64,000 bases of DNA, taken from NCBI GenBank assembly GCA_008933995.1, contig WARS01000043.1, positions 6,626,977 through 6,690,976 on the forward strand, written 5' to 3'. A model generated the notes under the pieces. It had not been told where the DNA came from. It was given only the letters and a program-made list of their open reading frames with translations, and made no database searches. Shown here in pieces: positions 1 to 64,000 of the stretch. Position 1 is the stretch's first letter; every line of letters begins with the position of its first letter. The DNA comes from Datnioides undecimradiatus. Taxonomy: Eukaryota > Chordata > Actinopteri > Lobotiformes > Datnioididae. The translations under genes were made by a program, and so were the position numbers.

Positions 1-616
1 GTGCCAAACATCATCACCTAGACTTCTTACAAATGGTCTCTGTCATTAAACCATGCTGCCATAACATCATTATCATGATTTATGAACTAAAGTTCCCATT
101 AACTGTACAAGACACTCAGCTAGCTGTTTAATGAGAACACCAAGCTAAAACTAAAGTGTTCTAGCACAACAGACCTGCAGTGGATCCATCTTCATGAAGC
201 TGATAATGTTTCAACCATTAAAAGTCCCTAACTGTGTGAACCTGTTTAGGAGGCTGGACTCTGGTCATTTTGCTGGTGCTGTCTGACCAGTTAAAAAGGC
301 TGTCTTGGTTCATTACATTCACCACCAATGTCTCAGTACATAAAGCACAGTGCACAATAATATGTACCATCACAATGATGACAAACACTCTGTTCTGTGA
401 TACCCACCACTAGTGCAAACCGATAAAAGCCCCCACTAAAGGGCAAATATCTGATTTAGCCTGCCACTAAACACTGCCTGAAGCACCTGCAGCTGTTCTT
501 CTGGGCTACACCGGTCTGTGGTCTGTCAGGTCTCCTCTGTAGTGTGTTAGGACCAGTCTGCAGTGTGTGTCTGGTCCAGCTTGCCTGTGTACGGTATGTG
601 TTCAGGGCTCACTCAC
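1..616 (-). other. maml1: maml1 intron 1 (partial)
   Basis: Sequence downstream (in gene sense) of the splice donor at 612-616, which reads GTGAG after the exon end GCG. No further coding exon is visible to the window edge. The remaining maml1 exons must lie beyond position 1. Confidence 0.7.
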
Positions 617-949
617 CGCTATCAGGGTGCTGTTCCGGCTCTGCTCCGCCGCCGTGCCTCCGCTCTCCCCGTGCTCCGCGCTGCCTCCGCCGCTACCCGG
701 CGCTCTCTGGCCGGCCTGGTCGCCACTGGGCTGGGGCTGCCGGTGCTTGTTGGACCGCTTGGCTTTGGCCTGCAGGCAGCGCTGGTGCAGGGCGAAGGTC
801 TGCTGCCTCTCCAGCTCCAGTCGCTCCAGCGTCGCGTTCTCGTAGCGGCTCTCGCAGCTGTTGTGATGCTGCCGGAAGAGCTCGATCCTCCGGCGGAGCC
901 TCTCCATCACCGCGCTGTGTCGCGGTGTAACAAAATCCGCCATCATCAA
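617..949 (-). CDS. maml1: Mastermind-like 1, first coding exon
   Basis: Mastermind-like proteins are nuclear co-activators that clamp onto the Notch intracellular domain bound to CSL/RBPJ and recruit p300. This exon gives about 111 residues. Residues 8-70 carry the family's N-terminal Notch/CSL-binding helix, with the recognisable pieces PRHSAVMERLRRRIEL, LERLELERQQTFALHQRC and QAKAKR, followed by a basic KHRQ stretch and a Gly/Ser/Ala-rich linker. Translation probably starts at one of three consecutive ATGs (949 downwards); the family norm is a short leader before the PRHSAV motif. The exon ends at GCG followed by the donor GTGAGTGAG. The order canx then maml1 on one strand matches human 5q35, which supports MAML1 over MAML2/3. 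The other exons are outside the window. Confidence 0.9.
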
Positions 950-2330
950 TAAAGACTTGTAGTAAACTCCCGGCTCAGGTTTCGTCCATAAAATGCTGAA
1001 TCTGGCTCTTTTTCACTCTGGGCGTCTATACACCCCCCCTCGCCCTTTACAAAGACTCCTGTGCTGGCTCCATGGAGGCGACCTTTGTCTTGCTAATGGC
1101 CTTCAGTCACAGCGGCAATCACTGCCGAAGAGGAAAATTAAGGTTTTTGGGTGCAAAACCATTCAGCCTCCTGAATCCCTTCATTTAAACCCAACTTACT
1201 ATGATCATCATTAAATATACAGCAGCTCGTTTAAGTTGCTGTGTGAAGCAGAGCTCCTGGAGTCTCACTAGAGCCGCCTGAATTTAACCCCAAATCAAAC
1301 ACACAAACCTCGGATTTACCCCCGTTACATGAAAACAAACCACCCCCGCAACATTTTAAGCACAGACCCTTTAAATAAATGAAATTCCATATTCCTTTCA
1401 ATCAATGAAGCGGTGTGCCGTCTGGCTATCCAACTCCTTCCCGTGGAGCTAAGTTAAGTTAGCACATTCCTCCACTCAAAATCAAAGTTGAAGCGTCGAA
1501 AATCCCTCACAAACTCACCCGGGCTGCCTTTAAAAACAGATTTTTGGAGCTAGCTGGATTTAGCGTTAAACTACAGCCTCATTTATTTGTTACGGATCAT
1601 GTTAAAAGTGTCTGTGAGCATCCTTACGGGTCTGCAACTTGCCTGAAACTTTATTTTGCTCAAGTCTTGGCAGTTAGCTTTATTAGCGGTGTACGAGCTA
1701 GCTGGCTAACTTGGCTTCTTCACAAACTTAGCAGTATTTACGAAGCTAATAGACACGTTTTGTTTTTCCACCCAGCACTACGGTTTCACACACTAGGAAA
1801 TGCACAACAAAACTCGCCAGATGATTTAAGCTTAGTTAGGTTTTAAGTTCACTTACTGTGAAAGTGTTGCTGTCCGCTCTTCCTAGAGCATCTGTCTAGC
1901 AAACAGCTGATCCTCCGCCTCCTTGTAGCTGTTAGCCGCTAGCTGCTAACGCTGTGTTTTGGGTAGACGGGCTAACGATAGCTCGACTAGCCTGCTGGCA
2001 ACCTAGCTAGGTGGCTAGCCTGAAACGTTTAAATAAAGCATCGTACTTTAAATTTATTACTCCCGTGGTGCCGGCGCGGACAATCCCCCTCTTGGCCGAA
2101 CCCGAGTCGGGATGTGTAAGGTTTGAAAGCAGAGAGCGGATTCGTCAGTAAGAACAAGCTATCTCGGTCTCTCTGTGCTGTTTCTATTGTTTTCCAGCGG
2201 ACAGGCAGGTCTACACCGCCATCTTGGAAACTTTCTCTTTTTTCCACCAGCGACAGGAGGAATGTGCCTGCTCCCGCCTCACTGATGATCGACAGCAGAG
2301 ACAGCCAATAAGCAGCGGGTATGTCAGGAC
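950..2330 (-). promoter_or_regulatory. maml1: maml1 upstream / probable promoter and 5' UTR region
   Basis: No coding sequence is seen. The stretch is locally GC-rich near 2050-2290 and holds a YY1-type motif at 2216-2227 (CAAGATGGCGG in the gene sense), a motif often found at or just downstream of vertebrate start sites. From 1690 to 2010 the sequence is crowded with GCTAGC/GCTAA words. The transcription start is not determined. Confidence 0.4.
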
Positions 2331-3809
2331 AACTTTAACCGCCATGTCCTGACGGTAAACATGAGGAATTTGTGTGAAGCATGATTCAATGAGCATAAAA
2401 TTAAACTAGTTTTCGTTGGAGGTCATCAAATATTCAATTCGTGCTGTCAGTCATAATTTCAGATGGGGGGGATACTGAGTTCAAGTTTTCAAAACAGTTC
2501 CGCCCACTTCTGGGTTGGATTGCGATCCAGTATCCTGAGTTCTGCATTTGTTTTCCATTTAATTACGTCAGTTTTCTCTTTCTGAGAAGTTTTGACATGA
2601 TACCGAGACTTAATATGTACATAATGAAATATAGAGAAAGCTGCAAGCTCATCAACATTAATAAATGGAAAGAAAATCAGAAATATGACCATGAAAATCA
2701 CCATAAATCACAGAGAACAGAAATAACTGAAAAGTATTTCAAATGTTTGACTTATTAATTCAAACATAGATGTTATTTCTATTTTTAATTTGTTTTTTTT
2801 CTGACAGACTTCAGAATCCAGAGCCACGAGCAGCTGTAGAGCGTAAAACCACCAAGAGGATTGAAGTGGTGAGGCGTCGTGGTTGAAGACTGTTAGCATC
2901 CACAGACTACATATCCCATGAGCCTCAGTCAACAATAAGAAATGACTTGTTTCAACAGTTACAGTGGTCTGCTGGTTATCACTGAACATTTACTGGAGTA
3001 ACATGTTTACAGTCAGAAAAAACATTAAAAATTCAATTTTAGACTTTGGGTCATAAACAGATATTTAAACAGCATGTTTTAAACATGTCCAGTGAGTTTT
3101 GAGACTAACATACATAAAACAAATCTCATTACTTTTAAAACCTGAACCCTCCACCTGTGGTGACTTATTTTCTGCCTTTAGTTTCCAGGAAACCACCTCG
3201 AAAGGTCTGATTTTGGAAACTGAAGTGACTCGGTTTTTTGTTTTTGTTTCTTTTTCATGGAAATATGATTCAACCACGTGCCACAAACACATCTGTCAGT
3301 TTGAATATGACATAGTTATATGACAAGATGTCACAGCTCTCACTGCGCTCCACCCAACGGCAGTGAATTAAGAAAGAGTTCACGCTTTTTAATGCTTAAC
3401 ACCACATTTCAGAGAGAAATATTGCACTTTATACTCCAGTATATTTATCTGCTTTACCCTGTTTCATAGATTCATGTCTTTATTTAATATTAATACACAG
3501 TGCTGAAGTTTAATCTATTAAATGCACATAAAGTCATGACATCAAACTCCATCCTGGAGTCTTAAAGTACTCTGATACTAAAAAGTCACTCTGCTGTTAA
3601 GACTTCTGTAAATACTGAGTGCAGGACTTGTTTTGCCACTTCTGCTGAAATAAAAGCTCTTGAGGACTTTTCACATAACTGTTTTTACATTTGAATGTAA
3701 ATTTAACCTGCGGCAAATCGCTCGGACTCAAACCTGCAGTCAGCTGAGAAACGAATCAAACACACGTTAAAAACACGCGTCAGCTCTCATTCAGTTTCCA
3801 TTTGGTCTT
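2331..3809. other. Intergenic, maml1 upstream to canx 3' end
   Basis: AT-rich, with no gene recognised. A sequence resembling the ZNF143-type ACTACATATCCCATGAG element occurs near 2908-2926. Confidence 0.5.
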
Positions 3810-3815
3810 TTTATT
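3810..3815 (-). terminator. canx: Candidate canx polyadenylation signal
   Basis: AATAAA on the minus strand, about 3.4 kb beyond the calnexin stop. Another AATAAA lies near 4656-4662, so the true 3' end is uncertain. Calnexin mRNAs are known to have long 3' UTRs. Confidence 0.35.
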
Positions 3816-3842
3816 CATCTAAGCAAATGTTGACTGCTTGTC

Positions 3843-3886
3843 CGCACGCACGCACGCACACGCACACACGCACACACACACACACA
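3843..3886. repeat. (CGCA)n/(CA)n microsatellite
   Basis: Alternating purine-pyrimidine run directly upstream (plus sense) of the canx 3' region. Confidence 0.95.
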
Positions 3887-5162
3887 GGATCCATCATCAC
3901 AGTATTTCTATTCAAAGCTGGACCTTCCTGCGGCGTTGCAGCAGGTCCATCTTCTCTCTACATAGTGTGGACATCAGACACAGACTGGGCCAACAGCTCA
4001 AACACAATGTCGACAAAATAAAAAGTACAGAGTTACAGAGTCGTGTAAAGTTTCACCAGCAGATACAGTGTTCAGTCTACAGTCTGTTAGCTAGGCAGCG
4101 TCAGCCGGACACGAGCAGAGACAAAAACAGACTTAAAAAAAGAAAATGACTGAAACGGTTAATCTCAATGAGGAGACGCTGCTGCCGCCGCCGCCGCCGG
4201 AGGCAATTTATCCTAAAGCATCTTGTCCTGACGCTTTAACTTTAGAGCAACAACACGGGAGGAAAACAGAGACTAAACGCAGCAGAGCTCACAGCCAAAA
4301 CCTAAACTAGCTCGTTGTTACCAAAGGGGAGAAAATAAAGGTTAAAGGTCACCTGACATGGAAGCAGAGACCTCCAGTTCACCTCGAGGCCCAAAACCTG
4401 AACTCACCGATGGCCACGGAGAAACACATCAGACCCCCCCTGACCCACACCAACACCCCCGCCCACTGTTTACTGGTCACCTGCCAGCTTGTTCATGATT
4501 AGTGCCTTATTAAAGCGACACACCTTCAGACGAAGTTCAACCATCTGGAAACTGAAGTTGAACAAACACAGACAGACAACAGTCACCTCAGTGATACGAC
4601 ACTCCACTAATGCAGGGATTCTTCTTCTCCACACGTTTCAGGTTCACAAAAAAACTGTTTTATTTCAGATTTTTATAGGCGAACTCTCCAAACTGTACAC
4701 TGACACCACAGAGAGGGAGCACACCCGCTCGCTCACACTGGAGGTAAAATCAAGAAGCGGCAGCCTGTTTGCTGCACCGAGTCCCTTCTGCGCAACAATC
4801 CTCAGATGATTTCATAATCAATAAAAAACAACTAAGAAAGGTCTGAACTGAAGTTGGCATCTTAACAGGAAATATTCAAAGAAATTTTTTTTTTCCCCTC
4901 CTGATCATAAAAAGTTTTTCCACAAGTGAACATTGGGAATTTTGTCCTGATGGTGGAGGAGAAGGTCAGGGGTCACCAACACGTCTTCCTGGTCTGAATG
5001 GATCAGGAGTGAACATCAGGTTGAGTCTGGCTGCTGATGGTAACAACGTGGTCGACGCAAGCATGCTCCCTCGTCCTCTCCTGGCTGTAGCATCTGAAGT
5101 ATCTAACCTGTGAGTTTCTGTGTCATCCTGACTAAAAGTCCACTTACAGGCCTTTTCTGGAG

Positions 5163-5299
5163 CTTTCAACTGCATCTCACAATCTTCAACTGAGGATGAG
5201 GGTTGCTCAGTTATTATCACATGACCCAGAGGAAGAAGCATCTGTCGTTGGATCTTCGCACATCGTTCCTCAACGAAAACCCTGAGATGCAGTTGAAAG
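5163..5299. repeat. 17-bp perfect inverted repeat, 103-nt spacer
   Basis: The arm CTTTCAACTGCATCTCA at 5163-5179 is the exact reverse complement of 5283-5299. It could form a stem in the canx 3' UTR transcript. Confidence 0.8.
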
Positions 5300-7195
5300 T
5301 CTGCAGGAAAGTTTGTAAGTGACCCCTTGAGTCAGTTTGCCCAAAGGTTGAGCTTTCACACTCAAGTGCCATCTCTTTGAAACGTGGGGCTGAGCTGCAT
5401 GTGGACTTGTTTGGGAGGGTGTCTGTGACTGCTGGAGGTGTTGCGGTGCCACAGGTGGACAGGTGAGAGTAAGCGCCTGAGTTTTCCCTTAGTGCCTTTT
5501 TCTTTTCATATGGGGTTGATGACAGAGGGACTGGGTGTCTGTCCACCTGCGACACGATGACTTTCAGGTCCAAACAAACACGACAGCAGCCGAAATCCGA
5601 CAAAACTGATCCAAGAGAGACAGAAAGCAGCCGAACTGATGGCAGCAGTCTGGGTTTGTACCTGCCTGAGAGGCTAAACTCTGGGATCGAACACACTGGA
5701 ATGGACAGGAAGCACTGAGCGGCGATACGAGCTGCTGTCAGGTCTGTTTGGACTGAAACCTTACAGAAAACGGAGGGTGGAGCTGAACGAACGGAGGGAC
5801 TGTGAGAGTGAAATCCTTGTGTCTCCACAGTGTCCCATCAGTTCACAACACAGAGACAGCAGCTGCAGATACGAGACTGAGAAACGCTGAGCGTGCAAAG
5901 CCAGGACCGGTCTGACGAGATACGCCTCAGGTAACAAACACCTGTCGCTTCACCTGACGACGACAGTTCAGTGACCTCTGACCTTCCCACTGCTACCAGG
6001 ACAACACCACACTGACGAACACTGAGGAGACTCGTTCAGGGGAGAGAAAATGAGCGCCGTGTTTCCAATGGCGCTAGTGTGGAGCTAGCGTGGAGCTAAG
6101 GAGGCTGTAGAACAAACTAAATGAGAGGCAATGAGACATGACAGCTGAAGTCCTGTGGAGTGTTCCCTGTTTTCATATGTTTTAATATTAGCATGTCACC
6201 TGCTGGGACAATCATAGCCAGGTGTAGCTAGGTAGGACGTTAGCTAGCTAAATGTAAGATCTAAGAGGGCTAACAAGCCGAGTATTAGTAGGTGAATTAG
6301 CTTTTGGCAGGCTAATGAACTAGTTGTTGGTTAGTAAACTACATTATTTGAGTGTTTGTTAGCAGCCTGCTGTTACACTAACAAGCAAACTGTTTGTAGT
6401 TCATGTATATTGTTGTACAAGTCGCAGAGCTGCTACCATTAGCAGGCTAACCAATTAGCATTAGCTGTCCCCATTTTTAGGATAATAAATAACCCAGACT
6501 CCAAGAAAAGCAGCCGTTAGCATGCTGCTAATAAGCTAGCTGCTAGCCTGGCAAACATGACAGGGGTTGGAAAGTTAGAGCAGGCTAATTAGTAGCTCGT
6601 TAGGAGGCTAATTGGCATCACTCCTGAGTGGTGAGCTGTCTGGCAACTGTTTGCTAACTCTGGCTTCTGTTAGCGTAACCTGTGTTATGCTAACATGTGT
6701 TAGGCTAACAGCAGTGATGAAATCTTGCTGATAGCCAAACATGCACCTGTCGAGAGACTAATTAGCAAGTTGCTGGGAGCTAATTAGCAGGCTACTGGGC
6801 CAGGGACTTGCTAGCTCAGGGTGGCGCTGGGCGGTGAGCAGGGGGCGGGGTGTTGGACGGGACGGGACTTGTTGATCCCGTGGGTTTGAGTCAGCTCAGG
6901 TGTTGTTAAGGAATGATGCAGGAAGGTTTAGTTAATCTCTTTCAAAACAACAAAAATCCATTTTAATCACGCTAACTCAGTCCTGTTCATACTGGAATCA
7001 TCATCATCATGCGTCCATATTGGAGGTCTTGATTAGCTTCCTGTCAGCTTCACTGCTTCAAATGTGTTCCATTAAGGCGACGTCGCCTTGGAGCAGAGGA
7101 GTAGAAGAAGAGGAGCAAGAGAGGAGGGGGCGGGGGATGTTAGAGGGTGAGGAGAGGGGGGAGGCGTTGAGGTCAGGGCTGTGGATTCAGAGCTA

Positions 7196-7724
7196 TCAGT
7201 CCCTTCTGACCTTCCTGTTCCTGGGAGATCTCCGCAGAATGTCGTCCTCAGACTTCTACACAGGAAATGAGAGAAACACAGGTCGGTTTAAAAGCAGGAT
7301 GATGCTTTCACAGAGAGCAGCACCTGAACGCATCATCACACCGAGGTCACATTGCAGACACTGAAACACACTCCTCACCTCGTCGGCTGTGGCCTCCTTC
7401 TCTTCCTCCTTCTCTGCTTCCTCTTCCTCTTTGTCTGCAGGACTTTCCTCTCCGTCGCTCTTCTCTGCAGCTGAGAGAGAAAACTGATTTCAGACCAGCA
7501 CCGGCAGACAACAGGAAACCACAGAGGAAGAAACAGTTCAGATTATTTTAAATTTAGACATGGTAACAACCTGGACTGCTCTTCTGTGCCTCCTCTGCCT
7601 TCTCCTCTTTCTCCTCTTCCGCCTCCTCCTCCTCCTCCTCCTCCTCCTCCTCCTCCTCCTTCACGTCGGGCTGAGGTTCATCGGTCTTCTTGTACTGCGC
7701 AGCTGGCGTCGCTGGACTCTTCTT
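7196..7724 (-). CDS. canx: canx exons: acidic cytosolic tail
   Basis: Three exons (7571-7724, 7379-7470, 7196-7255). The first contains an uninterrupted run of 12 GAG (Glu) codons at about 7623-7658, in effect a coding microsatellite, followed by mixed Glu/Lys/Ala. The last exon has [14 protein letters not shown], with the SPR serine-proline phosphorylation context and the basic ER-retrieval end conserved in the family. Confidence 0.93.
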
Positions 7725-10201
7725 CTGCACAACAAACAGGAAAACTGTTCAGATCCACTCCACCAATCAAACTTAAACACTTTTAAACTTCACAAAGTCA
7801 AAGAGAAGAGCGGGCTGACGTGTCTGTGGACGTTTCTCCACTGGCTGTTTGTAAAATGTGAAGCTTTAAATGTTTTGACATAGAAAAATAACTAAAATTC
7901 AATCAAATCTAGCTGCAGCATCTGATGACGGCTCGCAACTGAACACCAGGGCAGACCAACGCAGGTTCCTGTCTCAAACTACAGCAGCACAGGAATAGAA
8001 CCAGCACCAACACACACACACAGATGAAGCTGCTCTAACAACAAAAACAACAACAACAACAACAACAATCACAACAGCAACAGCGTCACCAGCCCTGAGG
8101 AGCCGCTGCCGGGGCGACTCGGACGTCCGGCTTCCTTAAACTCTTCCTGTAACGTGGTGAGACTCAACTGACCCTGAGCTGATCCTGATGACCTCTGTGG
8201 ACAGTCACACACACACACACACACACACCCCCCTCTAGGACATCAGTGCTGATAACAGGCTGCATCTCTCAATCACTGCATCTCTCGAGTACGATCTACC
8301 TATCCGTCTAACTCTGTGTGTGTGTGTGTGTATTTGTGTGTGTGTGAGTGTGTGTGTGTTACCTTGCCGGTGCAGCAGAAGACGATGATGAGGACGAGTG
8401 GCAGAGCCACAGTGAGGACATAGACGACCCAGAGCCACGGGCGCTCCTCTGCAGCGTTCAACATCTGAGTTGCCAGACCGGGCTACAACAACAACAACAC
8501 AGACAACACCACAAACAGGTCCATTAAAAACAAAACAGACAACTGCAGGGGTTATTTATTCAGTACACAACAATGCAAACTGCCTCCTCAGCTGATCGTC
8601 ACGTTTCTATTCAGACAGAAACTAAAAGACACACATGACCATGAGAGAATGAATGAATTTCACTGTCGTCTCCAGGATTCAAATGTTCCTTTAATGCTAA
8701 TTATCAATATTGTGTTTTATTTCGTTTCCTATTTAAAACATGTATGCATGCGTTTCCTGTGTGTGCACTGTGGGCAGGCGACAGCTGCTTTGTTTTGTCT
8801 GTGTTCTATAAACGTCTGCACGCCGTCTGAGATCTGCAGCTTCCTCAGTGACCTCCTGTCTTACTGAAGGGTATGAAGTTTAAATGCGTCCTGCACCAAC
8901 CTCAGCGGCGCCCTCGGCGGCCTTCTTCAGCCCCCAGCCGTCGTTGGCCCAGCGGTCAGCCATGTTGCGGTCGTTGGTGATCAGGAAGTTGTCAAAGAAG
9001 ATGTCGGAGGTCATGGACCAGAGCTCAAGGCCCAGAGCGCTAAACGGAGTCATCTTGAACGGGTGCAGGTCCTCGAAGAACGCCGGGTTGGGGATCTTCC
9101 TTGGCTTCCAGATGCCCTTAGAACAGAAACACGCTCCGGTCAGGATCCGAGAACCAACCGATTGACTCTGATCAGATGAGCCGCAGCTGACCGTGCACAG
9201 GGGGGAGGGGCTACCTGGTAGTTGGGGTTGTCGATCATCGGGGGCTTCCACTTGCCCTTGTAGTTGGGGTTGTCAATCATTGGTCGTTTCCAGGTGCCGC
9301 AGCCAGGGGCAGACTCACAGGCCGGGTTGGGGATCTGAGGCGCCTCCCATTCTCCATCCATGTCCTCGTCCCTGACAGACAGGAAGTCCAGAGAGACAGT
9401 TAGACACAGGAGCTGAGTCAGGAGTTTAATTAATCAGCCAATCAGCAGCATCGAACATGTCTCGACTCACCAGTCTTCAGGTTTGACAGCGTCGGGGTCT
9501 CCGATGTACTCGGGCTCGTCGTCCAACCAGCCGTCAGGTTTCACCGCGTCTTCATCTGGAATCTGAGCGGGAGCGTCCTCGTCCCTGCACACGGACACAC
9601 ACGTGTTAGTGACGGTGAGAAGAGACGGCAGATCATCTTGATGATGTGTCGTGCTCAGCTGCTGTTAAATCAAAGCTCAGAGATACAGGACTTTGTGCCC
9701 TGGTTGCCATGGAAACCAAGATGCAGGTACTGACCAGTCCTCGGGCTTGGAGGCGTCGGGGTCCTGGATCTTGGGCCTCTCATCCCAGTCCTCCGGCTTC
9801 TGGTCGTCGGGGTCCTCAATCTCAGCGGGGGGGTTTACAGGGGGGGTCATGTCCGTCAGCAGGCTGCCACTGTTCACAACCGTCTGATCCACCAGCACCT
9901 CAAAGGTGTTGTCAGGGTTCACCACTGGAGGGCGCCAGAGACGAGTTACACACCTGCACTGTTCATGTGTCAGTGTATGGAAATCTGTGTGTCGTACCCA
10001 GTGTGTAAAGGTGTGGCTTCTTGTCGGTGTAGTACGTCCTCAGGTCGGAGTCCGGCTTCTTGGCGTGTTTCTCTTCGTGCTCTCCGGTCTTTGGGTTCTT
10101 GTGTCTGAAGATGAAGTGAAGCTTGTAATCTTCTCCACACTTGTCGGGTCCAAACATGATGGTGTATGGAGTTTTATCCACAAACTGGTCCTGAGGATGG
10201 A

Positions 10202-10245
<44 letters not shown>

Positions 10246-11218
10246 AAAATACTGCTACAAGCTCAAGGCATTAGTGTTTATGCTACTGAAGGTGAGAGCA
10301 CTGATCAGGCAGCAGATCAGTGGAAAGAGTCAAACTGACCAGGTCGAGATCAGGAGTCTGAGTCAGCAGCTTGACGTAGGCGCCGCCGCAGTCGATCCCA
10401 GACTGGAAGTTCACCTCGTACCTGGACACACACACAGAGGTGAGAGCAGTGATGTGGCGGCCTGGCAGGTGAATATAGTCAGTCAGACAAACACTGGAGG
10501 AGGTCGTGCTCTTACTGGACGATGAGGGGCTTGTTGTCGAAGGTGAAAGGTCGCAGCAGCTGGGCAGAGATGGCGTGATGTTTGGCTCGAGACTTCAGAA
10601 CCAGACCTTTATCTCCAGGCAGCTTACTGTCCTTCATCTCCTCCACCTCCCATTTACCTATTCACAGGAACACCACCACCATCATCATCTGCATCCAACC
10701 TGTACAGCCTGCATGTCTGCAGTGACTGTACAGAAGCTTCATCCACCCTCTTCTTCACATGGCTTTGATCTACATGTTGAAGATCTATGTGTCTGCAGAC
10801 AGCATCTATATGTTGTATTTCCAAAAAGTCCATCAAACATTCACAGCTTTTTAAAACAGGCTGTTTTATAATGTAGCAACATAACAACAACAACAACAAC
10901 CACCACCCCACATACCGTCATACTTTGCGATCTCTTCGTCAGCGTCCTCCTTCTTGGCGCTGGACACCACCCAGCTGAAACCAACAGACAGGTAGTTCAG
11001 TTACTGACACACCCGATCAAAGTCAGGCCTGCTACCAATAAACAAACAAACAAGTTTAAACCCATTAATTATTCAAAATCTTAGCAGTTAATCTGAAGCC
11101 TATAGAAAACTACAACTGGTTGGTTCACTGCACCTGACTGGGGCAAAGTGCATGATGGGATATGAAGCTGCAGTCATTTGCACCAGTCTGATGTAGAGGC
11201 TGGTGATGCCTCAGGACT

Positions 11219-11262
<44 letters not shown>

Positions 11263-12131
11263 ATGTGTGCTCACCCGTCAAGAGTCCCCCGGTCGAATGA
11301 CTCGGCGATGAAATGTTCCCCCATTGGCTCTGGAGCCTTGTATGTCACCTGGACACAAACAGGTAGAAGTTTACAGTTTTGTTGTTTGTTGTCATGTTGC
11401 AGTCAGTTTCCTGTGTGAATGCAGGTCAGCCGGTCAGGGTGCCGTCGACTGTTATCAAACCGTTAATGAGTAACAAACATCTCAAACGTTCAGTCAGAGC
11501 AGATCCGTGGTTTTTAGTTTAAACAGAAACAAACGACATTTGAGTGAAGTCAGTTTGACTTAAATCAAAACTCTTCATGTTGTTGCATTGAACCAACTCT
11601 AAGATGCTAATTTTGCAAACTAACAACAGAAAAACGAATAAATTATAAATATTAGATACAGACATTAAACTTAAACAGTAGATTTGATCATTAATATCAT
11701 CATCATGTGTTTCTGGGCTCTATTTGATCAGTCATAGACACTTCTGTTCATTCTTGACTTTAAAAGCAACACAAGGTCCTTTAATAGAGTTCTGGAGCTT
11801 TTCACTGTGACTTTTCATCTTCAACAACTTCATCAAACACAGCATCGGCATCTTACAGGTACACACACACGGTCCAATCAACTGTTTGCAGTCTTACCTT
11901 CGGTGTGGGAGGCGTTTTGGGAGCGGGTGGAGCTTCATCCTGCGCGTCTCCCTCGAGATCCTCCAGCTCCTCCTCATCACCTCCAGCCAAACCCAGATCC
12001 AGCTCGTCCTCCACATCCATGTCGTCACCCAGACCGTCCTCAACCAGGTCCTCAGCCCGACAGACAGGGGCTAAACTGAGGCAGAGGAGGCCCGCTGCCA
12101 GAAGAACGAACAACCCGACCCTCTGATCCAT
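7196..12131 (-). CDS. canx: Calnexin, complete coding region (14 coding exons)
   Basis: Calnexin is an ER type I membrane lectin chaperone. It holds monoglucosylated glycoproteins for folding and recruits ERp57 through its P-domain arm. Coding exons (gene order): 11898-12131, 11275-11348, 10916-10974, 10516-10657, 10340-10421, 9998-10190, 9735-9924, 9471-9584, 9215-9371, 8901-9116, 8363-8482, 7571-7724, 7379-7470 and 7196-7255. All joins keep frame with GT-AG boundaries, giving about 628 residues against 592 in human. In order it has a signal peptide, an acidic luminal leader, a lectin domain, four type 1 and four type 2 P-domain repeats, a lectin C-part, one membrane span, an acidic tail, and a C-terminal RKVRRD in place of the mammalian RKPRRE retrieval signal. 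The start ATG is 12129-12131, three bases inside its exon. No frame breaks are present. Confidence 0.97.
8206..8228. repeat. (CA)n in canx intron
   Basis: Short CA run between the tail and transmembrane exons. A second, (GT)n-type run lies at about 8310-8359 and directly abuts the donor of the transmembrane exon at 8363. Confidence 0.9.
8363..8482 (-). CDS. canx: canx exon: transmembrane segment
   Basis: Forty codons. After ERPW the sequence [19 protein letters not shown] forms a single membrane span, followed by CCTGK. The CC pair matches the juxtamembrane cysteines known to be palmitoylated in calnexin. Confidence 0.95.
9215..9924 (-). CDS. canx: canx exons: P-domain arm
   Basis: Three exons carry the proline-rich hairpin arm that contacts ERp57. 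Type 1 repeats are visible as [33 protein letters not shown] and DAVKPEDW. Type 2 repeats are [37 protein letters not shown] and, in the next exon (8901-9116), [11 protein letters not shown]. Three of the four internal splice joins fall within or beside a Trp codon, so each exon begins at the same point of a repeat, as expected from exon-wise repeat growth. Confidence 0.95.
9998..11348 (-). CDS. canx: canx exons: lectin domain, first part
   Basis: Five exons encode the concanavalin-like globular domain. Diagnostic pieces are [37 protein letters not shown], the C-containing [13 protein letters not shown], and [24 protein letters not shown], the last holding the sugar-binding and disulphide region (the CGGAY and DKCG cysteines). 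The donor of the exon ending at 10340 is GTCAG, a weaker GT site. Confidence 0.95.
10204..10243. repeat. (CA)n in canx intron
   Basis: About 20 CA units, ending within 15 bases of the acceptor of the 9998-10190 exon. Confidence 0.95.
11224..11260. repeat. (GT)n in canx intron
   Basis: About 18 GT units, close to the donor at 11270-11274. Confidence 0.95.
11898..12131 (-). CDS. canx: canx exon: signal peptide and acidic leader
   Basis: This exon encodes residues 1-78. Residues 7-25 are the hydrophobic signal core ([19 protein letters not shown]), with probable cleavage near CRA/ED. Residues 27-66 are dominated by Asp and Glu, a low-affinity calcium-binding type of leader, followed by a Pro-rich [12 protein letters not shown] linker into the lectin domain. 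The acceptor is at 12135-12137, so the ATG lies almost at the exon edge. Confidence 0.93.
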
Positions 12132-12667
12132 AGTCTGCAGAGAGGAGGAGGAGGATCGAGTCAGCACATCTGCTCCAGCTGTTTACCCTCACCACTTTCT
12201 TCTGTGGTGTAACTACCTCCGTCCAACTATTCTGGTCTTTTAAAACCACACTGTTTGTTAACCCTGTGCTCTTATTGTGAAAAACACAATGCTCTTATTT
12301 TGAAATGGTTTGTCAAACTATATTTTGTTGTGTAAGTGTAAAAAGCTAATTACACCAACAGATCATATTTAATTAACTTCTTAATCAAGTGTATCAGCAC
12401 TTTTCTTATAAATTTAACAGCGTCACATCTGAAAATGACTTCAGCATTTGTTGCTCTGACAACAAGTCCAAATCCACACAGGGGTAACGAGTCCCAGATT
12501 CATTAGTAACAACACAGCAGGAAGTGTACATGTTGTATTGATGTTTGACAACTGCTCAGGCTCCCTGAAGCATTTTAAAGCTCTGCAAACTCTCAGAGGA
12601 GGCTCGTCTATAAACAGCCACAACGGCGTCGTAAAAAACAAACTGTGCATCGAGTCCCTACATCATT

Positions 12668-12669
<2 letters not shown>

Positions 12670-12711
<42 letters not shown>
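12670..12711. repeat. (CA)n in canx intron 1
   Basis: About 21 CA units. Confidence 0.95.
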
Positions 12712-12713
<2 letters not shown>

Positions 12714-13661
12714 GGGCTGTTAACCTGTGTTGCCCTGGCACCCATCCATCGCCATGGTGATCAAGCAGCACCCACAAGACACGCAACCTCAGCTCTGTGA
12801 ACCTTAATGAGATTACACCCCACGGGATTACAGCAGCCCCCCACAACACAGACACACGATGTGTATATATAGACACACGATGACCATGATGGATTGTAAT
12901 ATGTTCACTGACAACACAAACTGTGCTGCGTTAACTCACAATATCAACAACTGCCACTCCTGTCGTCATTGAGTTGATAAAACTTAGACATGGTTTTAAT
13001 GACTAGTCGTTAAAAAAGCTCATTTATCTGAGTGGGAACAATGTGCAGCCACCACCTGTTCAATTGTTTTGTCAATTACTGATGTCACCAGACTGAAAAG
13101 ACAAAGTCTGGACCTGATCAGGGATCAATAAACCAAGTGAATGGACACCAGTGAAGCACACACTTCTCTTTTCCTGCATGGATGGGACGTGAACACATCT
13201 CAATAATTACTCATTAATTATGAGTAAACAGACCTATGAACCTATTAAAAGCTGTGCTGTGTAACAGGAAGTCTGATCCCAGGCCGCTGATTAGCATAGA
13301 GACAATAACCTGCAGGTGTTCAGCTCAGCACGTTAACCTGCTGCACATCTCAGCAGACTGCCAGGCTAATCTGATTACCCTGGAGCAGGATTAGCATGCC
13401 TGGCTAACAGCCTAATGATGACTGGAACCACCACCGGTGCTAACTGTTAGCTTAGCATCAAAGCTGCCTGGCTGGTGCCCACAAGGCGCTTGAGGGAATT
13501 AGCTGCAGAGCTTCAGAGGGAAAACTTCACACTCGAGACACGGTTCAGTTAGACAGCCGCTGCTGCACCAAACCCAACAGGTTTACGTTAAACCAATAAA
13601 ACTAACTCACTAATAGGCATTTTAGGCAAAACGGACATCATCATTTTATCCTAATTACTAC

Positions 13662-13663
<2 letters not shown>

Positions 13664-13697
<34 letters not shown>
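13664..13697. repeat. (AAT)n microsatellite
   Basis: Trinucleotide run in canx intron 1, followed by a short (GAT)n patch. Confidence 0.9.
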
Positions 13698-16600
13698 TAC
13701 GATGATGATGATGACAAAGTGATCTCTTTCGATTTTATGATGTTTTACTGACTCAGCTTAAACTGACAATCATCAAGTTTCTTTAATGGGACTCGTTTAG
13801 TGTCGTTTTGTTCACGTGCAAATAAAAATATAAATCTGTTGTCAGTCACCTGTCCTCTTGGTGCTGCCTGACGATAGAAATCAAAGATAATGTTTTCAGT
13901 GGCGGATGAATCCACATCTTGTGCTTCAGATAGTGTTTGGGGCAGCAGGTGTGTGTGTCTCAATGTGTTTTTAGTCATTTCTGGACATCAGTGGAGCTCT
14001 GTGGCTCTACAGCTTCTTTCTCCATCCTGCAGCAGCAATAAGCTTCTAGAAGGTCTCTGATTGGCCGATAGCAGACAGTCTTAATCAGTTCAGTGAAATG
14101 AGCTGAAGTTGCTGTTCTCCACCAGACTGACAGCAGCAGCAGAGGAGGAGCAGGAGGCCTTGAGGTGCAGTCAGTCAGTTAATCTGATATTAGAGTCAGT
14201 TTAGCCTGCAGGACATCTGCTGCTGCTCTGATTCACTGTCTGATAAGGAGGCAGTGCTCTCTGAGCAGCAACTGGACTGTGTCATAAAACCAGAATATAA
14301 GGTTGGTTGTGCATTACCAATTCATCTGTGGCCTATTGATTAACTGATCAATCTGTGAAATGGGATTAGTCTGGGGGCTGTCCATCAGTTTCCCGGAGTT
14401 CACTGTGATTTGTCGGACAAACAGACCAAAAGCAAAGATATTCAGCCTGCTTTGATAGAAAACAGCAGAAATACAGTTTTGTAATTGAGATTACAGTCTT
14501 AATCTACTTTAATCTGCGCTATTTGGTCTGATGTGAACTTCAATAATTTCCTAAATCAGATCCTAAATTTTAAAATTTGGGAAACAGAAAATATTAAAAT
14601 CAGTTTAAAACCATTGCCAGTTACCAATCAGGCAAAAAAAAGAATTCATCATTAATTAATTTAATGTTTTCTCATTGACTTTCTCAGCTAAAAAAAACAC
14701 CCACACACTCTAACGATAACTTCAGTTCTTCAGATCAGGACTCGACTGATGTTTATCCACAAAGTTTCTGTTTTTATTTCAGAAACTTTTGGTCATTTTG
14801 TTGAATTATGAAAACATTTCAGGGCGGATCTGCCGGCGCTGTGAAACGGGGAAATCAGCCTTTAATCAGGCTGCATCAGTTAACTGAGCAGCAAACAGGA
14901 CGGGCAGGTTACTGTTTAAATGGAAACAAACAGCGAGCAGCCCTGCTCCTTTACAAAGTGACTGTTTCAGCGCCTCTATCTTTCACATTAAAACAAATGA
15001 GCTTTAACACAAATGAGTAAACTATCAGCTGGAGAAGCTGTTGCCCTGTTAAATATTCAAATTCAGACCCATAAAATCAGAAAACCACTATTGGTACAGG
15101 TATTTAGTAATATCTGGGAGTTATTACAAATTAAAATATAAAATAAATCATTTGACTGGTGACTGTTTTCAGCATTTTTAATCAAGTTAAATGAGATTAT
15201 AAATAGTCAAACCTGCAGATCCTTCAACCTAATCTCAGCAGCAGTGATGCCACTCAATCTATGGATTTACTTTAATGTCAATATGTTGTCTTATTGTGCA
15301 GCAACAGTAACTGAGTTTAAAGATCTGAGTCTAAAATAAAAACATTTTGTCAAATTCTATTTTAAAATGAAACCTTATATAAATATGACTCGTGCTGATA
15401 TCTAGTGTTAAAATCTTCTGTCTGTCACTCATCTGGTCAATCCCAGAAACTCCTGCACACATTTAACTAATGGACAGTAACTGCAGAGCTGGTTTCTATC
15501 TGAGTGACTCCGGATCAGCGGGTGGCAGTCCAACAACCCGCCCTGAATCCTGACAGAAACCTGGCAGGTTGAACCAGTCAGACTACTTCACCTGAGAGAC
15601 CAGATCCCAACATGTGGTCATGAATCAAACACATGTGGAATCATTAAAACCCACTTTCACTTTCACACACAAACCTGCTTCTGACTTTGTTAAAGGTCCA
15701 AGATTTAAGGAACGTATGCTGCTGCAACTTATTGGGGAATGGTGGAAAAACAAATAAACACTCATTAGGACTCAGTGATCCATTAAACAAAACAAAATGA
15801 ATAAATAACAACACAACTGCCTCCAGCTCAAATGAGGAGAGATTGAACCCAGATGGAGCCTGGTGCAGCTGCCAGTACCTCAGACTGTTCTGATGTTCTG
15901 CGTGAAGACTGAGCAATGACGTGAAACTGAACTGGACATTAAACATCATTTCAACAATTATATTCGAGAAAACAAATGTTTATCCATCAGTTTTCAAAAG
16001 GACATTTACACTGAACTAAATTAGCTGCTGGAGAAGTTTAGTATTTTACACATTAACTACTAATAACTAATTAAATACCACAAATTGACAAACCAAATGA
16101 AATCCCCTTAAATGTGTGTATTAAATACTGTAACATTTCACTGACAGTGTACGGTTTATACTGTTAAAGCAAACATTGAGAAAATTGTGAAATCTGAAAA
16201 ATAAAAAAAAGCAGATTTTAAAAAGGCTGCGACAGGAAACATGTTGTGCATCATTTTAACCCTGTTATAATAAGTCAGCTGGCTTTTACCAAAAAGAAAT
16301 ATCTCCTCACGTTGCAGTTTCACCAGGTTAAGGACTTACTGCTTCTCACATTTTAACATTACTTTAATTGAACATATTTTTCTTTTCTCTTTCTAGAAAG
16401 ACATGAAGACAGAGGTGAATGATTAATCATGATAGATAATTGACAAGCTGCAGATTATCACTAGTTGTAGCTTTGTACCTTCAGAGCCTCACACGTTTGG
16501 TGTTTGGTGGAAAGTTTAAGGTCTGTCGTACAATTCTAATCCAAGTTCTCAGCGTTCGGACAATATTTGGTTTCATGGGTTTGTAATGATGGAGCCTGTT

Positions 16601-16795
16601 GTAGCTGCTGAGGCGGATGAAGTCGAGAAGCTAACTGACCTCTGGCTCACTCATTCATTAGTTTATAACAACATTTCATTTACTCCACTTTGCTTTCACA
16701 TTCCCACAGCAGGTTTTATTCTTTATCGGTAACCATTAACCCCTCCCGAGTGTCTCCAGAGGAACAAACTCTCTCCGTCACTAAAGACAGCTAGC

Positions 16796-16821
16796 TTAGC
16801 TTAGCTTAGCTTAGCTTAGCT
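16796..16821. repeat. (TTAGC)n tandem repeat
   Basis: Five exact TTAGC units. This pentamer is also scattered at high density elsewhere in the window. Confidence 0.9.
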
Positions 16822-17227
16822 GCGATGATGCTTACGAAACAACTGTCAGTGCAGGAACCGAGCCAAGAAAACTTCATCTGACTTAAAATAGACACAAGGA
16901 GAGTTTATTAGCCTGAATATGGAGTTGTTTCAGTGGAATAAATCTCTAAATATATAATTAATGAGAAAATTAAATATTAGTAAAGGCCAGCGCAGCACGC
17001 TAACGGGCTACTTGGATTCACCTGTAGATAATTAGCCTCAGTTAGCCGCTCAGCGTAATGCTAACAGCATGCTGCAGAAACGGGGCTTCATTTTTAGCGG
17101 CTGAAAACTGAGCTTGTCTGTATATTTAGTGTTCAGACATTTTGACTAGCCCAACATTTCTGAGAAAAAGACGCGCTCTTGTTGTCTTCTTCTGTAAAAA
17201 GTGACATTTATCGGTCTCTTTACTCAC

Positions 17228-17275
17228 CTCCGGCTTGCTGCTGTGACCGCCTGGGAGCTACTGAGGAGGGTCACG
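17228..17275 (-). other. canx: Probable non-coding exon 1 of canx
   Basis: A strong donor (GGAG then GTGAGTA, minus strand) at 17221-17231 ends a GC-richer segment. It sits just downstream of a CCAAT-dense, ERSE-containing region and is in the right place to splice to the acceptor at 12135. The upstream (5') limit is a guess. Confidence 0.55.
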
Positions 17276-17475
17276 TGGGATATTGGACGGCAGAAACCGC
17301 CTTACCCTGTCGTTGATTGGTTACAGAGAGCGAAAGTTTGACGTTTCCTGTGAATTGTCAAGAGCGGATTGGTTAAAAGACAATCTCAATCGGATGGGAT
17401 TGTGCCCGCCCCCTGGAGCTGAACCTCGTGGACAGCTATGATTGGTCCAGCTGTCAGAGGAAGTGAGCGTGATTG
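17274..17475 (-). promoter_or_regulatory. canx: canx promoter with ER-stress element and CCAAT cluster
   Basis: On the minus (gene) strand, 17427-17445 reads CCAAT, nine bases, CCACG. This is the exact ER-stress response element bound by NF-Y and ATF6. A second pair at 17274-17286 has CCAAT and CCACG separated by only three bases. Further CCAAT boxes lie near 17315, 17368 and 17473, all in gene orientation. Clustered NF-Y sites plus ERSE are typical of ER-chaperone promoters, so induction by unfolded protein is expected. Confidence 0.8.
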
Positions 17476-19069
17476 GGTGAATAGGCTGTTGAAAAAAGTC
17501 GCTCGCTGAGATTGAAACAGATTTTATTTTAACACAACAGAGAGATTACAGTACTGTAAACATAACATACTGCTTTACACAGTTATTACAGAGTTATAAA
17601 ACGATGCCCACACTATCATCTTTTGCTGTTAGTTAGACTGACTTTCAAATGCAATGAGCAAGAAAAGCATCAATTAGCCCTAGAGTACTGAAGACGTGCA
17701 CAGAATACAGATTTTAAGTATTCGCTCTACATGTATATATTTATATTTTGGGAGTGTTTTATTTTTCACCACTACATATCAAAGGAAACATATAATTATA
17801 ATTTCTATTTATGAACATGTGTTACAGCTTTCTTTACTGTTCCTGGTCAAAAAAGGATGAATATGATTCATTGTTATAGTCACATAATTGTAAATGGAGG
17901 AGAGGGACTCCAGTTTAGAAAAGTCCTGAAATATGTCTAAGAAAACTTTATTAGGAGATGAAAATGAAATGAAAACATATCATTGAATGTGTTATTTGAC
18001 TTTTTAAAAAGCAAATACCAATCTTTAGTTGTTTTCATGTGTTTAAGTAAGATTTTCAACTACGTCTGACTGCAAACACTACTTTTACTCTAAATACTCA
18101 GACTGCCTTTGTTTCAGTAGATTTGTTGTGACAGAGACAGAAACCTCCTGAACGCAGCAGCATCAATAACATTAATGAATATTTATGTTTCCTGTAATAA
18201 AAGACTTCCTCTTCAGTAAACAGTCCCGCTCTTTGTCTCAGTTGTTTGCCTGACTCTCCACCCACACATTCAAAGCTCGTTAATTAATGTTTCTGTCTCG
18301 TTAGTTTAATAAACAGAACTGTTAAACTCTGAACTGTGTTTTTTCTGTTCCTCATCATGTGACGACAGCTCAGTTATTGGATCACCCTGCTCATACTGCG
18401 TATAGCTGACAGTACTGCAGTACTTTTACTACTGATACTTTCACTATAAGAGTAGTAATTAGAAGCACTAACGATTTCATTGCGTGTTCTCCTGTAGATG
18501 TGCTGGAATAGAGCGTTGAATACAGGATGTTTACCGGAATGTTGTTGTATTGCCGATTCCTCTGCTGATGTGTCTGATCTGATCAATACCTCTCAGAGGG
18601 AAAGTTAATCAGTGTATTTTTTCTGAAAAGTTGAACTTGTCCTTTAATTCTGCCAAGGCTTGTTGGTGCAGCTCTGCGAGAATCATGTGATTTTCATCAT
18701 GTGACCTTCAGGTCGTCAGACTAAACAGGCTGCTTTTATTCCTTTAATGGACTGAGGATGAACATTAAAGCAGCTTTTCATCAAATTTCACATTTTTCAA
18801 TCACGGTGTGTTGCTCTGCTAATGTCTGCTGAAGACTTTTATTGTGAAAATCACATTTTTCAGCATGAAATTAAAATAAATCCAAACCTCACAGCATTAA
18901 TCCATCTTTTCCCAGTGGAGCCCTGTTGGTGTTTCATCATTTTCCTGATGACATTTCCAGAAATCCGCCCCCTCTCACTCTGAAAGTCTTATAATTATCA
19001 AGCACACTGGGGTAAGATCCTTCAAAACAAAACCTTGTTCACAAAACAGGAGTCATTTAAATGTCGATC
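17476..19069. other. Intergenic, canx promoter to mgat4b 3' end
   Basis: AT-rich. No coding segment or repeat array stands out. Confidence 0.5.
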
Positions 19070-19075
19070 TTTATT
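19070..19075 (-). terminator. mgat4b: Candidate mgat4b polyadenylation signal
   Basis: AATAAA on the minus strand, about 2.2 kb after the mgat4b stop. If used, the 3' UTR includes both large arrays at 19.7-21.1 kb. Confidence 0.45.
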
Positions 19076-19686
19076 ACAATTCACAGATTGGATAGAAGTT
19101 TAAGATCATTTAAATAGAGTTTATCTAAAGGATACAAAAGACAAACAGATTATAGTAATGCATTCCAGTGCATCTTCCAAAGAAAGGAAAGAGAAGTCGG
19201 GATGTTTCCTGAAGCCTCACATTTAAGAAACTGAGAAATTAAAATGAAGTTTGGTTTGTTTCCAGCTGAACTGTTGCATCAAGTCCACGTGACAAAGTGA
19301 GTCCAGGAGGTGTCGGGGGAAATGTTTGGATAAATCGTTCCTTTAAATTTGAATCATGTTTCTCCTAAATGACTTAGTTTGTTCCCTTAAAATCAGTGTT
19401 AGTGAAAGAAAAAATCAGCTTGGTTTGAAGGCGATTAAAGAACCAAACGTGAATGGTTTTGTTGTTGTTTTCCTGCTTCTTCATCTTCCTGGAACAACAA
19501 TAAACTCTGTAAAAAGGCAAAAACTCGTAAATTAAAGGAACAACTTATCAAAAATGTAGCCTGACACGTGATGACGTCTTTACTGACAGAATGAATTAAA
19601 ACGATCTGATGAATTTTATGATTTAATCGGTTTGTCGTCAGTTAACGAGTTACTGAGACTGAAAACAAAGAAAAACAGGGACAGAT

Positions 19687-20190
19687 GACAAACTACAGTA
19701 CAGTGAAGTACAACAGAGTACAGCAGTGGAAAACAGAGTATGGTGTAGTACATAACAGTACTGTCTAGTATTGTAAAGTACATCCGACTACTGCGCAGTA
19801 TGTTGGTGGACTTTAAAGTACATCAGAGTACTGGAAAGTATGTTGGAGTACTGTGGTGTACATCAAAGTACTGTCGACCACTGCAGAATACAAATGAGTG
19901 ATGTGATATACATCAGAGTACAACAGAGTACTGCAAAGTACATCTGAGTACGATAAAGTACACCAAAGTACTGAAGAGTACAGCAGAGAACATCAGAGTA
20001 CTTTAGAGTACTATGAACTACATTAGAGTATATCAGAGTACCTAAGAGTACGGTGAAGTACTTAAAAGTATATCAAAGGACTTCAGAGTAGATTAGAGTA
20101 CTTTAGAGAACTGTGAACTACATTAGAGTATATCAGAGTACTTTAAAGTACTGTTTGGTACTGTGAAGTACTTCTGAGTACTGCAGAGCA
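19687..20190. repeat. Degenerate 10-bp tandem array (CNNCAGAGTA)n
   Basis: About 50 consecutive units of exactly 10 bases. Most end in AGTA, and the phase holds with no insertion or deletion although units differ by several substitutions. A larger repeat is visible: 20001-20040 and 20101-20140 are near-identical, exactly 100 bases apart. Lies in the presumed mgat4b 3' UTR. Confidence 0.95.
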
Positions 20191-20647
20191 GAGAAGGCCT
20201 CAGGTAACATGAACAGCTTCGTTAGTAAAGTAAAGCATCGGCCGTCATCGTCAGTAGTTTCAAGCCACGAAGATGTGAGAAGGTCCGAGGCCGCAGCAAA
20301 GGATTGTGGGTATCCGTTGTGGCTACATGTTTCAGTCTGGGGCTCGTGCTCTGCTCTTGGTCTTCGTTAAGGCAGGTCGCTCAGCGATGGAGGAAGGAGG
20401 TCTGAACCCCGAGCGGCGAGGACAGACACGTTGACATGTTCGTATGACACCGAGCACATAAGTGTTGACCGCGGCGGCTTCCTGTTGGTAGAAAGCTCCG
20501 GACACAGAAAGACGCTGAGTCTTTGATAAGGAAGCAGCAGTTTCTTCATCAGAGGAGGAGATGTGGCGCCCTCGCCACCGCCACCCATTCCCAGTGTTTC
20601 AGCACTTACTCACTGTATGTACATGGAAACACAGACTGAGCCGGACC

Positions 20648-21125
20648 TGTCTGTCTGTCCGTCTCTCTCTCTGTCCATCTCTCTGTCTGTCTGTCTGTTT
20701 CAGTCTGTCTGTCTGTCCGTCCGTCTCTCTCTCTGTCCGTCCGCCTGTCTGTTTGTGTTTCAGTCTGTCCACCTATCTGTCTGTCTGTCCGTCTCTCTGT
20801 CTGTCTCTCTGTCTGTCTGTCCATCTGTCCACCTGTCTGTGTTTCAGTCTGTCCACCCGTCCGTCTGTCTGTCCACCTATCTGTCTGTCTGTCCGTCTCT
20901 CTCTCTGTCTGTCCACCTGTCTGTCTGTCTGTGTTTCAGTCTGTCCACCTGTCCGTCTGTCTGTCTGTCTGTCTCTCTGTCCGTCTGTCCGTCTCTCTGT
21001 CTGTCTCTCTCTCTCTGTCTGTCCACCTGTCTGTCTGTCCGTCTCTCTGTCTGTCTCTCTCTCTCTGTCTGTCCGTCTCTCTCTCTGTCTGTCTGTCCGT
21101 CTCTCTCTCTGTCTGTGTTTCAGTC
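20648..21125. repeat. (CTGT/CCGT/CTCT)n pyrimidine-rich array
   Basis: About 480 bases of CTGT, CCGT and CTCT tetramers, with a longer internal unit containing GTGTTTCAGTCTGTCCACC. The plus-strand open frames across it are a by-product of the missing stop triplets. It ends about 120 bases from the mgat4b stop codon. Confidence 0.95.
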
Positions 21126-21246
21126 TGATCAGCGCTGCAGTGACGAGGTCTGGCCAGACAGTGGTGCCGTGGCTCTGAGGTGTGGATCTGAGCAGGCGGG
21201 CTCCGGTCGACTCAGCTGAACGCTTGGGGTGCTGGGGGGCGGGGTT

Positions 21247-23476
21247 TCAGTCTGCCTTCTTTATGAAGATCTGAGGGGGGGACCATAGAGACCACAGAGA
21301 CCAGTAAGAACCAGTGAACAGTCAGCACAGACCGGCAGGAGCACAGGAACCTGTCAGACTAACTCTGGGTTTAACTGACCCACAAAGGTCAGAGGTCACA
21401 GTCTCCGGCTGTAGTGACACTAACCCTTCAACAACAAACACATTAAAACAAATAATTCTGGTTCTGACTGATGAGAAATGAGACTTTCAAGAACCAGCTT
21501 CAAGGACCCCTGAAGTCACATCAGAGTCCCCTGAAACATCACAACTGCAATCATCTCCAGGACTCCAGGTCTGCTTTCAAGTTCTAGCAGGAACTGGGGA
21601 AAGCCTCTCAAGAATGCCTGGAATTCCTTGAGACATAAGTGTAACCCCTTCAAAGACATTTTAACCTCTGGACTTTGAAGGTATTTTTCAAGGATGTGGG
21701 GAGGACAGCCTAAATCCCGGAGGCTCTCCCAGAACAATATCCCTACCAAGCACTAGGACCTGGACTTGGAGATCCTCTGAATCCCTTCAAAGAAACCTGG
21801 AAACCTGTCAAGGACCTCCATTATAAAAAAGTTCTTGATGTCCTCTGAATATATCTCTGGGATGTCCTAAGTTCTCTAGGCTCCTCTTCAGGGACCAAAA
21901 CCTCTCTGAAACACCCTTTTGATCACATCAAGAAACCTGGAACGTCCTTGAAAACACATATAAGCATTTCAAGGATCGCTGGCACCACATTAAACAAAAC
22001 AATGGCCTTAGATCCAGGCTGACCCCTGCAGCTGCACTCAGATCCTTGGAACCCCCAAAGACCTGTTCAAGAACTCATCTGATCATCTGAGGACTTCAAC
22101 CAGTCAAAGGACTTCCTTTAAAACCCTGAGAACTTCTTCAAGACCTCCATCTGTATCACCTCTGCAGGTACCCAAGAGCTAAAATAAAGAACCTGGAAAC
22201 TGCTCAGGTCCCCCAAAACCTCCTCAAAGACGTCGTCCTTTAAAGTACAGGAAGTGACTTTGGCTCCATGTCTCATTAAACTGAACAAACCCTGCTGGTG
22301 AAACTGGTCTGGATCTGGTCCCAGTCTGCAGGTCTCACCTCGCTGAGAATCACCCAGACTGGCGAGTCCGTCATCACGGACAGACGCATGGCCTCCAGGG
22401 GCCCAAAGGTGGGGTCCACCTCCCCCTCTGCGATCCCGTTGTGGAACGTTCCTGCGAGAGACGAAGACCAATCAGATCAATAAACCCTACAATCTATCAG
22501 AGTTGGTTTGTCTATTTCCCAGAATGCTTTGGGACCAAGCCATAATAAACATGACCGTGCACACAGTGTAACTAGGTAACATGTAGCTAAGTACTAATTT
22601 CAGGTACTCAATTCTTTTCTCAAAACTTTTCTTTTCAAGCTACTTTCTACTTTTACTCCATTACATTTATCTGCTTTAGTTACTTTTATCTAAAAACACA
22701 TGAATCGTTTATAAAATCAGAAGTTTTGTATAAATGAAACTGAAATAGTTTCTGTGTCTGCAGCTGAAACCAAGACTCGGTTAATTAATTAGTTGTCAGG
22801 CAGAAAATGACTCGTTAGCTGCAGCTCAGCTTCAAATGAATTCAAAATCCTCCTGACGTTAACAAATGAGAATGAAATATGATGTGATGACAGTCACAGG
22901 CCACATTTTAAGACTTTTTCCTGAAATGAACATTTCCAATATGTAACTTTTACTTGTAATGGAGTAGGTTTACCTGGATACTTCCTGTTTCACTGAATAT
23001 GAGACGTTAGTTATTTACCACAGCAGGAACATCAACACTGAGGCTGACTGTCCATTAATGACATTTCTCCAAAAATCCCTAAAAAGTCCTTAATTTCATT
23101 GGTTGGATGATCCTTTAATCTGGAAACAGGGAGCGCGAGTGTTGCAGTTTTTTTTGGTTTATTATTTATTTATTCATTTGCTGATGGAGGTGAGTAATTA
23201 AGGGTTTTCTTAGTGCTTTCTGTGCAGATTTACAGGGTTATTAATGGTTACAGAGACCCATTAGACTTATCTAAAGTCCATTAAGTGACCGTTAAGTGGT
23301 TGTGCAATGGTTGTTGTCGTCCTCTCCAGGCTGATTTCAGTGAAAGTGGGTTTGGGTGCGACGGCACCTCAACAGAGCAATAATCCCTCAGAGGATGTAT
23401 TTACCGGGATTATTGTGTTGCCAGCGATGCTTCCAGGTACGAGTGTGACCGTAATCCCAAGAAAGAGCAGCGTCTG

Positions 23477-23537
<61 letters not shown>

Positions 23538-26500
23538 TTATCTCAGAGGATTATCTGTTATTGTGGGTATTATGACTTTCATTGAGAAGGCAGCGACATG
23601 TGAACGGCTCAGAGACGATGAAGAGAACAAAAACCAGAATCAGACGCAGAGATCGACCCTGTTGTGCTTCACATAGGCATCATTTGTTGTGCCTTATAGG
23701 AGCAGGTTATTAGCAAAAATAAATAATTATCTACAGTAATTATTAATTGAAAGAATATTATTATTAATAAGAATTAATAATTACGGGGTACCACCCTGGT
23801 ATCAGGGACCAATAACCAACTCGAAAATCAGTCTCACAAATGTTCGCTTACAGATATCAGTACCTGGGAGGTACTGATATGCATAAGACGAACAATGAAG
23901 GTGTGAATCCGAGCACTGACTCTTTTAACCAGCCTTTACAACAACACTTGTACAAACAATGCAGACAACTTCTCTTTAAAACATAACAGAATTTATTAAA
24001 ATCAATGATATCAATTAGTAATCGATAACACCTCAATCAATAAACATCCATCATGTACCTATTCTAAATTATACAAGGGTGTGTGTGTGTGTAAAAGAGG
24101 AGGGGTGAGGTTGCGGACGTGAGGGAGGAGAGGGAGTACGTCACGCAAGAGTTTCGGTCAGGGGAAATGACCGCGAGGTTGGAGACCGCAAGATGGCGAC
24201 TGGAGCAGGCGTGTTGTGCTAAACTCTGCAGCATTATTCGAGTATCTGATGGGAATTTGACGAGGCCAGTGGTTTGAATTGCTTGTTAAACTGCTAGACC
24301 TCAACCAAACAAGGATAGAAGAGTTTGAATGACACAGTGAAGACCTACCGACATTAACTCTCTGACACGTGCGACAACCAAGTTACGAGCTAGCCTACGA
24401 AGCTAACATTGACACCACATCAGTGACCCGAAATGACAAAGAGAGATGCAAAAAATGCTCTCCCCTTCCTGAGACCCCCAGCCAAAGTCCAAACCCGAAG
24501 AAACTATGCGGTAACAGCAAGGAGAAAGACATGGTTTCTAACTCCGACATCCTTCAAGCCATGTGTGAGTTAAAGAGGAGTTTTTCTGCATTTGAGCAAC
24601 AAATGACACAAAATACAGCAGACATTAAAGAAGCCAAAGAAGTGATGAAAGAGCTTAACTAAAGATACGGAAGACAAAGTGAAAACGCTGAATAAAAGAG
24701 CGGACGAACTGAAAGAAAAAAACAAAGAAGGGGAAAGATACACCAGAAGATGGAATCTGCATCTCATCAACCTCCCAGAAAAAGAAAACGAAGATGTGAG
24801 GCAAGAAGTCCTCAAAATATTGAGTCAGATTGCACCGGATGAAAAAAGTAAGCTGGGATTCCTGGTTGAGACGGTACACAGAGTGGGACGCCCGAGGGAT
24901 GACAGCAGACCGCGTCCAGTTATCATCCAGTTTACCATGCGATCCTTCAGGAGCAAGATATGGAGAGAATCACGCAACGCTGACATTTTGAAGAAGATGA
25001 ACCTCCGTATCGCCAAAGACCTAACCCGCTTCGAGAAAGACTGCAGAAACAAACTGTGGCCTTTGGTCGAACAGGCACGAAAGGATGGAAAGAAAACCAG
25101 ATGGCAAGGACCGATCGTCTTCATTGATGGGGTTAAATTCACTGCGTGAGAAATCTGTTTTGATAACAACAATACCTGATTAGGTTTGATTAGGTAAGCT
25201 TAATATAAGCATTGTTATGGCCTAAACACAGTTAAAGTTATTCACCTGATACTCATAATGCTCAGAGTATTTATAACTTTTTCAAGGTAGGGAGTTCACT
25301 AAACTCCTTTCTTGTTGTTGTTTCCTTGTTTTGCCATCTTGTTATTTTCTTTTCATGGCAACCAATAATTTCATTAACCTGAAAGTGATTTCTCTAAATG
25401 TCAATGGCCTACGTAATATGACTAAAAGAAAGGCCATTTTTTTGTTTTGTAGAAAATCTAATGCAGATCTATTTTTTTTTTTTTACAAGAGACACACTCA
25501 TGTGAAGATGATCGTAAGTTCTGGAGAAGTCAATGGGGAGACCAAATCTATTTAAGTCATGGATCTAACAACTCAGCAGGAGTAGCTATATTGTTTAATA
25601 AATTCAAAGGAGATGTTATAGAATCCCACTTATCTGAAGAAGGTAGGTGGATTATCTTGGTGCTTAGAGTAAACAACGTGATTCTAGTGATGAATAACAT
25701 TTATGGTCATAATAACAATGTACTAGCAAAAAATTTGTTTAGCCAACTGACTGCAAAACTAATGATGCTAAAAGAAAAATATAAAGAGGCTCATGTAATT
25801 ATTGGCGGTGACCTAAATGATGCAGCTGACGACTTAATGGACAGAATGCCAGCTAGAATGCCCTCCAACTCAAGATTTAAAGTGGTATCATACTTAAGTG
25901 AGCAACTTAATGTTATAGACACCTGGCGATATATTCACCCTTACCAAAAAGAGTACACATGGAGTAATGCCAGTAATTCTTTACATTCACGAATAGACAT
26001 GTGGTTAATATCCACTTACACTATGCAATTTGTTTCTGTATCATCTCATAGTTATGCCCCCTTTTCAGATCACAAAATGATAGTCATTTCCTTTACTAAT
26101 CCTCTAGAACAAAAAGCAACACTACGCGGTTATTGGAAATTAAATTGTAATTTACTGAAAGACGAAGCCTTCTGTAACTCAGTCAAAGCAATAGCGTGGA
26201 AAGTCTTTAATGGGAATGAACTTACATACACAAAAATGGGAATTCTTTAAATTTAAAATCAGAGAATCAGCCATTAGACACAGTAAAGAATTGAAAAAAC
26301 GCAGCAATATTAAAGAATCTGAAATTATGAAAGAACTAAATATCCTAATAAACAAAAGGTCCCCTACTCCAGAGGAAGAAATTAAATTGACAAAATTGAA
26401 AGATGAGTTGGATCGTTTGTATATTAATATGACTAAGGGAGGCATAATAACATTGTTTCCCAAACCAGACAAAGACCACCTGCTATTGGATAACTGGAGA

Positions 26501-29500
26501 CCAATAACACTGCTCAATGTTGACTATAAAATTCTCTCACTAATTTTTGCCAGACGTTTAAGAAAAGGTTTAAATGAAATCATAAATGAAACTCAAACTG
26601 GTTTTATGAATAATCGTCATATATGCTGCAACATTAGGTTTATCCTTGATTTAATAGATTACTCGGAATATGTCGATTCAGACGCTTTAATTTTATTTTT
26701 AGACTTCTATAAGGCATTCGACAGTGTAGAGCATCAATTTTTATTCCATTCACTTCAAACCTTTGGGTTTGGTGAAAGGTTCGTTTCATATATCAGAATG
26801 CTCTATAAAGATATTAGTAGTAGCGTCATGTTATTCCCATATTCTACCAAAAGATTCTCTGTTTGTAGGTCAGTCCGTCAAGGCTGTCCCTGTTCTCCAT
26901 TTCTCTTTCTTATAGTCGTTGAATTGCTTTCAATTCAAATTTGACAGAGCAATGTCTTTCAAGGTTTAAAGATCTTTGAGAGAGAGATTAGGATAACTCA
27001 ACTAGCTGATGATACAGTCTTATTTTTGGAAAATAAACAACATATAGAGACAGCACTTAAGCTAATAGACTTCTTTTCTTGTGCATCAGGTCTAAAACTC
27101 AGTTTAACAAAATGTGAAATATTGTGTCTCTACAACACTAATGAAACACTAATATATAAGATACCAGTTAAAAAAGTGTCAAATATCTTGGAATTCATAT
27201 TTCTAAAAATCCTAGTGAACGTCAAACAAAAAACTTTAAACCTATGATACAAAAGACTAAAAATATATTTAATATGTGGCTTCAAAGAGATTTGTCTTTA
27301 TTAGGCAGAGTTCTTCTGAGTAAAGCAGATGGCATCTCTAGATTTGTATACCCTACTCTCTCTCTTTATGTTCAACAATCCTTATGTAAAGAAATAAATA
27401 ACACCCTAATTAGCTTTATTTGGAAAAACATTTAAGACAAAATGGATAATTGACTTTCTGAAAAAGCCAGAGTCTCTTTGGTGCTTTATCCCGTATAATA
27501 TTTTTGGAAAAATTGGAGGGTTAGCTTTTCTCCTAAATTGTGACTATGATGTTTTAAAATTACCTCTAAAGTTATCTAAATTTCATCAACAAGCTCTTTC
27601 AGCTGCAAAATTATGCTTTGTCCATAACTTCTCCCCTCATAAAACTATTATTTGGAACAACGAGTTCATTACTAGGAAAAATAAATCTCTTTTTCTGAAA
27701 CATTGGATTGACAAAGGAATAGTTTACCTCAAAGACTTACAAAATGATGAAGGTGAAATTTTTAGCTATGAAGAATTTCTTAGATCCAAAATCTTTCCTG
27801 TTACTTATAAAGAATTTCAAATGGTGATAAATGCTATCCCCAGTGGAATTCTCCAATTGATAAAAGGTCATTTTGAAAGGCAGGAGACAGAGAAAGTTGA
27901 TGTTACCTTCTTTATAAATGGTATAAATATTATGAGTCACCATTGTAAAAATAAACATATAAGGAATCATTTTTTCAAAAAAAGGAAAATCGCCCCTTGA
28001 GGGAAATTTGTATGGTCCTCCTCCTTCTCTGACATTGATTGGAAAACGACATGGCTCCTTCCTCATAAGTTTGTCATCTCCAATAAAATTAAAGAAGTTC
28101 AATATAAAATTATACATAACATCTACCCCACTAATACTTTTTTATCAAAATGTATTAGTATTGATGTGAATTGTACATTTTGTAATACCGAAGAGGAAAC
28201 AATTAGGCACCTTTTTGTTGAATGTAATTTTTCAAAGAATTTTTGGAAAAAAATTGAATTTTATATCACCTCTCAATCCAAGATACCAATCAATTTATCA
28301 ACTAAAGATATACTTCTATACTACAACAATAAAGATAAGAAATTTCAACACCTAGTTAATTTGATTATCTTAATTGCTAAATTCTACATACATAAAGCCA
28401 AGTTTTCCAAAAATCGACCTTTCTTTCCTGTTTTTGAAATTGATTTCAAGATTTTGAATGTATTAAAAGAATAAAGAATAAGAAATGTATACACACTGTG
28501 AACATAATTCAAGAATTGTTTAGAGAAATGTAACTTGCTTAGGCTTTTTTTTTGTGTGTCAACTATTCTCACCCTGACTTTTCGTGCACTTTATGGTTTT
28601 ATACTTTTATTTATTGTCAAAGTTCAAGATGCCAGACTATACTTTTTTTTTTCCAATGTTCATCTTTCTGAATGTAATTGTTTGTTCTCAATAAAGTTGG
28701 AAAAAAAAAAAAAAAGACCACAAGGTTTGAAAAAGACAACAGCTAGTGGCGTCTGTGAGCTTAGCCGTGTGTCTCTGACAAATGAGGTTTCACCGGTGTA
28801 TACCCGGTGTGTATGTGTGTGTCAGTTAAGGGGGAAAGAAGGGAAAACACAGCACATAAAGAAAAATTCTTCGGGCTCCGGTCGTCAGACTGTAGTACGC
28901 CCAATCAAAGAAATCAAATGAACAAATGGGACGCTTGGTCCATTAATTCAAAGCATGGGACTTGTAGTCTGCTAACTTAACTTATACAATAAAAATTATG
29001 AAGAAAACACACTTAAAACTACCTCTGCCCAGATCAAGCCTCTTACGTGCCTACGAAGCAGGGAGATGTGTGGGATCCGTCTTTGGGTCCTGCTCGGTTC
29101 CTCGGCTCGGATGATGAGTACAGTGACTGAGTTCCAGTACAGGTTGGAAGTGGTGGTTTACTTCCTTTTGCGTCGTGCCTAGCTGGGATTCGTGTGGAAG
29201 CCACTAGACACAGACTGGAAGCTCGTGGTTTAAGCAGTGTTCACTTCCTTTTACGTCGTGACCAGCTGGGATCCTTGTGGAAACCGGCTGGAAGCAACTG
29301 GAAGCCAAGTTGTGAGGGTTAGTCCAGGTAATATACCTGCAAACATCTGGCCGCACAGCAGGGTGCTGGCGGCTATTGTCCAATGGGAGTCCGCACCCAC
29401 CAGGGGGGGTACGACAGAGGGGGTTAGGAACGGAGGTGGCCTGGGCTCCTTCCTGGTCTGGCCCTTTGATCTTAGACAAATGGAGCGGGGTGCTGGTGGT

Positions 29501-32171
29501 TCCCGTGCCATTTGGGGGTCAGTGCTCACCAGGGGGGCGGCCGAGCAGGTAGGGGCGGAGGTGTCCCACACTCCTGTGTGCTCTGGTCCACAGGTCTAAG
29601 ATAAGGAGCAGCCAGGATGCTAACAGCTCCGTCCAATTGGTGGCTGCACCCAGCAGGGGGGCAGCAGAGTGATTAGGGATGGAGGTGTCCTGCATACCTT
29701 TGTGACCTGGCTCCCAGGTCTTAGACAAAGAGAGCAGCCATTTGGTTGGTCTGCAATCTTTGACCTGTATCAGACCTCAGGTTGTAAACCTTGTCGGGGG
29801 CCTGTTGTCTGTATGAGGCCCAACAACCCTCTGCTCTGCCTCCAGGCAGTAATCAAGCAATTAAGTAATCGAGTACTGTACATGAATGTTTCTGCTTTAT
29901 ACTCCTAACTACATTTGGCAGCTTTAGTTACTTTACAAATTCAGATTTTCAGATGAAATAATAAATTGTGATAATATATAATAGTAATATTTATGGATTA
30001 AGTTGCTCAGCATTAAAAAATCCAGTATAAATATTTGTTATTCTAAAGTGAGTCCTTTTTAGTATTTTTATGTAATCCTGGATATGGATATGGTTGTGCT
30101 CTTGAGTACAGGAGTTTTCTTGTAACAGATTACTTCTAGTTTGTGGTATTACTACTTCAGTAAAAGATCTGAGTACTCCTTCAGTTTAAACCGGAGAGAG
30201 CAGCTGGAGTCCAGTTCTCCAGTCCCAGCACTCAGTTATTCCTTCATGCTAATCGCCACGAGTCGCTAATGCCAAAATAAATCATTTGTCAGTGATTTCT
30301 AATCAATCAAAGTGTCTGAGATCATTTCTGATGTGTCGTCTCGATGGTTTAACGACCTCTACTCTGATTAGCTTTGGGTGAAAAGCCGCAGGCAGAGTCT
30401 GCTGCTCTGTTAGGCTGCTAACATGCAGCTTTGAGCTAATGTTAGCATGCTAACATGGTGACAACAACAGGTGCAATGCTTCCTGTGCCTGCCACCATCA
30501 TAGCCCAGTGTGTTAGCATGCTAGCTAATTAGCAGTAAACCGAGTTGGGCTGAGGCTGAATGCCGTCAGCTGTTGCTTGATGGCGGCACTATGACGAAAA
30601 GACAGGAGGAACGTCATCAGGAGTCATCCTCTGAGGAACATGAATATCTGAACATCATAACAATCTGTTCTACTGCTCTGAGATGTTTCAGACGGTCATG
30701 TGCCTTTACAACTGCTAAAACCCCTGAATGAACCCCTCAGCTTAACTTTGAGGTGTGAAACATCTTCAGGTGTCGGCCCATCGATTGATGTGATGTTTCT
30801 AATAATCCATCAATAATCCTGTAAATCTACACAGAAGGCCTCATGAGTCTGAGTTACTACAATGTGCTTATGAAATCAGTCACATCAGGAACATTTGATC
30901 TGACTTGATGGACAGAATAAGGAGCTTTGGTTCTTCATGTTCTCTTCTCTGACGTGATGACCTCAGAACATCTGAAGATATCAGGCTGAAATTAATAGAG
31001 TGAAGGATAGCCAATCGATCGGCTGGCCCATCTGAAATATTGATGAAGGAGATAAAGAGCTGCTGGTGACTGACTGAACGTGGCCTCCGCTGCTTCATGT
31101 TTGTTTCTTCTTCATGTGAAGTTCTGCAGCAATGTGCAGCTTTGGACTCAAACACGGCGAAGGTCTCACTTCAGGCTCATCTTCACCACGTTTCTCAAAT
31201 CAAAAGATTGACAGATTGATGGAGGAAATGATCAGCAGCTGAACCCATTGTTTATTTGTTTGTTTGTTTGGTGACAGACATCAGGTTCATCTGATCAGTA
31301 AAGCTCAGTAAAGCAATAATTCATATTTACATTCATATTGTATTGTTTCTATGTGTGTTTTATGATTTTACTTCTCCTTTATTTATGTGTTTATTCGTTT
31401 ATTTATTAAAATTATGATTTAATGCAGCCTTGAACAACACAATGCACATCGAAAACTAAACCTTGATGCAAAACTTATTAATTTTATTTTGGACATTTTG
31501 GTGTATTTCATGGATTTATTTCCACTGGTTTTTGTTTTTATTTATTTGTTTGTTTATATTTTACACTGCTTATTTTCTCATCGTCCCTTAATGCCAGCGC
31601 CTTTCATTCAATCTGAAATAACCTGACAAACGTTTAAATGTTGTGACGCTGACGCTCTGCAGGCTCCACAGCGAGGTTGACAGGTGAGAAATCTGATTAT
31701 TGACCGTTTTTATGTGGATTTTACAGTTGCCATGGTAACCACAGAGCAGGTAACCAGGAACTCCTCCTGTCTAAGTTTAGAGCGAGAGCTTAGTTATTTG
31801 TTTTTATTAGTTTTCTTTACTGTCTGATCTTTGAAAGTTGTTCAACATGCTGTTGGTTTTGTTTTCAATAACCTGATTTAATAAAGTTACATATTCAAAC
31901 AGATGGAAATAGCTGCTGCTGCTGTTTTCACTGCTTATATAACCGACATTAAATAAAATGAGATCTCCCAGAACAGTGAACTTTACGTCACTGGCCAAAC
32001 TCGTAAACGTTCCACTAAACCCTTCACACAGGAACAGCGTGGTTTCATGTCTCTGTGAGGACCAGCACGACTTTTAGAGCCGAGGACTGAAGTTTGAATA
32101 TTTCCTTCACACACAATAAACAGGCTGCATGTTTGGGTTCATGTGCCATGTCAGTGAAAGTGTGTGTGTGT

Positions 32172-32209
<38 letters not shown>

Positions 32210-32392
32210 TCCTCACTGAAGCTGAAAAACAACAGCAGAGCGGCGTCGCCCTGAATAACTTTCCTGTCTGTCGCTGCACAGCTCGTTAAGCTTGTTAAGA
32301 CACACATCGAGCTGTCTGAACATCATTGATTAGCAGGCGGCGTGACGGACGCACCGACAGCCACACAGCTTATTTAGATGCAGGTGACCTTC

Positions 32393-32456
<64 letters not shown>

Positions 32457-35400
32457 CTTTGTAATTTAGAGCTCATTTCCTTTGTATTAAGCCTTTCTGA
32501 TGTTTGTGCATCACATTCACACACCGACACACAGGTGAAGACACACACCTGTTGTTTCAAACATCACAGCTTATTTAGTTTGTCTGAGTTCAGCCTTAAC
32601 GGGCCGGAGGGTAACAGTTATGTTCAGCCTAGTGTCAGGATCCAGCCTGTAGTGTCGTCACTCACCTATCCTGATGAATCCGTCTTCTGTTCGATGGTAC
32701 TTTGGTGTTTTCTCTCTGCCATCTGTCAGTGCCTCTTTGTCTGCCTGGATATTCTGTCAAAACACACAAACGCACCTTTACTGCCCTGATTATTAGTTAC
32801 TCATAATTGTAGCATAATATGTTAGCCTGTATTAGCATTAATTAAACAGATGGATAGGAAACATTAAAACAATTGTACAAGTTGAAAAGAAGCAAGAAAA
32901 CCAGTTTATGGGAGTCACAGCCGCCAATATAAAATAATAATATACTAAGTTTGAAATGTCATTTTCCATTCCTGTGGAGGATCTGACAAAGCTTCCATAA
33001 AGAATTTAATCCAAATTTAATTTAATGTTTGACAATCGCAGTGGGTTCCAGTGTGCTCCGAAACCAACAGATCAGGACTCCCTCCTGTCATTGGCCTCAT
33101 GTAAACAAAGACAAGCAGGAGATCCCTCACTGGCTTCCCACCAATTAACACACAAGTTAATAGACAACTCTGCCAAGGTGAGGCCATCATAAATCAAGGT
33201 GCTGATTTTTATTGATTATATATTTGTTTATTGATAAACAAATATATAATCAACATTTTGTCCGTCTTCAGTTTCCTCCTGTTTGTCTTCCACATCCTCC
33301 TCTCCCATCATCTCCCTCTTCCCCTCTCTCGCATGGTCAGCGTTACCCTGGCAACTGCCTCCACCTTCTCAGTCATCCCCCTGCATCCACAGCTTCCTCT
33401 AAGTGTTTCTCTTTAGTTGTCTCTCTCTCCTCTGCTGAGGTCGATCTCCTCCTTTTCCTCTCTTCAGCCTTTGTCTTACAGTCGACCACAGAGGAGGCAG
33501 ATCCATCACTTTGCCTCAACTAACCGGGACCACAAACCTGCTCTGCTCTCAGTAATGTTGAAGGTGCTGATGATAAATTCGTCAGATGTGGTTACTTTTT
33601 AGTTACACCCATCATTTCGTTCAGTAATAATGACACACTCATAAAACAAGGTCAAACAGAGCAGGAAACAGGACAAAGCTTCTGTAATAGATTAATGACT
33701 AAGTAACTGGTCTGGACTGGACTTCAGGACTCACATCAAAAGGCAGAACCTCCACTGACGTGTTGAAAAGTTTGTCTCCCGGATGTTCAATGTTTCCGCT
33801 GCGGAAGAAATACCTGAAAGAAGAACCAACACAGACAGACAGAGTCCGGTTCAGTACACTGGAGACAATCACCATGATCGTATCAGCGATGGTAGAAGAA
33901 GAACCAGTGGTGGTCATTTTCACAGAAGTAGCAGTTGTAGTTAAAGAAATTGAACACTATCACTGGTCTAACCGTCCGATTAGGGGATGCTGGATTTAAG
34001 CTACCCTGTACCTATTAAACCACGATACCCTTTGGTACCCTTAAGACCATATCAGTCCTGATGCCCTCCAGTCCTCTTGAACTCCCTCCTGGAGCTCCTT
34101 GTTCAGTCTGGCACCCCTGAGAGATTACTATCCATGAGTACCCCCTAATACCCACATATGCCCTCTGGTACCCCCTGCATCCCTGATGCCCTGGTATGAT
34201 TTGGTACCCCTTTGGTAACCCAGAGACCTGGTTACATTTTCCTGTCCCAGAAATGCCCTCTACTACCCTGCCCCATGCTGTTCAGGTATCTTCTGATCCA
34301 TCTCACATCACACCCTGTAACCCTGGTACCCTTTGGTTTGATCTAACACCCTGGCATCGTCTGGTGCCCTTCACCACCTGTAACTCTAGAACCATCTGAT
34401 ACCCCAGAGCCCAGTATCCTCCATGACCGTTAACACTCGGGCATCTTTACCCCTCAGATTGGGTAAGGACACCCTGTCACCTCCTGTAACACTCCTTGGT
34501 ACCAACCTCTCGATCCGGACAGGTGTGAAGAATCGTATCCGTATGAAGTCCCCTGCTACAGGGGTGAAGGCCCAGAAGAAGTCTTCCCCCAGGTAGGCTT
34601 TCTCCAGGGTGAAGTGCTGGTAGGTCTTCAGGCTGGTCGTCACCTCCGCCAGCGGGTTGGCGTGACCCTTATGGAGGGTCTGCTTGCCAAAGTCCTTATC
34701 CTGGAACAAACCATGGAGTTGTTTGTTGATAAAACAGCACTTTGAGAGTTTGTAGTTTCTCTTTTGTGACATATTCACAGGTGAAGTTGAGGGTGTTCTC
34801 CATCTCAACACCTGAAGATGCACCGACAATGTGCTGCTGCAACCCAGCTTACAAATGAATGTTAGCTTTGTGCTGCTAACCGCTGAAGACTGATTGATGG
34901 CTGGTTCAGTCTTTGGGATCAATCTGGAGATTCGATCTAAATAACATAAAAAATGACTTCTTGATGCTTTTAGATCAAGAAGTCATTTTTTATGTTATGG
35001 CGACTGTGACCTGTGTAAGTGTGTATTAAAGCAGCTGCGATTCAGAGAAGTGGATTCAGATATCAGGGAGTTGTTTTCTACTGTGAGCTGCCTCTCTGTC
35101 TGACTGGAGAGTCTGCAGAAACACTAAGATGACTGCACTGTGCACTGACCAGAAAATAATATGAACCGTTAGTCATTTTCGACTGCCAACAGCCTTTTAC
35201 ACAGACTGGTATCGTTGCCAGCCTCGCTAGCTGCCCTTGATGACTAATCCAGTTTCAGTTCAGTCCGGAGACACTCTGAAGATACCAGCAAGATGCACAG
35301 AGGCATGACATCACTGCTGCACTGATTCAGAGACATCTGTAACAGACATTTCCAACCTCCAAACCTCGAACATGGACAGTGTATCCAGGTAAAAATCACC

Positions 35401-37218
35401 TGATCTGAAATAGTTCCAGGTCTGCAACCAAACATTTGACTTTGGAAAATGAATGTTTAAAGCAGACTGATGGACAGCATTGTTTTTGTAGCTGTCACAT
35501 CTGGGATCCCTTTAGCTGTGTGTCCAGTTTTTATGCTAAGCTAAGCTAACTGACTGACTGCTTGGCACAAAGACTCTCTGTCATGATGCTGAATTATGGC
35601 TTTAAATCTTTGACAGCTGATGCATGAAGGTGGCCTGAGGTTGTGATTCTGGGGTTTATGAACTCAGAAACATGATTTCTGACTTTTCCACTTTGTCTCA
35701 TTTGAACAAACTCTTGATTTAACTCCCTCTTATTAGACTCTCCAGACAAATAAATCCCACTTCCACTTTGATTCTTTTCATTTAACTTTGATTTTTAAAA
35801 CTCGGGGTTGATTTTCTCACGGGGAATGCTTCAGGCTGAGGGTAATAGCTATGTTTAGCCCCCATCTGTAGCCTCCCAGCGCAGACCGGCCTCTCTGGTT
35901 CAATCCCCATATCGAGGAGGCGCTGGTCCGGGACGGCTGGATCAATATTTAATTGATTGGACCAGATTGCGGCACCAGTCAGCGGGGCTAATATCCATCG
36001 CTCTTAACACAGTAATCAGAGGCGAGCTGCGGCGTCAGGCTCTGAGCTGCTGGCAGGAAGCGCAGCTGTGAGTGCAGTGCAGTGTCTGACGACTGCAGAG
36101 GCTTTCAATCTTCATCCCTCCAGACTGAACTTCCTCTGAACCTGGTTCAGGATCTAAACTCTGCGCTGATCAGTGCAACCTGTCTGCTGCTCTGCGCTGC
36201 AAGAAGTCCACATATATCATATGGATGATTCTGCAGCTCAGTGGAGGAAACATCGTGTCCTGTTCGAGTTTTTCTCCCACGTTATGTTTTAAGTGTTTGC
36301 TCTTTAATGTTTCAGTAGCTTTAAAGAGTTTTATTTGCATCATCAGAACCTCCTTCCCTCTCTAACCTCCATCGTCCTGTAGCAGAAACATGTTTTAAAG
36401 GCTCTGCAGACGCGTCCAGTGTCAGTCAGCAGGTTTTATCACAGCACTGTTGTTCTGATGTGAGGGTTGATATTTAATATGTCCTGAAGACACGACACAG
36501 TCATCAATCCGTCTTCAGGAGCTGATCAGAGGTGTGACAGGTCTCCTTCTGGTTCGCTCTGCTGTTGCTTTGCTTCCTGTCTCCATGGCTGCACACCTGC
36601 TGCAGGTGAACCAGCAGCGAGGACACACCTGCACCTGCAGCTCCTGAGACCCTTCACAGCTTTAGGTAAACGAGTTTGATGATAATAGTACCTCCAGCAC
36701 CAACTCTGCATCAGGCCCTGAAATGTCCAGCTGAGGTCAGCTGTTTGTCAGGTCTATATAAACAATATGGACACACACACACACACACATACAGACACAC
36801 ACACTCAGACACACCCTCGTTTGTTACCTTGAGTTTCTGTATTTTCCCGGCCAGGGACGAGTGTGTGCCGACGTGCTGGAAGAGAGACGGTTTAAACCGA
36901 ATCCTCAGGTTGGCTTTCTGCCTGTCACAGTGTTTCTGATGGAGACACAGAGACGGTCACAACAACAACAACAACAACAACAAAACAACACAGACTCCAG
37001 ACTTATACTCCAGAATTTATATACAGACTATACAGACTATACAGTGTGTTTTGGACCTCCCTGAATCAGTCAGACTGAGGTACTCACTGCATCCTTCTCC
37101 GGGTTGCACACTTTGACCCACATGATGTGGTCGAGCAGCCAGTCGATGGGTTTGTCTTTGTAGAACATTAGCATGAACTCCACGATGAGCGACAGGTCCA
37201 ATGACTTAAACATCTTAC
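21247..37218 (-). CDS. mgat4b: MGAT4B (GnT-IVb), C-terminal part; 5' exons absent
   Basis: Golgi alpha-1,3-mannosyl-glycoprotein beta-1,4-N-acetylglucosaminyltransferase that starts a third branch on N-glycans. Exons (gene order): 37088-37218, 36828-36935, 34507-34700, 33735-33813, 32666-32753, 22339-22451 and 21247-21270. Each join is in frame with GT-AG ends, and the last exon encodes IFIKKAD and stop. The seven exons give about 244 of roughly 548 residues. Recognisable pieces are [80 protein letters not shown] and [18 protein letters not shown]. This is the end of the GT54 catalytic domain plus the C-terminal lectin-like domain. The membrane anchor and most of the catalytic domain should lie at higher coordinates but are not found up to 41.1 kb. 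The MGAT4B-type C-terminus and the canx/maml1 neighbours favour MGAT4B over MGAT4A. Confidence 0.93.
21480..22200. repeat. Degenerate CTTCAAGGACC/CCTGGAA-type repeat
   Basis: Words such as CTTCAAGGA, CCTGGAAACC and CCTCTGAA recur throughout the last mgat4b intron without a fixed period, like an old minisatellite. Confidence 0.5.
23479..23533. repeat. (GT)n microsatellite
   Basis: About 27 GT units. Confidence 0.95.
23854..23880. repeat. Hairpin: 11-bp perfect stem, 5-nt loop
   Basis: ATATCAGTACC, TGGGA, then the reverse complement. The flanks also pair imperfectly (TGTTCG on the left with CGAACA on the right), extending the foldback to roughly 30 bp per arm. Possibly part of an older mobile element 200 bp upstream of the LINE. 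Confidence 0.8.
24369..25149 (+). pseudogene. LINE ORF1 (nucleic-acid-binding protein), frameshifted
   Basis: The first segment (24369-24662) ends in a stop after VMKELN. The reading resumes one base out of phase (from about 24664) and runs to the stop at 25149. It contains a Lys/Glu-rich coiled-coil region, [32 protein letters not shown] and a basic end, the arrangement of L1 ORF1p (coiled coil, RRM-like core, C-terminal domain). A single-base indel near 24660 accounts for the break. Confidence 0.8.
25331..28474 (+). pseudogene. LINE ORF2 (endonuclease-reverse transcriptase), broken
   Basis: The endonuclease portion shows [12 protein letters not shown] near 25385, GGDLND near 25806 and SDHKMI near 26071. 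The reverse-transcriptase portion shows [18 protein letters not shown] (26463-26517), [11 protein letters not shown] (26699-26731), [11 protein letters not shown] (26878-26910) and LADDT (27001-27016, where the family usually has FADDT). A C-terminal CxxC...H...C finger ([19 protein letters not shown]) follows from 28169. Several stops and frame changes occur, and the region joining endonuclease and RT (about 26250-26440) is far too short, indicating an internal deletion. Confidence 0.85.
29155..29310. repeat. Two-copy direct repeat (about 75-85 bp)
   Basis: The words CTTCCTTTTGCGTCGTG...AGCTGGGATTCGTGTGGAA (from 29162) and CTTCCTTTTACGTCGTG...AGCTGGGATCCTTGTGGAA (from 29246) are diverged copies, each followed by a GACTGGAAGC or GGCTGGAAGC tail. 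Confidence 0.75.
29385..29750. repeat. About 125-bp minisatellite, three copies
   Basis: The core CACCAGGGGGG / CAGCAGGGGGG recurs at about 29400, 29529 and 29653 (spacings about 129 and 124). Each core is followed by GG(T/A)(C/T)GGAGGTG(T/G)CC and a CAGGTCTTAGACAAA-like segment. Located just 3' of the LINE. Confidence 0.8.
32160..32206. repeat. (GT)n microsatellite
   Basis: About 22 GT units with one interruption. Confidence 0.95.
32396..32454. repeat. (CA)n microsatellite
   Basis: About 29 CA units, some 210 bases from the 32666-32753 exon of mgat4b. Confidence 0.95.
33212..33253. repeat. Perfect 19-bp hairpin, 4-nt loop
   Basis: TTGATTATATATTTGTTTA, TTGA, then the exact reverse complement. 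Lies in an mgat4b intron, about 460 bases downstream (gene sense) of the 33735-33813 exon. Confidence 0.95.
34005..34500. repeat. Degenerate GGTACCC/TGCCCTCTGG repeat
   Basis: GGTACCC, GATACCC, TACCCCCT and TGCCCTC words recur across about 500 bases immediately against the 34507-34700 mgat4b exon, without a fixed period. Confidence 0.6.
34941..34998. repeat. Perfect 25-bp hairpin, 8-nt loop
   Basis: The left arm at 34941-34965 starts ATAACATAAAAAATGACTTC. The loop at 34966-34973 is GCTTTTAG. The right arm at 34974-34998 is the exact reverse complement, without a single mismatch. Lies in the mgat4b intron upstream of the 34507-34700 exon. Confidence 0.97.
35003..36827 (-). other. mgat4b: mgat4b intron, remaining part
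   Basis: Between the 36828-36935 and 34507-34700 exons. No coding segment is recognised. It contains GCTAAGC words near 35535 and a (CA)n patch at 36771-36800. Confidence 0.6.
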
Positions 37219-37800
37219 CTGTCAGAGGAGAAGACAGCTCGGGTCAAAAACAACATGAGCTGCAGGTCAGAGGTCAGAGGTCAGATTTCTCCTTAACTGT
37301 TTTAACTTTTAGTTTTTGTAATGTTAGAGGAGACTTTGATGTTCGATGAATGTCCTGCAGACATCATGTTCTGCTAACATCTCAGAGAGGCTAACATTAG
37401 CTCGAACTCTGATAAACATTATTACCGAGCTAGTTAGCCAAGCTAACACATTCACTCATGGAAAGGACTAAAATACAACAGGTATGGACTGACACACCTG
37501 CCGCATCAGTCCTGACTGTAGCTGATACGTTCTGATTGGATGATCCCCGCTCAGGTTAAACAAACAGGTAAGTTCAGCACCTGGTTAGTAAACAAACCAC
37601 AGCCTGATCCAGGAAGTGATTTAAATCTGCTGCAGCTCTGTGGCTGGTTGTTTCTCAATGAACTGCATCTTGGGAGTTGTGGTCTTTCAGTATTTCACTT
37701 CACACAAGAACAGGAACCAGACTTTTCTCGTCTAAATTCAGTCCGGACTTCCTGTTTGTCATCTTCTGTCAGCTGTCTCTGGGTCTGAGTGAACTCACAA

Positions 37801-37873
37801 TCCGGGTGAGCCGGGTGAGTCTGGGTGAGTTGGGGTGAGTCTGGGTGAGTCAGGGTGAGTCAAGGTAAGTCTG
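37801..37873. repeat. 10-bp tandem repeat of splice-donor consensus
   Basis: Seven units of the form CTGGGTGAGT, most at exactly 10-base spacing and the last AAGGTAAGT. Every unit contains a near-ideal GT donor on the plus strand. Confidence 0.9.
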
Positions 37874-38825
37874 GCCGATCGTTCTCAGGGAACTAAAGGT
37901 CTGAACTGAGTGTCTCACTGCAGCTGAAACACTGATGAGGATGAACTGAAAGGCCGACAGGGAGCACCGTCCTGCCGCCCCCTGCTCCGCCCTGATCCGT
38001 GTAGACGTTCCAGCCTCTGAGGGGTCGGACGTGCGGCGAGGAAACAGAATAACGAGAGAAACAAAAACCCTGCGGATGCAAAAGAGGCCGGGCTGGAGCT
38101 AAACTTAGCAAACGCAAAGCTGAGATGTGAAGAGTTGAACTGGAGAGCGGCCCTGCAGCACTGCAGCTCGCGGTGAGTCAGATCCACCCACACACATTAA
38201 TCACAGCCGCAGCCGTCGCTGCCGAGGCAGGGGATTCAGGGTTAGATACGAATCCTGAGGTCGGGAACCAGGACCAGACTCCTGCTGGCTGCCATCGCTC
38301 TCCTCCACCTGTCTCACTCTCTCTCTGTTTCAGTTCGACAGCGCTCACAGTAATGTGTGTTCATGCTGCTAGTGTCTTAATTTTGATTTCAATCATTACT
38401 ATTTTTATTTCCATTTCCTATTTATACAATTTTATTTATTTATTTATTTCCTGTTTTTAAATCTACATCCTGTCGTGTGACACCTGAATTTACCCTGTAT
38501 GCTCTATAAACATCTGATGTAATCACATTACATCTGACACAATATATTTTATTTCTTACTCTGTTTTGTTTTGTTTCAGTGTTACATTATTTTATATTCA
38601 TTTGTGATCATTAAAACAGTAATTACTGAATTATTGTTATTATTATACAGTGACTGGATCTCTGTTTTAAAAAGATCAAAGACACATTAACTTCACTGTC
38701 AGGATTCCCATGATGCAACAGTTTCATCAGCTTCTCACACTCTTTATTATTATGGAGTTTATTTCTGAATTAAACGGATAAAACATATGATTCAGATTCT
38801 TCTGTGTGTGTGTGAGTCTTCTGTG

Positions 38826-38856
<31 letters not shown>

Positions 38857-39433
38857 CACACACACAGACATAATGACATAATTGATTGTTTTGTGTGCTG
38901 CAGTCGGTCGAATCAATAATTCACAGTTAAAACGTTTCATCTCTGGTGACGGAGGCGTTGTCGCCTCATCAGATGCTTCATACGGAGACTGGAGCTGGTG
39001 ATTAAATGCTGCTCACTAAACGAGATGGAGTTAAGTTTGAGCCGTATTCGGTGGCGAGTTATTTACGAACACACACACGGTTTCACTTCCTGTTGATGAT
39101 TCAGATCATTTACTGGAGAGTGTGGGACAAACTGGAGTACCTGGAAGAAACCCACGGTGACACAGGGAGCTGTGGTCGGTGATCCACTGTGCCGCCAGAT
39201 GACCTCCTGCTGCAGACGTCCTCCACCTGCAGCTGCTCTTTGGGATTAATGTGGTGACCATGGAGGCGTCGGTGAAGCTGCAGTGGAAACCCCAACCGGC
39301 AGTAGAAACTGTGGGACGGGGCTCTCTCTACAGGCCGGGCAGAAGGTCTCGGTTGGTCCATGATGCTGCTGTAGGTCTTTCACACTTTGCTCTTGAAGAC
39401 TCATGAGATGTTTTGTATGGGTCCATGGTGACC

Positions 39434-39991
39434 TCAGATGTTTCCATCTCTAGGTACGCCTGCACTGAACACCAGGACCCCGAGCAGGATGTTCCACCAG
39501 CGGGGGGAAGCAGCTGTCTTTGCAAGCCGGGCAGACAACCTTTGGATGTGTGCTTGCAAGCACTGGACGATCTCTTTGTCCACAGTTGGATCCTCCAGCA
39601 TTCGCCTCCCACAGAACTTCCTCTTGAGGTCTTTAATCAGAGCTTTGCAGCCTTTCTTGGTGGTCTTCACGTCTGGGCAGAAGTTCTCAGTCAGGGTGAG
39701 TCCCTCCATGGTCTGGTTGATCAGCCTCTTTGTGTGGGCGACCCACTCCTCCTGGTGCCGGTTCTACAGAGCATGGCACTTGCTGAGCAGTCTCGAGGTC
39801 AGCACGGTAACAAACAACCGGAGCTTCTTGCTCTCCACCTCGGCTCTAGGCTCCAGACCAGATGCGAGAGGGTCAGCGGACTCTGGAGGTGTCCCAGGTT
39901 GCTCCGTGGTGACCTCAGAGTGGACTTCCACCTCGTGGACAGTCTCAGGAATTTGTTCCTCAGTAACGACACTTGTTTGTGCTTCTTCCAT
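39434..39991 (-). pseudogene. Unrecognised intronless frame of 185 codons with one in-frame stop
   Basis: The frame opens at the ATG 39989-39991 (MEEAQTSVVTEEQIPE) and reads through an acidic Thr/Glu/Pro-rich N-part (residues 1-53). A TAG follows CHAL at 39764-39766 or immediately beside it. The same frame then continues NRHQEEWVAHTKRLINQ, a basic middle (KTTKKGCKALIKDLKRKF) and a short hydrophobic end (WWNILLGVLVFSAGV), to a stop at 39434-39436. A CAG to TAG change would explain the single break. No family is recognised. The frame could be a recently inactivated gene, a polymorphic null or a sequencing error. A TATA box and a heat-shock-like palindrome sit directly upstream. The plus strand also happens to be open across most of it. 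Confidence 0.55.
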
Positions 39992-40059
39992 TTCTCTACA
40001 ATCTGTACTGGTTCTCAGTAGTTTCAGTAGTGAGTGGAGTCACATCTGATCCATGGAGG

Positions 40060-40106
40060 TATTTATAGACTCTGCTCTGTTGATCTTTGTTCTAGAACTT
40101 CTAGAA
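40060..40106 (-). promoter_or_regulatory. TATA box with heat-shock-element-like palindrome
   Basis: In the gene sense, 40090-40106 reads TTCTAGAA, one base, TTCTAGAA, and TATAAATA follows at 40060-40067, about 70 bases before the ATG at 39991. A canonical heat-shock element alternates GAA and TTC blocks at two-base gaps. Here the central gap is one base, so HSF binding is uncertain. Confidence 0.5.
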
Positions 40107-41046
40107 CCTGATGATGCAAATTATGACACACACACATTCTGCATTTGAGTTGTTTTGACAAATATAATCCTTTGATGGCACCTGGTATGTTCTACATGTT
40201 GCTGAGTTGTAGATCTGTGTTCCTCCATGACCTCAGGTGTTTCATCAGGTTCAGACAGTCTGTGAATCCAGATCAGCTCTGTGATCGGCTTCACTTCCTG
40301 TCTGTGGTGTCATCGCCTCCTCTCTGTGCATGTGTCGGTGTTGTGTTTGTGTGTCAGCAGCTTGATAAACTGACTCTGGATCAGCTGTAAGACACATTTC
40401 TGTGCTCTCTTTTCAGCCGCTGCTTGTTTTTAACTCTGTATCTGAAGCAGATGAAGGATTTAGTCGTCGGACGTCTGGATCTGAAGTTATCAGAGAAACA
40501 AGCTGAGCAAACGTTAGCAGCAGCTCGGCTCGCCGCCCCTCCAGGACGTCCCGTGTGCGGCCGACAGCGTGGGAGAAACAGTGGTTTTTAAGGTGGAACT
40601 GCTTTATTCAGTGTTTCTCTGGGTTTGAATCAGCGGCTCTGTTTGTTTTGGAGAGGAGGAGACCTCTGTGGAGAATTCAGCTCCCAGTAAAAACCTCCTG
40701 AACCAGCAACACTGAAGGAATCCCGGCTGACAGGAAGACAACAACTCCCAGCATCCCACACTGCTGCAGGAGGTCACATGACTGAGATCCTCCTGGAGCC
40801 GACCGTCAGCTCTTTCAGCCTCTAGAGGAACAGCGAGGGGTGCTCGATTCCTCTGTCTCCAGCCTCAGGAGTGATGGGTAGAGCACACAGGGACTTATTA
40901 AAGTGAATTGGAGCAGCAAAGCCTCATGGGAAGAAAACAAGTGTGTGTGTGCGTGTGTGTGGCTGCAGCAGGAAAAGAAAGAAGGGGACACACACTTTGT
41001 TTCTCTCTTGTGTGTGTTTTGTGCAATTAAACATGAAAATCATGAC

Positions 41047-41049
<3 letters not shown>

Positions 41050-41094
<45 letters not shown>

Positions 41095-41127
41095 CATTTT
41101 NCACACACACACACACACACACACACA
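41050..41127. repeat. (CA)n with unresolved base N at 41101
   Basis: Two CA runs (41050-41092 and 41102-41127) separated by ACTCCATTTT and a single N, the only ambiguous base noticed in the window. Confidence 0.95.
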
Positions 41128-41154
41128 TGCTGACAGGATGTGTGTGTCCTGCAG

Positions 41155-41465
41155 GTCTCTGGTGGCACCATCGCAGACCTGTTGGCTGGTCTGAAGTCAG
41201 TTGGAGAGTGCAAGGCGCTGAGGGTCCTGGAAGAGGCACTGCATCACCTTGATGACCAGGAGATGCAGATGACCCATGAGACGAGAGGTGAGTGGACTCC
41301 GATTGGATGCCGTGTTGGTTAAACAGCGTTGCTGGGACGACAAGTCCTCAGCTGTGGTTTCTCTGCGCAGGCGGGTCTCTGTGTGCTCAGATCCGGGATC
41401 TGAAGGTGGACGCTCGGCTCGACAGCGGCGTGTGTGACAGCGGGGTGGAGCTGTCAACAGCATGA
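41155..41465 (+). CDS. nfkb1: NF-kappa-B p105 (NFKB1), last two coding exons only
   Basis: p105 is the precursor of p50 and a cytoplasmic I-kappa-B-like inhibitor. Exons 41155-41287 and 41371-41465 join in frame (GT-AG), encoding about 74 residues to the TGA at 41463-41465. The first exon begins VSGGTIADLLAGLKSVGE, the end of the death domain and matching the VSGGTV start of the equivalent vertebrate p105 segment. The second contains LDSGVCDSGVELS, the IKK-phosphorylated DSGxxxS beta-TrCP degron that marks p105 for processing, here preceded by a second DSG. The protein stops three residues after the degron, whereas mammalian p105 continues for over 30. No Rel, ankyrin or earlier death-domain exon is found upstream. 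The ube2d3 neighbour agrees with human 4q24. Confidence 0.85.
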
Positions 41466-41659
41466 CCATCTGATTGGTCGGTCTCCAGCCGGGGTCATCA
41501 GGAAGAGCTGATGCATCGTCTGGCGATGGGCCGGTGGATCAGTGGATCTCTGTCTGTCCTCCATCATGAATGTTTCTCCTCACAAACATTTTAATGAGTT
41601 TTTAATGAAACGTGCTATTTTTTTACCCGACGATGCAGAAAACATGTTTGTTGTGTATA

Positions 41660-41665
41660 AATAAA
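41660..41665 (+). terminator. nfkb1: nfkb1 polyadenylation signal
   Basis: AATAAA, about 195 bases after the nfkb1 stop and followed by a GT-poor stretch. It is the nearest consensus signal on the plus strand. Confidence 0.65.
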
Positions 41666-43375
41666 CAACGTCGCCATGGAAACAAGCTGAAAACTGAGCA
41701 ACTGATTCTGGTTTTATAGAAAAACAAACAGGTGATTTGGTTTGATGGTTTTCAGCCCAGCTACACTCCCACAGATCAACCACACGAAGGTTAAAGGAGC
41801 AGTTCACCCAGACACGGAGCTGCTCCTCGGGTCAGCTGGTAGAGAGCAGCTCTTTGGTCCACCCGTCCTGTCGCTGCTGAGTGAACATCAGAGCGAGCAG
41901 CAAGGACTCCGGGCGAGCAGCGTCTGCAGGGGAATGGTGCTACGATTACCGCCATGATTGTAAAGAAGCGACTCTGGGATTGTTTCATGTGATTCTTTAT
42001 AAACACTCGCATGTCCGCGCATTCAGGTGTTTGACTCAGCGTGTTCACACTGTGAAGTGATTCCTCCATGACACGACTCCAGAGTCCAAAGTCCTGGTCC
42101 TGAAGTTCAGCTCAGGAGACTCTGACCCTCCTCTGGGATTTAAACTGTCTGTGTCAGAGGCTGCTGAGCTAACCCGCTAACAGTTAGCAACAGTTAGCAG
42201 TTCCTTTGGCAACAAGCAAAGCTAACTGTCCATCAGGAAACTCACAGAGTCGAGTTGGACTCAGGATCCAGATTCATGTAGACAGACATCACCTGTGTGT
42301 GTGTGTGAGAGAGAGACTCACTGCGGCTCAGTGGCCACTTTATTAGGTACACCTGTGCAGCTGCTCTGACAGGAAGTTTGTTTTCAGTCAGTTTGCTGTT
42401 TCCTCAGAAAACACACGCACCTCAGCGTGCTCGAGCATCGTTAACTGTGACGTTGCTAACGAACATTACACAGAAGAGCTGCGCCGAGCCTCCTCGCTGC
42501 TCAGCGCTCGCTGATGTCATGAAGGAATCACTTCACAGACTCAGAGGAGTCGTGAAACTGCGAACACGCGACTCAAACACCTGAACGTGTTTTCTAAGTG
42601 CGCATGTGATTTTTACCTGTTTAGTGTTTTTTAATTTTAAAGGCCATTTATTTTCTGTCACCACTGAAAACTCTTTAAAGCTGCAGCAGCAACAGGAGCT
42701 GGTGTGCACGGCATTATGGGTAGAGAAGTCCAGAGCCGTGAGGAGCTGTTGTCTTGTGTCGGTGTGTGAAACCTGAGCAGGTGTGTGTCTGACAGGTGAT
42801 ATTTATCTCTGCTTTGTGCAGACCAACACGAGCTTTTCAGTCATCGCATTGTTTTTTTAAATAAAGTTGATTTTGTATTTAGCGTCTCCTGTTTGTTCAC
42901 GTTCCGCACAAACATCGTTTGAATCCGTTCACATGCTGCCGTCTGACACACTAATCTAATGATGGTGAAGACGATTCAGTTTCATTCGATCCAACATTTC
43001 ACTGACACATCAAACACGATCGACTCAGATTGAAGGCGACACTTGGGTGTTTTCAGGTATATCTGACGAGTCGACCAATCAGAATGAAGCTGCTGTGATT
43101 ACTGTGATGACATCATGTTTCTCTAACCAAACTAAGAGTAGAGCAGCTCAAAGTCCTGAAACCATCTTTTATCTTGATGAGTTGTGAGTATTTACTCTGA
43201 TTACTTTGCTGCTCGCCCCTCAAATGTTTGTTCTTAGGTTTCGCAGCAGATGTAGTTGAATCTTCTGTGACGGACGTTCAGCTGAGCCAGTCTAAAGATA
43301 TTTGATGTTTACGCTGAGACACAAACGTCAGGAGCCGATAAAAACAGGAGAGACACAAACTGCAATTTGTTCAAC
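41666..43375. other. Intergenic, convergent nfkb1 and ube2d3 ends
   Basis: No gene recognised. Contains a dispersed-repeat fragment at 42319-42360 and another plus-strand AATAAA near 42859. Confidence 0.5.
42319..42360. repeat. Dispersed-repeat fragment
   Basis: GTGGCCACTTTATTAGGTAC with its flanks is a word I recall as common in vertebrate interspersed repeats. The family is not identified here. Confidence 0.4.
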
Positions 43376-43381
43376 TTTATT
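43376..43381 (-). terminator. ube2d3: ube2d3 polyadenylation signal
   Basis: AATAAA on the minus strand, about 490 bases beyond the distal stop codon at 43869. Confidence 0.65.
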
Positions 43382-43784
43382 GAGAAAAACCCTTCACAGA
43401 GCGATTAGTTGATCAATCAGCCGTTGAGAGCTTTGAGTTTCATCTTCAGTGCAAAAAGAGGAGAACAGTGTCATGGTGATGGATGAACTAACGGCTCTCT
43501 CGTCTAAAAACAAAACAAACAACAACAAATAAAACGCTGTTTTTTTTTTTTAAAGTGGACAAATCTCAGCAGCACATGAACCAATCACTGACATGCATTA
43601 AATTATTATTCTGTTCTCCTGCAGGTTTGTCACTTCCTGTAACAGCCCCCTCCTCAGGGTCACAGTTGGCACATTCACAGCTCTCAGCCTTCGCCTCCTT
43701 CACCCAGTTTAGAAAGCAGAGAAAACAAAAAGTTTAAAAGCATTTCAGGAAACAAACGTGAACAAACTACCATTATTGGCTGAT

Positions 43785-43801
43785 GGGGGGGGGGGGGGGG
43801 G
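43785..43801. repeat. Poly-G run (17 G)
   Basis: Seventeen uninterrupted G on the plus strand, that is C17 in the ube2d3 3' UTR. The run length is likely unreliable in assembly. Confidence 0.9.
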
Positions 43802-43868
43802 TCAGGGGGCGTGGCCTCAAAAACAAATAAATCAAAGTTTGTTCCAGCAGTGAGGAGCAGGAGGAACA

Positions 43869-48679
<4,811 letters not shown>

Positions 48680-49090
48680 TGTGTCTGCGTGAAGGGGCCG
48701 GCTGTCGAGGAGGAGGTGGAGGAGGAGGGCAGGCCAGCTAGGTAACGCTAACTAACTAGCATCTAGGACTGTGCTAGCTTCTGTGTCTAACTTCAGATAG
48801 CTAGCTGTGCTACACATACGCCGGTTCCACCACAATCTGTGTTCTCAAATCTCGTCTTTGTCACCGACTACAGCTCAGTCTCCAGACTGACTCTGCAGCC
48901 CCGAATCCAGGCTGACACTCAAATAACGGACCGGAGCGACCGCAGCGGCTCAAAATGTCTTCCGTTACACACAGAGAGCAGCTGTCAGACCACCGGGAGC
49001 AGGAGGTCTCACTCCGACTGCGTTTCAAGTGACCGAAGAACGCCTCCAAACAACATGGCCGTGAATTATAAGCATCAATAGCTGCACTAT
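48680..49090 (-). promoter_or_regulatory. ube2d3: ube2d3 5' UTR and promoter region
   Basis: Directly upstream of the ATG exon. A GGAGGAGGTGGAGGAGG purine tract lies near 48708-48728, and a YY1-type GGCCATGTT (gene sense) at 49052-49060. No TATA box is seen, as expected for a housekeeping E2. The start site is not determined. Confidence 0.5.
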
Positions 49091-49100
49091 GGAGAGGCAA

Positions 49101-49170
49101 ATATCATATCATATCATATCATATCATATCATATCATATCATATCATATCATATCATATATATCATATTT
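49101..49170. repeat. (ATATC)n pentanucleotide repeat
   Basis: About 12 units immediately upstream of the ube2d3 promoter region. Confidence 0.95.
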
Positions 49171-49696
49171 AACATTGAGAGAATAAATTGTTAGTCAAAA
49201 AAGTAATAACTGAAACATGAATATTATAATGCGGAGAATGAAACTGACTTCTTCAATATAGCCCCAAAATATGTTATATGTACCTCAAAATATTCTGGAG
49301 TCAAGAAATATTACAATTCCTCTATTTGTATATGGCTGCATTATTATTCATATTTTCATTTTATGTAGAACTGTTTCAGTGTTCTTTTTATTCTTGTTAC
49401 GAAAAAATTTTTTTTGATTGATTTTGTTTGAATTCCAGATATTTACCCTGTATATTTTCTTTAATAGTCCCTTAATCACTACTGCACTAAATTTTTTATA
49501 ATATTTTGAGAAATGTAATTTTATAATAAAACACTTGTAGTAATAAATATTTTCAGAATGAAAATGTTACAGAGTGAATTCCTATCATGAAATAAAGGTA
49601 AATTGTACAAGAAAAGCTATTATGATTTGAGATGACGTCAGATTTTATGAGAAAATATTAACTGGTGGTAAGATTTTAATTTTGAAGAAGAGGAGA

Positions 49697-49745
49697 GAAG
49701 AAGAAGAAGAAGAAGAAGAAGAAGAAGAAGAAGAAGAAGAAGAAG
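49697..49745. repeat. (GAA)n microsatellite
   Basis: About 16 GAA units, a polypurine tract able to form triplex DNA. Confidence 0.95.
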
Positions 49746-52700
49746 ACTTACTATCTGATTTTGGACAAGCTCGACCAATGGGGCTTTCGTGTATTGCTTC
49801 TGCAGGTGACCACTTTGTTTAAAACACCCATAGGTGACGGTTACTGAAGCACCGACAGTGGTAAGAAATAATAATATATGATGTCAGTGAAATTAAACCG
49901 CCAGTTAAGGTTTAAACAGCTTATTAACACCGTTTTAAACACCACAGTGAATATTTACTCTCACACAAACGTGTCTGAACTGATTTTGTTCCTGCCGGTG
50001 TTCGCCGAGCTAGCTTAAAACAAACTTTATCATTAGCGACATGCTAACAGAACCGTTAGCACAACGTTAGCCGTATGTGTGCAATAAGTTTGATACTGGA
50101 GGATTTTAAATAGTGGAAAGTAACCAAATACACCATTCAAGTACTGAGTTTGCCAATACTAATATCCAGAGTATTTCAGTTATCTTAAACTCAAACGAAA
50201 GCTGTATTTCAGATAAAACTTTATTGGCAGCTGTAGGGAAATTCACCGGCGTCCAGCAGGAAACAGTCAAACACGTCTACCAGCTGTAACGTTACAGTCA
50301 TTAGCACATACACATATCTATGATTATAATCAGATATTATAATAAATACTATTCTGATTTGATTTTAATTCTTGATGTACGTCTTCCTGTTGGTGCAGAT
50401 CTGTGTCAGTGAATTAAACAGTTTAAACGAGTTCAGGAATTAAATAATCATTTAAGTCTTTTTATTTTCAAGTAAATATACAAAAGAATCCCTAGTTTCA
50501 GGTTTTTCCAATGTTAAGGGACTTGCAGCTTTTCTCTGTTTTAATCACAGTTATTGATTAAGTTTCTGAAATTAATATGCAGGGAAGCCAGGCAACAGTG
50601 AAAATAAAAAGATGCCTCTGCAGTTAATGCCCCTCTGTGATATTATTATTAATGGTCATTGTGTTTTCTTTTTGGTATTTCTCTTTAACTCTTGCTGGAA
50701 CGAACATCTGAGGGACTGTTTTAAAATGACTGTTTCACTGCAGTGCTCAGTTTGTCAGGCATGTAAAGATCATAACTGTTACAATACAGTGACCAGTGAA
50801 CAGTGATCTCCTCACTCAGGACAGGTGTACACGCCAGGCTGCAGTGAAACTGCCTGTTTTCTGGGTTGATGTGAAGATGTGAGCGCTGAACACAGCAGAC
50901 AGCAGGTGTGTGGGAGGTATTCAATGTACTCTGTGGTTTGTACTCTGCAAAAGCACCAGTGATGGTGAACAGGTGACAAGGCTCACTGATGTCTATGATC
51001 TGGGGCTGGGTTGAAAGGTGAATACTGTTTTTGATAGACAGGTGCCAGAACACGTACATCACAGGTTGGCGCAGCGTCTGTGCTGACTCTGTCACAATGT
51101 TGAAACAATATTCTCAACATCACCTGACCAGGTGCATGTGTCGTTTATGAGGAGGCACCTGAGGAGGCGTCATGGGAAGAAGTTCCCATGATGCATCACA
51201 AGTTTTTTCTTGTTTTACAGCAGAAACAGGAGGTTTTAGGAAACTGAGCATCAACCTGTTTCTTAGCAGCTAACTCATCTTTGTGATTGATTAACCCATC
51301 CTGGTTGTTTCATTGATGAATGGAACGACGTCACAGCTTAAAGAGCCTGACGTGGTGTTCAGCTGAAGACAGACATGGACATGTGAAAAGGTGAGAGGCA
51401 GAGACCAGAGCGTGTTCATGTGTTTCTGGAAATGTTCAAATGCAGGTAATTTATCTGTCGATCATCTCTCGTTTTCCAGTTTGTGCAGCGACTGTGTTCA
51501 CACTCAAAAAGAGAAGCTGAGGTGACGAGACGTGCGGATCACGCGGATGATGTGAGACCTCCATCGCCTACAGACCTCAACCTCATTCAGGGCTTCAGGT
51601 ACTGAGCTAATGTCCTCCATCTTGTGTCTGAATGTTTGGTCCTTTATGACGAAACAAAGAGTTTGTTTTTGAGTCGATGTATAACAGTGATTTCTGAGCC
51701 ACTGATGTTGTGTTGGAAGATGAAAGTCAGTGGGCTGATGCCTGAGCTGAAACACAGGAAATAATCAGAAACAGATTGGTATGCAGTTGTTGTCTAATCG
51801 CATTCTCGCCCTGTCTTCGCTCGACACATTTCATTATTAATTTGATGTTAACCATAAAATCTTTTATGCTCAATCGGTTGTTGTTCTCTTGTATCGCTTG
51901 AACACTTACAGGGGTGCTCATATTCCATCGTACACACACAATAATAATATTCGTGGTATTAAAGACGGAAGTATGTGACTTTTGGACATTTTTCACATTT
52001 CATGGACTAAATTTTCACTTTGATTGATCTTACATTGAATAAATGATGCAAACACACTGCCCTGAACTGGGATTTGATCTATAATAGAAAATATATTGAT
52101 AACATCGTGACGCAGCAGCAGTGGCGTGTGAGTGTACGTGCTGGTTTGTCCAGCAGATGGCGCTGCCACTCACTGCAGTGACCACGGCCAGCTGACTGGT
52201 TTTACTCCTCTGAACTGTTTCCACTTGGTATTTGTGGGTTTTTACAAACTCTAAAAACAAAACGTTTTGAATATTTTTATAATTCTAAGTCTGGAAAAGA
52301 TGAAATAAATCCCAGCATCGTGTCTGACGAGGCCGTCAGCAGGTTTGACAGGTGGTCATCAGTACACACGGCAGTAAGCTTTTTCTTTATTAAATAATTT
52401 TGGTTTTGCTGTTTTTGTTTTTGGTTTTGTTATTCTTTAATTTTTCTGACAAACCTGAGCTCCCCTCACTTCCTCCGCTGCCTTCAGAACTACGCCACAG
52501 TAAGCTTCTATGTGTTTTGAGGCCGCAGGACATTCTCCCCAGCATCCTGATGTTTCCAGCAACTGGAACATTATTTCATTTGCATCGTTCATCGTGTGCC
52601 ATATTTTTATGTTTATGGCTTCAAAGAAAGAAGTTTGTGTTGTGTATGTCAGCCTGACGGTTGAAACACTACACACTGTTTCAGCTGCACACAGATGTTT

Positions 52701-53490
52701 TAAATCACATCCTCCTGTTGTTTCATAGATTCCATTAAAACACAATTAAATATGGTTTTTATTGTTTTACATGTGTACACAGAGCTTGGTCTTATCTGGA
52801 CGTAGCATGGCGACACAGAGATGATGATGTGTAGTACTAGCTGTGTGGAGTGAGTGCAGTCTGTGTGGAGGAGTGTGTGTCCTCAGGAGGTGGCTGATGT
52901 ATTTGGACAGACAGACTCAGGCGGCTGCTTAGCGTTGAGTGTCTGGGGGCAGTTAACCGTGTTTTCGGATGTGTAGGCGTGTTTGGGGGGTGTCTCTCAA
53001 GCTAAAATGCACCTCAGATGGTTAAAGTGGGGCTGTGACCCCCTCTAGCAGGTGGGAGGCAGTCTGCAGGCTCCACGATCTTCTGATCCTGAGCCTCAGC
53101 TCCACATCACAGGATAAAACCAGAATTTCTTTGGATTTTCTGGGCATTCTGTCTAGGAGGAGGTGTGTGTGTGTGTTCAGACCTTTATCACAGGAAACTG
53201 CTAATACCACACAGCAGAGCTAGATGCAGAGTACTGCACTGAAAGTGTCAATAGGTAAAATGCAGCTGGAGTGTTAGAGCGACAGCTGAGCAGAGCCGTG
53301 GTCTGGAAGCTGAGTGAAGGTGTTTCAGATGAGACTTTAATTCATTTTTTCTCTCATTAAATAAAAAACATTCATTTGTGTTTAATTCTGTTTTATTCTT
53401 TGTTTCTTAAAACAGTCATATTAATATATCAATTATCTGCATCTCACTGGCTCTTAAAGATTCAGCCACTCATCGTCTGCTTCTAAAGCT

Positions 53491-53492
<2 letters not shown>

Positions 53493-53527
<35 letters not shown>
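53493..53527. repeat. (GT)n microsatellite
   Basis: About 17 GT units followed by GTGTCT and GCGCGC variants. Confidence 0.95.
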
Positions 53528-53699
53528 TGTGTCTGTGTCTGTGTGCGCGCGCCTGTAGTGGCTACTTCGTCTTCCGCCGGGCGTTTTGTGCCTGCAGCTG
53601 CGTCTCACACGGCAGATCGTGCTGTTTATCAGCGCAGCAGCAGAATTAATAAAGTCATTAAGTTCAGACAGAAAACAGATTTAAAACCCAGGTAAATGG

Positions 53700-54790
53700 A
53701 GAACGCTGCAGTGCGGTTCCTCAGGGTTCCAAATTACTACAGAACCTTGTTCGTTGAGTATTTACAGAACCATTACATCCACTTTAGAAATAAGATGAAA
53801 ATAACATGTTTACATTTTTCTGTATTTATAATAATTTGTGTGCATGCATTTAAATCGAAATGGTCTTGTAATGGTTCTGCTGTGGTTCTCAGAGAGAACC
53901 AGCCTGCAGCGGTAAGGTTCTTGAAAGTGTGTTTGTGCCGAGGCTTCGCGGACAGCGTGCAGAGACGAGGCTCTGCGGTTCCAGGAACACTTGAGGCAAT
54001 TTCAGGGCTGTCGGAGGAGGTTGTAGGTGTTTTTGGCCGGTTCCACTGTACTCAGAACATTCTTGGGTGTTTCTATGGAACTTAAGGTAACATTCAAGGA
54101 ATTTAGGACCTGAGCTGTCAGGAGGGATATCTTTTGGTTCCAGTGTATTAGAGGAGTTCCTGGCAGTTGATTTCAAAGGGGTAGTGTGTTCTGAAAAGGG
54201 GTTCTCCCACGTTCCACTGGGTTGCAGAGGGTTCCACCAAGATTTAAGGTGTTCTATTTAACATTGTGATCATTTTTAAAGGAACTGTCTGAGTGGGTAC
54301 AATTGGCCTTGCTATGAAGCTGCAGGGATACGTTGATTTCCAGGTGTGGTTCTCCTTATGTTCCCTGCAGGATGTTCACTGCCGCCTCCCAGGCTTGCCC
54401 CAGCATCTAATAGGTTCTTCTATGAGGAGGAACCACAGTGTTTCACAGAGCTCTGAGGCTCATCTAACGGTTCTTTAGTGGGTTCCAAAGGCCCTAAACT
54501 ACGAGACTTGGTGAGAGGGCCTCAGTGTCCTGGAGTTAGTTCCAGGATTTTAAGGATGTTTTGGATAATTCTCAAGGTGCTGCAGGGGATCCAGAGGAGA
54601 CAGATCGTGGGGATCCAGAGGCTTTAGGTTTTCACAGACGCTTATCTTTTATTCGGGCTTATTCGCCCGGCCTGAGTGGGTTTTCACAGTTTTTAAGGAA
54701 TTTCCAAGGATAATCTCAAGGGAATTCCAGGATTACTGGAATAGATTTCAGGTTCCAGGTCCAGAGAAGGTTCCTGACATCGCGGTGATC
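53700..54790. repeat. Degenerate GGTTCC/GGTTCT repeat field
   Basis: GGTTCC, GGTTCT, GAACC and AAGGTTC words recur for about 1.1 kb without a fixed period, resembling a decayed minisatellite. Confidence 0.55.
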
Positions 54791-55425
54791 ACGGTTCAGT
54801 GTCTGAGGAACGAAAACTAAACTCATAAAGAGCAACAACACAGTATAAATTAAATTAAATGAGATAAAAATTTAAGTTAATTGTTTTTTGGAAATATTTC
54901 GCATCGCCATGATCAAATTAATCATGTTTTTAATTTAAAACGTCGGAATTATAATTATTTCTGTTTCCTGTGTTTGAAGCATGGTTGAACCGTCAGAAAT
55001 AATGTAGATTAATTACAGGTTTTATTACTGAGGGCGCATTATTACAATAAGTAAAATAACCAATTGAATAATAATAATATTAATAATGATGGAGGAAGGC
55101 CAAAGCTCTGTTGGTCAGTTTCGATCCGGACCTCATCTTCTTTCGTCTTCCTCCCTCTTCACCAACATGTTTGCAGTAGCGTCTCACGACTTTTTCTCCC
55201 GCGCACAGAAATATTTTTCCAGGCTTCTTCAGACGTTTCCAGTTTCTCTGGAGGGAGGCAGCGGAGCTAAAGGAGATAACATTTAATCAGCGCTGCTCTG
55301 GAGTTTGTGCTTAATTAGAGGAATTCTGCTCCCGCCACGAAACTGAACAGAAATGACTGTTGGAGATGTCAAAAGCCCCGAAACATCAAGAGGCGTGATC
55401 ACAGAAAAATTACATGTTGTTGTTG

Positions 55426-55517
55426 TTATTATTATTATATTAAGTATATATTATTATTATTATTATTATTATTATCATCATCATCATTATTATTATCATT
55501 ATTATTGTTGTTATCGC

Positions 55518-55548
<31 letters not shown>

Positions 55549-55566
55549 GTCATGATTATTATTATC
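55426..55566. repeat. (TTA)n with (TCA) and (TTG) variants
   Basis: About 140 bases of TTA-type trinucleotides. Confidence 0.95.
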
Positions 55567-55688
55567 GGAGTGATTATTGATCGGCGCTCTGCTTCCTCTA
55601 CATTCTAAATTTACAGGCAGATCTTATATCAGTGTGAAATTAAACACTTTTTACTAAAAACAGAGCTATTAGGGGCGGCTTCTCTCCC

Positions 55689-55689
<1 letters not shown>

Positions 55690-55757
<68 letters not shown>
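55690..55757. repeat. Compound (TG)n(AG)n microsatellite
   Basis: About 15 TG units passing directly into about 19 AG units. Confidence 0.95.
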
Positions 55758-55760
<3 letters not shown>

Positions 55761-56578
55761 ATATGTCCGTGCGTAAAAAAGCGCAAATTGGTGCCAAGTT
55801 TGCGCGCCTCCTGTGCTGGGGCCAGCCTGAACGCGGGATGACAGAGGAGATTATTCCACATGAAACCAGTTAATCCCCCCAAATCTGAGGGAGTCTGTGA
55901 GGTTGGAGGAAGTGAATACAGATCTGTGTTTCTGATGCGCCTCAGCATTGCGGTCTCGTATCTGTCCACATCAATCTGGAGCTCAAGGTTTGGTGAGCGG
56001 CCCCGAGTGAAGCACACACGGAAGGTTTTGGATGAAGGATTCAACCTCGTGTCTCCGCTGCAGCGGCCCGTCAACCCCATCAGCACATTCCATGACAGAT
56101 TCAGGCGCTAAACGCCGCGGTTACAGCAGCGCAGAGCCGGGATCTGCCCCGTGCTGACACGTGTGTGAGGGATGTTTGCAGAAATGAAGCCGCTGTTAAA
56201 AATCAGGGCAGACCTGACGCGTAACTCGGTCAGAATGACTGCGCTGTGGTCTGACTCACCACATCCACACATTCCCTCACGTGCTGCGGGTTCAAAAGAG
56301 GTTTTCCGGACATGAAACATGACTGAGTATTGGACAGGTGACGTCACCCCTGCTAAATCTTCCTGTCAGGCTGTCGTTCAAACGTTTCACAGCATCTAAA
56401 CGTGTCCGCTGCGGAGCTGCCCGCACCCTCAACATTCTCAGACCTGCTCCCTCATTAACTGGGAGCTCTCTCCTTCTTTTCAGACACACTTCAAATCGTC
56501 ATCATTTTTTACAGTGCGCGCGGCCCAACACGCGGAAACCCTTATTTGGCGCGCGTCCTGGAAAAAGGAAAAAAACAA

Positions 56579-56750
56579 TGACGCAAAGCGTCACTTGGAC
56601 CAATGAGACGTCAGGAGGTGCGACCAACATCCAAATGAGCTGCTCTTATTTGGAGGTGTCTCCGCCCCTCCCTGATCCACGCCGAGTCCCCTGGGAGCTC
56701 CAGAGCCCTGACCTGGGAGAAGGAGCCTGCTGACACAGAGGAGCTATAAA
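56579..56750 (+). promoter_or_regulatory. TATA/CCAAT promoter of the EBF-type gene
   Basis: TGACGC-AAA-GCGTCA palindrome at 56579-56593, CCAAT at 56600-56604, a GACGTCA half-site at 56608-56614, and TATAAA at 56745-56750, about 590 bases before the first ATG. Surrounding CpG density is raised. Order and orientation fit a plus-strand start near 56.78 kb. Confidence 0.6.
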
Positions 56751-57337
56751 GAGGCCAGAGGGAGGGGGATGAGATTTCGCCGCCCAATCCCTCTGTTCCC
56801 CGGGAGCAGCAGCCTTCCACGGTCCGTCCCTCCCTCTTGTTTGCTAATCATTTCATTTTACTCCTTTTTGAAGCGGTGGCTTGTTTTTTTATCCCACTTT
56901 TCATTTTCCACAATCCGCGGCTGCTCGCCTCCCTCTGATCCCCGGCTCTCCACGCTCCGTTCTCCCGGCGTCAGTGCCTCCGGATCCCGGCTGATTCTTC
57001 TCCGTCTCCTCGGCCCTCTGGAGATGCTCTCCCTGCTCCCAGCTCCTCTCTCCGCCCCTTCTTTTAACTTCAGAGACGCCGGTTTAAAGCCCGCAGCTTC
57101 GAGCCGGGCTGGGATCTAAAAACAACCGCGAAGAAAACCCAGAGGATCCGGCTCTTTTCTTGGATCAGGACCTGGCACTTTGGGGAAGCCTGCCCGTGTG
57201 TCCCTCCTCCCTCCTCCTTCCTCCTCCTCATCGCTCCTCTTTTCTCCACCTTAATCCAGGTGTGCAGTCCTGGCTTTTTGAGTGGCTGGGTACAGGGAGG
57301 ATAATTCCTTCTTCTTTTCTTCTCTTTTCTGGTGAAG

Positions 57338-57490
57338 ATGCCCCAGAAGGACACTTTGATGTTCTCCATCCAGGACAGCTCTGGGGGCCCTGACTATGAA
57401 GGAGGAGCCGCTCCCCACCGGCATGACCTCGGTCCGCTCCTGGATGCAGGGGCGCAGGGGATTTGACGCCAAATACAGCGGCCCAGAGAA
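57338..57490 (+). pseudogene. EBF/COE-family first coding exon, split over three frames
   Basis: EBF (Olf/COE) proteins are zinc-knuckle/IPT/HLH transcription factors of B-cell and neural development. Frame A: ATG at 57338 then MFSIQDSS from 57359 (family start MFGIQ). Frame B: ALTMKEEPLPTGM...VRSWMQG to about 57451 (family MKEEPL...VRSWMQG). Frame C: GAG...NTAAQ at 57451-57486 (family GAGVLDANTAAQ). Each switch needs one base fewer and falls in a G run (57383-57387 and 57449-57452). Read literally, frame A stops at 57464-57466 after 42 residues, and frame B gives an 83-residue product from the ATG at 57396. No GT donor follows NTAAQ, and no second exon is seen. Real disablement, sequence error or internal initiation are all possible. 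The paralogue cannot be named. Confidence 0.6.
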
Positions 57491-60400
57491 AATATCACCG
57501 AAACCGTGCAACTTCCATCTGCCTGCCCGCGGTGCCAGCCTGTTGCTCGGTGCCACAGTTAGAAAAACCAAAAGCGTGGAGGTGAAAGTCATACTGCGTC
57601 TCTGCAGAGCGAAACACGAGAAACAGCAAGTTCAAAGCAAAGTTTAAAGCAGCTCCCTGCCGCTCCACAGTTTCAGTCCAGCTAAAGCTTCAGGCGCAGT
57701 TTCTGAATCTGACAAAAAAACTAAAGAAACAAACCGAGAGGTGCACGCGCTGCTCCACCGTTTTACCGCAAAATCTGTAAACGCAGACATCTGAAAGGCA
57801 AAGTTTGAGTCTGAGCTGTCAGAGCAAATAAAACATTTCTGGCCACATAACATTCATACACAAATGAGTGGGTTCCGTCGTTTATAACTAGAGATAAAAT
57901 GTATCTATAGCAAATAAAAGATTAACCGCGTTAAACTGCGTCAAGGTGAGCTCTGGCTGTTCTGTGATTCATCCCCGGCGGGGCTCAGTGTAGCCAGCGC
58001 GGAGCCGGGAGGTTCTTTTTCACGCCGCCTCCCCACAACCGTGCGGCGGGTCCAGCTTCACCGGCTGCCCGCTGCGAGCATTGCCAGACAGACGCCGAGC
58101 AGCCTCGAACTCTTCTCCGTGTTCGCCACTGAAACCGGAGCCTGAAATAATGTTTCTGTGTCTCTACACCGCGATCGAGACCATTAACAAACGGATGTGA
58201 ACTGCGGTTTGCGTTCCACCAACACGCCGCGCGCAAACAGCGCAGAGACGTTATGCGAGGATAAGGGAGCTGCGGCTGCCAGCGCGCCTGTTCTCCGAGA
58301 GTCCTTAAATAATAATTAAAGATTATTCCGGGGATCATCATTTAAAATTAGTGCGTAGTATTTAATTAAACCATGCAGCAGTTTTCTTCACACAAACGGC
58401 GTCGTCTGTAAATCTATTTGTTTTTTAAAAAGTGTGAATTAAAGCTTATTTATGAACCAACTCCCGGAGAAATACCAGGACAATTTAAGCGGGTCACAGT
58501 TTAAATTGGAGGGTCCTGCGGGTTTTCACATGCGGGATAAAATAATCTTTGCCTTCCGCGGCAGAAAACGAGTGGCGCGGCTTGTGGCAGCGACTTCAGC
58601 TTTGAACAAATATAGAAGTCCGTGAGACACAAAAACTGAACTGACACTTAATTTCACAGGAAGAGTGGAGAGAAAAGCCGAGTCACACTGTTTTAATTCT
58701 TCTTTCGATAAGAAAACAACCAGGAAAAAAACTGTTCAGGTGTCAGAAAATCCACATTTCCTTTGTTTTGATTTTGTTTTGACGATAACGAGAGTTTCTC
58801 GGTGTAAACTGGCGGAGGTCTCTGGGGCGGACCCAGGTGGAGCTGAAGTGAAATCTGACTGTTTAACTCAAGTAAATCGATGTGGGTTTCGCGCAACCCG
58901 GGTTTAAAACCCGGACACGGAGAGAGAGAAACGGGGGACTGGAGGTCTGAACATTCGCACCTTAAACCAGAAACTAAGCGAGCAGACCCGGTTCCATCTG
59001 CACAGGTTAAAGCTAATTCAACAGACATCAGGCTGTGTGTGAACCTGACAGCCGGGCTTCCTGCGGCTGAGCCCGTTAAAACATTCAGATGTGAAAACTG
59101 ATTTAAACTCCTCACACAGGACACACGGCAAACTGATATTTACATGTAGAATTTATCAATAACTTTGTATCAAATATATTGTTTTCTTGATAAATTGATG
59201 AATTAATTGTTAAAATGTCCAGTTTTACATATTTAAATATTAGGTTTTGTCAGCTCACTGCACATATTTTCATTTTTCCTGTGACAGTTTTTCTGTTTTT
59301 TAATTTTAAAAATGACTGAAATGTTTATTAAATCAATTAACAGTCCCAGTTAATTTCCTGTTGACCAGCTAATAAATGATTCGATGTTCAGCCCGTCCCT
59401 GCCTGACACGTGATGGCAACAGATTTACAGGTTTGAGTTTTAACATGAAAACCAGAATAAATTCACATCAAGTTTAAAAACTGATTCAGTGAATTTTAAA
59501 ATCTACAGAAAATAAATGTTGTGACGTTAAATGAAGATGAGACTGTCAACAATGATCCAGACTGAAGGAACAACAAAACGTAATAAACAAACAAACAAAC
59601 AAACTGCATTAAAGGCAGAAAAGACATTTCTATTAAATTTGTCTGGATCTATCAGAGTGAACACGCTCCTGGAAGTGGCAAGTGTGTTGTCAGAGCAGCT
59701 TCTGCAGCTGGACGCTAAAGTCTGAGCGCTGAACTGGCGGAGTCTTCGTCCGTCGCCTCTTCTGCTGAGCCTTCTGCTGGTCTTTGGGGCAGAGGTTGCT
59801 GGTTTCAGGTGATTGAGCGTTTTCAGGCAGATTAATGAGGAAACTCTCAGGTCGCAGGGCGTTGGTGTGTGATTTGCTTCCTGCTGCCCGTTTGAATCAA
59901 ACGTGTCAAACCCAAAAATCAAATATCACGGACTAACCGTGGACGACTCCACATTTCACCAGCGTTAGACAGCATCTCCTCCTCCATTCAGACAGTGAGG
60001 AACAGTAACGGGTGCAGAGGTGGAGACGGAGGCTCTGTAACAGAGACGTGTGATATTAATCTGAAGTGTACAAGAATCAACAGTTTGTAGAACAGACTGG
60101 TGTGTGGAGACATCTGTTAGAGAAGCAGGCTGCATTCACTAAACATTTATTCTGTCAGCAGCCTGAAAACCTGCAGCTGTTTGTCGTTAATCCATCGTGT
60201 CCAGGCTGTTATTGATCACCGATTGGTACTCCGATCGGATGTTTACACAGACCACTTCATGTCTGTGAACGTGGCATGACGGCGTCTGAGCTTCATTTCA
60301 GGCCTCTATCCGTCAGTAATGACGGGAAATCGATGATACAACAATAAAAACAGTTGAGCAGAACATCTTTCAGCATTAATCCAAACAGGAACTTTGTTGA

Positions 60401-63181
60401 TTTGTGAATTAATCTGAGACTGCTTCATCGATAATTAACACTTGAAGCTTCAGTGGTTTTATAACAATTCCTAAAGCCCCAATCAAATGCTGAAGCAGGT
60501 CAGAGCGAGCCCAGAGCGGCTGACAAACGTTTATTTACCATGTTTAACACTGCTAATACACCTGTAAAAGTCAGAGATTGGCCTGCTCATTCCCACACAC
60601 AAACAGGACCGTCCTGCTCACTCCGTTCAATCTGAACACAGATGGAGAAACAAGTGCTTCATCAGCAGCAGCTTCGACTGAGCAACGTGTCACAACGGAA
60701 ACAAGATGACGGTGAACGCACAAAACTAAAAATATAAAACTCAACTAAACATCGAATAATTTGTGCCCCAGCTGATGAAAATAAGACACTGGTTCAAAAG
60801 AACGAAGTTTAGTGTTCTAATTCCCCAGAGTCCGGTCTGAGTGTTGCTTCAGTCACAGGACGTTGGGTTAACGCGGCCGCGTGCAGAAGCTGCAGGTGTG
60901 TGTGTGACGCTGAGTAATGATGCGTCCATGTAACGGCGGCCGGTCCTGTGTGGTGAAATGTGTTTGAACGTGTCTCCTGTCGCATCACATCAGCGGTGTG
61001 TGCAGCAGTGTTGTGTTCCCGCTCTCAGGTTGTTCAAGTCCCCGCGGACCTTCATCAGTAAGTTATTTTGCTAAAATCGACAGTATTAGTTTGGCGCCTC
61101 GACGCCTCGTCTGCTCAGCTGGATTCACTGCCGGTGTGGCAGCGTTGGCCATGACGAACACACACAGTGAAACCCAAAGATCTGACAAACAGAACGGGTC
61201 CTCTAGTCTGAGTCAGCTGGTTTCCCATCTTTAATTACTGTTTTATCAGAAGGATGAAGCCCCATGCCCATTTCTCGCCAGATTTGGGCGCCGAACCACA
61301 AAACCTGGTGCCCGAATTCGAGCCCTTGTTAAAATGTGTTTTTCTTTGTTGGCGTCCATGTTTTTAACGTTTCACATCCGACAGATTAATCCCTCCGCAG
61401 CACGTCGACGCCTCAATACCAAGAATTTAGTTTGTGTTCGAGCCTGAAACTGAAAAAGGTTGAGAAATCAGCAGAAGTCAGAGGTCAAGGCCAGTCTGGG
61501 CCTGTCGGCGTGTGTGTGAGTGTGTGTTGGTGGCATCGCTCTGAAATGTGTTTACAGAGTTAACAGAGTCGTGAACAGCAGCAAAGCCTGAACCAAACCG
61601 GGATGTGCTGGATCGACCTGTCCTGACTCTGTTTCCAGACTCGACTCAATTGATCACAGACTCCGGCTGCTTCCGTCTCCGAGCAAGTCAGAACATCTTC
61701 TGCCCGTTTTTCATCAGAGTCGGTTTCAGGAGCAGCGAAGAGGTCAAACCAAAGATTTCCCGCTAACTTGTCCTAACTGGAGCCGACTGGTGTTCGGCCA
61801 TCTTATTCTCATCAGGCTGATACCTGAGCCGGTTTCTTCTCATGAAGTGTTTCTTGTTGAACTCTTCCTGTGAGTCTGTTTTTAACATCAGAGCTAAAAT
61901 CCCCACAAACCCAACTCAAACTGTAACAGGATGTCGCAGGAAACTGTCAGAGCCATCGCGGTTTCTCTGACCTGAGTCACGTTTCTCGTTTGCTCTAAAT
62001 TAGTTTGTTTAAAGTAAAAAGAATAAAACCCGTTGTTTAGTTTGTCGAGTCCTGAAACAAGCAACTGAATTCAGAGCTTCAGTGGTTCAGTTCGGCAGAT
62101 GATCAGTTACACATTTATCTGTTTAACTTATTTAACACTGTCACAGCTGTTTTAGAGTCAAAGTTTGATTTGCTTTATTAAATCCCGTCCCGTCGATAAC
62201 GGAAGTTTCCATGACGACGAGTTGTTTTCCTGATTCTTGCTGATGTGAAGAGTTAAATGTTCTTTAATGAATCTGAAGCTCATTTCTGCAAAAACAGTCC
62301 GACCGACAGGACTCAGAGCCAGGCCACTTGTAAGTGTGCGCGTGTGTGAAGCTTCAGGTGCACAGATTTCCCCCGGCCCTCCATGACACCGCGGCTGCAG
62401 ACAGAGTGAGTGATCCTGCCCTCCACACCCCAGCTCTGTCCTATGGGGGAGGCGGGGGAGAAGTGGGGGTGAGGTTATAAACTGCAGGTTCCTGCCTAAC
62501 GGGCGCGGGGTAGTTCAGGTAGGGTTTGATGAGACTAATCACGCCCGGGATTCCCACTTGGTTTTGCCATTCGTCATGGGCTCAATCATCGGGCGTTTGG
62601 TGTTCCACCTCGGCGTTCCCCGGGGGCGGGTGGAGTGCGGCGCGCGGGCGGCTGGGTGCAGGAGACAGATCGGTGGCGGTGATGGATCAGAGCGCTTGGA
62701 GACTTTTTATCAGAGAGTCGTAAGTCATGGCGCGCCGAGGAGGATGAGGAGGTCAGTCAAGACCTCCGCTTCGGCCCATCTAAATGTCTTTATTCCCCAC
62801 CCAGGAGAAAGATGCACATCCTTCCTCATTTGCATTTGTCAACACCCTCCCCCCTGCTCCTCCCTCCCTGCTCTTCACATACACACAATTAAACTCTCCT
62901 GGAAAACGTGTTGGATAATTAAATACCAGCAGCTGCCGCTACCGCCTTCGTCATTACTGTAAATTTCCCCAACACGTCGTCCCTTCATGCCGCCGGGCGC
63001 GGAAGTGAAGTTGACTGCAGTAAATAAACCGCCCATAATTCCTGTTACTTCCTTTTTGTCTCCTTGCTGCCTCTGCTGACTGCAAACCGCCACAGGCCGA
63101 TGGCGAATCAGAGGCGGCGACACAAGAAAAGCTGCAAACAATTAACCCGAACTGAGAGGAGCAGGTGACCGGAGTAATGGG

Positions 63182-63182
<1 letters not shown>

Positions 63183-63250
<68 letters not shown>
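63183..63250. repeat. (GT)n microsatellite
   Basis: About 34 uninterrupted GT units, the longest in the window. A shorter (GT)n lies at 63391-63413. Confidence 0.95.
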
Positions 63251-63251
<1 letters not shown>

Positions 63252-63510
63252 TGATTTATGCAAGGCTGCACATTTACTCATGAATACATTTAACCAATCA
63301 GTCTCACACACACGCCCAAGCCGTCTTCTCACCATGTTTCAGCCCAATCATATTAGGTTCATATTACACGCCACGAGCTAACCAAACAGGTGTGTGTGTG
63401 TGTGTGTGTGTGTGCGCGTCTGTGCGCGCAGGTGTGTACATCACCACCTCCTCTGTGTCTGATTTCATTGGAAAAATCCCAACATTCCATCAATGGATTT
63501 TAAATCTCTC

Positions 63511-63668
63511 TCCTCCTGCTGCATCCTCCTCCTCCTGCTCCTCCTCCTGCTCCTCTTCCTCTTCCTCCTCCTGCTCCTCTCTCTTCCTCCTCCTCCTCCT
63601 CCTCCTCCTCCTCCCCTCCTCCTCCTCCTGCTACTCCTCCTCTTCCTCCTCTTCCTCCTCCTGCTCCT
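63511..63668. repeat. (TCC)n polypyrimidine tract
   Basis: About 155 bases of TCC/TCT/TGC triplets. Strand-asymmetric and triplex-prone. Confidence 0.95.
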
Positions 63669-64000
63669 GTGATTGACTCAGATTTTGTAAATAAATTACA
63701 CATGAATCTTTTTTTACATTTCTAAAAGTAATCTGATTACATTGCTTAAATATTCAGCTACTCTGCTTTTGTTTTTGTTGGTGACTCATCACAAATGCAT
63801 TGTGGGAGATTTTATGCATCGGCAGTTCGCCATGGGCCCAGAGCACCATCAGGAGGAAAATTCGCTGACTGATTTTCATTTATGACCTTAATAGTGTGTG
63901 TCATTCCAATTAGGGCAACTGGCTCGTGGAACGTGGCTCAATGCTGAAATGGCTGCTCCTGTCATGCTGCAATTACCAACAAATTAGTCTTTAGACTGAG

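Follow-up and report, generated by a model that had tools for sequence, protein, structure and literature searches.

Why are two genes, mgat4b on the minus strand and nfkb1 on the plus strand, both cut short at the same 4-kb interval of a contig of the fish Datnioides undecimradiatus? The window analysed here is the whole stretch of 64,000 nucleotides (G000:C490:6626977-6690976) and lies on contig C490 (6,998,795 bases) of an assembly comprising 581,297,614 bases (581 Mb) in 497 contigs. Its only N is located at position 41101, inside a CA repeat (Table 1). In human, MGAT4B maps to 5q35, DGKQ to 4p16 and NFKB1 to 4q24. A preliminary description of the window had recognised both truncations and the N, and attributed the junction to either an assembly chimera or a breakpoint. 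We consider it very probable that the interval is neither a chimera of unrelated loci nor a breakpoint, and that it represents a hidden assembly gap.

Table 1. Coordinates of features at and around the junction, in window positions.
Feature	Position	Strand	Basis or remark
mgat4b 3' part	22336..37219	-	tblastn; PF04666 profile positions 194-278
mgat4b matches	37219-37088, 36935-36828, 34703-34491, 33815-33735, 32753-32664, 22452-22336	-	tblastn
Between the gene stumps	37220..41100		Presumed mostly mgat4b intron
Dispersed repeat, ~0.6 kb	40186..40784		536-608 bp aligned, 94-98% identity, 7 loci examined
CA microsatellite	41050..41127		Holds the sole N; probably the likeliest site of the hidden gap
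Penultimate nfkb1 exon (end of death domain)	41155..41287	+	phmmer, tblastn; scores weak on their own
Last nfkb1 coding exon	41371..41466	+	Read by eye; ends ...DSGVCDSGVELSTA stop
ube2d (ube2d3/2-like) gene, right flank	43872..46885	-	tblastn

Human MGAT4B, NFKB1 and DGKQ sequences served as tblastn queries, and residue ranges for mgat4b follow the human MGAT4B numbering. On the left side, six minus-strand matches cover MGAT4B residues 304-542 with 53-100% identity (best E 1e-29), the PF04666 family profile is matched as well, and no recognisable exon lies upstream of 37219 in the window. One additional match (residues 157-204 at 26318-26461, E 0.72) was taken as chance and adjoins a retrotransposon frame. 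The mgat4b intron at 22453-32663 contains non-LTR-type retrotransposon frames at 25462-26941, with endonuclease (PF03372, 8.9e-7) and reverse transcriptase (PF00078, 1e-24) profiles. On the right side, a plus-strand match to NFKB1 residues 863-891 (E 0.07) occupies 41152-41238, and other NFKB1 matches in the window (at about 7.6 kb and 63.5-63.7 kb) were set aside as glycine-rich low-complexity sequence. In a phmmer search with this exon, the p105 death domain 2dbf ranked second (E 0.76) behind a Pelota chain (0.3), although VSGGT aligns at the same exon start. Weak by score, the nfkb1 call also rests on the end of the next exon, ...DSGVCDSGVELSTA followed by a stop, which we compare with the human C-terminal end, ...DSVCDSGVETS. 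Only the last two nfkb1 exons are present in the window, from 41155 onward. The flanking genes maml1, canx and one ube2d gene named in the preliminary description were confirmed, the last of them as ube2d3/2-like. For the ube2d gene, two minus-strand segments, 43872-43916 (0.017-0.039) and 44984-45028 (4e-4 to 1e-3), may be alternatives for the last coding exon.

Between the two stumps, tblastn with the human queries gave no mgat4b or nfkb1 exon match at 37220-41100, and in a DNA search the stretch 36500-41000 was matched elsewhere in the genome by repeats only (best 40 of 1833 candidates). The dispersed repeat in this interval belongs to a young repeat family: one of its ends is nearly fixed (40771-40784 at 7 loci), the other is variable (40186-40250), and at least 39 further matches with 93-99% identity were obtained, some of them on twin contigs. 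At 39437-40018, the minus strand carries two open stretches (MEEAQTSVVTEEQ... and NRHQEEWVAHTKR...) split by one stop; the frame reads like degraded protein, with a best Pfam E of 0.15.

The missing exons were searched for in the rest of the assembly, as the preliminary description had advised, and it is because of this search that the case could be settled. Many of them were found on small contigs, whereas mgat4b residues 241-303 and nfkb1 residues ~584-862 were not. The PF04666 search of the genome yielded 22 matches (23/23 candidates scored), in which the 5' portion of the profile falls on C410 (21,128 bp) and its twin C411 (21,073 bp). Four tblastn matches on C410 with 62-87% identity cover MGAT4B residues 33-240, have no overlap with the residues 304-542 of the window, and are carried by both members of the pair. 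Exon 1 is located on the plus strand of C415 at 10579 (MRLRNVSFLTVLLFGLCGLVSLSWYTAFSSSRG; E 6e-12, 64% identical to the human sequence across 33 residues). Residues 241-303, which presumably include the catalytic motif, were not found in the PF04666 search of the genome with all 23 candidates scored. On two other contigs, C468 and C46, the PF04666 profile is matched over its whole length. Together with the split mgat4b, this gives three genes, as expected from PMC12616123 for non-salmonid fish, with one MGAT4A, MGAT4B and MGAT4D each. The long uninterrupted PF04666 matches at two loci of C334 and on C58 are probably of MGAT4C type.

The search for the Rel homology domain (PF00554) gave 21 matches genome-wide (22/22 candidates scored), which fall on C13, C8, C463 and C232 as well as on the small contig pairs C409/C412 and C413/C414. 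By tblastn, C409 carries nfkb1 residues 37-86, and C413, with its twin C414, matches from residue 84 to ~583, with ~402-502 unmatched; the glycine-rich stretch and the first ankyrin were found, and the dimerisation domain RHD_dimer scored 6.5e-42 on three exons joined by hand. Residues ~584-862, including the later ankyrins, were not found in a genome search with 127/160 candidates scored, and residues 1-36 were not located, positions 5001-13000 of C409 being covered through search matches alone. A death-domain search (40/40 candidates scored, E up to 1) named no nfkb1 exon, the window's own included. The pair C459/C460 was considered for the missing ankyrins and rejected: the part of C459 examined codes for an extended ankyrin array, which is not nfkb1 and which we take to be tankyrase. 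The ankyrin matches on C232, which also has a Rel homology domain, probably derive from nfkb2. Marker searches were uninformative, with an SQSTM1-type UBA on C237 and CDGSH on C24.

A third gene bridges the two. The DGKQ N-terminal query gave 18 matches genome-wide (28/28 candidates scored). Four of these matches on C415/C416 cover query residues 1-114 with 56-77% identity, and C409 matches residues 119-168 with 68% identity, the match crossing one stop. C409 further contains a C1 exon of a diacylglycerol kinase (PF00130, 2e-9) and, on its minus strand from 11742 to 10914, matches to the accessory domain PF00609 (39 genome matches, 47/47 candidates scored), and the minus-strand frame 5442-5182 of C415 resembles the start of a C1 domain with an E of 0.0051, under Pfam's cut-off for PF00130. 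Both C1 and accessory domain are thus matched, and the theta subtype would follow from the 56-77% identity to the human DGKQ query. On C415, which was read from 5001 to 14415 with 101-5000 covered through search matches alone, mgat4b exon 1 (plus) and the dgkq exons (minus) stand head-to-head, ~5.1 kb apart; the pair C415/C416 thereby joins mgat4b exon 1 to the first dgkq exons found, and the pair C409/C412 holds later dgkq exons and the early part of nfkb1.

Based on these contents, the pieces would form one chain which, in the orientation of the window, runs from (i) the left part of the window with the mgat4b 3' part (minus) through (ii) C410, forward, with further mgat4b exons (minus), (iii) C415, reversed, with mgat4b exon 1 (minus) and early dgkq (plus), (iv) C409, reversed, with later dgkq and then nfkb1 (plus), and (v) C413, reversed, with the middle of nfkb1 (plus), to (vi) the right part of the window with the nfkb1 end (plus). 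Strands agree along the entire chain, both window flanks included, and the splice phase is preserved at both of the joins that were examined. For mgat4b between C415 and C410, exon 1 ends in CCAGAG before gtaag and exon 2, after ctgcag, starts with GAGATGTGG, giving R-G-D-V-V; for nfkb1 between C409 and C413, GTCAAG before gtaacg continues after cttcag into ATCAGTAAC, giving V-K-I-S-N-Y. Each contig end seen falls within a microsatellite or a short tandem repeat. C413 at its end and C409 at its start have 23 exact bases of a low-complexity CAC/CAT repeat in common, (GT)n makes up both the tail of C409 (59 bases) and the head of C415 (46 bases), and the ends of C415 and C410 consist of (AC)n and (AG)n, respectively. 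No sequence overlap ties the low ends of C410 or C413 to the window, and a filtered comparison of the high ends of C415 and C410 revealed none. Outside repeats, the end of C409 has its twin C412 as the only match among the matches listed (best 40 of 1262 candidates). A 65-bp minisatellite common to C410 and C413 was rejected as an overlap, as it occurs on many contigs genome-wide and is uninformative for adjacency. It lies with a shared flank at 1101-1521 of C410 and 9668-10007 of C413, with up to 98% identity across many contigs, and may represent a mobile element that includes a tandem repeat.

The eight contigs are consecutively numbered 409-416 of 497. By length alone, the small contigs 405/406, 407/408 and 417/418 also pair, so the pairing itself is not special, but the presence of mgat4b, dgkq and nfkb1 pieces within one run of eight contigs is. 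Near-equal-length pairs of small contigs were observed throughout C405-C418 and for C459/C460, and many duplicates may have escaped purging in this assembly.

We propose that the real locus would have the order mgat4b (minus), dgkq (plus) and nfkb1 (plus), as neighbours. The assembler would have stopped at several microsatellites and minisatellites, leaving the middle of the locus as small contigs, each with a twin, and the scaffold would have set the outer flanks side by side with a single N between them, probably at the CA repeat. The missing sequence was found in part on small contigs of the same assembly, the order and orientation of the pieces fit both flanks, and the scaffold's own placement of the outer flanks agrees with the chain. 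C410, C415, C409 and C413 sum to 65,799 bases; since mgat4b residues 241-303 and nfkb1 residues ~584-862 were not found, more sequence is lacking on either side, from the left flank to C410 and from C413 to the right flank, so that the missing amount would be at least 65,799 bp plus a further amount.

The alternative that survives best, very improbable as we consider it, is a genuine deletion allele of ~66 kb or more on one haplotype, with C490 as the deleted allele, lacking dgkq as well as the 5' parts of the other two genes, and the small contigs as the other allele; the animal would then be hemizygous for an innate-immunity transcription factor. The twins leave room for this reading, as they do not necessarily represent two haplotypes. 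In the alignment of C410 with C411, none of the 19,975 columns shows a substitution; the two contigs end alike, and what sets them apart is seven dinucleotide-repeat indels and the count of a 65-bp unit. An initial reading of the twins as two haplotypes was therefore dropped, as these repeat-length differences prove nothing about two alleles; C410 and C411 may be technical duplicates and are probably the two arms of one unresolved graph bubble, as the other twins would be too (the reading covered all of C411, and C412, C414 and C416 through search matches, lengths and their first 100 bases). Against a deletion, the supposed intact allele also lacks exons, the assembly being incomplete here anyway, the contigs end in repeats, and severe effects would be expected if dgkq exons and most of nfkb1 were lost.

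An assembly chimera, in which everything right of 41.1 kb comes from another chromosome, is suggested by the separate human locations of the genes, 5q35 and 4q24, and by the N sitting in a CA repeat, and we regard it as slightly less probable still. C415 joins mgat4b exon 1 to dgkq and C409 joins dgkq to nfkb1, so that the exons do not sort into two separate loci, and the strands of both contigs agree with the window flanks, which a false join could only mimic if it had brought true neighbours together by chance. The argument from 5q35 versus 4q24 is misleading, as mgat4b and nfkb1 appear to be neighbours in this fish. A real rearrangement breakpoint severing both genes, to which their common end in one scaffold interval might point, is hardly credible, as the exon, strand and splice-phase layout of the small contigs provided no evidence of one: their exons are open, splice sites are in matching phase where examined, the layout is that of an uncut locus, and the gene halves lie on small contigs that would form one chain, so probably not at a second chromosomal site. 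The interpretation in the preliminary description is thus partly supported: the junction is indeed faulty, whereas both of its explanations are disfavoured by the exons running from mgat4b through dgkq to nfkb1 in correct orientation.

If the interval is a hidden gap, one N can conceal at least 66 kb together with large parts of three genes. In an automatic annotation, nfkb1 and mgat4b would probably appear as truncated genes and dgkq would be missed on this chromosome; comparative work could misread the gap as gene loss or rearrangement. The contig chain shows where the pieces are to be placed and points to an mgat4b-dgkq-nfkb1 neighbourhood in this fish; among the titles listed in literature searches that paired nfkb1 with any of mgat4b, dgkq, canx and maml1, none dealt with fish gene order.

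In exon content and identity to the human proteins, the three genes resemble vertebrate MGAT4B, DGKQ and NFKB1, the MGAT4B and NFKB1 assignments being putative, whereas their neighbourhood differs from the human locations. With a chimeric misjoin, the locus shares two truncated genes meeting near a repeat with an N; in contrast to such a misjoin, its flanks seem to be genuine neighbours, correctly ordered and oriented. The closest likeness is to scaffold gaps with too few Ns that arise from contig dropout at repeats, in that the contigs break off in (CA)n, (GT)n, (AG)n, CAC/CAT or short tandem repeats, sequence is left on small contigs and the outer flanks are joined. It differs from these in having one N for at least 65.8 kb of missing sequence; the gap is ordinary in kind and unusual for its single-N mark.
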